Origin: Clostridia bacterium | Lineage (GTDB): Bacteria > Bacillota > Clostridia > Christensenellales > Borkfalkiaceae | Direction of reading: 5' to 3' | DNA: 52,086 bases | Assembly: GCA_017467265.1 (NCBI GenBank) | Contig: JAFTSO010000001.1 | Coordinates: 1-52,086 of the forward strand | Shown: positions 1 through 52,086 of the stretch, in pieces | Position numbering within the stretch: the stretch's first letter is position 1 | How the letters are laid out: each line of letters begins with the position of its first letter | Position numbers and translations under genes: made by a program | The notes under the pieces: model-generated | What the model was told of the DNA's origin: nothing | Seen by the model: the letters and a program-made list of their open reading frames with translations, nothing else | The model's database searches: none

Positions 1-147
1 TATCCGAAATTAAAAATAGATAGGCAGCTATTACAAAATGCTCTCGCTTCAGAGAACGTTTTCAAAATTAAAAATGGCGGTCATTGGATTATAAACTTTG
101 ACGAATTTGAACAAGAGGTCATAAGACTTCTTGAAGAAAAAAATTAG
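1..147 (+). CDS. C-terminal fragment of an unidentified protein
   Basis: An open frame enters from the left edge and ends at a TAG stop after 48 codons. The start lies outside the window. The tail contains NGGHWI followed by an acidic, amphipathic helix ending in LLEEKN. A His in such a GGH motif followed by a terminal helix is typical of alpha/beta-hydrolases, but 48 residues are not enough to claim that. The DNA is much more AT-rich than the genes to the right and lies on the 3' side of a tRNA gene, so it may be cargo of an integrated element. A strong terminator follows immediately. Confidence 0.55.
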   Translation, partial: YPKLKIDRQLLQNALASENVFKIKNGGHWIINFDEFEQEVIRLLEEKN

Positions 148-180
148 CGCACTTATACCTTCGGGTATAGGTGCGTTTTA
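148..180 (+). terminator. Rho-independent terminator with UUCG loop
   Basis: A 12-bp stem (one G-U pair) closed by a C(UUCG)G tetraloop is followed by TTTTA. It starts directly after the stop of the left-edge partial gene. Confidence 0.9.
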
Positions 181-264
181 CTATAATTTTAAAATGATTA
201 AAATAAAAATTTCGCAAATTTTCACTTCGACATTTTCAGCGTATTCAAGGGTTACAGCAATAAA

Positions 265-286
265 TGGTGCATAAATGGTGCATAAA
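265..286 (+). repeat. Two exact 11-bp tandem repeats (TGGTGCATAAA)
   Basis: Two head-to-tail copies of TGGTGCATAAA lie about 95 bp from the 3' end of the adjacent tRNA-Gly gene. Their size and distance resemble the arm-type integrase binding repeats of tRNA-integrated elements, and they resemble the GGGGGCAG pairs in the tRNA-Leu element of this window. The role is inferred. Confidence 0.6.
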
Positions 287-343
287 ATTTATTCATTTGT
301 AAAAAATTAACATTTTTCATTGAAAATAGGCTGAAAAACAAGG

Positions 344-369
344 AAAAACGGTCAAAAATGACCGTTTTT
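344..369 (-). terminator. Terminator downstream of tRNA-Gly
   Basis: An 11-bp perfect stem (AAAAACGGTCA / TGACCGTTTTT) with a four-base loop carries a T-run on either strand. It lies 11 bp beyond the encoded CCA of the minus-strand tRNA-Gly and most likely ends its transcript. Confidence 0.8.
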
Positions 370-380
370 CACAAAAAATG

Positions 381-455
381 TGGAGCAGGCGACGGGAGTC
401 GAACCCGCCGGGAGCAGCTTGGGAAGCTGCCGCCATACCGCTAGGCGACACCTGC
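381..455 (-). tRNA. tRNA-Gly (anticodon CCC)
   Basis: Read on the minus strand this folds as a full cloverleaf. The acceptor is GCAGGTG paired with CGCCTGC. The D-arm has GCC/GGC, and the anticodon stem GCAGC/GCTGC encloses TTCCCAA, giving anticodon CCC. The T-arm has TTCGACT in its loop. CCA is encoded. A consensus sigma-A promoter lies just upstream and a terminator downstream. The AT-rich DNA beyond its 3' end suggests use as an integration site. Confidence 0.93.
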
Positions 456-466
456 ATTGTTCCTAT

Positions 467-495
467 ATTATATACGCTTTTGCCGCAAATGTCAA
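467..495 (-). promoter_or_regulatory. Sigma-A promoter of tRNA-Gly
   Basis: On the minus strand a perfect TTGACA is separated by 17 bp from a perfect TATAAT. The -10 box ends 11 bp before the mature tRNA 5' end. Confidence 0.9.
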
Positions 496-600
496 CCGCT
501 TTTTTGTCCTTTTTGCGATCGTTTTTTACTTTTTCTCTCTCTTTTTGTCGATAAAATAGCACACTTTTCCCCAAACTGCTATAAAACAAGGAGTATGCTT

Positions 601-1989
601 ATGGAAAAGGTGGCAAAACGGACAAAATATACGGGCAACGGCAAGGGAAAAAGCGGCTTTCTTAAAGGCGCGGCTTGGATCGCCGCGGGCGGTTTTATCG
701 CAAAGATCATCGGCGCATTATACCGTATTCCGCTCACAAACTTGGTCGGCGGCTACGGGCTGGGGCTGTATCAAATGGTCTATCCCGTCTATTGTATGCT
801 GCTCACCGTGTCCGCCACGGGGATTCCGTCGTCGATTGCAAAATTGACCGCGGAGCGGCTGGGCAAAGGGCAAACGGGGCTACCCGTGTTCAAAACAGCG
901 ATGCGCCTGTTCCTGCTCATCGGCGGCGTCGGTACGGCGTTGATGTGCTTGATAGCGCCCTTTTTGGCTGCCGCGCAGGGCAACCGCGAAGTGCTCGGCG
1001 GATATTTCACGCTCGCGCCGTCCGTGTTTCTTGTATCCGCAATCTCCGTTTTTCGCGGCTATTTTCAGGGCAAAAACAATATGATGCCCACGGCGCTGTC
1101 CGAAATCACCGAACAGGCGGTAAAGGTGGGGTTTGGCTTACTCTTTGCCTATCTGTTCCGTGCGAACGTGCAAAGGGCGGTCACCTTTCTGCTCTTGGCG
1201 GTGTCCTTATCCGAATTGACTGCGCTCCTACTGATGTTATTTCTCTTTCATCGCGACCCGTCCCCAGCCCTTTCGCACAAAACAGACGAGAAAATCTCCG
1301 CAAAAACGGTACTGAAATTGAGTATTCCCGTCACGTTCAGCTCGATTATTTTGCCGCTGTCGGGGCTGCTCGACAGCGTGCTCGTGCCCCGTTTTTTGGG
1401 AGTGTACAGCGCAGACGCCGTCACGTTGTTCGGTTTGTTCTCGGGCGGAGCGGTAACGGTAATCAACTTGCCCGTGTCCATTTGCTACGGGATTGCGGCG
1501 GCGAGCGTGCCTGCGGTGGCGAGTGCGGCGGCGCGCAAAGGTAGGGGGACGGGTCGCGGTCAAGCCACTTCGCTGCGGAAACGTATCGCGTTTTCGTTGT
1601 TGGTGACGGTGGCGGTGGCGTTGCCGAGTGCGGCGGCTTTGTTCCTGTTTGCCGCGCCTGCGGCAAAGATCATTTTCCGCGCGTTATCGGGGGAAGAATT
1701 GCGAACGCTCATTGATCTGATCCGCGTGTTCTCGGTGAGTGCGTTGACGCTCTCGTGCGTGCAGACGTTGTCGGCGTGTTTGACGGCGCAGGGAAAACCG
1801 CAATATGCGGCTTTGTCGATGCTGATCGGGGTGACGGTAAAGACGGGGCTGTACGTTTGGTGGCTGCAAAGCCCGAAATTTTCCGTTTTCGGCTTGGCGC
1901 ACGCGACGAACGTTTGCTATTTGGTTGCGTTTTTGCTGAATTTGGTGTATAATTTAATCGTATCCAAAGAAAAACGCAAGGAGCGATAG
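601..1989 (+). CDS. SpoVB/YabM-like polysaccharide (lipid-linked oligosaccharide) flippase
   Basis: This is a 462-residue polytopic membrane protein of the MOP/MATE-like flippase superfamily, most like SpoVB and YabM. Such proteins are thought to move lipid-linked cell-wall or cortex precursors across the membrane; SpoVB is needed for the spore cortex in Bacillus. The basic N-terminal stretch leads into the family pattern RIPLTNLVGGYGLGLYQM at about 40-60. The diagnostic RGYFQGKNNMMPTALSE follows at about 152-168. Twelve or more hydrophobic segments run to a basic C-terminus. The ATG is chosen because AAGGAG sits 7 bp upstream; the frame is open further upstream but overlaps the tRNA promoter. 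mazG follows after 3 bp, as in the B. subtilis yabM-yabN pair, so the two are probably co-transcribed. The exact paralog (SpoVB or a vegetative relative) cannot be decided. Confidence 0.88.
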   Translation: MEKVAKRTKYTGNGKGKSGFLKGAAWIAAGGFIAKIIGALYRIPLTNLVGGYGLGLYQMVYPVYCMLLTVSATGIPSSIAKLTAERLGKGQTGLPVFKTAMRLFLLIGGVGTALMCLIAPFLAAAQGNREVLGGYFTLAPSVFLVSAISVFRGYFQGKNNMMPTALSEITEQAVKVGFGLLFAYLFRANVQRAVTFLLLAVSLSELTALLLMLFLFHRDPSPALSHKTDEKISAKTVLKLSIPVTFSSIILPLSGLLDSVLVPRFLGVYSADAVTLFGLFSGGAVTVINLPVSICYGIAAASVPAVASAAARKGRGTGRGQATSLRKRIAFSLLVTVAVALPSAAALFLFAAPAAKIIFRALSGEELRTLIDLIRVFSVSALTLSCVQTLSACLTAQGKPQYAALSMLIGVTVKTGLYVWWLQSPKFSVFGLAHATNVCYLVAFLLNLVYNLIVSKEKRKER

Positions 1990-1992
1990 ACA

Positions 1993-3432
1993 ATGATCAC
2001 GGTAATCGGGTTAGGTGTGGAGCAGGGCGATTTGTCGTTGCGCGCTGAAAAGACTATTTTGGCGGCGGCAGCCGCAGACAGAAAAATCGTTGTGCGGACG
2101 GCGCATACGCGCTCGTACGAAACGGTGCTGGCGCTGGGCGTACCACACGTGTGTTTGGATAGCGTGTACGAGAGCAGCCGTAATTTTGCCACTCTTGCCA
2201 AGAACCTTGCCAAAGCGGTGACTAAGCAGGGCGACGACTGTGTGTATTTGGTGGACGGCGCGGCGACGGAAGACAACTCCGTAAAGGCGCTCCTCAAATG
2301 CACGCGCGGCAAAATAGAAATCATCGACGGCGTGTCGAAAATAACTGCGCTGGTGCGCGCGGCGAAGTTTGCCGATTGTTCATATGCCGCGGTGTCGGCG
2401 TACGAGCTGGCAGACCGCGCGCGCGAGGGTAATCTTGCTCTGCCCTTGATCGTGTACGATCTTGACGACGAGAGCTTGGCGAGCGATTGCAAGCTCGTCC
2501 TTGGCGATCTGTACGGGGAAGAGCTGTGCGTGCAATATCTCCGCAACGGCACGGCGAAGAAAATCTCGCTCTTTGAGCTCGATCGTCAAAAAACGTACGA
2601 TTATACTTCGGCGGTAGCGATCGAACGGGTGGAACTTTTGGGAAAGAAACGGTTTACGCTGGAAGATTTGAAAGAGATTATCGTGCGCTTGCGCGCACCC
2701 GGGGGGTGTCCTTGGGATCGCGTGCAGACGTGTGAGAGCATAAAGATGTCTGCGGTGGAAGAGGCTTACGAGCTGGTGGACGCGATCGACCAAGATGACG
2801 ATGAAAAGATTTTAGAAGAGACGGGCGACATTTTGTTGCAGGCGATTTTCCACGCGGTCATCAAGGAAGAAACGGGCGCGTTCGATCTCACTGACGTGCT
2901 GACGGGGATCTGTCAAAAGTTGATTTCGCGCCACACGCACGTGTTCGGCGACGACAAAGCGGATAGCGACGCAGGCGCGTTGTCCGTCTGGGAAAAGAAC
3001 AAAATGACGGAAAAACATCAGGTCACGTTTGCGGACGCCGTGAACGACGTCCCGAAATGTTTCCCTGCGGCGATGCGCGCGCAAAAAGTAGGCAAACGCG
3101 CGGCAAAGGGGGGTATGGATTTCGCCGACGTAGCCGCGGCGGCAGAGCGTATCGGCATGGAGCTGCAAGAGTTTTTCGCGGCGTATAATGCAGGCGACAA
3201 GATAGCGGCGGAAAAGGAGCTTGGCGACGTGTTGTTTGCGGCGGTCAACGTGGGCAGAAAGGCTGGTTGTGATTGCGAAAAGGCGTTAAAGGAAAGCACC
3301 GACCGTTTTGCAGCGCGGTTTACGCTCGCCGAGAAAAAAGCGATTGCCGACGGCAGAAAGGTTACTGAACTGACGGACGAAGAATGGGACGGTTATTACA
3401 GAGCAGCAAAAGCCGAGCTTTGTAAACAATAA
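1993..3432 (+). CDS. mazG: Two-domain tetrapyrrole-methylase-like / MazG NTP pyrophosphohydrolase (YabN-like)
   Basis: The 479-residue protein joins an N-terminal SAM-dependent methylase-like domain (about 1-215, opening with MITVIGLGVEQGDLS) to a MazG domain. MazG enzymes hydrolyse nucleoside triphosphates to monophosphates and pyrophosphate, which clears non-canonical NTPs. GGCPWD lies at about 237-242. The metal-binding EEAYE (about 256) and EETGD (about 275) form the EExxE...ExxD set, and a second MazG-like repeat (KELGDVLFAAVN) lies near 410. The AAGGAG ribosome site overlaps the end of the flippase gene. This architecture is that of B. subtilis YabN. The substrate of the methylase-like half is unknown in the family. 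Confidence 0.93.
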   Translation: MITVIGLGVEQGDLSLRAEKTILAAAAADRKIVVRTAHTRSYETVLALGVPHVCLDSVYESSRNFATLAKNLAKAVTKQGDDCVYLVDGAATEDNSVKALLKCTRGKIEIIDGVSKITALVRAAKFADCSYAAVSAYELADRAREGNLALPLIVYDLDDESLASDCKLVLGDLYGEELCVQYLRNGTAKKISLFELDRQKTYDYTSAVAIERVELLGKKRFTLEDLKEIIVRLRAPGGCPWDRVQTCESIKMSAVEEAYELVDAIDQDDDEKILEETGDILLQAIFHAVIKEETGAFDLTDVLTGICQKLISRHTHVFGDDKADSDAGALSVWEKNKMTEKHQVTFADAVNDVPKCFPAAMRAQKVGKRAAKGGMDFADVAAAAERIGMELQEFFAAYNAGDKIAAEKELGDVLFAAVNVGRKAGCDCEKALKESTDRFAARFTLAEKKAIADGRKVTELTDEEWDGYYRAAKAELCKQ

Positions 3433-3465
3433 AAAAGCGAAAAATTCAAAAAGGGGGCATACGGT

Positions 3466-4404
3466 ATGCGATTAACGCCGATTTCCATCGGAAATGTTAC
3501 AACTGAAAATAACGTGTTCTTAGCCCCCTTGGCAGGCTACACCAACTACCCTTTCCGTCGGCTTTGCAAGGGCTACGGAGCAGGGCTGTGCTACACCGAA
3601 ATGGTGAGCGCAAAGGGTTTGAAATACGGCAGCGAAAACACGAAAGAGCTTTTGTATACGGACGAAAACGAGGGGCTGTGTGCGGCGCAGATTTTTGGGA
3701 GCGAGCCCGATACCATGCGTGCGGCGTGCGAACACGAAACATTTGCGCCTTTCCCTATCGTAGATATCAATATGGGCTGTCCCGTGCCGAAGATTTATAA
3801 AAACGGCGAGGGGAGCGCGCTGCTTGAAAACCCGATTTTGGCGGAAAAAATCGTCAAAGAGTGCGTAAAAAGCGGCAAAATCATCACGGTAAAATTCCGT
3901 ATCGGAATTACGGAAGACAAGCTAATCACCGCAGAATTTGCCAAACGTATGGAGGGGGCAGGGGCGAGCTTGCTCACCGTGCACGGCAGAACGCGCGATA
4001 AAATTTATGCAGGCGAAGTGAATTTTGCGGAGATTGCGGCAGCGAAGAAAGCGGTGCATATCCCCGTGATTGCGAACGGCGGCGTGTTTTCTGACACGGA
4101 CGGGGAAAGGCTGATGAAAGAAACGGGCGCGGACGGCGTAATGGTGGCGCGCGCGGCGTTGTTTGATCCGCAGTTATTTTGCGATTTAACGGGAAAAGGG
4201 AGGGAAAGCAAGCTGAAAATGTTCGAAAAACAGCTAAAATGGACGGGGACGGTCTGCGACGAACGCTTTACCACGGTATTTATGCGTAAAATGGCGGCAT
4301 TTTACGTCAAGGGCGAAAAGGGCGCGGCGGCGTATAAAGATCGGCTCTTTTCCGCACAGTCCGCGGACGAAATTTTGGTGATTGCCAGAGAGATTTGGGG
4401 CTAA
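3466..4404 (+). CDS. dusB: tRNA-dihydrouridine synthase (DusB-like)
   Basis: A 312-residue FMN-dependent TIM-barrel enzyme that reduces uridines in the tRNA D-loop using NAD(P)H. The N-terminus has FLAPLAGYTNYPFRRLC. The catalytic cysteine lies in INMGCPVPKI (Cys about 105), the substrate and flavin residues in VKFRIG and TVHGRTR, and the phosphate-binding part in IPVIANGGV and GADGVMVARAAL. A shorter C-terminal helical domain follows the barrel. An AAGGGGG ribosome site lies 8 bp upstream. The gene is third in the flippase-mazG-dus run with a 33-bp gap and ends at a bidirectional terminator. DusB is the likeliest class, but assignment to tRNA position is not possible from sequence alone. Confidence 0.92.
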   Translation: MRLTPISIGNVTTENNVFLAPLAGYTNYPFRRLCKGYGAGLCYTEMVSAKGLKYGSENTKELLYTDENEGLCAAQIFGSEPDTMRAACEHETFAPFPIVDINMGCPVPKIYKNGEGSALLENPILAEKIVKECVKSGKIITVKFRIGITEDKLITAEFAKRMEGAGASLLTVHGRTRDKIYAGEVNFAEIAAAKKAVHIPVIANGGVFSDTDGERLMKETGADGVMVARAALFDPQLFCDLTGKGRESKLKMFEKQLKWTGTVCDERFTTVFMRKMAAFYVKGEKGAAAYKDRLFSAQSADEILVIAREIWG

Positions 4405-4422
4405 ATACATACAAAAGACAAG

Positions 4423-4453
4423 AAAAAACACGGCTGTGAAAAGCCGTGTTTTT
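4423..4453. terminator. Bidirectional terminator between dus and engB
   Basis: An 11-bp stem (AAAACACGGCT / AGCCGTGTTTT) with a six-base loop lies between two convergent genes and has T-runs on both strands. Confidence 0.88.
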
Positions 4454-4469
4454 GCATATATGCAGTCTG

Positions 4470-5147
4470 TTATTCTTCGTCCGTGTTCGTTTCCTCCGCA
4501 TCGTCGATGGGCAACGGTTGGTTGGCAAGGTCGATAACGCTCTTGATTTTCGTCAAAACTTCTATTTTGCCATATCCCGTTTCCGAACTCGTTGCGATTA
4601 AGTTCGCGGGAGCGAGATAGAGATCGGCGGCGATTGCGCGGATATGCTCGTTGAGTTTCATGCGCGAGAGCTTGTCCGACTTGGTAAGCGTGACGGTAAA
4701 GGGCAACGTGTGATAATGCAGATATTCGATCATCTGCACGTCGTCCGCTGTGGGATCGTGACGGGAATCGACGAGCATAAACACGTGCGAAATTTTTGCT
4801 TTATCCTTGAAAAAATCGTCCAAGGTCTTTGCCCATTTTTCTTTTTCACCCTTGGATACGCGCGCAAAGCCGTACCCCGGCAGGTCGGCAAGGATGAACT
4901 CGCCAAAATCAAAATAGTTGACAAGACGGGTTCGCCCCGGCTCGCTACTCGTTTTTGCCAGCTTTTTGCGGTTTGCCAGCATATTGATGAACGAGCTTTT
5001 GCCCACGTTCGATTTGCCGCAGACGGCGATCATCGGTTTGTCGGGCGTAATGAATTGCTCTTTTTTTGCTGCCGAAGTGATAAACGTCGCGTTCTTGATC
5101 ACGAGCGGCGGCTGTTTTTCTTCGTATTTTTTCTTCGTTTCGTACAT
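4470..5147 (-). CDS. engB: Ribosome biogenesis GTPase EngB (YsxC)
   Basis: A 225-residue TrmE-Era-EngA-EngB-family GTPase needed for late assembly of the 50S subunit. All G motifs are visible: G1 GKSNVGKSS (about 44-52), G2 threonine in GRTRLVNYF, G3 DLPGYG, G4 TKSD and G5 SS-type near TSSETGYG. The C-terminus carries an extra acidic tail (DDAEETNTDEE). AAGGAGT precedes the ATG. It follows lon with a 24-bp gap, the same order as lonA-ysxC in B. subtilis, so the two are probably one transcript ended by the terminator shared with dus. Confidence 0.95.
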   Translation of the reverse strand: MYETKKKYEEKQPPLVIKNATFITSAAKKEQFITPDKPMIAVCGKSNVGKSSFINMLANRKKLAKTSSEPGRTRLVNYFDFGEFILADLPGYGFARVSKGEKEKWAKTLDDFFKDKAKISHVFMLVDSRHDPTADDVQMIEYLHYHTLPFTVTLTKSDKLSRMKLNEHIRAIAADLYLAPANLIATSSETGYGKIEVLTKIKSVIDLANQPLPIDDAEETNTDEE

Positions 5148-5171
5148 GGGGTACTCCTTTTAGGGCAGAGC

Positions 5172-7613
5172 TCAACAGCGCACGCCGTCGCGGTGCGTTT
5201 CGTTCATAGGGGGAACGACTTTGGTTTTGCGCGTTTTTTTCACCGTTTTGGGCTTGTCCGTCGAACAGTCGAACGCCGCGCCGTTCTCCAAAACCAGCGC
5301 GAACACTTCGTCCACACACGATACGGGCACGAATTGCACGTCGCGTCGTAAAACGTCGGGCAGCTCCTCGATTTCACGGGCGTTGCCCTGCGGAATAATC
5401 ACCGTTTTGATGCCCAAACGCCGCGCCGCCAACGCCTTTTCCTTTAAGCCGCCGATGGGCAATACCTTGCCGCGCAGCGTGATTTCGCCCGTCATAGCGA
5501 TATCGCCGCGCACCTTTTTCTCCGTCAAAACGGACAGGATTGCCGTCGCGATGGTGATGCCTGCGCTCGGCCCGTCCTTGGGGGTAGCTCCCTCGGGAAC
5601 GTGGATATGCAGGTCGGTGTCGGTGAATTTCTGCGCAAGGATACCGTATTTTTCGGCGTGCGAGCGCAGATAGGACAGCGCCGCCAGCGCCGATTCTTTC
5701 ATCACGTCGCCCAGCTTGCCCGTCAGCTTGATTTCGCCCTTGCCAGGCATTGTCGTTGCCTCGACGGTCAAGGTCGTACCGCCGACCGCAGTCCACGCCA
5801 AGCCCGTCACCGCACCCACTTCCGTAGTCGGTATTTCTTCGTCTTTTTTATAACGGGGCACGCCCAGCAGCTCGGTAGCCTTTTGGCTGTCTACCGTCAC
5901 CAAGGGCAAATTTTTATCGTTTGCGTACGCTACCGCGATCTTGCGGCAGAGCGTCCCTACGGTACGCTCCAAAGTACGCACGCCTGCTTCGCGAGTATAG
6001 CCCTCGATCGTCGTGATAATGCCGTCCTGCGTGAACGCCGCGTTGTTGTCCGTCAGCCCGTTCGCCGCCAACTGCTTGGGTACGAGATACCGCCGCGCGA
6101 TCTCCGTCTTTTCTTCCAAAGTATAGCCCGACAGCTCGATGATTTCCATACGGTCGCGCAAAGGACCGGGGATCGTGTCCAGACTGTTCGCCGTCGTGAT
6201 AAAGAGCACTTTGCTCAAATCATACGGCGCTTCCAAATAGCGATCGCGGAAAGTGGAATTCTGCTCGGGATCGAGCACTTCCAGCAGAGCGCTGGCAGGA
6301 TCGCCGTGCATATCCGACGTGATTTTGTCGATTTCATCGAGCAGGAACACGGGGTTGATCGAGCCCGCGTTTTTCATACCGTACAGGATACGTCCGGGCA
6401 TTGCGCCTATATACGTGCGGCGATGACCGCGGATTTCCGCTTCGTCCTTGACGCCGCCAAGGCTCATCCGCACGAACTTTCTGCCCAGAGCGCGCGCGAT
6501 CGATTGCGCGATACTCGTTTTGCCTACGCCCGGAGGGCCGACAAAACACAAAATGGGCGCTTTCATGCTCCCCGTCAGTTTCAAAACGGCGAGATATTCG
6601 GTGATGCGCTCCTTGATTTTTTCCAGACCGTAGTGGTCCTTATCCAAAACGGCGACACACTCTGCAAGGCTCTCGGTGTCTTGCGTTTCTTCCGTCCAAG
6701 GCAGCGCGAGCACCTGCTCCAAATACCCCGTAATCACGGTATATTCGGCGGACGAGGAGGGCATTTTACCCAGTCGGCTGACTTCTTTCAGGCATTTTTC
6801 TTCCAAATCCTTGGGCAGATTTTTTGCCAAAATCTTCTCGCGCAGCTCGTCTTCTTCCTTGTCGTCGTCGCCCAGCTCCGCGTGGATCGCCTTTACCTGC
6901 TCGCGCAGGAAATATTCCTTTTGGTTCTTGTCGATGTTTTGGCGTACTGCCGTCGCGATTTTCTTTTCGATTTTCGAGATTTCCAGCTCGTCGTTCAGGC
7001 ATTGTTCAAAACGTTTCAGCCGTTCGATCGCCTTCGGCTCTTCCAAAATTTTCTGTTTGATTTCGAGACGCACGCGCATCGCCGAAAGGGCAATATCCAC
7101 GTACTCGTCGGCGTCCTGACACCGTTCCAAACGCGCCGCCGTTTCCTTGCCGATCTTGCCGTCGGTGGAGAGCACGTCTTTAACCAGCGCCTTCGCCGTG
7201 CGAAGATACGCCTCTTCCATTACTTCGTCGCCGTGTACCGTGTCGATCGGATCGCAGACGGCATACATATAACCGCCTTCGTCGTCAAAATTCACGCCGC
7301 GCGCCTTCGCGCGGTACAGCCCTTCGCAGAGCACGCGGATCACACCGCCCGTGAGCTGTGCCACTTGTTTGATTTTCGCCACGCACCCGACGGTGTAAAC
7401 GTCGTCCGTTGTGATTTCGTCCTTTTCCGTATCACGCTGCGTCAAAATCAGCACCATGCGGTCGGTCGTCGAGGCACGGTCGATCGCTTTGAGCGTCATA
7501 TTCCGTCCTACTTCAAACGAAACGTTGGTATGCGGAAACGCCACCTTGCCGCGCAGGGGCACGATGGGTAAAAGGTTGGTTGTTCTAATTTCTTTTTCCG
7601 TGTAGTTTTCCAT
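5172..7613 (-). CDS. lon: ATP-dependent protease La (Lon)
   Basis: An 813-residue cytoplasmic AAA+ serine protease that degrades misfolded and regulatory proteins. The N-terminal substrate domain (LLPIVPLRGKVAFPH at about 14) is followed by a coiled-coil segment. The AAA+ module has Walker A GPPGVGKT (about 359-366), Walker B VFLLDEIDK and the GHRRTYIGAMPGRI pore region. The protease domain has catalytic Ser about 683 in DGPSAGI and Lys about 726 in GGLKEKALAA, the same 43-residue spacing as E. coli Lon. Compared with typical Lon it has a Lys-rich C-terminal extension of roughly 35 residues. The ribosome site is weak. A terminator just upstream separates it from cpsD, so it should have its own promoter, which I could not place. 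Confidence 0.97.
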   Translation of the reverse strand: MENYTEKEIRTTNLLPIVPLRGKVAFPHTNVSFEVGRNMTLKAIDRASTTDRMVLILTQRDTEKDEITTDDVYTVGCVAKIKQVAQLTGGVIRVLCEGLYRAKARGVNFDDEGGYMYAVCDPIDTVHGDEVMEEAYLRTAKALVKDVLSTDGKIGKETAARLERCQDADEYVDIALSAMRVRLEIKQKILEEPKAIERLKRFEQCLNDELEISKIEKKIATAVRQNIDKNQKEYFLREQVKAIHAELGDDDKEEDELREKILAKNLPKDLEEKCLKEVSRLGKMPSSSAEYTVITGYLEQVLALPWTEETQDTESLAECVAVLDKDHYGLEKIKERITEYLAVLKLTGSMKAPILCFVGPPGVGKTSIAQSIARALGRKFVRMSLGGVKDEAEIRGHRRTYIGAMPGRILYGMKNAGSINPVFLLDEIDKITSDMHGDPASALLEVLDPEQNSTFRDRYLEAPYDLSKVLFITTANSLDTIPGPLRDRMEIIELSGYTLEEKTEIARRYLVPKQLAANGLTDNNAAFTQDGIITTIEGYTREAGVRTLERTVGTLCRKIAVAYANDKNLPLVTVDSQKATELLGVPRYKKDEEIPTTEVGAVTGLAWTAVGGTTLTVEATTMPGKGEIKLTGKLGDVMKESALAALSYLRSHAEKYGILAQKFTDTDLHIHVPEGATPKDGPSAGITIATAILSVLTEKKVRGDIAMTGEITLRGKVLPIGGLKEKALAARRLGIKTVIIPQGNAREIEELPDVLRRDVQFVPVSCVDEVFALVLENGAAFDCSTDKPKTVKKTRKTKVVPPMNETHRDGVRC

Positions 7614-7662
7614 ATATTTATTATTACCCCAAGGGGGCGTTCTTCAAACGCTGTGAAAGAAT

Positions 7663-7693
7663 AAAAAAGGGCGGAAACGATTTCCACCCTTTT
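7663..7693 (-). terminator. Terminator of the wzz-cpsD operon
   Basis: A 13-bp stem (AAAAGGGCGGAAA / TTTCCACCCTTTT, one G-U pair) with loop CGA is followed on the minus strand by a long T-run. Confidence 0.88.
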
Positions 7694-7735
7694 GTAGTTT
7701 GTTTGGTTGCAACCGCCAAACGGCTGTGTGCGGAA

Positions 7736-8572
7736 TTATTCTTCCGACGTTGTATCGTCGTCCTTGTCCGCAGGGTTCGTCGAGCCGTAGGAATAGTTAT
7801 AATTGTAGTAATAATACTTCTTATAACCGCCGTAGAATTTGCCGGCTTTGGGCTGTTTATAGTCGTTTACAACGACGCCGAGCACGTTCCCTTTGGCAAA
7901 TTTCAGCGTGCCGAGCGCGCGTTCAATATCGCTGATATACGATACCTGATGGCGGCAAACGAGCACAACGCCGTCCGTTTCGGGCGCGATCGCCAGCGCG
8001 TCGGAAAGGATAAGCACGGGGGGCGTGTCGATAATAACGTAATCGTATTTGGAGCGGAGCTCGTTCAGGAAATTCTTCATTTCACCGCTTTCGAGCAGCT
8101 CGTAGGGCTTGGGCGAGTGGGTGCCGCAAGTGATATACGAAAGGTTTTCGTTGATGTGCGATTGATGCACGACTTCTTCCAAGGTGTTCTGTCCCGAGAG
8201 ATAATCGGAAAGACCGGGGGCAGATTTGCGCTTGAAATATTTTGCGACTCTGCCCTTACGGATATCCGCGTCCACTAAGATGACCTTGGCGTTGGAGAGT
8301 GCGAACATCAGCGCAAGGTTCGCCGTGACCGTCGTTTTACCGTCCTCGGGGTATGCGGAAGTCGTCATAATGACCACGCCGCCGTCCTTTTTGGGAACGG
8401 AAACGGAGAGCGCCGCTTTCAGATTACGGAACGCCTCGGTGACGTCGAAGGGGGTGTTATCGTTCAAAAGATATTCGTTGCGGTGCGTGTGGTGCGTTTC
8501 CGCCGCCTTGCGGGAACGCTTTGCGTGCGAACGCGAAGAAAGTTTTGCGGTGAATTTAGAAAACAGTCCCAT
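7736..8572 (-). CDS. CpsD/CapB-family bacterial tyrosine kinase
   Basis: A 278-residue cytoplasmic BY-kinase that works with a Wzz-type membrane activator to control exopolysaccharide or capsule synthesis. Walker A is SAYPEDGKTT (about 72-81), Walker A' VILVDAD (about 98-102) and Walker B VIIDTPP (about 180-185). The C-terminus has a dense tyrosine cluster (nine Tyr between about 247 and 262), the usual autophosphorylation tail. The basic N-terminus (about 1-25) is unusual in its Lys/Arg/His content. Its ATG overlaps the stop of the Wzz gene (TAATG), so translation is coupled. No glycosyltransferase or polymerase genes are next to it. Confidence 0.93.
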   Translation of the reverse strand: MGLFSKFTAKLSSRSHAKRSRKAAETHHTHRNEYLLNDNTPFDVTEAFRNLKAALSVSVPKKDGGVVIMTTSAYPEDGKTTVTANLALMFALSNAKVILVDADIRKGRVAKYFKRKSAPGLSDYLSGQNTLEEVVHQSHINENLSYITCGTHSPKPYELLESGEMKNFLNELRSKYDYVIIDTPPVLILSDALAIAPETDGVVLVCRHQVSYISDIERALGTLKFAKGNVLGVVVNDYKQPKAGKFYGGYKKYYYYNYNYSYGSTNPADKDDDTTSEE

Positions 8573-9912
8573 TATTTTTCCTCCTTGTTCTGCTTAGTCG
8601 CAGCGCCTTTTTTCGTTGTGGACGCATCGTTCATTTCGATCGTAGGCACGATACCAAGGATAGGCACGTGGAATTCTCTCGTGATCACGTCGCAATCGCG
8701 CAAACGTTTGTCCGATCTATCCACAATGATGATCGCTACGCAAGCGACAACGCCTACGGCAACCGCCATCAAGAACGCCGATTTGATCGCCTGCGTTCTC
8801 GTGTAGCCGCTGTTCGTCTGACGGATCGCGTCACGACGGGAAATTCTCTGGCAGTTCGTACCCGTATAGCCCGAAGGGATCGCCATATTCGCCTCAACGT
8901 ATTCGGGAACGACTTCTTTTACAATGTCCAGCAGCTCTTTTGCAAACGCCTGATTTTCTTCGCCGAAAACGGAAATGTTCGCGTAGATAAAGCTACGTGC
9001 GAATTTGTTCGCGTCTTCTCTGTCTTCGCTCGAAAGCAGGAAAGAGAAATGTACAGCCGAAGAGAAACGGGAGAGCGATTTTTGATACTTCGCCGTCTGT
9101 CCCCAGAGATCGAGCACTTCGTTGCGAGGTTTCTGCGCGTCTTTTTGTGCGTTGCTGAGTGCAATACCGCTGCTGTTTACCGCGCTGAGTTTCATCGACA
9201 TATCGCTGCTCTTACGGCTCGCCTCGCCGTATGCCGTGACAAGGTCGGGATATTTTGCGAGATCTTCGTCGGAGAGCTGGGAATATTTCACTTCGTTGAA
9301 CGAGCTATTACCCGTACCGAACGCTTTGCCCCATTCCGTATCGAGCTTGTCCATAGCGATGGTGTACGCTTCGATTGCGGTCAGGTATTCTTCCTGCGCA
9401 GTCTTCATATCTTCTTCCGCGGTGATGATCGCCTTGACAGGCTCGATCGCTGCGTCGATTGCCGTGTTGAGCTGAGCTGCGAGTGCGCCTTCCGTTTCGC
9501 TCGTCCAAACGTTTTTCATAGGCAGGTAGTTATACACTCTCGCGTCTTCGCCTGCGGGGAGGTTGTCGGTGTTTTGGCTGCGGAGCAGCATTTCTTCCGC
9601 GAAGGCTTCTTCGTTGAGAAGTTTGACCATATTATCCATAATATGTTCGCCATACGCGCCGTAAACGCCGTATTCGCTGCCGCTGGTGTTCAAACCGCTG
9701 CCGTCTGCAGAAACGGTGGGGTTTTCAGGGTTGACGTAAAATCTGACCTGCGAACCGTAATATTTTACGTCTTTCGTCTGCCATACCGAAAACGCACCGC
9801 CGATAAAACCGCCGATGATCACGAGCAAAATCAAAAGCTTGATTTTGCTTAAAAGAAGACGGACAATATCCATCAGGCTGATGCCTTCTTCCTTTTGAAC
9901 GTTGTTCTCCAT
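8572..9912 (-). CDS. Wzz/CapA-type chain-length determinant, kinase activator
   Basis: A 446-residue polysaccharide co-polymerase. TM1 lies at about 25-43 and TM2 at about 377-397, with a large extracellular helical region between. The short cytoplasmic tail (VPILGIVPTIE, then a basic end) normally activates the partner BY-kinase. Tail and kinase are on separate genes, as in Gram-positive CapA/CapB. AAGGAG precedes the ATG, and a consensus sigma-A promoter lies about 110 bp upstream. It forms a two-gene operon with the downstream kinase. The extracellular domain is longer than in CapA and resembles Wzz more in size. Substrate unknown. Confidence 0.88.
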   Translation of the reverse strand: MENNVQKEEGISLMDIVRLLLSKIKLLILLVIIGGFIGGAFSVWQTKDVKYYGSQVRFYVNPENPTVSADGSGLNTSGSEYGVYGAYGEHIMDNMVKLLNEEAFAEEMLLRSQNTDNLPAGEDARVYNYLPMKNVWTSETEGALAAQLNTAIDAAIEPVKAIITAEEDMKTAQEEYLTAIEAYTIAMDKLDTEWGKAFGTGNSSFNEVKYSQLSDEDLAKYPDLVTAYGEASRKSSDMSMKLSAVNSSGIALSNAQKDAQKPRNEVLDLWGQTAKYQKSLSRFSSAVHFSFLLSSEDREDANKFARSFIYANISVFGEENQAFAKELLDIVKEVVPEYVEANMAIPSGYTGTNCQRISRRDAIRQTNSGYTRTQAIKSAFLMAVAVGVVACVAIIIVDRSDKRLRDCDVITREFHVPILGIVPTIEMNDASTTKKGAATKQNKEEK

Positions 9913-10019
9913 TGTATTCTCCTTACATAAGTTTTGCTTTTTTCATTGGTTGCGGCTCTTGTATTTTTACGCGCGCATACGCGCCGCGAAAAACATTATT
10001 ATAAAAGCCATACGCGCAT

Positions 10020-10048
10020 ATTATAACATTTTATTTTTCCCTTGTAAA
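10020..10048 (-). promoter_or_regulatory. Sigma-A promoter of wzz-cpsD
   Basis: On the minus strand TTTACA and a perfect TATAAT are separated by 17 bp. The start would leave a leader of about 100 nt. Confidence 0.8.
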
Positions 10049-10173
10049 GCGTTTTACACTAAAAACGCAAAATAAAAAGGCGAACACGCTGAAAAATTCT
10101 GCCAAAATTTTTTCCGCGATTAGGGCAAAAAGTGGGGAAAACGTCTTTCATTGAGATATGTATAGGGGGGGTT

Positions 10174-10208
10174 ATAAAAAATCCCCGTCCAAGTGAGTTG
10201 GCCAGGGA
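10174..10208 (-). terminator. Terminator of rng
   Basis: On the minus strand an 11-bp stem (one mismatch, one G-U) with a five-base loop is followed by ATTTTTTAT, about 28 bp after the rng stop. Confidence 0.75.
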
Positions 10209-10235
10209 ATAGGGGTTGTCATTTTGCACAAAACT

Positions 10236-11756
10236 TTAGCGCAGGAGTTGGGCTTTGTCGGGCAGCATGAATTGATCTCCGTTTTCGCCGCGTACGGTGA
10301 AATAATCTTCCTTGTAAGTCTTGTGCGGAACAAAATAAATTTTCTTGTCTTTCCAGCGCCCGACCAGCTCTTTCGCGAAGAGTTTTTGATCGAGAATGAG
10401 TGCCATTATATTTTCGTTCATTTCGACGATCGCGGCGGTATGTCCTGCCGCAAAACAGTCGAGGATATCGGCGCGCAGGCGCGTAATCACGAAAATATCG
10501 TCGTGCACGTACCCCTTGCCTTCACAATGCTGACAGGGCTTGACAAGGTACGAGCGCGCGTCGTGTCCCAGCCGTTTTCTCGTAAATTGCGAAATGCAAA
10601 GCTCGCTCATCGGCAGCACGTTGCATTTTGCACGGTCGAAAGAGAGCGCCGTTTTCAGCGTTTCGGTCACCGTTTCTCTGTGTGCTTCGTCCACCATATC
10701 GATAAAATCGACAACGACGATGCCGCCGATATTACGCAGACGTACTTGGCGAGCCAATTCATTTGCGGCACGCAGATTTACGTCGAATACGGTTTCTTCC
10801 AGATTATTTTCCCCGACGTAGCTACCCGTGTTCACGTCCACAACGGTCATTGCCTCGGTGTGCTCGATGACGAGATAGCCGCCGTTCTCCAAAGGCACGA
10901 CGGGGCTAGCCGCATCGTACAGGAGGGGGGTGATGCCGTTTTCACGGAACATCGAGCGCTGTCCTCGATAGAAAATCAGTTTCTTCGCAGGAATATCTCT
11001 GCGGAGCTTAACAAGGCGCAAGAGGCGTTCGTACAGCTCTTTATCCCCGACGTGGAAAGAGTCCACGTCTTCCCCGTACGAATCGCGCAGCACGCGCAGG
11101 GGCAGGTCTTCGTCTTCGTACAATACCGAGCCAACGGGCGCGGTCTTTGCCGCTTTCAGCGTTTCGCTATACAGTTTTTTCAGGAACGCCGCTTCGGTTT
11201 TCAGTTGTTTTGCGGTGGCAAACGGGGCTTGGGTGCGGACGATAAACCCTTCTTCTTGGTTTTCGCGCATATTTTCTGCGGTTTGCAGCAGCGTTTCGCG
11301 CGTTGTTTCGTCGGTGATTTTGCGCGAGATACCCAAAAAATCGGTATTCGGCAGATAGATCATCGTCTTGCCGACAAAGGAGAGATGGGTGGTGACTTTC
11401 GCGCCCTTGTTGCCACGCGGCGGCTTGGTCACCTGTACGATAATTTCGTCGCCGATCTGTAAATCCAAAGGACGACTCGCCGCCTTTTCGGGGGTAGCGT
11501 CGTCGTATTTGGTGCAGTCGGTATAGCTCTCGTCCATAGACAGGTAGCAATTTTTTGCCAAACCGCAGTTGATAAATGCGGCGTTCATACCCGAAAGGAC
11601 GTTGGTCACTTTGCCCTTATAGATATTCCCCACGCAAGACGTGCGCGGTTCTTTTTCGCAGGAAAACTCCGCCAGCTTGCCGTTTTCGACCAGCGCGGCG
11701 AATTGCTGTCCGCAATAACGGTCTAAAAACCATTGTCTTTTGATTTCTTTTTTCAT
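10236..11756 (-). CDS. rng: Ribonuclease G/E family endoribonuclease
   Basis: A 506-residue single-strand-specific endoribonuclease acting in rRNA maturation and mRNA decay. An S1 RNA-binding domain lies at about 38-125 (VGNIYKGKVTNVLSGMNAAFI). The DNase-I-like catalytic domain carries the Mg-binding aspartates Asp307 (VVDVNTG) and Asp350 (IVVVDFIDM), with the same 43-residue spacing as E. coli RNase E. The Zn-link CQHC at about 408-411 is followed by GKGY. There is no long C-terminal degradosome scaffold, so the form is RNase G-like. A promoter with a roughly 100-nt leader lies upstream. The frame opens at an ATG with a GGAAA-type site. Confidence 0.95.
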   Translation of the reverse strand: MKKEIKRQWFLDRYCGQQFAALVENGKLAEFSCEKEPRTSCVGNIYKGKVTNVLSGMNAAFINCGLAKNCYLSMDESYTDCTKYDDATPEKAASRPLDLQIGDEIIVQVTKPPRGNKGAKVTTHLSFVGKTMIYLPNTDFLGISRKITDETTRETLLQTAENMRENQEEGFIVRTQAPFATAKQLKTEAAFLKKLYSETLKAAKTAPVGSVLYEDEDLPLRVLRDSYGEDVDSFHVGDKELYERLLRLVKLRRDIPAKKLIFYRGQRSMFRENGITPLLYDAASPVVPLENGGYLVIEHTEAMTVVDVNTGSYVGENNLEETVFDVNLRAANELARQVRLRNIGGIVVVDFIDMVDEAHRETVTETLKTALSFDRAKCNVLPMSELCISQFTRKRLGHDARSYLVKPCQHCEGKGYVHDDIFVITRLRADILDCFAAGHTAAIVEMNENIMALILDQKLFAKELVGRWKDKKIYFVPHKTYKEDYFTVRGENGDQFMLPDKAQLLR

Positions 11757-11868
11757 CGCCGTTTCCTTTCGAGCGTAGCGTTATCGTCGGACTCGCGGTT
11801 TTTTACGGGACAAGTTCGGCGGTTTTTGCCTGCCGTGTTTCGTTATCCTCCAAAACCACGCAACGAAT

Positions 11869-11897
11869 AGTATAACACACGTGCGCGCCTTTTGCAA
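11869..11897 (-). promoter_or_regulatory. Promoter of rng
   Basis: Minus-strand TTGCAA and TATACT are separated by 17 bp. The transcript would have a leader of roughly 105 nt that includes an isolated GGAGG not followed by a good start. Confidence 0.65.
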
Positions 11898-11933
11898 GGG
11901 GTTTTGCTTATATTTTAACCATTTTTCTGTCGT

Positions 11934-12914
11934 TTACGTCGAAAAATTCTGCTTTTTTGTCTCTTTTTCCGCTTCGCGGCGGAGCGCACCCAAGGGCGTG
12001 TACGGACTTTGTGCGGCGAGAAAATACGTCGAAAGTTCGTTTTGCGGCAGATCGAACAGATGATTTTCGTGTTCGTCGTAGACTTCGAGAACGAGATACG
12101 TGCCGCGCGATAAAAAGCGCAGAGCGTCTTTTATCGGGCAACGCTCGGACACGGCGACGCGCCGAATCTCCACGCCGCGCGTTAGGGCGTTTTGGCAGGA
12201 AAAATCCATACGCGAATACGTCGCCGCCTTATCGCGGTTGCCCAACGCGCCGAGAAAAAGGAAAACGGCAAAGGCGAGCAACGTAAAATTTGGTTGTCGC
12301 AGCAGGCATTGTTGAACGAATACGGCGAAAAATGCCGCGGAGAACAGGAGCGTAACCGTGCGGCAGACCGTTTGTGCACGCTCTTCCGCTCTGCCCGTTT
12401 GCGCGTCCGTGCGGCTAAAAAAACGGGTAAGCGCGCAGGCGAAAATTCTGCCCCCGTCCAGGGGGTAAGCAGGCAGTAAATTGACGAGTGCGATGGCGAG
12501 CGAAGTGTAGCACGCCGTATCCGTAAACGCGTACATGGTGGGCACTAACCACCAGAGCGCGACGAAAAAAGCCGCCGTCACCAGATTGCACAGCGGTCCA
12601 CAAAGCGCAACGAAAATTTCGTCCTTGAACGAAATGCCACGCAGGTCGCCGTCGATGATTGCGCCAAAGGGCATCAAGACGATGGCGTTGAGCTTGTAGC
12701 CGAGCTTTGCGGCGGCAAAAGCGTGGGCGCACTCGTGCTGGATCGCGACGAGCGCGGAGAGAAAAAACACGAACAATTCGCCCGTGAACGCGTACCATAT
12801 CCCCACGGCGAGGAAAAGGGGGTGTAGGCGAAACACGCGCAAGCGTGTAGGCTTGCGCGTGCAAAGTTTCCGTTTTGCGGCTTTGTTATTCTTCGTCGGC
12901 GTCGATCCACGCAA
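11934..12914 (-). CDS. spoIVFB: SpoIVFB-like site-2 (M50) metalloprotease
   Basis: An intramembrane zinc protease of about 326 residues. In Bacillus SpoIVFB cuts pro-sigma-K in the mother cell. The zinc ligands are in HECAH (about 60-64) within a hydrophobic helix, and the third ligand is in NLLPAYPLDGGR (Asp about 153). Six hydrophobic segments span about 30-245. The C-terminal 80 residues resemble the CBS-like domain of SpoIVFB. The likely start is a TTG inside the end of the upstream gene, 9 bp after GGAGG, giving a 29-bp overlap and coupled translation; no ATG precedes the first membrane helix. Its partner directly upstream is a SpoIVFA-like protein. The substrate here is inferred from the family. 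Confidence 0.88.
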   Translation of the reverse strand: MRGSTPTKNNKAAKRKLCTRKPTRLRVFRLHPLFLAVGIWYAFTGELFVFFLSALVAIQHECAHAFAAAKLGYKLNAIVLMPFGAIIDGDLRGISFKDEIFVALCGPLCNLVTAAFFVALWWLVPTMYAFTDTACYTSLAIALVNLLPAYPLDGGRIFACALTRFFSRTDAQTGRAEERAQTVCRTVTLLFSAAFFAVFVQQCLLRQPNFTLLAFAVFLFLGALGNRDKAATYSRMDFSCQNALTRGVEIRRVAVSERCPIKDALRFLSRGTYLVLEVYDEHENHLFDLPQNELSTYFLAAQSPYTPLGALRREAEKETKKQNFST

Positions 12915-13890
12915 GGCAGTTTTCCTCCGTCAATTCAAAACAGTTTAACAGATCGCCGTTCGAATACATCGTCACCTGAACTTCGCTCTTCCCGTACGAA
13001 TACCCGACGGGCACGTTGGCTTTCACTTCGTCGCCGACGGCGTAATACACTGTATCCAGCCCGTAGAATACCCCCGTGAACGTATCGGTGTAGCTCACCT
13101 TCACGGTGTACAGACCCTCGCTCGATTTCGTCACCTCCGCTACCTTGCCGTTGGCGGCGGGATACACACAGCAATCGTCCGTGAACGAGAGCACGCCTGT
13201 GCTGGAAAGGTCGAGCTGCGCGTCAGAGCGTGCGCTGACGATGGGGGCGAGCTCAAATTCCGAATAATGACGTGTGACAGTCTGTTCCTTGGGCGTATTG
13301 ATGGCGCGGAAAAAGGTATTGATCGCGCTGTTTGGCAAAAACACGTTGGTGAAGAAGATCGCACCACACAGCGCACAGGCGAGCGCCAGCTCCGTGTTTA
13401 ATAGAATACGCAGTCCGCGTGAAGGGCGTTTTTCGCCGTTCGTCGCGTACCGTACCCCGTCATTTTCCTCTTCGTCCGCAAAATATTCGTCTGTATCCGT
13501 TTGCTCTTGCACTTCGCCAGAGGCATACAGACGGACGGTATGCAGGCGGTCGGGCTCTGGCTCAAAGGAGAGATACCCTTCGCTGTTCGCCCCTTCGGCA
13601 AAAAGCTCTGCCTCGGCGGTGATCTGCGTCGTCTCTGCGTTGGGCACGTCCGTGTTTTGCGCGTCCGTGGGCGCATTAGTGGAGTGCGGCGTCTCCATTT
13701 TTCCGTTCACCTGCGCGATCACCGAATCGCGTAAAAAAGCGTCCGCGTTCGTGGGTGTGGACTGGGAAAGGGTATGCTGCGTAGTGTTTTCTTGCGTTTC
13801 CGCACGTTTACGGCGACGCGTTTTCCGCACGACGTTGACGGTCGAAACGGGGATTTCTAACATTTCGGCGTATTCGATTTCTTCGTTCAT
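12886..13890 (-). CDS. spoIVFA: SpoIVFA-like membrane protein with degenerate M23 domain
   Basis: A 334-residue protein with a long, Ser/Thr/acid-rich cytoplasmic region (about 1-160), one membrane segment (about 165-190) and an extracytoplasmic C-terminal domain. The latter has the rhythm of LytM/M23 peptidases (GKVAEV, TVKVSYTDTFTGVFYGLDTVYY, GDEVKANVPVGYS). It lacks the H-x3-D and HxH zinc ligands, as in SpoIVFA, the inhibitor and anchor of SpoIVFB. The gene overlaps the site-2 protease gene, strongly supporting the pairing. GGAGAG precedes the ATG. A candidate sigma-E promoter lies upstream. The N-terminal half is longer than in B. subtilis SpoIVFA. Confidence 0.78.
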   Translation of the reverse strand: MNEEIEYAEMLEIPVSTVNVVRKTRRRKRAETQENTTQHTLSQSTPTNADAFLRDSVIAQVNGKMETPHSTNAPTDAQNTDVPNAETTQITAEAELFAEGANSEGYLSFEPEPDRLHTVRLYASGEVQEQTDTDEYFADEEENDGVRYATNGEKRPSRGLRILLNTELALACALCGAIFFTNVFLPNSAINTFFRAINTPKEQTVTRHYSEFELAPIVSARSDAQLDLSSTGVLSFTDDCCVYPAANGKVAEVTKSSEGLYTVKVSYTDTFTGVFYGLDTVYYAVGDEVKANVPVGYSYGKSEVQVTMYSNGDLLNCFELTEENCLAWIDADEE

Positions 13891-13924
13891 AGTTGCTCTC
13901 CTTCGTTGCGTTTTACTCTGTTTT

Positions 13925-13953
13925 ATCGTATGCAGAAAACGGGGGATTTAGAA
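13925..13953 (-). promoter_or_regulatory. Candidate sigma-E promoter of spoIVFA-spoIVFB
   Basis: On the minus strand CATACGAT, close to the sigma-E -10 consensus CATACAnT, lies 13 bp downstream of a weak -35 match (TTCTAAAT). spoIVF is a sigma-E operon in Bacillus. The assignment is tentative. Confidence 0.4.
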
Positions 13954-13976
13954 CGGTGCGGACAAACTTTTTGCAT

Positions 13977-14000
13977 AAAAAAACGGGCGTTTGCCCGTTT
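13977..14000 (-). terminator. Terminator after the PD-(D/E)XK gene
   Basis: A perfect 8-bp stem (AAACGGGC / GCCCGTTT) with a four-base loop is followed on the minus strand by seven T. Confidence 0.85.
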
Positions 14001-14012
14001 CGTCAAAGACTG

Positions 14013-14729
14013 TTATTTTTCGCCGTGGCAGTACTCGTAATACCAACAGCGGTAGGGGACGTCGCAATGCGCGCCCACGTCGATTTGCGGCACGCACGCA
14101 TCCTTGCGTTTGAGCTTGCCCAGCTCGAAAATTCTATCGCTCGCCAAACGCTCGGCAGAACGCACCGCGCGCGACACGTCCACGAGTTTATAACAAAATC
14201 CGTCCTTTTCAACGAGCCTCGTCGGATAATCCTCCTGCGGCGGCAAAGCAACGTTTTCAGGCGGCGTATCGCCGCGCAAAATTAAATTCGTACTGGTGAT
14301 TTTTACGCCACATTTCCGCAAAATCAAACGCTGAAAACCAAGATCTTTTATAAATTCGTCGCGTACCGTATAGGCGTTCTTTACTTCGTAAAGAGAATAG
14401 CCTTCCTGTTCGCGGCGCAAAATATCGGCGGCGCAATAGTTGCCGTACCAAGTGAACGCGCCTTCGCAAATGACAGCCTGTTCTTCTTCCAGCAGCGCCT
14501 TTGTCTTTTCGATCATCGCGGCATAATACAGTCGCCCGTCCTCGCGAAAGGTCGTCGTTTCCACGTATTCGCCGAAAATCCCCATCGCGTTATCCCCAAA
14601 CTCGTTGCCAGCATCCAGCTTTGCCTGCACTTCGGGGGGTATGATTTTGTGTTCGGGCGCGTGTGCGTCCAGCCACAGCATCTTTTCACATTGTAATCCG
14701 CGCACAAAATCGGTTTTGGAAATGGGCAT
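14013..14729 (-). CDS. Stand-alone PD-(D/E)XK nuclease with Cas4/DUF2779-like Fe-S cysteines
   Basis: A 238-residue protein. The N-terminus MPISKTDFVRGLQCEKMLWL matches the opening of DUF2779/Cas4-like nucleases, where the Cys (about 13) is the first Fe-S ligand. The nuclease residues are Glu89 (ICEGAF), Asp102 (AADIL) and Glu114-x-Lys116 (YEVKNA). Three cysteines spaced C-x5-C-x5-C (about 222, 228, 234) end the protein and would complete a 4Fe-4S site. It is about half the length of full DUF2779 proteins, whose C-terminal part is absent. The ATG is chosen for AAGGAG 8 bp upstream; an upstream ATG in frame has no such site and lies in the promoter. It is a single-gene unit with its own promoter and terminator, without cas genes. 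Role unknown, perhaps DNA repair. Confidence 0.75.
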   Translation of the reverse strand: MPISKTDFVRGLQCEKMLWLDAHAPEHKIIPPEVQAKLDAGNEFGDNAMGIFGEYVETTTFREDGRLYYAAMIEKTKALLEEEQAVICEGAFTWYGNYCAADILRREQEGYSLYEVKNAYTVRDEFIKDLGFQRLILRKCGVKITSTNLILRGDTPPENVALPPQEDYPTRLVEKDGFCYKLVDVSRAVRSAERLASDRIFELGKLKRKDACVPQIDVGAHCDVPYRCWYYEYCHGEK

Positions 14730-14750
14730 ACGTTTTCTCCTTTTGCAGGT

Positions 14751-14779
14751 ATGATAACATATTTTTTCCACTTTGTCAA
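14751..14779 (-). promoter_or_regulatory. Sigma-A promoter of the PD-(D/E)XK gene
   Basis: On the minus strand a perfect TTGACA is separated by 17 bp from TATCAT. The transcript would begin about 15-20 nt before the start codon. Confidence 0.8.
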
Positions 14780-14785
14780 GTGCGT

Positions 14786-14813
14786 AAAAAAAGACGGCAA
14801 AAAGCCGTCCTTT
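14786..14813 (-). terminator. Terminator of the SSB-like gene
   Basis: On the minus strand a GACGGC / GCCGTC stem with a loop of five T is followed by seven T. Confidence 0.8.
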
Positions 14814-14877
14814 TCTAAAAACCTACCGCACCGTGTCGCGCTGAACGCACTTATTCACGACACGTCCGCTCCCTTTG

Positions 14878-15582
14878 TCAATATTCCGCGCTGGTAGCAA
14901 AGCTCTCGCTCTTGTTTTGTAAGGAGTACAGGTCAAATTCGCTGTCGATGTCAAATTCTTCCGTCGAATCGAACGCGGCGAGTTTGGAAACGGACACCTC
15001 GTATGCCGTCATCGTTTTCATCTCCGTTTCCGAGAGCTTTTTCTGATATTCGCGGCTCTGGATTCTGCCCGAAATGGCAATTTTGTCGCCGACGGTGAGG
15101 TTTTTGACAAAGCGCGCGTTGCGTCCCCAAGCGATGCAGGGGATATAATCCGATTTGTTATAAGCGCGGTTGACTGCGACGAGCACGTCCGCAATTTCGC
15201 GATTGAAAGGGGTGGTGCGGTAGATGGGCGGTTTGCAGATGTAGCCGCTGAGTAAAATACTGTTCGGGTTTTTATCGGGTAGCTCTTCTAAAAGCTCACG
15301 CACGAATACGGTAAGCATCAGGCGCGATCTGCCGTTTTCGATCTTGTTATAGCTGCGGAATTGCCCTAGCGCATAGATCTGCTTGCCCTTGCCCAGCATA
15401 CCCCCTTGGATGAGCCGTTCGCTCAGCGTGACGGGCAAAATGTCCGCCTGCCCCGAAAGGCGCATTACGCGCACGAAGAATTCGTAAAAGCCTTCCCCGT
15501 AAATTTCGTGTGAGAACGTAGCGTCGCTGACGATTTCTCCTGCAATGTAAACCTTATTGTTTTTTTCCGTGACGTAGTTCAT
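14878..15582 (-). CDS. SSB-like protein with two OB-fold halves
   Basis: A 234-residue protein whose two halves look alike. Residues about 9-100 (NKVYIAGEIVSDATF ... KGKQIYALGQF) and about 105-190 (NSILLSGYICKPPIYR ... VGDKIAISGRIQSREY) both have the SSB pattern of a first strand ending in G-x-I, a middle V..., and a closing VGDxIxxxGxI strand. The second half is the more SSB-like (IPCIAWGRNARFVKNL). The C-terminus ends in SAEY rather than the DDxPF tip that SSB uses to recruit partners, so it is probably not the replicative SSB. AGGAGG precedes the ATG. It lies after the PdaB-like gene in the same direction; no promoter between them is obvious. Confidence 0.72.
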   Translation of the reverse strand: MNYVTEKNNKVYIAGEIVSDATFSHEIYGEGFYEFFVRVMRLSGQADILPVTLSERLIQGGMLGKGKQIYALGQFRSYNKIENGRSRLMLTVFVRELLEELPDKNPNSILLSGYICKPPIYRTTPFNREIADVLVAVNRAYNKSDYIPCIAWGRNARFVKNLTVGDKIAISGRIQSREYQKKLSETEMKTMTAYEVSVSKLAAFDSTEEFDIDSEFDLYSLQNKSESFATSAEY

Positions 15583-15654
15583 TAGAAACCTCCTAACGTA
15601 TTTTTTCTGTTTTTATCAAAATGCTCCGTACCGTATCGCGATGAACGCAAAACG

Positions 15655-16440
15655 TTATGCGTTTTTGTGTTGTCTGCCGACGTGATCGATCGTATAATTG
15701 TCGCGATAGATCAGCTCCCCGATCGGTACGAACGTAAAGCCGCGATTTTTCAGCGTGGAAAAGATCAAGGGCAGTGATTCGGCGGTGTGTAAACCGTTGT
15801 TGTGGCAAAGGATAATCGAGCCGTTTTTTGCACCGTTGATCACGCGCATAGCGATTTCCGTCGCGGACAGATTTTTCCAGTCCAGCGAATCGACGTCCCA
15901 TTGTATCGGGTACAGCCCCATATCCTTGCACGTATCGATCAATAGATTGTTATAATCGCCGTACGGAGGGCGAAATAAGGTCACCTTTTGCCCCGTCAGC
16001 CGTTCTATTGCCGCAGACGACGTCGTCAATTCGTCCCGTATCTGCGTTTCGGTGAGTTTGCTCATATACGGATGGGTGCGGCTGTGCGTGCCGAGCTCGT
16101 GCCCTGCGGCAACGATCTTTTCTACGTATTCAGGGTATTTTTCCACCCAAAACTGCACGGCGAAAAAGGTGCAGCGCACGTCGTTTTTTTCCATCACTTC
16201 CAGCAGGGTATCGGTGTATTCCACGCCCCAAGCGCAGTCGAAACTGATCGCGATTTTTTTCTCGTCCGTCTCCACCGAATAGATGGGCAAAGAGCGGTTC
16301 GCTGCGACGCGTACCCCATGTTCTTGCGCTTTTTTCACTCCGTAAGCGATTGTCGAGAGCATACAGACGACCGCGCCTAATACTATCGCGGCGATAGCCA
16401 GCGGCAAAGAAAAGCGTTTTTCAAAGAATTTTTTTGACAT
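15655..16440 (-). CDS. pdaB: PdaB-like polysaccharide deacetylase (sporulation family)
   Basis: A 261-residue NodB-type deacetylase. A signal-anchor helix (about 10-33) places the catalytic domain outside the membrane or in the intermembrane space of the forespore. The first metal motif reads SFDCAWG instead of the usual TFDDGP, which is typical of the PdaB subgroup. HSRTH (about 117-121) supplies the two His ligands, and RPPYGDYN and ILCHNN complete the active-site motifs. The ribosome site is GGAG. PdaB keeps spores stable late in sporulation of Bacillus; the same role here is inferred. The substrate (peptidoglycan) is by family only. Confidence 0.85.
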   Translation of the reverse strand: MSKKFFEKRFSLPLAIAAIVLGAVVCMLSTIAYGVKKAQEHGVRVAANRSLPIYSVETDEKKIAISFDCAWGVEYTDTLLEVMEKNDVRCTFFAVQFWVEKYPEYVEKIVAAGHELGTHSRTHPYMSKLTETQIRDELTTSSAAIERLTGQKVTLFRPPYGDYNNLLIDTCKDMGLYPIQWDVDSLDWKNLSATEIAMRVINGAKNGSIILCHNNGLHTAESLPLIFSTLKNRGFTFVPIGELIYRDNYTIDHVGRQHKNA

Positions 16441-16625
16441 TGTTTACTCCATTGTACTTGCTTGCCGTTGGCGAAATCGCAAAGAAAACGCCTGTTTTTG
16501 GCAGTTTTTGTAGAAAACGTCCGTTGCGACAAGAGAATTTGTTTCGCAACGTGACGTTGTGTATCCTACTCTATTCCGCATTTTGCACGCAATATGCCAA
16601 AAATGTGAAAAAACGCAAAAAACGT

Positions 16626-16654
16626 TTTACATTTAGCACGAAAACGTGTATAAT
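16626..16654 (+). promoter_or_regulatory. Sigma-A promoter of the small-protein/Lrp operon
   Basis: TTTACA and a perfect TATAAT are separated by 17 bp, about 30 bp before the next start codon. Confidence 0.82.
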
Positions 16655-16686
16655 ATTGTGTATAGAAAGGAAAGGAGCGAAAAGGC

Positions 16687-16941
16687 ATGCGTATTTGGGC
16701 AAAATTGATGACGGACGGGCATATCAAAAAGCAGCTCGTCTATGAAAATCCCGAAAAATTGACCTATTCGCACTTTTTCGATTATCTTACTGAGATCTGT
16801 CACGACTTGGATATTCCCACCCCCGTGCTCACGAAAACGCATATTTTTAACTTTGCGAAGTTCAACCACGTGAAGTTTCTCGCGCGGGATTTTGTGGAAA
16901 GTCTTGGCTACGATCATCTGTTTTTGGAAAACATACTCTAA
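16687..16941 (+). CDS. Conserved-looking small protein of unknown function
   Basis: An 84-residue soluble protein starting MRIWAKLMTDGHIKKQ, with good AAGGAG spacing and a strong promoter. The sequence is predicted mixed alpha/beta without cysteines or a membrane segment. It contains a compact pattern of aromatic residues (YSHFFDYLTEIC, FNFAKFNHVKFLARDF). I do not recognise the family. The 27-bp gap to the Lrp gene suggests co-transcription, so a link to amino-acid metabolism is possible. Confidence 0.75.
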   Translation: MRIWAKLMTDGHIKKQLVYENPEKLTYSHFFDYLTEICHDLDIPTPVLTKTHIFNFAKFNHVKFLARDFVESLGYDHLFLENIL

Positions 16942-16968
16942 AAAATCTAACGAAGGAGCATAGGAATT

Positions 16969-17460
16969 ATGACGGCTTTGGAAAGGGATATTTTGAATAT
17001 TTTAATGGAGGACGCACGCGTGCCGCACAAAAAGATTGCGGCGATGCTGTCCGTGGACGAAACGACGGTGAAGAGCACCGTCGCGGAGATGGAAAAGAGC
17101 GGCTTGCTCGTCAAATACACGGCGATCGTGAACAGCGAAAAGGCAGAGGACGCCCTCGTTGAAGCGCTGATTGAGGTCAAGGTGACGCCTAAGAAAAAGG
17201 AAGGGTTTGACGGGATCGCAAAACAGATCGCGGCGTTCCCCGAAGTCAAGGCGGTGTATCTGATGAGCGGCGCGTACGACCTTGCGGTGTTTATCGAAGA
17301 CAAAACGCTGCAACAGGTATCCCGTTTCGTTTCCGAGCGTATTTCCACGTTCGACGGAGTGCTGTCCACGGCGACGCATTTCATTTTGAAAAAATACAAA
17401 ATCGAAGGGGTTTTGACGGAGAAGGAAGACGCGGATTACCGCTTGTCAATTCAGGCGTAA
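16969..17460 (+). CDS. Lrp/AsnC-family transcriptional regulator
   Basis: A 163-residue protein with an N-terminal winged helix-turn-helix (about 1-60, ALERDILNILMEDARVPHKKIAAMLSVDETTVKSTV) and a C-terminal RAM effector domain (about 65-145). The RAM glycine region is VYLMSGAYDLAVFIE. Such regulators bind amino acids and control amino-acid genes. GAAGGAG precedes the ATG. The class I aminotransferase that follows, after a 110-bp hairpin-rich gap, is the expected kind of target or partner. Ligand unknown. Confidence 0.9.
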   Translation: MTALERDILNILMEDARVPHKKIAAMLSVDETTVKSTVAEMEKSGLLVKYTAIVNSEKAEDALVEALIEVKVTPKKKEGFDGIAKQIAAFPEVKAVYLMSGAYDLAVFIEDKTLQQVSRFVSERISTFDGVLSTATHFILKKYKIEGVLTEKEDADYRLSIQA

Positions 17461-17571
17461 GGCGATGAATAGCCTCCTTGGTGCGTGAAGTGCAAAGCAT
17501 AGCTTTGCGTTTTGGAAAGATATGCCAGCTAGCGCACCGCAATCACGAAAGGCAACGCCTTTCAATCATTT
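17461..17571 (+). repeat. Hairpin-rich intergenic segment
   Basis: It contains two 7-bp hairpins with three-base loops: GCAAAGC-ATA-GCTTTGC at 17492-17508 and GAAAGGC-AAC-GCCTTTC at 17547-17563. AATCAC precedes the second. An outer GGTGCG/CGCACC pair could enclose the first. It has the same style as the array at 49377-49504, and both lie before an aminotransferase gene. Confidence 0.75.
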
Positions 17572-18750
17572 TTGAAAAGTATGAGAGAATTTATCAATAA
17601 AAAAGCAAAACTCATCCAGCCGAGCGGTATTCGAAAATTCTTCGATATCGTTCGGGAAACGGAAGGCGCGATTTCACTTGGCGTGGGCGAGCCTGATTTC
17701 GTCACGCCTTGGAAAGTGCGTTCGGCGGCGATCACTTCGTTGCAAAGGGGATACACGCAGTACACGGGAAACCGCGGTCTGCCCCAGCTGCGCGAGCTGA
17801 TTGCGCGGTATTTAGACGAACGCTTTGCGTTGCAATACGATCCCGACCATATTCTCGTGACGGTGGGTGGGAGCGAGGCGATCGACCTTGCCCTGCGCGC
17901 TTGCATTGAAACGGGGGACGAAGTGTTGATTCCCGACCCTGCATACGTGTCCTATTCGCCGCTCGTGGCGATGTCGGACGGCACACCCGTGCACGTGGCG
18001 TGTCACGAAGAAGACAATTTTGTTTCGACGGCAGAAAATCTGGAAAAGGCGATCACGCCCCATACCAAAGCGATCATTTTGACGTACCCCAACAACCCGA
18101 CGGGTGCGATTATGACCAAGGCACAGCTGGAAGAAATTGCAAAGATTTTTATCAAATACGATCTGCTGGTGATCACGGACGAGATCTATGCGGAGCTGAC
18201 GTACGGCGGCAAACACGCGTCCATTGTCAACCTGCCCGGTATGAAAGAACGCACGGTGTATATCGGCGGTTTTTCCAAGGCGTTCGCGATGACGGGGTGG
18301 CGTATGGGGTTTGTCTGCGCGCCGCCGCAGATCGACGACGCGATGTTCAAAATTCACCAGTACGCGATTATGTGCGCGCCGACAATGTCGCAATACGCGG
18401 CGATCGAGGCACTCAAAGACGGGTTCTCGGACAACTTTGCGATGGTGGAAGAAATGCGCGATTCGTACGACAAGCGCCGCAAATTCGTGCTGTATTCCCT
18501 GCAAGAAATAGGGCTGCAATGCTTTGAACCGCGCGGCGCGTTCTATGCGTTCCCGTCCGTCAAGGGCACGGGTATGAACAGCGAAACGTTCGCAAACGAA
18601 CTGCTGGCGCAGAAAAAGGTGGCGATCGTGCCGGGGGGCGCGTTCGGGAAATTCGGCGATCACAACGCCCGTATTTCGTACGCGACGAGTATGAACGCGC
18701 TCTCCGAGGCGTTCGATCGTATGGCGGAATTTGTCAATTCGATAAAATAA
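17572..18750 (+). CDS. Class I/II PLP-dependent aminotransferase (PatA/AspB-like)
   Basis: A protein of about 390 residues with the fold-type I aminotransferase pattern. LGVGEPDFVTP lies near the N-terminus, YTQYTGNRGLPQLRE follows at about 61, YPNNPTG at about 172 and ITDEIYAEL at about 201. The PLP lysine is in GGFSKAFAMTGWRMG (about 236), and the terminal Arg is in ARISYATS. It moves amino groups between an amino acid and a 2-oxo acid; the substrate cannot be fixed. The start is uncertain: TTG at 17572 or ATG at 17581. Neither has a normal ribosome site, because the preceding 30 bp is a hairpin, unusual for this window. It follows the Lrp gene. Confidence 0.9.
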   Translation: MKSMREFINKKAKLIQPSGIRKFFDIVRETEGAISLGVGEPDFVTPWKVRSAAITSLQRGYTQYTGNRGLPQLRELIARYLDERFALQYDPDHILVTVGGSEAIDLALRACIETGDEVLIPDPAYVSYSPLVAMSDGTPVHVACHEEDNFVSTAENLEKAITPHTKAIILTYPNNPTGAIMTKAQLEEIAKIFIKYDLLVITDEIYAELTYGGKHASIVNLPGMKERTVYIGGFSKAFAMTGWRMGFVCAPPQIDDAMFKIHQYAIMCAPTMSQYAAIEALKDGFSDNFAMVEEMRDSYDKRRKFVLYSLQEIGLQCFEPRGAFYAFPSVKGTGMNSETFANELLAQKKVAIVPGGAFGKFGDHNARISYATSMNALSEAFDRMAEFVNSIK

Positions 18751-18825
18751 GCGAAAAAATTGCCTGAAAAAAGGGTGAAAAGCGCCGCAAAGGGTTGAAA
18801 TTCTTTGAAAAACAGGCAAAAATCA

Positions 18826-18854
18826 TTGACAAAGCGAATAAAATAAGATATAAT
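18826..18854 (+). promoter_or_regulatory. Sigma-A promoter of greA-lysS
   Basis: Perfect TTGACA and perfect TATAAT are separated by 17 bp. The leader to greA is about 185 nt and begins with a 9-bp hairpin (GGCTTTTTG / CAAAAAGTC) near 18884-18906. Confidence 0.88.
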
Positions 18855-19045
18855 GTGAAACAGAAAAGGATAAACGCCGTGGCTTTTTGGTGGACAAAAA
18901 GTCGCGGTTGTATTTTTAGCGTTCTGCAAGAGGACGGTTTTTTTCGTGTCTTTTCGTGGTTTGCGTAGGGTTCTACGGCGCAAAAAACGGCAAAAAGCAG
19001 GGAAAAATTCGACCTAAAATCAACGAGCGGAACGAGGAGGAGTTA

Positions 19046-19516
19046 ATGGCTGAACAGCAATTTATTATGACGCAAAAGGGTTATGACGAAGCGAAAAAGC
19101 ATTTGCAGTATTTGCAGACGACGAAACGTCAAGAAATCGTAGACCGCATCTCGGAAGCGAGAAGCCACGGCGATTTGTCGGAAAATGCAGAATACGACGC
19201 GGCGCGTAATGAGCAGACGTTGAACGAAGTGGAAATCAACGAGTTGGATTACAAAATCAAAAATGCTGTAATCATCGAAGAAAACACCGACACGTCCTAC
19301 GTGCATATCGGCTCGAAAGTGCGCGTGTATGACGAAGAAATGGACGAAGAAGAGGTGTACGAGATTACGGGCTCTACCGAATCCAACGCAATGCAAAACA
19401 AAATTTCCAACGATTCGCCCGTAGGTAAGGCTTTGCTTAAACACAAAGTCGGCGAAACGGTGAAGGTGGCTGCGCCCGACGGCGAATACAAACTTTTGAT
19501 CAAAGAAATTTTCTAA
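19046..19516 (+). CDS. greA: Transcription elongation factor GreA
   Basis: A 156-residue factor that enters the RNA polymerase secondary channel and stimulates cleavage of backtracked RNA. The N-terminal coiled coil has the acidic tip loop in ISEARSHGDLSENAEYDAAR (about 36-55). The C-terminal FKBP-like domain ends in SPVGKALLKHKVGETVKVAAPDGEYKLLI. The ATG is set by GAGGAGG 6 bp upstream; the frame is open further up but without a site. lysS follows after 16 bp, an order frequent in Bacillota. Confidence 0.97.
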   Translation: MAEQQFIMTQKGYDEAKKHLQYLQTTKRQEIVDRISEARSHGDLSENAEYDAARNEQTLNEVEINELDYKIKNAVIIEENTDTSYVHIGSKVRVYDEEMDEEEVYEITGSTESNAMQNKISNDSPVGKALLKHKVGETVKVAAPDGEYKLLIKEIF

Positions 19517-19532
19517 ATTTGAGGTTGTACAA

Positions 19533-21044
19533 ATGCAAGAAAACAAGAACGTAAACGCGCCCGTGGCGGCGTCGGAAGAAGAACAGCTCATCGAGCAGGC
19601 GAGAATTCGCCGTGAAAAGCTCGCAAAGCTCGTTTCCGAAGGGAAGAACCCCTACGAACAGGTGAAATATCCCGTCGATGCGGACTCCGCAACGATCAAA
19701 GAAAACTTCGAGGCGTACGAAGGCAAGACGGTGGTGATGGCAGGGCGTATGATGTCCCGTCGTATTATGGGCAAGGCGTCTTTCTCGCACATCGCGGACA
19801 GAAGCGGCAGCATCCAGATCTACGTCACCCGTCAGGACATCGGCGAAGAGAATTATATGTCGTACAAAAAAGATTACGACATCGGCGACATTTTCGGCTT
19901 TAAGGGTTTTGTGTTCAAAACGCAGACGGGCGAAGTGTCCGTGCACGTTAGCGAAATCACGTTGCTGACCAAATCTTTGTTGCCGCTGCCCGAAAAATAC
20001 AACGGCTTGCAGGACAAGGATATGAAATACCGTCTGCGCCACCTCGATCTGATTATGAACAAAGACGTGCGCGACACGTTCCGCGTTCGTTCGCAGATTT
20101 TGAAGGAAATCCGTGCGTTCTTGGACGCGCGCGGTTATTTGGAAGTGGACACGCCCACGCTGTTGCCTTTGGAAATCGGCGCGGATGCAAGACCTTTCAA
20201 AACGCACCACAACGCCCTTGATCTCGATATGTATATGCGTATCGAAACGGAGCTTTTCTTAAAACGTCTGATCGTTGGCGGTATGGACAAGGTATATGAA
20301 GTTGGCCGTATCTTCCGCAACGAAGGTATGGACGCTTATCACAATCCCGAGTTTACCTCCATCGAAATGTACGAAGCGTACAGCGACTATTTCGATATGA
20401 TGGATTTGATCGAAGAGATGTACAAGACGGTCACGCTCAAAGTGTGCGGCACGCTGGACATCACCTATCAGGGCACGGAAATCCATATGGGCGACTGGAC
20501 GAGATTAACGATGGCGGAAGCGGTGAAAAAATACGCAGGCGTCGATTATAATGACTGGGCAACGGACGAAGACGCGCGCGCGGCGGCACAAGCGCTGGGC
20601 GTGGAGCTGGAACACGAAAACGCAACCAAGGGTTGGGTTTTGATCGAGTTGTTCGACGCGTTCGTAGAAGACAAGCTGATTCAGCCCACCGTTATCTACG
20701 ATTATCCCGTAGAAAACTCTCCCTTGGCAAAACGCAAACCCTCCAACCCTGCGTTTACCGAACGTTTTGAATATTTCATTTGCGGTCATGAATACGGCAA
20801 CGCGTTCTCGGAATTGAACGATCCGATCGACCAAAAACAACGTATGGTAAAGCAGGTAGAGGCAAAACGCGCAAAGGGCAACAACGACGCGCAGGTGGAC
20901 GAAGATTTCATTAACGCGCTCGAATACGGTTTGCCGCCTACAGGCGGTTTGGGTATGGGGTTGGATCGTTTCGTGATGCTGCTCACCGACAGCTCCACGA
21001 TCCGCGACGTAATTCTCTTCCCGACGATGAAACCGAAAAAATAA
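19533..21044 (+). CDS. lysS: Lysyl-tRNA synthetase, class II
   Basis: A 503-residue synthetase that charges tRNA-Lys in the cytoplasm. After a short N-terminal helix comes an OB-fold anticodon-binding domain (about 65-165, TVVMAGRMMSRRIMGKASF). The class II core has motif 1 (ILKEIRAFLDARGYLEVDTPTL), motif 2 (YEVGRIFRNEGMDAYHNPEFT) and motif 3 (GLGMGLDRFVMLL). Length is standard. It shares the greA promoter. No T-box leader is present. Confidence 0.97.
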   Translation: MQENKNVNAPVAASEEEQLIEQARIRREKLAKLVSEGKNPYEQVKYPVDADSATIKENFEAYEGKTVVMAGRMMSRRIMGKASFSHIADRSGSIQIYVTRQDIGEENYMSYKKDYDIGDIFGFKGFVFKTQTGEVSVHVSEITLLTKSLLPLPEKYNGLQDKDMKYRLRHLDLIMNKDVRDTFRVRSQILKEIRAFLDARGYLEVDTPTLLPLEIGADARPFKTHHNALDLDMYMRIETELFLKRLIVGGMDKVYEVGRIFRNEGMDAYHNPEFTSIEMYEAYSDYFDMMDLIEEMYKTVTLKVCGTLDITYQGTEIHMGDWTRLTMAEAVKKYAGVDYNDWATDEDARAAAQALGVELEHENATKGWVLIELFDAFVEDKLIQPTVIYDYPVENSPLAKRKPSNPAFTERFEYFICGHEYGNAFSELNDPIDQKQRMVKQVEAKRAKGNNDAQVDEDFINALEYGLPPTGGLGMGLDRFVMLLTDSSTIRDVILFPTMKPKK

Positions 21045-21190
21045 GGTAAAAACGCCGATTTGCCCTTGCGGCGAGTCGGCGTAATTTATACGATTATGCG
21101 GAAAATATAGACGTGATAACAGACGCGTCACCGCAATAAACAACAAAAGTATTCGTTTATGCGAAAAGCGGCGAATAGATAGGAGCGAAA

Positions 21191-22246
21191 ATGGATGCAA
21201 AAATCACCAAATTACGTTTGAGCAGAATGCTCTCGTACGACTGGTTGAAAATAGTACTGTCGGCAGCGGCGATGATTGTGGTATGGTTGCTCGTGTTCAC
21301 GATTACGGGCACGGGAGTTATGCCGTCGCAACAGTTTACCGTAATGAATTTCGTGGGCAACACCACCCTTTCTAGCGGCGAATTTTACGATCTGCAAGGG
21401 AACGTTTTTAAGGACAATATTTTTTCCTATGAAGTGATTGAGGGCACGACGGTGGATTTGGCACAGGATGCAAACTCTGCGGGTACGCTGTTGCAGGCGC
21501 GCGCGGCGGTTGAAGAAGGGGACGTGATCTTCGTGGCGAATGATTACGATTACCGTTCAGTTGTGACAAACAAGATTGTGGACGAGGGTACGGGCGAAAC
21601 GACGTATTCGTACGAGTTCGGCAATACCTATCTGCGAAATTTTTTGAACGGCTATTTCCATTACGTATTCGACGTGAAGGAATACTTGGCGGATATGCGC
21701 GCATTTGTGGGACAGTATTACGAAGATTACCAGACGGGTACGGGCTTGAACGAGCAGAAGATCAAGGACGATTTTAACGCGCGCACGAAAAAGGACAAGC
21801 GCTTTAAGAAATCGGCGGCGCGCGCGCAAGGTCAAAAGGACGAAGTGGTTCGTATTCAAAAATACCGCGACGCGCTGGTGAAATTCGAGTGGTATCTCGA
21901 TCAGGGCGTTGTTGCTCTGACGGAAACGACGCTCGTTTTCGACGAAGATGTCGAATACACGCGTACGTTCAGTATCAATATGTGTCCTAGCGAAGACAAG
22001 GGGGGTATGACCGTGGATGGTAAGCCTGCAATGAGCAAGCTGTTGAACGCGATCTCGTACAAGCCCGTCTTTGTGAACGAAGAAAATGAGTTGGAATACG
22101 GTGAAGCAACGGCGGAAAATATGAACGTCTGCCTGTTTGATTTTGGCGGCGTAGCCGATACGTACGAATACGAGAGCCTGTTGTTTGTCGTGTACACGAT
22201 TGAACGCTATTCGGCAGAGCTCTGCCCCGAGTATATCTATGCGTAA
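21191..22246 (+). CDS. Unknown single-pass membrane protein
   Basis: A 351-residue protein with one clear N-terminal membrane helix (about 19-41, KIVLSAAAMIVVWLLVFTITG) and a large, mostly polar domain predicted to be outside. The domain alternates beta-like segments with a charged stretch (KKDKRFKKSAARAQGQKDE at about 200-218). No family is recognised and no catalytic motif stands out. AGGAGCG precedes the ATG. Its stop overlaps the start of the following decarboxylase by 8 bp, so the two are translationally linked. Confidence 0.8.
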   Translation: MDAKITKLRLSRMLSYDWLKIVLSAAAMIVVWLLVFTITGTGVMPSQQFTVMNFVGNTTLSSGEFYDLQGNVFKDNIFSYEVIEGTTVDLAQDANSAGTLLQARAAVEEGDVIFVANDYDYRSVVTNKIVDEGTGETTYSYEFGNTYLRNFLNGYFHYVFDVKEYLADMRAFVGQYYEDYQTGTGLNEQKIKDDFNARTKKDKRFKKSAARAQGQKDEVVRIQKYRDALVKFEWYLDQGVVALTETTLVFDEDVEYTRTFSINMCPSEDKGGMTVDGKPAMSKLLNAISYKPVFVNEENELEYGEATAENMNVCLFDFGGVADTYEYESLLFVVYTIERYSAELCPEYIYA

Positions 22247-23543
22247 GATATTGCAGGACGAAAACGTTCTGGAAAATTGTAAAATTTTTACGATGCTGGC
22301 GGAGCAAAATCCGTCGCATGTATCCTTTCACACGCCCGGGCATAAGGTCGGCGGCTGGGATATTACCGAGCTGGCGTATTCGGACAATCTGTCTTGTCCG
22401 ACGGGGTGTATCGCGGCGGCGGAGCGCGATATTGCGAAAATTTTGGGTGCGGCGAAGAGCTTTATTTTGACGGACGGGAGCACCTGCGGCGTGTTGAGTA
22501 TGTTGTACGCGGCGCGTGCGCTCGGCGTGAAAAAAATCGCCGTATGTGAAGGCTCGCACAAGAGCGTGTTTAACGGCTGTGCGTTGCTGGGGATAACCCC
22601 TTTGGTATATCCGCAAAAAAAGGTGGCAAAAATCCCGAAAGGGGATACCCTGTCCGCGTTGAAAGCGGATTTTGTCGATATTTTATCGGAGGCGGACGCG
22701 CTGTTTTTTACTTCGCCCGATTATTACGGGAACGTTGCGGATTTGGCTGCGGCGCGCGCGTATTGCGACGAAACGGGAAAGCTGCTGCTTGTGGATGGCG
22801 CACACGGCGGACATCTGCATTTTGATAGGAATTTATATGCGGGAGCGTATGCCGATCTGTGGGTGGACGGCGTACATAAGAGCTTGCCTGCGCTCACCCA
22901 AGGCGCGGTCGTGTCCGCGCGGACGGACGAGCTGGGGGAAAAGTTGCGTTTGGCGCTTGATATTTTCCGTACCACCAGCCCGTCGTACCCGATTATGGCG
23001 AGCGTGGAATATGCTGTAAAATATCCGCGGAATACCGCGCTGGAAGAACGCGTAGCGGCGTTCAAGGCGGCGTGTCCGCGCGTGTATCAAAATGAGGACT
23101 GGACAAAACTTTGCGTCGTGTTTGGCGATAACGCCTTTGCGGCGGCAAAGGATGCGGAATCGTTGGGGCTGTACAGCGAATTTTGCGACGGCAACGTCGT
23201 CACGTTCTATCTATCGCCTGCGACAAGGAACGAAGATTTGGACGTGCTGTTTGCGACGTTAGACGAGTTACTGAAAAAATATCCGCTGGACAAAAATGTA
23301 AAAAATGACGTTGAACGCGATACGTCCCCCTGCGTTTTGCCCAAGGATAGGACAACGGAGTGGGTGGAGCTCACGGCGGCGGCAGGTAAAATCTGCGCGC
23401 GCACGTGCGGATTATTTCCCCCGTGTACGCCGCTGATCAAAATGGGAGAAAGGATCACGGCGGAAAAGATAGAGTTGCTTTGCAAAGCGGACAACGTGTT
23501 TGGGCTTTGTGGGAACAAAATGGAAGTGTTTGCGAAAGAATAA
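22239..23543 (+). CDS. YaaO-like Orn/Lys/Arg decarboxylase-family PLP enzyme
   Basis: A 434-residue fold-type I PLP enzyme. HTPGHK lies at about 31-36, the cofactor contacts in SPDYYG and VDGAHGGH, and the Schiff-base lysine at about 214 in DGVHKSLPALTQGA. The small C-terminal domain is present (CARTCGLFPPCTPLIKMGE). Like B. subtilis YaaO it lacks the N-terminal wing domain of the large inducible decarboxylases and lies just before tmk. The start is the ATG within the previous stop region. A stretch near residues 357-370 (VERDTSP) matches a short repeat seen elsewhere in the window. The true substrate is not known even for YaaO. Confidence 0.87.
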   Translation: MRKILQDENVLENCKIFTMLAEQNPSHVSFHTPGHKVGGWDITELAYSDNLSCPTGCIAAAERDIAKILGAAKSFILTDGSTCGVLSMLYAARALGVKKIAVCEGSHKSVFNGCALLGITPLVYPQKKVAKIPKGDTLSALKADFVDILSEADALFFTSPDYYGNVADLAAARAYCDETGKLLLVDGAHGGHLHFDRNLYAGAYADLWVDGVHKSLPALTQGAVVSARTDELGEKLRLALDIFRTTSPSYPIMASVEYAVKYPRNTALEERVAAFKAACPRVYQNEDWTKLCVVFGDNAFAAAKDAESLGLYSEFCDGNVVTFYLSPATRNEDLDVLFATLDELLKKYPLDKNVKNDVERDTSPCVLPKDRTTEWVELTAAAGKICARTCGLFPPCTPLIKMGERITAEKIELLCKADNVFGLCGNKMEVFAKE

Positions 23544-23558
23544 CAAGGGAGAACGACG

Positions 23559-24185
23559 ATGGCAAAAGGGAAGTTTATCACTTTTGAAGGTTGCGACGGG
23601 TGCGGAAAGAGTACGCAGCTCAAACTGTTGAGCGCATATTTAGAACAGGAAAACGTGCCGCATATTTTCACGCGCGAGCCTGGTGGCGGCAAGATTTCGG
23701 AATCGATCCGTGAAATTTTGCTCAACGGCAAGAACGCGGAGATGACGGACGATTGCGAAGCGCTGTTGTATGCGGCGGCGCGTATGCAGCACCTTGCCGA
23801 TCGCGTAGCCCCTGCCCTTGCCGAAGGTAAGCTGGTCGTGTGCGACCGTTACGTGGATTCGTCGCTTGCTTATCAGGCATACGCACGCGGGCTGGGCGTG
23901 GAATTTATTTCGCAGATTAACGCGCAGGCGCTTAAAAAGTATCGTCCCGACGTGACGATTTTTATCGATCTTACCCCCGAAGCCGCGTTCAAGCGCAAAC
24001 ACGGGGCGGATGAAAACGATCGTTTGGAGCAGGCAGGTATGGCGTTTCACGAACGGGTGTACGCAGGATATAAGGCGCTCGCCGCGCAAGAGCCCGACCG
24101 TATCGTATGCGTGGACGGGAATAAAACGCCGCAGGAAATTTTTGCGGACGTGCTCACTATTTTGCGCGAGAAAAACTGTTTATAA
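23559..24185 (+). CDS. tmk: Thymidylate kinase
   Basis: A 208-residue kinase making dTDP from dTMP. The P-loop is GCDGCGKST (about 11-19). The DR(Y/H) motif is CDRYVDSSLAYQ (about 96), preceded by TREPGG (about 39), and the lid is around RKHGADENDRLEQ. AAGGGAG precedes the ATG, 15 bp after the decarboxylase stop. The pairing matches the yaaO-tmk order of B. subtilis. Confidence 0.97.
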   Translation: MAKGKFITFEGCDGCGKSTQLKLLSAYLEQENVPHIFTREPGGGKISESIREILLNGKNAEMTDDCEALLYAAARMQHLADRVAPALAEGKLVVCDRYVDSSLAYQAYARGLGVEFISQINAQALKKYRPDVTIFIDLTPEAAFKRKHGADENDRLEQAGMAFHERVYAGYKALAAQEPDRIVCVDGNKTPQEIFADVLTILREKNCL

Positions 24186-24194
24186 ATAGGGTGA

Positions 24195-24218
24195 ATATGG
24201 CTTGGTGACGAGCCATAT
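24195..24218 (+). repeat. 8-bp hairpin between tmk and mntP
   Basis: ATATGGCT pairs with AGCCATAT around an eight-base loop. No T-run follows, so it is not a standard terminator. It is too small for a manganese (yybP-ykoY) riboswitch. Confidence 0.6.
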
Positions 24219-24242
24219 AATTCTATATAAGGAAAAGCAAGA

Positions 24243-24902
24243 ATGGAAGTGTGGGAAATTACGCTGTTGGGCGTGGCGTTGGCAATGGACGCGTGTGCCG
24301 TGGCGATGACGGACGGTATGACGAACCCGAAAATGCCCTTTTGGCGCGCGCTACTCATCGGCGGCGCGTTCGGTTTGTTTCAATGTCTGATGCCCCTGAT
24401 CGGGTATTACGTGACGGGTGTGATCGCAGACGCGTTCGTGGCGACGTTTGAAAAAATCTCCGCGTGGGTGTCCTTTGTTTTACTCGCTTTTTTGGGCGGC
24501 AAAATGCTGTTTGAGAGTATCCGCGAGTTGCTCACGGCAAAGCAAGAAAGGGACGAAAAAGACCGCGAAACGCAGGGGGCGTGTCCGTGTTCAAGAGAAA
24601 ATGCGCTAAAAAAAGAGTGCGTGGGCTTGTCCTTTGGCGGACTGATCGTGCAGGCGGTTGCCACGTCGATTGACGCGCTTGCCGTAGGCGTGACTTTGCA
24701 AATGGCAAAGATGCACGGCGGACTGGCGCTCGGCGCGTGGGGCGCATCTGGATTGATCGGCGTGATCACGCTGGGTATGGCGCTGACGGCGGTGTATATA
24801 GGAAAAATCCTTGGCAACAAACTTGCAGACAAAGCTGGCTTTTTTGGCGGATTGGTATTGCTTGCAATCGGGGTTAAAATTTTAATAGAAGGGCTGGTAT
24901 AA
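24243..24902 (+). CDS. mntP: Manganese efflux pump MntP
   Basis: A 219-residue membrane protein with six hydrophobic segments that exports Mn(II). The paired family motifs are both present: VALAMDACAVAMTDGM near the N-terminus and ATSIDALAVGVTLQMA in the second half, with the conserved aspartates. A cytoplasmic loop at about 97-125 is charged and Cys-containing (CPCSRENALKKEC). AAGGAAAAG precedes the ATG. It lies in the tmk operon, 5 bp before the next gene. Confidence 0.93.
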   Translation: MEVWEITLLGVALAMDACAVAMTDGMTNPKMPFWRALLIGGAFGLFQCLMPLIGYYVTGVIADAFVATFEKISAWVSFVLLAFLGGKMLFESIRELLTAKQERDEKDRETQGACPCSRENALKKECVGLSFGGLIVQAVATSIDALAVGVTLQMAKMHGGLALGAWGASGLIGVITLGMALTAVYIGKILGNKLADKAGFFGGLVLLAIGVKILIEGLV

Positions 24903-24906
24903 TGGG

Positions 24907-25851
24907 ATGAAAAAAGGATTTATGAAAGGGATGCTGATTCATCTCGGTACGAATCTTTGGTTTGAAGTGGGAAACGATCGCGGCAACGATCCGGATGAAG
25001 AGGGGAAGGTGTGGAAGAGCGCCGCGTCCAAATCAATGCGGTTTGACCGTCGATTGTTCGACGAATTGATCGATTTTTTGCCCAGCTGCGGTATTAACAC
25101 GGTCGTGCTTGATTTGGCAGACGGTATTGTGTACGAATCGCACCCCGAGCTGGCGATCGACGGTTCGCTCACGCGCGAAGAGTTGTTGGGGTTGATCGGA
25201 AATTTGCGCGCGAAGGGGCTGAAAATTATCCCCAAGCTCAATTTCTCCACCTGCCACGACGAGTGGATGAAGGACTATTCCAAAATGGTATCGACGGAAA
25301 TCTATTACAAGGTGTGTCGAGATTTGATCGACGAAGTATGCGCGGTATTCCAGCCCGAGATTTTGCATTTGGGTATGGATGAAGAGGTGTACGAAAACCA
25401 AGCGCGTTACGATTACGTAGTGATCCGTCAAAACGAGCTTTGGTGGCACGATTTATATTATTTGATAGATTGCGTGGAGAAAAACGGTGTGCGTGCGTGC
25501 ATTTGGTCGGACTACGCGCGGCATAGACCGCAGGAATTTGTGGAAAAGTGCCCAAAATCGGTATTACAATGCCCGTGGTATTATTTTAACGAGTTCGAAG
25601 GGGAGCTGTCCGAGGCGAACAAAATCCGCGTCGAGCCGTTCAAGATTTTAGCGGCGGCAGGGTTTGATATTTTGTGCGGCGCAAGCAACGAATACACGCA
25701 GGAAAACGCATATCTTCTGCACGAATTTTCCAAAAAATATATTCCTGCAACACAATATTGCGGTATTATCCAGACGACGTGGGCGGAAACTACCGAGCGT
25801 TGGCGTAAAGAATTGTTTAACGGTGCGGAGCTGATGAAGGCGCTCGATTAA
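24907..25851 (+). CDS. GH20-like TIM-barrel protein
   Basis: A 314-residue protein without a signal peptide and with alternating beta/alpha pattern. GINTVVLDL, KGLKIIPKLNFS, ILHLGMDEEVY (about 155-165) and ACIWSDYARHRP resemble GH20 barrels, in which a D-E pair on strand 4 serves catalysis. Here DEE would match. No other part of a hexosaminidase is seen, and activity is not proven. The start may be the ATG at 24907 or the one at 24922, which has a better AAAGGA site. It follows mntP by 4 bp and ends at a shared terminator. Confidence 0.6.
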   Translation: MKKGFMKGMLIHLGTNLWFEVGNDRGNDPDEEGKVWKSAASKSMRFDRRLFDELIDFLPSCGINTVVLDLADGIVYESHPELAIDGSLTREELLGLIGNLRAKGLKIIPKLNFSTCHDEWMKDYSKMVSTEIYYKVCRDLIDEVCAVFQPEILHLGMDEEVYENQARYDYVVIRQNELWWHDLYYLIDCVEKNGVRACIWSDYARHRPQEFVEKCPKSVLQCPWYYFNEFEGELSEANKIRVEPFKILAAAGFDILCGASNEYTQENAYLLHEFSKKYIPATQYCGIIQTTWAETTERWRKELFNGAELMKALD

Positions 25852-25897
25852 AGAGTAGGATTCCCTGTCTTACAAGAACATAATGCAAAAAATAAAA

Positions 25898-25929
25898 CAA
25901 AAAACGGCTGTCAAAAAACAGCCGTTTTT
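25898..25929. terminator. Bidirectional terminator
   Basis: An 11-bp stem (AAAACGGCTGT / ACAGCCGTTTT) with T-runs on both strands lies between convergent genes. Confidence 0.88.
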
Positions 25930-25955
25930 CTCTGCCCAAAATCGGGGATAAATCG

Positions 25956-27356
25956 TTAGAATTGAATTTTTTCTTCGATATATTGGATAGCTTCTTCTAC
26001 GGGAACGCGGATTTGTTCCATGCTGTCTCTATCGCGCACGGTCACCGTGTTATCTTCCAAGGTCTGGAAATCGATGGTCACGCAGAAGGGCGTACCGATT
26101 TCGTCCTGACGGCGGTAACGCTTGCCGATAGAGCCGGTAACGTCATACGTCGTGGGGAATTTCTTCATCATCTTCGCATATACTTCGTCCGCTTTTTCAG
26201 ACAAATTTTTCTGCAAAGGCAATACCGCGCACTTGTAGGGAGCAAGGAAAGGATGCAATCTCAAAACGGTACGAACGTCGTTCTTTTCTGCGTCCACCAC
26301 TTCTTCGTCATACGCGTCGGTCAAGAACGCAAGTACCACACGGTCCGCACCCAGCGACGGCTCAACGACGTAGGGTACGTATCTTTCGTTGGTGACGGGA
26401 TCGAGATAGGTGATGGGCTTGCCGCATTCCTTTGCGTGCTGGCTCAAATCGTAATCCGTTCTGTCCGCAACCCCCCAAAGTTCGCCCCAACCGAACGCGA
26501 ATTTGTATTCAAAGTCGGTCGTTGCCTTGGAATAGAAACAAAGCTCTTCGGGCGAGTGGTCGCGCAGATGCAGATTTTCCGCTTTCATACCCAAGGAGAG
26601 CAGCCAATCACGGCAGTAATCTTTCCAGTACGCAAACCATTCGAGATCGGTGCCGGGTTTGCAGAAGAATTCGAGCTCCATCTGTTCGAACTCACGGGTA
26701 CGGAACGTGAAGGTGCCGGGTGTGATTTCGTTACGGAAGGATTTACCGATCTGTGCAATACCGAAAGGCACGCGCATACGGGTAGAGCGCTGTACGTTTT
26801 CAAAGTTTACGAAGATACCTTGCGCCGTTTCGGGACGAAGATAAACGGTGTTTGCGCTGTCCTCGGTAACCCCTTGGAAAGTCTTGAACATAAAATTGAA
26901 TTTACGGATAGAGGTGAAATCAGAATTGCCGCAGACGGGGCAGACGATTTTGTGCTCGTTGATGAACGCTTCGAGGGCGTCGTTATCCATTGCTTCTACC
27001 TTAACGTCCATGCCCTTTTTCTCTACGTAATTTTCCACGAGATTGTCTGCACGGTGACGTGCTTTACAGCTCTTGCAGTCCATCAAGGGATCGGAGAAAC
27101 CGCCCAAATGCCCCGACGCCTGCCACGTACGCGTGTTCATCAAAATGGCGCAGTCCACGCCCGTGTTGTACGGATTTTCCTGTACAAACTTTTTCCACCA
27201 AGCCTTTTTCACGTTGTTTTTCAGCTCTACGCCCAAAGGACCGTAATCCCACGTGTTTGCCAAGCCGCCGTAGATTTCGCTGCCGGGGAAGATAAAGCCC
27301 CTATTCTTGCAAAGGGAAACGAGTTTTTCCATCGTCACCGCTCTCTTTTCTGCCAT
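25956..27356 (-). CDS. glyS: Glycyl-tRNA synthetase (dimeric type)
   Basis: A 466-residue class II synthetase of the alpha2 type, not the two-gene GlyQ/GlyS type. [19 protein letters not shown] marks the N-terminus. A zinc-type insertion has CKSCKARH (about 94) and CPVCG (about 140). Motif 2 is [26 protein letters not shown], and motif 3 is [16 protein letters not shown]. The anticodon-binding domain is C-terminal. The ATG is chosen over an upstream TTG because GAGAGG lies about 10 bp before it. A strong promoter precedes it and no T-box leader is present. Confidence 0.97.
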
Positions 27357-27394
27357 AGCCGTATAACCTCTCAATAAAAATTTATATCATTTAC

Positions 27395-27423
27395 ATTATA
27401 CAATGTTCCGCCCGTCAAGTCAA
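27395..27423 (-). promoter_or_regulatory. Sigma-A promoter of glyS
   Basis: On the minus strand TTGACT is separated by 17 bp from a perfect TATAAT, giving a leader of about 30 nt. Confidence 0.8.
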
Positions 27424-27530
27424 ACGTTTTTTGCGCGTTTGTCGGGCGCGCGAGAGGTATTTTTATAAAAAATACCGAAAAAAATGCAAAAAAACGGGAA
27501 TGAACAATTCCATTTTTTTGAAATATGTGT

Positions 27531-27536
27531 TATAAT
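27531..27536 (+). promoter_or_regulatory. Extended -10 promoter of fhs
   Basis: A perfect TATAAT is preceded by TGT (extended -10). The -35 region is poor. The leader would be about 50 nt. Confidence 0.65.
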
Positions 27537-27593
27537 GATAGAACTGAAAATACGAACGGACGGATAAACCGTCCGTACACGAAGGAGAACGAT

Positions 27594-29249
27594 ATGCTTT
27601 CGGACATCGAAATTGCGGAATCCGCACAGCTCATCGACATACGTGAAGTCGCGAAAAAGCTCAATCTCACCGAGAACGAGCTGGAACTCTACGGCAAATA
27701 CAAGGCGAAGATTTCTCTGCCCAAGGACGCGAAGAGAAATGCAAAACTCATCTTGGTGACGGCAATCAACCCCACGGCCTCGGGCGAAGGGAAAACCACC
27801 GTTTCGATCGGGCTTGCGGACGGGCTTTCCAAAATCGGCAAGCGCGCTTGTCTTGCCTTGCGTGAGCCTTCGCTCGGACCCGTATTCGGGATCAAGGGCG
27901 GCGCGGCAGGCGGCGGCTATGCACAGGTCGTGCCCATGGCGGACATCAATTTGCATTTTACGGGGGATTTGCACGCGATTACGGCGGCGAACAACCTGCT
28001 CTGCGCGTTGGTGGATAACCATATTTTCCGCGGTAACGAACTGAAAATCGATACGAATAATTATTATTTCCATCGCTGTATGGATATGAACGATCGTCAG
28101 CTCATCAATATCACGATCGGCGGCAAGGGGCGCGGCGTGGAACGCGAAGACCATTTCGACATTACGGCGGCGAGCGAGATTATGGCGGTGCTTTGCCTTG
28201 CGACGGATATTGACGATTTGAAAAAACGCCTTGGCAATATCATCGTCGGCTTGAATACGGACGGCGATTACGTGCGCGCAAAAGATATTCCCGGGGCAGT
28301 CGGTTCGATGGCGGTGCTTTTGAAAGAGGCGATGAAACCGAATTTGGTGCAAACGCTCGAACACACGCCTGCGATTATTCATGGCGGACCGTTTGCGAAC
28401 ATCGCGCACGGTTGCAACAGCGTACAGGCGACGTACGCGGCGATGAGTCTTGCCGATTATGCGGTGACGGAGGCTGGCTTTGGCGCAGACCTTGGCGCAG
28501 AAAAATTATTGGATACCAAGTGCCGCGCGGCTGGTATCGAGCCCAACTGTGTGGTGATTGTAGCGACGGTAAAGGCGCTCAAACTCCACGGCGGTGCGGA
28601 TAAGGCGACGCTGGTGCAGGAAAATCTCGACGCGCTGGCAAAGGGTATGCCCAACCTTTTGAAACATATCGAAAATATTAAAAACGTATATAAAAAGCCC
28701 GTTGTTGTGGCGATGAACAGATTTTTCACCGACACGCAGGCGGAAACCGATTTCGTTATCGAAACGGTGAAAAAGGCAGGCTCGGTGGCGGTGTTCACGG
28801 ACGTGTTCTTGAAAGGCGGCGAAGGTGGCAAAGAGCTTGCGGAAGAAGTGGTAAAGGCTTGCGAAATCCCCTCGAAAATGGAATATCCGTACGCTTTGGA
28901 CGAGGGCGTATGCGAAAAGATTGAAAATATCGCCAAGAAGATTTACGGCGCGGACGGCGTGGATTTTTTGGAAGAAGCTTTGGCGAAAATCAAGACGATC
29001 GAAGAAAAGGGCTGTGGCAATCTGCCCGTGATCATCGCAAAAACGCAATATTCGCTGTCGGACAATGCGGAGCTGTTGGGACGCCCTACGGGCTTTAGAG
29101 TGACGGTACGCGACATTGTTTTGAAGGGCGGTGCAGGGTTTATCGTGGCGATCGCTGGCAAAATTATGCTGATGCCCGGTCTTGGCGCACATCCTGCTGC
29201 GGAAAAGATTGATCTGCTCTCCGACGGCACGATTATAGGGCTTTCTTAA
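27594..29249 (+). CDS. fhs: Formate--tetrahydrofolate ligase
   Basis: A 551-residue enzyme making 10-formyl-THF from formate, THF and ATP; it feeds purine synthesis and, in acetogens, the Wood-Ljungdahl pathway. The P-loop is in [11 protein letters not shown] (about 60-69). [24 protein letters not shown] is the folate-site signature, and FADIGCAHGCNS-type residues appear as [13 protein letters not shown]. Length is normal. GAAGGAG precedes the ATG. No other Wood-Ljungdahl genes are nearby. Confidence 0.97.
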
Positions 29250-29401
29250 ACGACGTATCTACGTCGCAATACTTTGTCGCCGCTCGGTTACGTACTTCTA
29301 TGTACGCGCTCTCACGGCTTCGCGTCTTGCTCGTAGCTCCGCCGTTTACAAAAATCACGACATCATAAAATCACAGCAAAATCATTTTATAAGGTACGAT
29401 T
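29250..29401 (+). repeat. Hairpin-rich gap between fhs and glnS
   Basis: It has CGACGTA-TC-TACGTCG (29251-29266) and CGTAC/GTACG around six bases (29291-29306). Two AAATCAC words follow at about 29352 and 29368. The style is that of the arrays before the two aminotransferases. It shows no T-box core. Confidence 0.6.
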
Positions 29402-31033
29402 ATGAAACCGATTGAAGCAACTAACTTTATTGAACAAATCATCAACGACGATATCGAGAACGGGAAAATTAGCGCGGTACAAACGCGTTTTCCGCCCGAA
29501 CCGAACGGCTATTTGCATATCGGGCATATCAAGAGTATGCTCGTCAACTTCGGCACGGCGAAAAAGTACGAGGGCAAATGCAATCTGTTCTTCGACGACA
29601 CCAACCCGTCTAAGGAAAAGACGGAGTTTGTCGATGCCATTCGCAAGGATATCGAGTGGGTGGGGTATAACTGGGCGAACGAAGTGTATGCGTCCGATTT
29701 CTTTCCCGTTATCTACGAATACGCGGAAAAACTGATTACGGACGGCAAAGCGTTCGTGTGCGATCTTTCCCCCGAAGAAATTAGTGCGACACGCGGTACG
29801 CTGACCGAGGCTGGCAAAGAAAGCCCGTATAGAAACCGCAGCGTGGAAGAAAATTTGCAGCTTTTCCGCGAAATGAAGGCAGGCAAATACCCCGACGGGA
29901 GCAAGTGTTTGCGCGCCAAAATCGATATGGCGTCGCCGAATATGAACATGCGCGATCCTGTTATTTACCGCATTTTGCGCTGCACGCATCACCGCACGGG
30001 GGATACGTGGTGTATCTATCCTATGTACGATTACGCGCACCCGATTTGCGACTATTTGCAGGGAGTCACGCACTCCTTGTGCACGCTGGAATTTGAAGAC
30101 CACAGACCGCTGTACGACTGGGTGGGTATCAATCTTGGCTTTGCGCCAAAGCCCCGTCAGATCGAGTTCGCGCGCCTTGCGGTGACGAACACGGTAATGT
30201 CCAAACGGTATCTTAAAAAGCTGGTGGAAGAAGGGCACGTGCACGGTTGGGACGATCCGCGTATGCCCACGGTCGCAGGCTTGCGCAATCGCGGCGTACC
30301 CCCCGAAGCGTTGCTTGATTTCTGCACGAAAATCGGTATCGTAAAGGCGAATTCCGAGTGTCAGCTCTCCTATCTGGAAGCGTGTATTCGTGACAATCTC
30401 AACGAAAACGCAGAACGCGCGATGGCGGTGCTCGATCCTTTGAAAGTGACGATCACCAACTACGCAGGAGAGGAATTGTTGGAAGCGGCGATTCATCCCT
30501 TAAAACCCGAACTCGGCACGCGAAAGGTGGCGTTTTCGAGCGAGGTGTATATCGACAGAGCGGATTTTGCGCTCGTTCCGCCCCCCAAATATCAGCGTTT
30601 GAAACCGGACGGTTACGTGCGCTTGAAGGGTGCGTACATTATCCATTGCGACGAAGTGATTACCGATAACGACGGCAACGTGACCGAGCTGAAATGTTCG
30701 TATATTCCCGAGAGCCGCTCGTCCAACGATACTAGCGGTATCAAGGTAAAAGGCACGATTCAATGGGTGGATGGCAAGACGGGTGTGGACGCGGAAATCC
30801 GTAAATATGCGCCGCTGTTGAAAGATGCCGAATACGCTGGACAGGATTTCACCGAGCGCATGAATTTGGATAGCGAAAAGATATTCTTTGGTAAGGCTGA
30901 GCCTTACCTTGCGGAAAGCGAAGAAAACAAAGCGTTCCAGCTGATGCGCGTGGGGTATTATAAAAAATGTACCGAAAACGGCAAGCTGGTGCTTTCGGAG
31001 ATTGTTTCGTTGAAAGATAATTTCAATAAATAA
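29402..31033 (+). CDS. glnS: Glutaminyl-tRNA synthetase
   Basis: A 543-residue class I synthetase. RFPPEPNGYLHIGHIKS (HIGH at about 39-42) and VMSKRYL (about 262, the KMSKS equivalent) mark the Rossmann core. FFDDTNP, YPMYDYAHP and LCTLEFEDHRPLYDW are GlnRS-specific. The C-terminal half is the two-barrel anticodon domain. GlnRS is present in only some Bacillota, where many rely on GatCAB instead. AAGGTACGATT lies before the ATG. The gene ends at a strong terminator. Confidence 0.96.
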   Translation: MKPIEATNFIEQIINDDIENGKISAVQTRFPPEPNGYLHIGHIKSMLVNFGTAKKYEGKCNLFFDDTNPSKEKTEFVDAIRKDIEWVGYNWANEVYASDFFPVIYEYAEKLITDGKAFVCDLSPEEISATRGTLTEAGKESPYRNRSVEENLQLFREMKAGKYPDGSKCLRAKIDMASPNMNMRDPVIYRILRCTHHRTGDTWCIYPMYDYAHPICDYLQGVTHSLCTLEFEDHRPLYDWVGINLGFAPKPRQIEFARLAVTNTVMSKRYLKKLVEEGHVHGWDDPRMPTVAGLRNRGVPPEALLDFCTKIGIVKANSECQLSYLEACIRDNLNENAERAMAVLDPLKVTITNYAGEELLEAAIHPLKPELGTRKVAFSSEVYIDRADFALVPPPKYQRLKPDGYVRLKGAYIIHCDEVITDNDGNVTELKCSYIPESRSSNDTSGIKVKGTIQWVDGKTGVDAEIRKYAPLLKDAEYAGQDFTERMNLDSEKIFFGKAEPYLAESEENKAFQLMRVGYYKKCTENGKLVLSEIVSLKDNFNK

Positions 31034-31037
31034 GTAG

Positions 31038-31069
31038 AAAAAAGTGCGTTGCATAAAACGCACTTTTTT
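31038..31069. terminator. Terminator of glnS (bidirectional)
   Basis: A 13-bp stem (AAAAAAGTGCGTT / AACGCACTTTTTT) carries T-runs on both strands; it may also end spoVT. Confidence 0.88.
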
Positions 31070-31117
31070 GTCGCCGTTTTTCAAAAAGGTGTGGGGACGT
31101 ATCGTGATGAACGCAAT

Positions 31118-31663
31118 TTATTCGAATTGATTTGCCAAAATATCGGCGGTAAGACGGGCAAGATTCATATCCGCGCCGTCCATTTTTGCACCGTCCTCTT
31201 TGGAAAGGACGGCTACTGCGCCAAGACAATCCCCACCCGAAACGATAGGCACAATCACTTGCGCTGTGATACCCTCTTCGTGGCTGTTCGTGATGGGCAC
31301 GATATTGCCGCCCTCCGCAGCACTCGCCATATAGCTACGCCGTTCGCGCAAAATTCTGTCCATATCTTCGGAGAGAGATTTGCCGTCCAGATCCTTTTTT
31401 CCGTCGCCGTAGGCGTGTAAGATGCTATCCGTGTCGCAAATCAGCGCTAATTTGCCGCTTAAATCGTTTAAGGAACGCGCGGTGGCTTTGCTGAATTTTT
31501 CCAGCGTAGCGATCGGGGAATATTTCTTGAGCATCAGTTCGTCGCGATCGGTAAAAATTTCGAGGGGATCGCCCTCTTTGATACGGAGAGTCCGCCGAAT
31601 TTCCTTGGGTATGACCACTCTGCCGAGCTCGTCGATTCTTCTAACAATACCGGTTGCCTTCAT
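31118..31663 (-). CDS. spoVT: Stage V sporulation protein T
   Basis: A 181-residue AbrB-family DNA-binding regulator that tunes late forespore genes. The swapped-hairpin AbrB domain is at about 1-50 (GIVRRIDELGRVVIPKEIRRTLRIKEGDPLEIF). A GAF-like C-terminal domain fills about 55-181. GGAGG precedes the ATG. A candidate sigma-G promoter lies just upstream, in agreement with its forespore expression in Bacillus. It is convergent with glnS. Confidence 0.95.
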   Translation of the reverse strand: MKATGIVRRIDELGRVVIPKEIRRTLRIKEGDPLEIFTDRDELMLKKYSPIATLEKFSKATARSLNDLSGKLALICDTDSILHAYGDGKKDLDGKSLSEDMDRILRERRSYMASAAEGGNIVPITNSHEEGITAQVIVPIVSGGDCLGAVAVLSKEDGAKMDGADMNLARLTADILANQFE

Positions 31664-31683
31664 AAAAAACCTCCATTTACGAG

Positions 31684-31714
31684 TAGTTTGCGTAGAAAAA
31701 AATAGGAATATACA
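31684..31714 (-). promoter_or_regulatory. Candidate sigma-G promoter of spoVT
   Basis: On the minus strand TGTATA and CAAACTA are separated by 18 bp, each one base off the sigma-G consensus (TGAATA, CATACTA). The region is very AT-rich, so chance matches are possible. Confidence 0.45.
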
Positions 31715-31772
31715 CAGAAAAAGAAAGAAATGAATTTTTTTGAATTTTTTTCAAAAGAAGGGATAAAATGAG

Positions 31773-31801
31773 TTGACAAAGCCAAACGGTTGATATATAA
31801 T
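31773..31801 (+). promoter_or_regulatory. Sigma-A promoter of tRNA-Leu
   Basis: Perfect TTGACA and perfect TATAAT are separated by 17 bp, 13 bp before the tRNA. Confidence 0.92.
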
Positions 31802-31814
31802 ATAGTTCGTTAAT

Positions 31815-31899
31815 GCGGTCGTGGCGGAACTGGCAGACGCGCAAGACTAAGGATCTTGTGGGTAACTCCATGCAGGTTCAATTCCTGTCGACCGCACCA
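31815..31899 (+). tRNA. tRNA-Leu (anticodon AAG)
   Basis: An 85-nt class II tRNA with CCA encoded. The acceptor is GCGGTCG/CGACCGC, the anticodon stem CAAGA/TCTTG encloses CTAAGGA (anticodon AAG), and a long variable arm follows. The T-loop is TTCAATT. Its 3' 25 bp are repeated at 33288-33312, showing that an element integrated here and rebuilt the tRNA end. Confidence 0.95.
31875..31899 (+). repeat. Left att repeat (tRNA-Leu 3' end)
   Basis: A 25-bp direct repeat from the T-arm through CCA, identical to 33288-33312. It bounds the left side of the integrated mini-element. Confidence 0.92.
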
Positions 31900-31947
31900 A
31901 AATGAGGCAATTATGCAGAAAAAGATGCATAAACGCCTCATTTTTTT
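31899..31947 (+). terminator. Terminator immediately after tRNA-Leu
   Basis: AAATGAGGC pairs with GCCTCATTT around an inner TATGCA/TGCATA hairpin, then seven T. It lies inside the integrated element. Confidence 0.88.
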
Positions 31948-32006
31948 GCATTTTTGAATAAATATTCAGTCAAAAAAGCCCTAAAAACACGTTTTTCACA
32001 CCCTTT

Positions 32007-32026
32007 GGGGGCAGTTTTGGGGGCAG
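32007..32026 (+). repeat. Left pair of GGGGGCAG iterons
   Basis: Two direct copies with a 12-bp period (TTTT spacer), about 108 bp from the left att. Similar to arm-type recombinase sites. Confidence 0.65.
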
Positions 32027-32087
32027 TTTTTGACCTTTTTCCCTTTGTTTTCAAGGCTTCTATGATTTTTATTTGAAATTTTACGCA

Positions 32088-32121
32088 TAAAAATTGCCCG
32101 AGCGAATCTTCTCGCCCGGGC
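32088..32121 (-). terminator. Terminator of the element's small genes
   Basis: On the minus strand a 10-bp GC-rich stem with one G-U pair is followed by AATTTTTAT. Confidence 0.8.
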
Positions 32122-32128
32122 TTTTCTC

Positions 32129-32406
32129 TTATATTTCAAACTTAACGTTTTGCATTTGCTCATACATGAAGTCGTCCTCAAAGTGCGTGTACACTCTACC
32201 GACAAGTCGTTCTGAACTATCGCCCATCCATAATCAATTTCCTCTTGAAAGTTCATTTCGTCGTGAATCATATCCATCGGAACATCGTCGCTATAATCCC
32301 AGTCATAGTCTTCTGCAAAGCGTTCATAAAGTTCTTCTCGGATTTCGTCATAACGGTCTGAGTAGTTGGTATTATCGAATAACACGATTTCTTTAATTTT
32401 TTTCAT
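32129..32406 (-). pseudogene. Frameshifted small acidic protein gene in the mini-element
   Basis: Translation from an ATG with AGGAGG gives MKKIKEIVLFDNTNYSDRYD... rich in Asp, Glu and Tyr, and normal up to about residue 58 (EEIDY). A one-base shift near 32221-32236 then leads the original frame into basic, cysteine-bearing sequence that runs through the terminator. The other frame continues sensibly as WMGDSSERLVGRVYTHFEDDF and ends at a stop just before the terminator. I therefore read this as a gene of about 92 codons broken by a single-base indel. A sequencing error or programmed shift is also possible. No family recognised. Confidence 0.65.
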
Positions 32407-32419
32407 TTTTAATTCCTCC

Positions 32420-32815
32420 TTAATAAAAATAAGAGCCTTCAATAGCTCTACGTTCTTCTATCATATCTTGTACTTCACCCCAAAGCTCTTCGAGGTCGTA
32501 TATAGGTAATTTCGCTTCAAGATAATTTTTTATTGTTTCCGCGTGACAGCGTTTTGGCGCACACCAACAAAACAATTCTAATTTACCGTGCTTCTTCAAA
32601 ATCTTGTATAAACGTTCAGTTTCTTTATAAAAAGCGGATTCCGCGTTCTGAATATTCTCCTTAAAATACGCTTCGTATTTGTCGCAAACCTTATCTCTTT
32701 GACTTTCATTAGCCATATAGAAAGGGTTGCCTAATACGCTTGAACGGTCAACTCTAACTTGCCATTCGTGTTCTGGCTTACTAAAACGTAAGTTTTTGAT
32801 TGTAACTTTGCTCAT
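32420..32815 (-). CDS. DUF4326-domain protein
   Basis: A 131-residue protein with the DUF4326 pattern. VRVDRSSVLGNPFYM (about 20-34) is the RGSxLGNPF-type motif, followed by a helix (VCDKYEAYFKENI) and LELFCWCAPKRCHAETIKNYLE, with Cys residues and the CHA(E/D) motif. Such proteins are common in phages and mobile elements; the biochemical role is not established. AAGGAG precedes the ATG. The frameshifted gene begins 13 bp after it in the same direction. Confidence 0.87.
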   Translation of the reverse strand: MSKVTIKNLRFSKPEHEWQVRVDRSSVLGNPFYMANESQRDKVCDKYEAYFKENIQNAESAFYKETERLYKILKKHGKLELFCWCAPKRCHAETIKNYLEAKLPIYDLEELWGEVQDMIEERRAIEGSYFY

Positions 32816-33287
32816 AATAAAGACTCCTTATAAAATAAATTTGTTTGTGCCAAAAAGGCAAAGCCGAAAAAGCATAGAAGCCTGAATGTATAAATCAATG
32901 ACAGCTGTATGCGAAATGCAGGGAAAAAGGGAAAAATTTTGCTTAAAATAAAAAGAACGCCAAGTTATTACACTTGACGTAAATATAAGCTTAATTGGTT
33001 GCGAAAATTTTCACTCCTTGCATTTTGCGGACTTCTATGCTACACTGACACAAACTTATAATTTGGGAGAGGTTGCTATTTTTGGGGGCAGGTTTACAGA
33101 TAGATATAGATTTTTACTTTTTTGTTTATGTTGTTTGGCTTTTAACCTGTCGACTAAAAGCACGCAAAAAAATATCAACTTTCTATCTTGTACAAGGCAT
33201 TAAAAAACGTCCCGAACTAAATGGGGGCAGAACGGGGGCAGGACGCTGAATCCCTTATAAATAAAGGCTTTCAGAGAGTCGGTTTTG
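32816..33287. other. Non-coding right part of the mini-element
   Basis: AT-rich DNA with no convincing gene. It holds a minus-strand hairpin with a following T-run (ACGTCAAGT / ACTTGGCGT, near 32964-32987). One GGGGGCAG lies at 33084-33091 and a pair at 33223-33241. The last pair reads KWGQNGG in one frame, the style of integrase C-terminal tails, but a stop lies only six codons upstream of that peptide. Confidence 0.6.
33223..33241 (+). repeat. Right pair of GGGGGCAG iterons
   Basis: Two direct copies with an 11-bp period, 47 bp before the right att repeat. Confidence 0.65.
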
Positions 33288-33312
33288 GGTTCAATTCCTG
33301 TCGACCGCACCA
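33288..33312 (+). repeat. Right att repeat (displaced tRNA-Leu 3' end)
   Basis: Identical to the last 25 bases of the tRNA-Leu gene including CCA. No matching 5' half precedes it. Confidence 0.92.
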
Positions 33313-33350
33313 CAAAAATAGGATGTCCATTAGGGCATCCTATTTTTGTT
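33312..33350 (+). terminator. Probable original tRNA-Leu terminator
   Basis: A 14-bp perfect stem (ACAAAAATAGGATG and its complement) with T-run begins at the very end of the right att repeat. Confidence 0.85.
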
Positions 33351-33361
33351 ATACTGACATA

Positions 33362-33375
33362 TCGACAGGAATTGA
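33362..33375 (-). repeat. Inverted 14-bp piece of the att core
   Basis: TCGACAGGAATTGA is the exact reverse complement of part of the att repeat, 50 bp to its right. Confidence 0.6.
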
Positions 33376-33437
33376 GGGCGGAGCCGCGAGCGAGAGCGAG
33401 CGTTTTGCCTAACGGGATAAGTAATAGCGTTTACTTA

Positions 33438-33474
33438 TAAAAAAAGGAAATCTTATACGGGATTTCCTTTTTTT
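33438..33474 (-). terminator. Terminator of the GH94 gene
   Basis: A 14-bp stem (AAAAAAAGGAAATC / GATTTCCTTTTTTT) with an eight-base loop and T-runs on both strands. Confidence 0.85.
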
Positions 33475-33496
33475 GTGTCTTGTGTTATAAAAAGCA

Positions 33497-35848
33497 CTAC
33501 GCCAACGTCACGCGTAAAACGCATTTCGCCTTGCCGCACAGCGCAGTCTTTGCGATGCGTACCACGCCGTTTTTGATCGGCAAACGAACACCGTCCAACG
33601 TCGCTGCGGTCACGATTGATCCGCTCCCGTCGTATTCGATACGGATACGCGTGTCGCCGTAGCCCACGTTCGCCGCCGTTTTGCCGTAAATTTTGGGCAG
33701 GCAGGGTTTGATCGTGATTTCGTCCAAACCAAAGCGAATACCCAGCATCCACGAATAAATCGCGCGTTCGATCATCGCAACGCTCCCCGTCAAGAACGAA
33801 AAACCCGTTCTGCCGTGGAAGGACGGTACGAGATGGTAGCAATTCGTGATCGCGTACGGAGCGCCGCACAGCGCGTCGGGTGCGTGGTATTCCGCATACA
33901 GCGGCAGGGCAAAATTCAAAACGTCCGAGAACGTATCACTCTCGCCCATCTCCGCCAATGCGCGCAACAGGAAACATTGCGAGCCGTGATTGTATACGCT
34001 CCCGTTTTCGGCAAAGTACGGCTGAAAATCGCCCGTACCCATCTTGCCGATGCCGTGAACCTGCTTAAATCCAAACGGAGTAGAGAACAGCATATACCCG
34101 TTCTTAGTGCGAAGCGTTTTGAGCTGCGCCAGTACGTCCTGTTCCTTGCCTTTGGCTACGCCCGAAATGATTGCATACGCGTTCGTGGGGGCATATACGC
34201 GGCGCTCGCCGTCGGGATCTTTTGTGGAGAAAATCCACTCGCCCTCGTCCGTGAATACGCCGTTGTAAAATCCTTCGTTGTTATAGCTGCACGCGTTGAT
34301 CGTCTTCTTCAGATCGTCTGCAAAGCGGAGATATTTGTCCTCGTGAACGCCGCGTTTTGCGAGGATTTCCGTCAAATATCCAAGGCACATAACGAGCTGA
34401 CAGGACACCATCACCGTTTCGCCCCTGCCCTTGATACCTGCGGCGCTCAAACAGTCCAGCCAGTCGCCGCCTTGCATTTTGACGAGCCCGTGTTCGCCGA
34501 TGTGGTCGGGGTGCATCAGGTATTCCATACCTGAAATCAGGTGTGCCAGACCGCTATCCGTTTTGTCGGGCGTGTCGTAATAGGGGAATTTTTCGTCCAA
34601 GACCGTATCATCGTCGGTGAACGCAAGGTAATCGTACACAAACTCGGTGAAAAAGCAAGCCGAATCGACGAAATGACGTAAATCAAATTTATCGCTGTCG
34701 CCAAAGGGGACTTGGCGCGGATACCAGCCGTCGCTGCGCTGTTTAGAGAAGATATTGGCGATCACGCTGCGACACAACGCGGCGTCGTACGCAAAAAAGC
34801 CCTGAAAGTCGTTCGACGCGTCGCGTACCCCACGCATACCTGTCGGCCAGCCGCGATCGAGTGCGGAAACCCAGTCCAACTCCAACGGCAAAAATCCGTT
34901 CACGAAACGGTTAAAATCTTCGTCTTCCGTTTCAATCGTGCGGCGCGAAAACAACGAAGAATATTTCTCGCGGAGCGCGCAAAGCTCCCGTTCCACCGCG
35001 TCGCCATCAAAATACGTACGGCTGTGCGCGATCGAGTCTGCCACCTCGTCTTCTTTTTCCGTGCAGGCAAAGGCAAGGGTGATCGATTGCGAAGCGCCAC
35101 GTTTAAGGGACAGGGTAGTGAGAGCCGCAAAGCATTGTTCAAAGGCATACAGCACCTGTTCCGTTTCGCCGCTGAACGCATCGGGGATACGGGCAAAATT
35201 GTCCGTTGCTGCAATCAGTCGTTCGCTGCTTAATTCGAACCCGTCAAAGGGGGTATCGGACAAACAGGTGAAATATCTGCGCTCTTCCTTTTTACCGCTC
35301 ACGCTATAACGGGTAGTCTTAAACAGCGGCGTTTTACCGTCTGCGTATTCCGTTCTCGTGTACCACTCGGGCTTGTCCCAAGGTGCCATTAAAAGGGCGT
35401 TGACGTAAGGATAAACGCAGGGCAAGATCTTGATCTGCAATTTTTCATCACTCTCGTTCGTGAACGTAGTTTTCAGCACAAAGCGCATACCTTTTGCGGC
35501 AACGAAAAGCTCCGTGGTCACGGTGAGTGCGCCAAAGTGCAGGACATACGTTGCTTTTTCGGGCGTGAAATCGATTTGTAAGCAATCGGCGCGGAATACG
35601 TCGAAGGAGTGTAAAACCCCCGTACCGTATTCAAAATACACCCTTGCAGGCGATCCGATTTCCCGTTTTTCGCGCTTGAAGAGCGCCTCGCCGACGGGGG
35701 GACGGATTTGAGCCGTTTGCAAGCCGAATTGATCGACCTTTATCAAAATTTCGTCGTTTTTATATATGTACTCATACGAGCCAACCTTGGGCAACTCCGT
35801 AAGGGTATAGCCGCCGAGTGTTTTGTTGAAAAAACCGTAATTGTGCAT
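33497..35848 (-). CDS. GH94-family glycoside phosphorylase
   Basis: A 783-residue cytoplasmic enzyme (no signal peptide) of the cellobiose/chitobiose phosphorylase family, which splits beta-glucosides with phosphate to give a sugar 1-phosphate. The N-terminal beta-sandwich (about 1-290) precedes the alpha/alpha barrel. GVRDASNDFQG (about 340-350) corresponds to the FRDxxQD motif. GDWLDC (about 461-466) is the catalytic GDWND motif with Asn replaced by Leu; Asp465 is the likely general acid. GSVYNHGSQCFLLRAL and SFLTGSVAMIERAI are typical of the C-terminal half. AGGAGG precedes the ATG and a good promoter lies upstream. Exact sugar unknown. The N-for-L change may mark a separate subfamily. Confidence 0.85.
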   Translation of the reverse strand: MHNYGFFNKTLGGYTLTELPKVGSYEYIYKNDEILIKVDQFGLQTAQIRPPVGEALFKREKREIGSPARVYFEYGTGVLHSFDVFRADCLQIDFTPEKATYVLHFGALTVTTELFVAAKGMRFVLKTTFTNESDEKLQIKILPCVYPYVNALLMAPWDKPEWYTRTEYADGKTPLFKTTRYSVSGKKEERRYFTCLSDTPFDGFELSSERLIAATDNFARIPDAFSGETEQVLYAFEQCFAALTTLSLKRGASQSITLAFACTEKEDEVADSIAHSRTYFDGDAVERELCALREKYSSLFSRRTIETEDEDFNRFVNGFLPLELDWVSALDRGWPTGMRGVRDASNDFQGFFAYDAALCRSVIANIFSKQRSDGWYPRQVPFGDSDKFDLRHFVDSACFFTEFVYDYLAFTDDDTVLDEKFPYYDTPDKTDSGLAHLISGMEYLMHPDHIGEHGLVKMQGGDWLDCLSAAGIKGRGETVMVSCQLVMCLGYLTEILAKRGVHEDKYLRFADDLKKTINACSYNNEGFYNGVFTDEGEWIFSTKDPDGERRVYAPTNAYAIISGVAKGKEQDVLAQLKTLRTKNGYMLFSTPFGFKQVHGIGKMGTGDFQPYFAENGSVYNHGSQCFLLRALAEMGESDTFSDVLNFALPLYAEYHAPDALCGAPYAITNCYHLVPSFHGRTGFSFLTGSVAMIERAIYSWMLGIRFGLDEITIKPCLPKIYGKTAANVGYGDTRIRIEYDGSGSIVTAATLDGVRLPIKNGVVRIAKTALCGKAKCVLRVTLA

Positions 35849-35880
35849 AGGAAGACCTCCTTAAAAATTTCTATGAAGTT

Positions 35881-35910
35881 ATTTTAACATACACAGGAGA
35901 GCGTTGTCAA
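35881..35910 (-). promoter_or_regulatory. Sigma-A promoter of the GH94 gene
   Basis: On the minus strand TTGACA and TAAAAT are separated by 18 bp. It diverges from the SPFH-cluster promoter. Confidence 0.75.
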
Positions 35911-35994
35911 TGCGTGGGCGAAAAAATGTAGACAAAATGGGGAAAAAAGGTGAAAAAAGTTGCACTTTTTAGGACAGAAATTTACAAAGTCCCC

Positions 35995-36023
35995 TTGACA
36001 GTATAGGAAAAATGTGATAAAAT
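35995..36023 (+). promoter_or_regulatory. Sigma-A promoter of the SPFH cluster
   Basis: Perfect TTGACA and TAAAAT are separated by 17 bp; the leader is about 70 nt. Confidence 0.82.
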
Positions 36024-36100
36024 AAACAAAATTATCATTTATTAGGTAGAGAAAGGAAAAATATCCGCTTTTTTACCGCAAACGGCGAACGGAGGATGGT

Positions 36101-37243
36101 ATGTCCCTTTTACAACTCATAGAACAAGAAATGAAGAACGATCAGTTGGTCGTACGCAGTCATATTGAAGATTTCAATGCAAAATCACAGCTAATTGTCT
36201 ATGAATCGCAAGAGGCGATTTTCTATAAAAACGGGCAGGCGCTCGATTTATTCGGGCCGGGGCGTCACACTCTTTCGTCCGAGAACGTGCCCGTGCTCAA
36301 ACGGTTTTTCAGCCATTTGTTCGGCGGCAAAACGCCGCTCCCTTGTGACGTGTATTTCGTCAACAAAGTCAACGTTTTGGATATTATCTGGGGTACGGAT
36401 TCACCTGTGCAGCTGGAAGACCCGAAATACCCGATGCTGGTCAGCGTGCGCGCCAACGGGCAGACGGGGGTACGCGTAAAAGATTCGCGCAGGTTCTTGG
36501 TCAACGTTGTAGGACAGCTTAAAGAATACACGGTGGACGGGGTACGTCGCGCGATCAAAGGTATGATGATGGCAGCGATCAAGGAAAGCATCGCCGTCGC
36601 GATCGTCGAAAAGAAGATTAGCATTTTGGAAGTGGCGACCAAGCTCACCGAGCTCTCCGCAACGATCGGGCAAAAGCTCAACGCGGCGATAGCCGATTTG
36701 GGGATCGAAACGACGCATTTCACGCTGTCTGCGATTTTGCCCAGCGACGGGGATCTCGACGAACTCAAAGCCCTGAAAAAGACGATGATGAACACCGAGG
36801 CGGATATGTACCGTGAACGCAGAGAGAGCGAAACGCGTGCATACGCTCGTGCTACGGAAGGATATACGTATCAGGAAGAACGCCGTTTCGACGTGATGGA
36901 AGGCGCGGCGAAGAACGAAGGCGGCGCAGGCGGCAGCTTTATCAATATGGGCGTTGGCTTGGGTATGGGCGCAGGCGTTGGTAAAGAAATGGGGAATATG
37001 TATGCAGGGATTATGCAACCGAGCGCCCCCGTTCCCACGCCGAACGCAGTCGCTCCGAACGCAAGCGCTCCCAACGCGGAAAAGGTATGCCCCTCGTGCG
37101 GCGCACCCGTGGCGACAGGCGCGAAATTCTGTTCGAACTGTGGGCAGCCGCAGCCGCAGGCAAAATTCTGTCCCGAGTGTGGTACGCGTTGCGAGGCAGG
37201 CAGTAAATTCTGTATGAATTGCGGCACAAAATTGAATGCGTAA
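36101..37243 (+). CDS. SPFH-domain protein with two C-terminal zinc ribbons
   Basis: A 380-residue protein of the virion-core-protein/YdjI-like SPFH group. The SPFH-type region (about 25-225) includes QLIVYESQEAIFYKNGQALDLFGPGRHTL and ANGQTGVRVKDSRRFL. An amphipathic, charged helix follows (about 225-275), then a glycine/methionine-rich stretch (MGVGLGMGAGVGKEMG). A Pro/Ala linker precedes two zinc ribbons with eight cysteines in four CxxC pairs (about 330-374). There is no membrane helix, so it probably scaffolds at the membrane surface. GGAGG precedes the ATG. It heads a run of four same-strand genes. Relatives in Bacillus work in membrane-stress response. Confidence 0.85.
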   Translation: MSLLQLIEQEMKNDQLVVRSHIEDFNAKSQLIVYESQEAIFYKNGQALDLFGPGRHTLSSENVPVLKRFFSHLFGGKTPLPCDVYFVNKVNVLDIIWGTDSPVQLEDPKYPMLVSVRANGQTGVRVKDSRRFLVNVVGQLKEYTVDGVRRAIKGMMMAAIKESIAVAIVEKKISILEVATKLTELSATIGQKLNAAIADLGIETTHFTLSAILPSDGDLDELKALKKTMMNTEADMYRERRESETRAYARATEGYTYQEERRFDVMEGAAKNEGGAGGSFINMGVGLGMGAGVGKEMGNMYAGIMQPSAPVPTPNAVAPNASAPNAEKVCPSCGAPVATGAKFCSNCGQPQPQAKFCPECGTRCEAGSKFCMNCGTKLNA

Positions 37244-37263
37244 ACGGGAGAGGAGAAAGGACT

Positions 37264-37959
37264 ATGAAGAAAATCAATCGGTATTTGGTATTGATAGCGA
37301 TCGTACTCGTGTGTGCAGTGGCGAACGTGATTTTGTTTTTGACCGTACCCGATGGACGTACGGACACGGGCGTATTTTGGTTGGTCTGGTCTTTTATGAC
37401 TCCCGTTGCGCTGTTGGCAGCGATCGCGTTGCACCTTTGGGGCACGCGCAAGAGCGCAGGCGATCTGGTGAGTATGACGGTCGTCTATTACCTGTGCGCG
37501 ATTTTTACGGCGGCGTATTTGGCGGCAGGGCTGGTGTTTGTGTACCTGCCTTGGAAAAAGATGTTGCTGCCGCTCATTATAGAGCTGTTGATCACGACGG
37601 CGTATATCGTATCCGCGATGTTTTTCCTTCGCGGAGCGGAGTATATCCGTGCCAGAGAAACGCACACGCGTGAAAAAGTGATGTATATCCGCTTTTTGAA
37701 AGCGGACGTGGACGATTGTATCGCGAAAGCGAACAGCGAAGAATTGAGAGCAAAATTGACAAAACTCGCCGATGACGTGCGTTTTAGCGATCCGATGAGC
37801 CACGCGTCCTTGGCAGGGATCGAGGCAGAGCTGTCGGCGACGGTGGCAGAGATCGCGGACAAAGTGGGCGGCGAGCACGAGAGCGAGGCGTTCGCACTCG
37901 TTGAAAAGGCGCAAAAGGCGTTGGAGCGCAGAAACAGCCGCTGTTTGATGCTGAAATGA
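37264..37959 (+). CDS. Four-TM protein with cytoplasmic helical tail
   Basis: A 231-residue protein with four hydrophobic segments (about 5-27, 41-60, 69-95, 99-123) and a charged C-terminal half (about 125-231) predicted helical and partly coiled coil. No family is recognised. The ATG at AGGAGAAAGGACT is preferred over an upstream in-frame start that overlaps the SPFH gene. Its end overlaps the next gene by 4 bp (ATGA), so it belongs to the SPFH/YidD-like operon. Confidence 0.8.
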   Translation: MKKINRYLVLIAIVLVCAVANVILFLTVPDGRTDTGVFWLVWSFMTPVALLAAIALHLWGTRKSAGDLVSMTVVYYLCAIFTAAYLAAGLVFVYLPWKKMLLPLIIELLITTAYIVSAMFFLRGAEYIRARETHTREKVMYIRFLKADVDDCIAKANSEELRAKLTKLADDVRFSDPMSHASLAGIEAELSATVAEIADKVGGEHESEAFALVEKAQKALERRNSRCLMLK

Positions 37960-38330
37960 AAGGGCAAATCCGAGAGATCCGTATCGTAGATCTATGGACG
38001 TATTTATTTATTCCTTTACTCGCGCTCATCGCGATATGGGTGGGGGGTACGCTCCTTGCGATCAAGGTGTTCCCGTTCCCGTCGTGGATATTTTTTGTCG
38101 TGGCAGGTGTGGGATCGTACTTCTTGATCAGGCGTGCAGCGATCGGCACGGTACTCGCCTACAAGGCGTGGGCACCGATGGAAGTACGGGGCAGATGCCG
38201 TTTTGAGCCGACGTGCTCGACGTATATGATTTTGGCAATTAAAAAATTCGGTTTGGTGTACGGAATTATCAAAGGTATTAAGCGGATTAAGCGGTGTAAA
38301 CCGCCAAACGGTGGGGTCGATTATCCTTAA
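37956..38330 (+). CDS. YidD-like domain with N-terminal membrane anchor
   Basis: A 124-residue protein. About 1-60 contain two membrane helices (about 15-38, 41-57). The rest matches YidD: RGRCRFEPTCSTYMILAIKKFG (Cys81, Cys87) and IKRIKRCKPPNGGVDYP (Cys114). YidD aids membrane protein insertion and is normally a 70-90-residue peripheral protein coded with rpmH, rnpA and yidC. Here it has an added anchor and lies in an SPFH locus. Whether this is the main YidD of the cell or a paralog cannot be told from the window. Confidence 0.82.
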   Translation: MKGQIREIRIVDLWTYLFIPLLALIAIWVGGTLLAIKVFPFPSWIFFVVAGVGSYFLIRRAAIGTVLAYKAWAPMEVRGRCRFEPTCSTYMILAIKKFGLVYGIIKGIKRIKRCKPPNGGVDYP

Positions 38331-38386
38331 TCCGTCGTAAATATTGCATAAAAAATAAAGAAAATAAAACAGGAGGATGGGAAAAA

Positions 38387-40885
38387 ATGAGTAAATTGTC
38401 AGGGCTTTGTCCAAATTGCGGCAGCAAACTCATTTACGAAGACAACGAGCAGACAGTGATGTGCTATGCGTGTGACAGTCTAATCAACGTGGCGGATTTT
38501 GCATCGAACAAATCCACCGTAAGCGCGAGCGTAGGGGGAACGGTTAGCGTAGCGCCGATGATGATGGGTTTCGACAATCCCGATTCGGGTGTGGTATTCA
38601 TCGAAAACTTCTTCGATACGTACGCTTGGGGAGAGTATCAGACGGACGTAGAGATCGATATTCCCGAAATTTCGGGCGTAATCGCAAACAATAAAATGAA
38701 AAACGGAGCGGTGGCGGCGTCCTGGTATCTCGATTATAAAGGACTTGCCGTGCCTGTGCGCAAGAAGATCGAAGGCTTGGGCGTGATCGCGGAGAAGATC
38801 GGCGCGGCGTACAACCCCGACGATTTGACCGAGGCTTACGAATCGTACGATCTGTACGTAAATATCTGCAAAAAATTGACGGAAGAGAAAGAAAACATCT
38901 TCAAACATCTCGATACGGCGATTAAGTATGCGGAAAAATTAAAGCTGGAAAAGGCGAAACTCACCGAGATCAAGGCGGATATCGAAGAATTGAAAGCGCT
39001 GTACGAAAGAGACGTGCAGGTTGTTGCGGACATCAGCGAAATGCCTGCATATTTGGCGGCGCAGGCTGCGCTCAATACCGAAAAGAGCAGAGAGCTGGCG
39101 GCGCAGGGTATTGACGCGAAGAGCGCGTACGCAGAGGCTTTGTCGATGTACAACAGCGAAAATCCCGACAAGAGCGGTGCGCTGGTGCTCTTTGAAAGAG
39201 TGCGCGGCTACGGCGAGAGCGTAAAATATATCAACACCATCAACCAGTATTATAACTTTGAAAAAGAACTCTACCGTTTCTTCGGCAAATATTTCGTGTT
39301 CAAGAACGAATCGTACGTGGCGACGTTGAACGTGAAAGATTTGGGCAAGAAAGGCAAGAAGAACGAAGAGGCGCAGCAGCAACAGCAGGCGGCAGCTCCT
39401 AAGGCTTGGGCACTGTACGAAGTGGTGGCCGGCGAACCTGCGAAGAGCCCTATCGTGACGGGTATCGCGCAGATGATCACCTGCTACGGCGGCAAAATGT
39501 ATTATTTCAAGCTCAATCAGGGCATTTACAGCTACGACGTATATACGAACACCGAAAAGGTGATCGACGCTGGTAAGACGGCGGATTATATCAACTATGA
39601 GTGCGCGCTGGTGAACAACGGCAAAGCGTTTATGGTGAGAAAACGTTCTGTAAAAGAAATGAAGACGGTGGAAGGTAAAGGAAAGAAACCGCAGCTGGTA
39701 GAGACGGCGGATATCGAGCTGAATCCCGAGAGCGTACTCGTTGTCGATATGGTGAACGAAATCGCGAAGAAGACGATCCCCGCAATGCAAAAGGTAGTAT
39801 TCCCTGCGATGACGAAGGAAGGCAGAAAGGTGCTCAATCTCACCAGTCGTCTGTTCTACATCTTCGCGGAAAAATCGATCCCCGTACAGGCAAAGGGCTG
39901 CGGCTCGAAGAAAAAAGAACCCGTGGTAGAGATCAAGACGAAGTTTATGGTCTGCAACCTTGCAACGGGTGAAACGAAGTCTGTTCTGGACGAAAACTGC
40001 GAAATCTGCACCGTTTACAAAGACAAGATCGTGTATGCGTTGCATAAACCCAACAAATATAACAAGGATATTCTCGTATTCGATATGGCGACGGGCGAAA
40101 GCAAAGTGGTGGAATCGAACGTATATCAATATTTCGACGTCATCGACGGCAAAGTGTATTATCTCGTCGGCAACGACGAATACTGTCCGCTCGTTCGCAA
40201 CAGCTTTGACGGCGACAGCCGCGAAGAAATTATGCAGAACGTCGAAGAGATCATCTGCGACATCGGCGGTTGGCTGTACGTACGTAAGGGCAAGGGCTGG
40301 AATTCGCTCTTGGTCAAGGTGAGCGCAGACGGCAAGAAACGTGTGGTACTCTGCTCGCAGCTCAAAAAGTTCATCGGGTTCTACGGCAATTTGATCTATT
40401 ATATCGATTACAACGACACGCTCCGTTCCGTTCGTATCGACGGCAAGAACAATATCAGCATCGCGAAGAATATCGATAAGGTATATCCGATGGACAAATG
40501 CCTGTACTATACGCGCAACGAAAAAGTGGACGGCGACAATACGGCGCTCTCCATCTACAAGATGGACAAAAACGGTCGCAACGTCCGCAAAGTAGTGTTC
40601 AACGTGGATAAAGTCGGCGCAGACGAACAAACGTCGAAATTGTATTTCAAGAAAGCCGAAACCGCTCGTTTCAAGGTTTACGCGCCTAAGAAGGAAAAAG
40701 AGGCCGTGCTCATCGATTATACTTTGCAGAGATATTACGAAATGGATATGGCTACCGAAGACGTGCAGCTCGTTCTGACGATGGGATTGCCGCACTCCGA
40801 AGAGGTCAAGGCTGGCTGCGGTGGCAAGAAGACCGCGCTGGATAAGATCTATGAAGAAGTGGCTTGGACGCCTACCTACGATTGA
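38387..40885 (+). CDS. Large zinc-ribbon / coiled-coil / DUF5050-like propeller protein
   Basis: An 832-residue soluble protein. A zinc ribbon opens it (CPNCG at about 8, CYACD at about 26). A helical, coiled-coil-like part covers about 130-230, and a Gln/Ala-rich linker lies near 325-335. From about 340 come repeated blades of the type GGKMYYFKLNQGIYSYD, DKIVYALHKP, DGKVYYLVGNDEYCPLVRNSFDG and YGNLIYYIDYNDTLRSVRIDG, as in DUF5050-type propellers. Two GCG(S/G)KK insertions are present. AGGAGG precedes the ATG, 56 bp after the YidD-like gene with no clear promoter or terminator between. Function unknown. Confidence 0.8.
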   Translation: MSKLSGLCPNCGSKLIYEDNEQTVMCYACDSLINVADFASNKSTVSASVGGTVSVAPMMMGFDNPDSGVVFIENFFDTYAWGEYQTDVEIDIPEISGVIANNKMKNGAVAASWYLDYKGLAVPVRKKIEGLGVIAEKIGAAYNPDDLTEAYESYDLYVNICKKLTEEKENIFKHLDTAIKYAEKLKLEKAKLTEIKADIEELKALYERDVQVVADISEMPAYLAAQAALNTEKSRELAAQGIDAKSAYAEALSMYNSENPDKSGALVLFERVRGYGESVKYINTINQYYNFEKELYRFFGKYFVFKNESYVATLNVKDLGKKGKKNEEAQQQQQAAAPKAWALYEVVAGEPAKSPIVTGIAQMITCYGGKMYYFKLNQGIYSYDVYTNTEKVIDAGKTADYINYECALVNNGKAFMVRKRSVKEMKTVEGKGKKPQLVETADIELNPESVLVVDMVNEIAKKTIPAMQKVVFPAMTKEGRKVLNLTSRLFYIFAEKSIPVQAKGCGSKKKEPVVEIKTKFMVCNLATGETKSVLDENCEICTVYKDKIVYALHKPNKYNKDILVFDMATGESKVVESNVYQYFDVIDGKVYYLVGNDEYCPLVRNSFDGDSREEIMQNVEEIICDIGGWLYVRKGKGWNSLLVKVSADGKKRVVLCSQLKKFIGFYGNLIYYIDYNDTLRSVRIDGKNNISIAKNIDKVYPMDKCLYYTRNEKVDGDNTALSIYKMDKNGRNVRKVVFNVDKVGADEQTSKLYFKKAETARFKVYAPKKEKEAVLIDYTLQRYYEMDMATEDVQLVLTMGLPHSEEVKAGCGGKKTALDKIYEEVAWTPTYD

Positions 40886-40899
40886 TCAAAAAACGCATA

Positions 40900-40933
40900 A
40901 AAAGAGAACGTCCCGTTAAGGGGCGTTCTTTTT
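40900..40933. terminator. Terminator of the SPFH cluster (bidirectional)
   Basis: A stem including GAACGTCCC / GGGGCGTTC with flanking A/T runs and loop GTTAA, just after the 832-codon gene. Confidence 0.86.
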
Positions 40934-40981
40934 GCATAGGCAAAAGTAAAGTGCAATCGGGGACAAGTAAAAAAAGCGGGG

Positions 40982-41440
40982 TTATTCCGCCTTTTTCCGC
41001 ATTACGTAATCGCGGTTGATCATACCGTTGCCCAGAGCGATCTCCACCGTTTCGTCGATGACAAAGCCGTTTTTTTGATAGCAGCGCACAGCGCGCTCGT
41101 TGGCTTGGTTCACGTTCAAAAGAATATCTTTTTTGCGGCGGAGCAGTTCGGTGAATACCTGCTGGGAATACCCTTTGCCGCGCGCGGTGGGGAGAAGATA
41201 CAGTTTGTCTAGATACACTTCGTTTTCGCGTTCTTCTATCACCAACACGCCGACAGTATCGACGTGAAAATATTCATACCCCCGTGCACGGTACGCGTTG
41301 AGCGCGGTTTTTGAGAAATACTTATCGAGCAAAAAATCGATCTGTTCGCGTGGCAAGATCTCCCCGTAAACTTCGTGCCAGATGGGGGACATAAAGGCGT
41401 ACAGCCTGTCAAAATCCTGTTCGTCAAACGTTTTTAACAT
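40982..41440 (-). CDS. GNAT-family N-acetyltransferase
   Basis: A 152-residue acetyl-CoA-dependent acyltransferase. Motif A is visible in YLLPTARGKGYSQQVFTEL (the Q/RxxGxG/A loop that holds CoA), and motif B in NERAVRCYQKNGFV. Substrate unknown. GGAG-type site before the ATG and a good promoter. It is monocistronic, between two terminator or promoter signals. Confidence 0.9.
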   Translation of the reverse strand: MLKTFDEQDFDRLYAFMSPIWHEVYGEILPREQIDFLLDKYFSKTALNAYRARGYEYFHVDTVGVLVIEERENEVYLDKLYLLPTARGKGYSQQVFTELLRRKKDILLNVNQANERAVRCYQKNGFVIDETVEIALGNGMINRDYVMRKKAE

Positions 41441-41468
41441 CTCCGTTGCTCCTATTTTTTCTGTTGGT

Positions 41469-41498
41469 ATTATAGCACCAAAACGCCGCCGTTGTCAA
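41469..41498 (-). promoter_or_regulatory. Sigma-A promoter of the GNAT gene
   Basis: On the minus strand perfect TTGACA and TATAAT are separated by 18 bp. Confidence 0.82.
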
Positions 41499-41529
41499 GA
41501 TATGCAGACGATGATTTCGTCGGAAAGTT

Positions 41530-42384
41530 TTACGGTTCTGCGTGCAGTTTTTTGTATTCTGATGGGGACATTCCTACGTGTTTGGAAAAGAGCCGACTAA
41601 AATACAGTGCGTTTTCATAGCCGACTGCGTTGGCGGTCTCCGTCACGTTATAATCTTTCGTTTCGAGCAAAGTTTTGGCGTTCGCCATGCGTAGGGATAG
41701 GATATATTGCATAGGGGTCACTTTTACCACTTGCTTAAAGCGGCGGATAAACCAGCACGGACTCATATGCAAAGACTCTGCGTATTCTTCGATGTTGATA
41801 GGTGTATTGTAGTGCTCATTAAAATAACGCGTAGCGCGTTTGATGTCGTTGAGCGCGTCCGCGCCACCACGCTCGCCTTCCCTTAATGAGCGGTCGGCAA
41901 GGAGAAAAACGTGTTGCAAAAGCATAGTTAACAGCGATTTATAATTTGCGCGGCGCAGTTGCATTTCTTGAATCATCTGCGAGAATAACCATTGATAATC
42001 GGCGGAGATGCCCGAATAAAAAAAGTTTTTATCTGTTGGGAACGCACACGCAGATAGTACTTTATCTACTTCGTTTCCCGTAAAATGAACCCAAAAAACT
42101 TCGCATTGATCCTTTGGATAATAGAAATACGATTGCGGCTCGTAAGGGCGGAATAAAATCATATGTCCTTTTGATACGATTTGTTCGATGCCGTTAAAGA
42201 AAAAACTCGCCTTGCCCTCTGCTATGTACAGCAACTGATAATCCCGTCTGCCCTTTGGACGGTTGGTTTTAATGGTAGGTCCATCGTTTACTCGGTAATA
42301 GCCGCAGCTCGTGACGAGAAAGGGCACAGTGAGGTCTTTGACGACGGAAACAGAGTTGTAAAGATAGGCAACGTTGGTGTACAC
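41530..42384 (-). CDS. AraC-family transcriptional regulator
   Basis: A 284-residue regulator with an N-terminal cupin sensor (about 20-110, RRDYQLLYIAEGKASFFFNG and GHMILFRPYEPQSY) and a C-terminal double helix-turn-helix (about 185-280, ending in ETANAVGYENALYFSRLFSKHVGMSPSEYKKL). The start is GTG with AGGAG 10 bp upstream. It is divergent from the GPH symporter and lacZ and very likely activates them with a sugar ligand. Confidence 0.93.
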   Translation of the reverse strand: MYTNVAYLYNSVSVVKDLTVPFLVTSCGYYRVNDGPTIKTNRPKGRRDYQLLYIAEGKASFFFNGIEQIVSKGHMILFRPYEPQSYFYYPKDQCEVFWVHFTGNEVDKVLSACAFPTDKNFFYSGISADYQWLFSQMIQEMQLRRANYKSLLTMLLQHVFLLADRSLREGERGGADALNDIKRATRYFNEHYNTPINIEEYAESLHMSPCWFIRRFKQVVKVTPMQYILSLRMANAKTLLETKDYNVTETANAVGYENALYFSRLFSKHVGMSPSEYKKLHAEP

Positions 42385-42415
42385 GAAAATTCGCTCCTTT
42401 TATAATCTATATCTT

Positions 42416-42444
42416 ATTATATATGTATTTTACGAAAAAATCAA
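42416..42444 (-). promoter_or_regulatory. Promoter of the AraC gene
   Basis: On the minus strand TTGATT and perfect TATAAT are separated by 17 bp. Confidence 0.75.
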
Positions 42445-42487
42445 GTATTGAGTATCATTTTGTGCATATTTTCATAAATTCTCTTTA

Positions 42488-42516
42488 TTGCTTTTTTGTT
42501 TGTGACGCGCTATAAT
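42488..42516 (+). promoter_or_regulatory. Promoter of the GPH symporter-lacZ operon
   Basis: TTGCTT and perfect TATAAT are separated by 17 bp. The weak -35 fits an activator-dependent promoter next to an AraC gene. Confidence 0.7.
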
Positions 42517-42567
42517 GAAAACAAGAATAAGCGGCGCGCAGCAAAAAAATAAAAAAGAGGGGAAAAG

Positions 42568-46493
<3,926 letters not shown>

Positions 46494-46519
46494 TAGGACA
46501 AAATAACGACGATTTGCGA

Positions 46520-46553
46520 GCGCCCCTTGTAAGAAACAAGGGGCGTTTTTCCT
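46520..46553 (+). terminator. Terminator of the lacZ operon
   Basis: CGCCCCTTGT / ACAAGGGGCG stem with five-base loop and TTTTTT. Confidence 0.9.
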
Positions 46554-46569
46554 TTTCGCGCGCATACGG

Positions 46570-46598
46570 TTGACAAACGGGGCAAAGCATGCTATACT
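46570..46598 (+). promoter_or_regulatory. Sigma-A promoter of the YfhO-like gene
   Basis: Perfect TTGACA and TATACT are separated by 17 bp. Confidence 0.82.
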
Positions 46599-46641
46599 AA
46601 AAAGTGGAAAACGATAACCCCTACGGGGACGGAGTAAAACA

Positions 46642-49374
46642 ATGTCGGTGGAAAGACAGGAAAGCAACGAAAAAAAGAATTTTTTTGAGAAAATAAAGGG
46701 CTGGACGGCAAAGCTGGACGGTATGAACGCGGCGAAGGCTTGGCTGTGGGCGGCGGTGATAGCGGCGGTCAGCCTGCTGTTCGTGTTGTTGCCGTTTGTG
46801 TTCCGCAGCACGTACACCGTTTGGACGGGGATGAGCGGCGACGGTGCGACGCAGTTCATCACGTTCTTTGCGCATATAAAAGAAGTGGGCTGGCTGAAAG
46901 CGATCGGCGATTACGATTTTTCCGTGGGGCTGGGCGCTGACTATCTCACGTCCTTTTCTTTCTATTCGCTCTTCGATCCGTTCAACGTGATTTTGTTCAC
47001 GCTTCCCTTTGGTGCGATGACGAATTACACGATTACGATGGCGCTCAAACAGCTCGCTTGCGCGCTGACGATGTTTGCGTACTTGCGCTACAAAGGGGTG
47101 AAAAATTCCCGTGCGATCATACTAGCGACGGCGTATATGCTGTCGGGGTTCGTGGCGTTCACGTTCGTGCGCCATTACAATTTGGCGGTAGGACCTATCT
47201 ATCTGCCGCTGGCGATTATGGGCATTGACAAACTGTTCAAAAAAGAACGCCCGTACCTGTTCATCACGGCGCTCTTCCTGTGTCTGACGTCTAATTTTTA
47301 CGTATTCTTTTCGTTGAGCGTGTTTGTCGTGGCGTACGCGATTGCGTATTATTTCCACGATTGCGCGGTGAAGGGCGAGGAAAAGAGCGTAAAGGGGTTC
47401 TTTGCAAAGCTCGTGCCTATCGGCGCGTATTATCTGCTTGCCGTCGTGCTCGCAGGCGTGGTGCTGTTGCCGAATTTGTACGGGTATTTGCACGCGGCGC
47501 GGAGCGGCTCGAAGGGACTGGAATTTTTTAATTTCCAGACGTTCTTATCGCAGGGAGCATCGCTGTTCGTGCCGATGACGGGTAAAAATTACAGCGTGGT
47601 GTCTGTCAATTTGGCGAACGCGGTGCTGGTGCTGTACGCGCTGTTCAAAAAGGATAAACGCACGCGCTTGCACGGCATTTTCGTCATCGTACTGACGGTG
47701 GGATACGTGCTGCCCGTGTTCGGCTATGCGATGAATATTTTCAATTACAGCAACAACCGCTGGTCGTACGGGCTGAATTTCTTTGTGTACGTAATGATTG
47801 CGTTGCAATCGATAGATGGTGAAGAGGGGGCGTACGACGACGGCTCGATTAAAAAAATCAACGCCTTTTTCGTGATATACGCGGCGGTGCTGTTGGCGAG
47901 CGTTTTGCCTGCGGTATTGACGGCGGTGGGTTTGCAGGCGTGGTGGACGTACCTGCTGGCGGCGGCGATAGCTGTGGGCGTAGGGTACGGAGCGTATTTC
48001 GTTCTGCGATTGATCAAAAAGAACGGCGTGCCGAAAATTTTCAAGAAAATCTATCAGCCGACGGTGCTGTTTTTGCTCGGCTTTGCGCTGACGATCGGGT
48101 ACTGCTTTGCCTATTACACAATCTATTCGTCCCAGCACGACGGCAAGGAACGCTATGCCGCGCTGTTCTCCAAGGAAGAAGGGTTTATTGCGGAGCAGAG
48201 CAAGGACGAATTTTTCCGCGGCGACGCGATGGCGACGGGGGTATGGTACGATAATTTCGGTACGCGCGGTATGAACAACGGGTACTACGGTACGACGTTG
48301 TACAACACGATCGCGGATAGTGGCGTGTATGCATTTTTGCGTGAAAACGGCGTGTATAACCCCGCGCAAAATTTGGGTATGGGCGGTTTGGACGGGCGGT
48401 ACGCCCTGCAAACGCTGCTCTCCGTAAAATACAGCTACGACGTGCTGACGCAGCCCTACGGATTTAGCAAAGTGGACGGGTACGAGTATCTGTACGAAAA
48501 CGACAATTACCTGCCGTTTGGGTTTATGACGGACAGAGCGTACTCGCGCGAGCAATATTTGGCTTTGCCCGTTTTGGAACGGCAATATATGCTGCTGGAC
48601 GGCGTGGTGCTGGATGGAACGGTGGACGGACAATACACGTCCACGCTGGAAACAATCGCGCTCACGAACGAGAACGGGGCTGCGATCAAGGCCGTGCAAA
48701 AAGAAAAAACGACGGTGATTGTGGATGCTACCCCTCTGCAAGGCAAGGAAGTGTATTTTGCCGTCAAGGGCGTAAAGGAAGTGCCCAAAAATAATACGCT
48801 CATCGAGATTAGCTGCAACGGCGTGCAAAAGGAATACAACTACGTACCCAAGGGCAATTTGATGTACAGCGATCAGCGCGATTTCTATATGAATTTCGGC
48901 GTGGTGGAGAGCGGCACGAAAACGTTGGAATTTTCGATGTGGATCTCCGAAGGCGCGAAACGCGTGGATTTTGACGAAGTATCGTTATACGCCGCGCCCG
49001 TGGCAGATAGGCAGACTTCGCTCAATAGGTTGCAAACGGCGGCGCATTTGGAGAACGTGCAGCTGCAAGACAAGGGGCTGACGGGCACGCTGACGAGCGC
49101 GACGGACGGGTATTTGGTGTTGACGTTGCCGTACTCGGAAGGGTGGACGGCGTACGTGGACGGAGTAGAAACGGAGATTTTGCAGGCGGACACGGCGTTT
49201 ATGGCATTGCGGATCACGGGCAGCGCGAACACGCAGCGCATAGAGCTCCGCTACGAAACGCCCCACCTTGCGGTGGGCAAAGCGACCAGCTTTTTGGGCT
49301 TGGGCGCGCTGGGCTGCGTGATTTTGGGCGACACGACCGTGCGCCTGATTAAGAAGAAAAAGGAAAAACAATAA
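46642..49374 (+). CDS. YfhO-family membrane protein
   Basis: A 910-residue protein of the YfhO/GT-C-like superfamily. About 13 hydrophobic segments fill roughly 35-530. GDGATQFITFFAHIKEVGW and DYDFSVGLGADYL are the first extracellular loop, where acidic residues in such proteins serve catalysis. A large extracytoplasmic beta domain follows (about 535-880, with the family-typical LPYSEGWTAYVDG), then a last TM helix and a basic tail. YfhO relatives in Bacillota are linked to glycosylation of lipoteichoic acid. GGAG-type site. Monocistronic. Confidence 0.88.
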   Translation: MSVERQESNEKKNFFEKIKGWTAKLDGMNAAKAWLWAAVIAAVSLLFVLLPFVFRSTYTVWTGMSGDGATQFITFFAHIKEVGWLKAIGDYDFSVGLGADYLTSFSFYSLFDPFNVILFTLPFGAMTNYTITMALKQLACALTMFAYLRYKGVKNSRAIILATAYMLSGFVAFTFVRHYNLAVGPIYLPLAIMGIDKLFKKERPYLFITALFLCLTSNFYVFFSLSVFVVAYAIAYYFHDCAVKGEEKSVKGFFAKLVPIGAYYLLAVVLAGVVLLPNLYGYLHAARSGSKGLEFFNFQTFLSQGASLFVPMTGKNYSVVSVNLANAVLVLYALFKKDKRTRLHGIFVIVLTVGYVLPVFGYAMNIFNYSNNRWSYGLNFFVYVMIALQSIDGEEGAYDDGSIKKINAFFVIYAAVLLASVLPAVLTAVGLQAWWTYLLAAAIAVGVGYGAYFVLRLIKKNGVPKIFKKIYQPTVLFLLGFALTIGYCFAYYTIYSSQHDGKERYAALFSKEEGFIAEQSKDEFFRGDAMATGVWYDNFGTRGMNNGYYGTTLYNTIADSGVYAFLRENGVYNPAQNLGMGGLDGRYALQTLLSVKYSYDVLTQPYGFSKVDGYEYLYENDNYLPFGFMTDRAYSREQYLALPVLERQYMLLDGVVLDGTVDGQYTSTLETIALTNENGAAIKAVQKEKTTVIVDATPLQGKEVYFAVKGVKEVPKNNTLIEISCNGVQKEYNYVPKGNLMYSDQRDFYMNFGVVESGTKTLEFSMWISEGAKRVDFDEVSLYAAPVADRQTSLNRLQTAAHLENVQLQDKGLTGTLTSATDGYLVLTLPYSEGWTAYVDGVETEILQADTAFMALRITGSANTQRIELRYETPHLAVGKATSFLGLGALGCVILGDTTVRLIKKKKEKQ

Positions 49375-49376
49375 AT

Positions 49377-49504
49377 TGCAACGTAGTTGCATTGTGGTAA
49401 GATTACAATAACGACGGCGTAGCCGTCAAATCACGAAAACCATAGGTTTTCAATTCACGAACGCTCCGCGTTCAAATCACGAAAGGCATAGCCTTTCAAA
49501 TCAC
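49377..49504 (+). repeat. Array of five short hairpins with AAATCAC spacers
   Basis: Perfect hairpins with three-base loops occur at 49377-49391, 49413-49427, 49435-49451, 49459-49473 and 49481-49497. The last four are separated and followed by AAATCAC or AATTCAC with a 22-24-bp period. Stem sequences differ but pairing is kept. No T-runs follow, so they are not terminators. The ribosome site of the next gene lies just beyond. Confidence 0.85.
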
Positions 49505-49522
49505 TTTTAAGGAGAACCCTTT

Positions 49523-50713
49523 ATGTACAATCAAAAGGCATATCAGCTGGGTAGCAAGCGTTCGACAATCCGCGAGATTTTTGAATACGCAAAAAAACGT
49601 AGCGCGGAGATCGGCGCGGAAAACGTCTTCGATTTTTCAATCGGTAATCCGTCCGTACCTGCGCCCGACGCGGTGAACGAGAGTATTTGCCGTATCGTAA
49701 GCGAAACGCCGTCCGTGGCGCTCCACGGTTATACGTCCGCACAAGGGGACAAGACGGTGCGCGATACGATTGCGGAGAAATTCACGGCGCGTTTTGGCGT
49801 TGCGCTGTCGGGTGACGATCTGTATATGACCTGTGGCGCGGCGGCGTCTTTGACGATCACCTTCCACGCGTTAGCCAATGCAGGGGACGAATTTATCGTG
49901 TTCGCGCCCTATTTCCCCGAATACGCGGTGTTCGTGGTTGGTTCGGGGGCAAAGCTCACCGTTCTGCCGTCCGACGAAAAGACGATGCTGCCCGATTTTA
50001 ACGCTTTGGAAAAGGCGATGAATCCCCACGTCAAGGGGGTGCTGATCAACTCCCCCAACAATCCGTCGGGGGTGGTGTACGACGGTGCGACGATTGCCCG
50101 TCTTGCCGAAATTTTGCAAAAATATTCTGTGCAGTTTGGCGCGCCAATCTATCTGATTTCGGACGAACCGTACCGCGAACTGGTGTACGATAAGGAAACC
50201 GTTGTGCCTTGTGTGATGAAATATTACGACAATTCGATCATCTGTTATTCGTACTCGAAATCGTTGTCGATGCCGGGCGAACGCGTGGGGTATATCGCGG
50301 TGAACCCCAAAGCGACGGACGCAAAGGCGCTGTACGCGGCGGTATGCGGCGCAGGGCGTATCCTTGGCTTTGTGTGCGCGCCAGCGCTCTTCCAACGCGT
50401 GGCGGCGGAGTGCGACGGCATGACGGCAGATTTAAGCGTGTACAAGCGCAATCGTGATCTTTTGTACAACGGCTTGACTGATTGTGGCTTTACCTGCGTG
50501 TATCCCGACGGCGCGTTTTATCTGTTCGTAAAGGCGGCGGAAGAGGATGCGGCGGCGTTCTGCGAGCGCGCGAAAAAATACGAATTGCTGCTGGTCAACG
50601 GTGCGGATTTTGGCTATAAAGGCTGGGTACGTATCGCGTATTGCGTACAGACAGAGCGCATCGAAAAGGCGTTGCCGCTCTTCAAAAAGCTGGCGGAAGA
50701 ATACGGCTTATAA
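49523..50713 (+). CDS. Class I PLP-dependent aminotransferase (second copy, different subgroup)
   Basis: A 396-residue fold-type I enzyme. FDFSIGNPSVPAPDAVN opens it; HGYTSAQGDKTVRDTI, NSPNNPSGVVYD and ISDEPYRELVYD follow. The PLP lysine is in CYSYSKSLSMPGERVGYIA (about 253), and the Arg is in GWVRIAYCV. It differs strongly from the aminotransferase at 17.6-18.7 kb. AAGGAG precedes the ATG. Amino-acid substrate cannot be named. Confidence 0.93.
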   Translation: MYNQKAYQLGSKRSTIREIFEYAKKRSAEIGAENVFDFSIGNPSVPAPDAVNESICRIVSETPSVALHGYTSAQGDKTVRDTIAEKFTARFGVALSGDDLYMTCGAAASLTITFHALANAGDEFIVFAPYFPEYAVFVVGSGAKLTVLPSDEKTMLPDFNALEKAMNPHVKGVLINSPNNPSGVVYDGATIARLAEILQKYSVQFGAPIYLISDEPYRELVYDKETVVPCVMKYYDNSIICYSYSKSLSMPGERVGYIAVNPKATDAKALYAAVCGAGRILGFVCAPALFQRVAAECDGMTADLSVYKRNRDLLYNGLTDCGFTCVYPDGAFYLFVKAAEEDAAAFCERAKKYELLLVNGADFGYKGWVRIAYCVQTERIEKALPLFKKLAEEYGL

Positions 50714-50836
50714 GAAATTAGACGAAGTTTTGCGAAAAAGCGCGTAAAATTTACCCCAAAAAACTCCGTTCGACACAATTCGACAAAAGTAGTGTAAAAC
50801 GGACAAAAATAGACAGTCGATTTTGCTAATAAAATG

Positions 50837-50865
50837 TTGAAAAACGCCCCACCTTTTGTTATACT
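50837..50865 (+). promoter_or_regulatory. Extended -10 sigma-A promoter before the 59-codon gene
   Basis: TTGAAA and TATACT are separated by 17 bp, with TG one base before the -10. Confidence 0.78.
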
Positions 50866-50921
50866 ATACGTACAATATAAATTATTGTGCGCGCGATAAA
50901 AAAAACACAAGGAGAAAAGAT

Positions 50922-51101
50922 ATGATGGCGAAAGAAGTATGGCAGGACAAAACGGCGACGGCGGCAGATTTTGCGAAAACACTCTGCGAACTTGCGCGAG
51001 AAAATCTGGTAGGTTTGGTAGCAACGGAAGGGAATAACGAGTTTGTTTTTTCACTTCCCGGGAACGCGAAGGTCTTTCGCGTACGCGTAATAGAAGAATA
51101 A
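50922..51101 (+). CDS. Small unknown protein (59 aa)
   Basis: MMAKEVWQDKTATAADFAKT..., a soluble alpha-then-beta protein ending in FRVRVIEE. AAGGAG lies 8 bp before the ATG and the upstream promoter is strong, so it is very likely expressed. No family recognised. It lies between an aminotransferase and rpmG-secE-nusG. Confidence 0.72.
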   Translation: MMAKEVWQDKTATAADFAKTLCELARENLVGLVATEGNNEFVFSLPGNAKVFRVRVIEE

Positions 51102-51182
51102 GGAAGGCGAAAGCGCTAAAAAACGAGCAAAAAAATAATTTTGTAAAAATGTAAAAAAAATTAAAAAAAGCGCAAAAAAAGA

Positions 51183-51211
51183 TTGACAACCCCTCGAAAG
51201 TGTGATAAACT
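51183..51211 (+). promoter_or_regulatory. Sigma-A promoter of rpmG-secE-nusG
   Basis: Perfect TTGACA and TAAACT are separated by 17 bp. Confidence 0.8.
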
Positions 51212-51220
51212 TAATTGCAC

Positions 51221-51245
51221 GCACCCAAGAGGGGTGTAATTTTTT
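51221..51245 (+). promoter_or_regulatory. Terminator-like leader hairpin before rpmG
   Basis: GCACCC / GGGTGT stem with loop AAGAG and then ATTTTTTG, lying between the promoter and the rpmG ribosome site. It could be a leader attenuator. Confidence 0.5.
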
Positions 51246-51263
51246 GTATGGAGTTTTTTGATT

Positions 51264-51434
51264 ATGGCAGGTAAAGCTAAAACCGCTAGAGCGAAAATCA
51301 CGTTTGAATGTACGGAATGCAAGCAGAGAAATTACGACACGATTAAGAACAAGAAAAACGATCCTGACAGACTCGTTTTGAGCAAATATTGCCCGTTCTG
51401 CAGAAAGCACACCGAACACAAAGAGTCTAAATAA
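51264..51434 (+). CDS. rpmG: Ribosomal protein L33
   Basis: A 56-residue 50S protein beginning [20 protein letters not shown], with four cysteines in CTEC and CPFC (zinc-binding form). [25 protein letters not shown] is the L33 core. GGAG lies 11 bp before the ATG. The order rpmG-secE-nusG is conserved in many Bacillota. Confidence 0.95.
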
Positions 51435-51489
51435 TCCATTTTTGCGCAGGGTAAGCATAGCTTATCCGTTTGCGCGTACGAGGTAATCC

Positions 51490-51714
51490 ATGGCAAACGC
51501 AACAAAGGCAAAGAATAAAAAACCCAACTGGTTTAAGCGCGTTGGAGCAAAGCTCAAGGAAACGTTCTCTGAAATCAAGAGAGTGACGTGGCCTAAATTT
51601 ACCACGGTTTTGAAGACGACGGGCGTCGTGCTCGTAATCGTCGCGGCGTTCCTTTTGATCGTCACGGGCGTGGATTTGGGCTTGATGAAGCTGTTAGGGC
51701 TTCTGACGAAGTAA
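51490..51714 (+). CDS. secE: Preprotein translocase subunit SecE
   Basis: A 74-residue single-TM subunit of SecYEG. The cytoplasmic signature LKETFSEIKRVTWPK precedes the membrane helix (about 46-66). GAGG-type site. Between rpmG and nusG as expected. Confidence 0.96.
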   Translation: MANATKAKNKKPNWFKRVGAKLKETFSEIKRVTWPKFTTVLKTTGVVLVIVAAFLLIVTGVDLGLMKLLGLLTK

Positions 51715-51730
51715 GTCGGAGGGACGGAAT

Positions 51731-52086
51731 ATGCCAATGAACGAAGAACCGAAATGGTATATCCTGCATACCTATTCCGGGTATGAGCAAATGGTAAAGG
51801 ACAACCTGGAAAAGTTGATTGAAAACAACAATCTGGTCGACTATATCTTCGATTTTAAAATCCCTATGGAACAGGTGATCGAAGAAAATAACGGTAAGCG
51901 CAAGATCGTGGAAAAGAAACTGCTTCCTTGCTACGTCTTTATCAAGATGATTTATACCAACCAAATCTGGTATTACGTGACCAGTACGCGCGGCGTGACG
52001 GGTTTCTGCGGTCCGCAGGGCAGACCGATTCCGATGAAGGCGGAAGAAATCCGCAAAATGCGCTTGGAAGAGTTCGTATCCAACGA
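51731..52086 (+). CDS. nusG: Transcription antitermination protein NusG (truncated by the window edge)
   Basis: The first 118 codons are present. PKWYILHTYSGYEQMVKDNL and KKLLPCYVFIKM are typical of the NGN domain, which binds RNA polymerase. The KOW domain lies outside. CGGAGGG precedes the ATG, 16 bp after secE. Confidence 0.96.
   Translation, partial: MPMNEEPKWYILHTYSGYEQMVKDNLEKLIENNNLVDYIFDFKIPMEQVIEENNGKRKIVEKKLLPCYVFIKMIYTNQIWYYVTSTRGVTGFCGPQGRPIPMKAEEIRKMRLEEFVSN

Follow-up and report, generated by a model that had tools for sequence, protein, structure and literature searches.

Among the described systems closest to the locus considered here is the B. subtilis pspA-ydjGHI operon, in which two membrane proteins of the operon itself are required for the membrane localization of the SPFH protein YdjI: according to PMC8581546, YdjI fails to reach the membrane when ydjG or ydjH is deleted, and YdjH interacts with YdjI. 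YdjG, according to PMC11237479, carries two zinc ribbons. A second point of reference is E. coli YidD, which the review PMC8082313 presents as a putative insertion efficiency factor on the basis of in vitro transport and cross-linking. We compare with these systems a four-gene cassette in the window (the whole stretch of DNA that was analyzed, 52,086 nucleotides), which is one contig of a 1.39-Mb assembly estimated to be 79% complete (G000).

Four open reading frames (ORFs), lying where an earlier note on this sequence had placed them and all on the + strand, make up the cassette: gene 1 (36101..37243) encodes an SPFH protein of 380 residues (YdjI-type, PF13421) with two C-terminal zinc ribbons; gene 2 (37264..37959) a four-TM protein of 231 residues (hereafter 4TM); gene 3 (37956..38330) a TM-anchored YidD paralogue of 124 residues, with its YidD domain at residues 60-123; and gene 4 (38387..40885) an 832-residue protein (hereafter P4) composed of a zinc ribbon, a presumably helical repeat region in the middle and a DUF5050 beta-propeller. 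The YidD gene overlaps the 4TM gene by 4 bp (ATGA), and a gap of 56 bp separates it from gene 4. The strong promoter claimed for the front of the cluster corresponds to a promoter-like site at 35995..36023 (+ strand; TTGACA-17-TAAAAT with TG before the -10) that matches the consensus at 11 of 12 positions; because a scan over 7 kb returned 9 promoter-like sites against 6.3 expected (standard deviation 3.0), only the strength of this site is notable. The terminator claimed for its end is borne out by a strong intrinsic hairpin at 40901..40933 (+ strand; -21.5 kcal/mol), equaled in folding by none of 200 shuffled sequences (z = -6.6); it was not among the 10 sites returned by a consensus terminator scan, probably because its T run sits within the stem. 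We infer that genes 1-4 are co-transcribed.

The earlier characterization of the four products (SPFH with two zinc ribbons, four TMs of no recognized family, membrane-anchored YidD, zinc ribbon plus propeller) was likewise upheld. The SPFH protein matches Pfam Band_7_1 (E = 1.8e-40) and, at its end, a double zinc ribbon (1.2e-9), and has no predicted TM (TM predictions throughout come from a simple hydropathy scan); against known structures its family profile matches mostly via the zinc ribbons, with a weak match to flotillin-1 (0.083). In 4TM the predicted TMs lie near residues 8-26, 37-55, 77-95 and 104-122 and the C-terminal part after them, about 105 residues that presumably lie in the cytosol, has conserved RFSDPMS and RN motifs; the ORF as listed begins at a TTG (37219), and the ATG at 37264, which comes after GAGGAGAAAGG, agrees with the start of related proteins. 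No reliable match to 4TM was found in Pfam, NCBIfam or PADLOC (one Pfam match, unrelated, is at chance level, 0.12); PF10112, which would have indicated kinship with XpaC/TelA, was over its cut-off in 0 of 61 genomes, with one weak match; and neither the 4TM nor the YidD family profile gave anything convincing against known structures. The YidD domain (E = 6.7e-18), ahead of which two TMs are predicted, scores above both curated cut-offs (64.7 bits versus 27, and 59.4 versus 40), and C81, C87 and C114, which we take to be the cysteines of the YidD family, are invariant across 14 sequences. The N-terminal zinc ribbon of P4 is formed by C8, C11, C26 and C29 (CxxC...CxxC); the protein matches DUF5050 (E = 3.5e-16; 59.7 bits versus a cut-off of 27), and against known structures its family profile finds the seven-bladed propeller 3s25 (E = 4.5e-5). 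Eight of 14 P4 members, the window's included, have no predicted TM, and six have TMs beyond residue 870; in L149 and L080, P4 is 2019 residues long, with PA14 over cut-off and a galactose-binding-like match below it.

A divergent Psp-type envelope-stress operon resembling pspA-ydjGHI would account for the same kind of SPFH protein with a C-terminal zinc ribbon, the membrane partner and the zinc-ribbon partner (PMC11237479), but PspA (PF04012) was over cut-off in none of 101 genomes of the host's family, G000 included with its 79% completeness (G073 and G080 gave weak matches below cut-off), and no TPM domain was found in the cassette. Nine of the 14 controls for this search were positive, B. 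subtilis among them. Because PspA is over cut-off nowhere in the family survey, the stress reading is weakened to the point where we consider it very unlikely, and identity with the Psp operon is disfavored. The reading that we prefer, and to which we give about an even chance, is that of a membrane platform in which SPFH would be held by 4TM and zinc-ribbon proteins would be exchangeable clients, the window having a TIR-less propeller client and a YidD of its own.

The cluster would be chance, the earlier note had argued, were its neighbors not conserved in related genomes; they are conserved. Across the 101 family genomes (with SPFH relatives counted at E up to 1e-10), SPFH is found in 71, 4TM in 10, P4 in 7 and some YidD in 98; SPFH adjoins 4TM in all 10 genomes with a 4TM match, and it adjoins P4 in 6 of the 7 that bear P4. 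A scan of a named genome collection with the P4 alignment yielded 13 loci, all from MAGs, titled Clostridia, Clostridiales, Oscillospiraceae or Erysipelotrichaceae, with roe deer and sheep gut as the named sources; four of these duplicate the records of family genomes G002, G072, G030 and G064, and L158 is nearly the same as L159 (91-98% in their main pieces). In all 13 loci P4 is immediately preceded by SPFH and a TM-anchored YidD; nine of the 13 have the complete order SPFH-4TM-YidD-P4, and in seven of those nine 4TM and YidD still overlap by ATGA. The genes stay linked across genera while identity to the window's P4 drops to 27-28%, and distances among the four proteins are correlated in each of the six pairings (r 0.65-0.88; in none did any of 2000 permutations equal the actual value), which fits joint inheritance, although plain vertical descent would give the same. 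We read the four genes as one inherited cassette. Several counts weigh against the platform reading: P4 is present in G068 (L085) with no SPFH on the stretch examined, the 4TM gene is missing from 4 of the 13 P4 loci, and the anchored YidD lies away from SPFH in 6 of its 13 strongest family matches. One of those six, G010, has a weak SPFH-profile match nearby; G002, for its part, carries a second YidD match elsewhere in the genome.

SPFH and 4TM form a widespread pair, a larger unit than the window's cassette. We surveyed 50 4TM loci, the window excluded: 10 from the family, 20 from a search of the order, in which 40 of 297 genomes matched (one genome contributes two of these loci), and 20 from a search of the class, in which 31 of 391 genomes matched; because mostly the strongest matches were taken, weak ones are under-represented. 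In 49 of the 50 loci SPFH immediately precedes 4TM, with spacers of -58 to 50 bp; the lone exception, L145, has only part of a 4TM, and the SPFH gene of L137 is split. Twenty short 4TM loci, some repeating surveyed places, have SPFH adjacent in 17 cases, and no SPFH was seen at L118 (the place of L145), L119 or L212, which counts against the platform reading. At the phylum level 4TM matched in 7 of 398 genomes, four of them outside the class, with SPFH adjacent in three of those four. Homologues of the C-terminal half of 4TM alone (109-143 residues) lie directly 3' of SPFH in 6/6 loci examined (L121, L122 and L124-L127), a placement that makes this half the probable SPFH-binding part. Among the first 30 family loci, 20 (L011-L030) have SPFH without 4TM, or 22 if the YidD-bearing L004 and L010 are included; these SPFH genes look like a second, stand-alone group. 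Close to the SPFH gene in six of seven examined loci of this kind lie a zinc-ribbon gene and a gene of about 65 residues, the latter presumably DUF1858.

The YidD gene, which sits between 4TM and P4 and outside the rpmH-rnpA-yidC neighborhood, bears on the reading as a dedicated insertion and quality-control assembly, in which YidD would feed clients to YidC/Sec and SPFH would scaffold them; the earlier note had suggested an insertion assembly. The domain itself, over both curated cut-offs and present in every P4 locus of the named-collection scan (13/13), and the E. coli precedent (PMC8082313) argue for such an assembly, but YidD is labeled in only 4 of the 50 SPFH-4TM neighborhoods, the cassette contains no YidC, Sec or protease gene, and the domain is borne on two extra TMs. 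With YidD labeled so seldom in these neighborhoods, and with eight of the 14 P4 members lacking a predicted TM, the YidD gene does not follow the presence of a TM client, which counts against the platform reading too. We regard the insertion assembly as unlikely, and a dedicated insertion role for YidD as possible. What stands of the original suggestion of a membrane protein-insertion or membrane-stress assembly is the membrane-associated class, which is the likeliest, together with that possible role, whereas the stress component has lost ground with the PspA result.

The platform reading gains from what lies beside SPFH-4TM in the surveyed loci, where other zinc-ribbon proteins mostly take the place of P4. 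Counting as candidate clients the same-strand ORFs of 180 residues or more that have an N-terminal zinc-ribbon pattern and lie within 7 kb, we found an ORF with such a start in 44 of the 50 4TM loci; zinc-ribbon starts occur in 47 of 153 ORFs near 4TM versus 5 of 211 elsewhere on the same stretches (Fisher p = 6e-15, with relatedness ignored). From 57 zinc-ribbon ORFs, three P4 types and one overlapping ORF were dropped and 53 were scanned. Pfam TIR_2 was found in 32 of the 53; other domains were TPR, LRR_5, RCC1, Flg_new and DUF6273, some of them combined with TIR. The PADLOC candidate model PDC-S66 matches 13/53 and kinase models match a few, and the Thoeris ThcB4 model matches 16/53 with a best E of 2e-7, far under its 220-bit cut-off. 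A typical TIR protein has its zinc ribbon at 6-27 and its TIR domain at 151-290, and one or more TMs are predicted after the TIR domain in 25 of 33 TIR proteins (by our own TIR profile) and none in 8. The W-x-x-x-E motif, whose position we take to be that of the NADase glutamate, is kept in 30 of the 33 TIR domains. The L090 protein has LRR_5 and Flg_new repeats after its TM, and its domain order, examined in this one protein, resembles that of a Toll receptor with the ends exchanged. With its zinc ribbon, repeats and propeller, P4 fits the slot occupied by these neighbors. Of the 101 family genomes, 20 carry zinc-ribbon TIR genes, and only G013 and G029 among these had a 4TM match, which weighs against the platform reading; the rule that a zinc ribbon implies an SPFH-4TM platform was rejected on this count.

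Five contigs classed as viral bear SPFH, and three of them have 4TM and a zinc-ribbon gene with it: on L241 the group comes straight after genes for tail sheath, tube and chaperone, on L236 it is near a resolvase and on L240 beside a helicase. A near-identical copy of 7,372 bp (99.4%) is shared by L199 and L200, from genomes of different families, where assembly contamination is possible. Such placements, like the TIR neighbors with their W-x-x-x-E motif, the ThcB4 (sub-cut-off) and PDC-S66 matches and the patchy distribution of P4 in the family, speak for an anti-phage or other conflict system, in which the platform would gather a client that triggers cell arrest when phages attack at the membrane and the window's P4 would be a TIR-less client type. 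The window and its genome speak against it: there is no TIR in the four cassette proteins (nor, by our own profile, anywhere in the window) and no other recognizable effector in the cassette, PADLOC gave one weak match over the four proteins (0.01, P4 residues 6-50), the source assembly G000, itself incomplete, yielded no zinc-ribbon TIR gene, no P4 relative was confirmed in the viral-contig scan, and the cassette is flanked by sugar-metabolism and acetyltransferase genes. We consider the anti-phage reading possible but doubtful.

On the preferred platform reading, the products of the cassette probably assemble into a scaffold at the inside of the cell membrane. SPFH would oligomerize at the inner surface of the cytoplasmic membrane and be held there by the C-terminal domain of 4TM, in the role of B. 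subtilis YdjH; the YdjI precedent counts in favor of 4TM as the anchor. P4 would join the SPFH platform as a client via its N-terminal zinc ribbon, its repeats and propeller might offer a sensing or protein-binding surface, which in some relatives would be extended by TMs and probably outside-facing repeats, and the TM-anchored YidD might assist the insertion or assembly of membrane parts of its own complex. Surveillance or signaling at the membrane is the most likely service of the SPFH-4TM platform, because in relatives the pair stands beside TIR-bearing zinc-ribbon proteins, a basis outside the window itself. More broadly, and with confidence clearly short of even, we suggest that Clostridia have a modular surveillance platform to which zinc-ribbon receptors dock, many of them transmembrane TIR proteins like inverted Toll receptors, and that the window represents a branch in which a propeller has taken the place of the TIR and a YidD of its own has been added. 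Bacterial SPFH scaffolds would then be linked with TIR receptor-like proteins, and the organization of bacterial membrane surveillance would become directly testable; the cassette gives a testable context to three uncharacterized families (the 4TM anchor, the TM-anchored YidD and the zinc-ribbon propeller protein).

The earlier note had not recognized the combination as described, and our search agrees: no description of the cluster was found in the open-licence literature as judged by title and abstract (with a phage paper, PMC13239085, left out), and nothing there joins YidD with SPFH or 'virion core protein' with SPFH.

Set against known systems, the cassette resembles B. subtilis pspA-ydjGHI in its YdjI-family SPFH protein with a C-terminal zinc ribbon and in having a zinc-ribbon partner. 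There, membrane proteins of the same operon recruit YdjI; the window's cassette differs in that it is without PspA, no TPM protein of the YdjH type was found, and it has instead a 4TM of no known family, a propeller client and YidD. The four proteins were also compared with the flotillin-NfeD pair, and none of them matched NfeD. Like YidD (PF01809/TIGR00278), gene 3 has a domain above the curated cut-offs and the three invariant cysteines, but it differs in its two N-terminal TMs, in lying outside the rpmH-rnpA-yidD-yidC setting and in being a fixed neighbor of P4. P4 shares its C-terminal propeller region with DUF5050 proteins (3s25), and differs from them in its N-terminal zinc ribbon and repeats and in its operon with SPFH. 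As to TIR immune proteins (Thoeris type III ThcB4), the client slot in related loci is often occupied by a TIR protein with sub-cut-off similarity to them; the window's client is without TIR, and the TIR proteins in that slot of related loci have the order zinc ribbon-TIR-TPR, often with a TM, and stand beside SPFH-4TM.

The cassette (36101-40885, + strand) lies between a GH94 gene upstream (33497-35848) and, downstream (40982-49374), genes for a GNAT acetyltransferase, an AraC regulator, an MFS sugar transporter, a GH2 beta-galactosidase and a YfhO membrane protein. The cassette copy is the single YidD found in the window's own genome, and two were found in G002, a related genome that carries the propeller gene; a standard copy may be missing from the window's assembly, which is 79% complete. 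We also observed a second type of membrane-anchored YidD paralogue (148-161 residues) at loci L093-L097 (genomes G048, G059, G087, G026 and G089). No SPFH gene was found in the stretches examined around it, and a conserved gene of 74-78 codons precedes it in L093, L094 and L096.

SPFH-4TM and zinc-ribbon genes also occur on a contig classed as viral (L241), where they lie at 1151-5986, immediately 3' of phage genes for the tail sheath, the tail tube and a tail assembly chaperone. A 7.4-kb module-bearing stretch is 99.4% identical between L199 and L200, whose host genomes belong to two different families, reflecting either recent transfer or assembly contamination. At L087 and L144, SPFH-4TM is accompanied by a gene of 881-889 codons and a low-complexity partner; the large gene of L087, the one scanned, matches HerA/DUF87 ATPases, and genes judged by eye to be recombinase-like flank that locus.

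The domain scan placed a TIR domain (Pfam TIR_2) in 32 of the 53 zinc-ribbon neighbours of SPFH-4TM. Zinc ribbon-TIR-TPR proteins, the majority with a predicted transmembrane segment, adjoin the pair at L090, L132, L138, L140, L190-L192 and other loci. The layout of the L090 protein resembles that of a Toll receptor, but is inverted.
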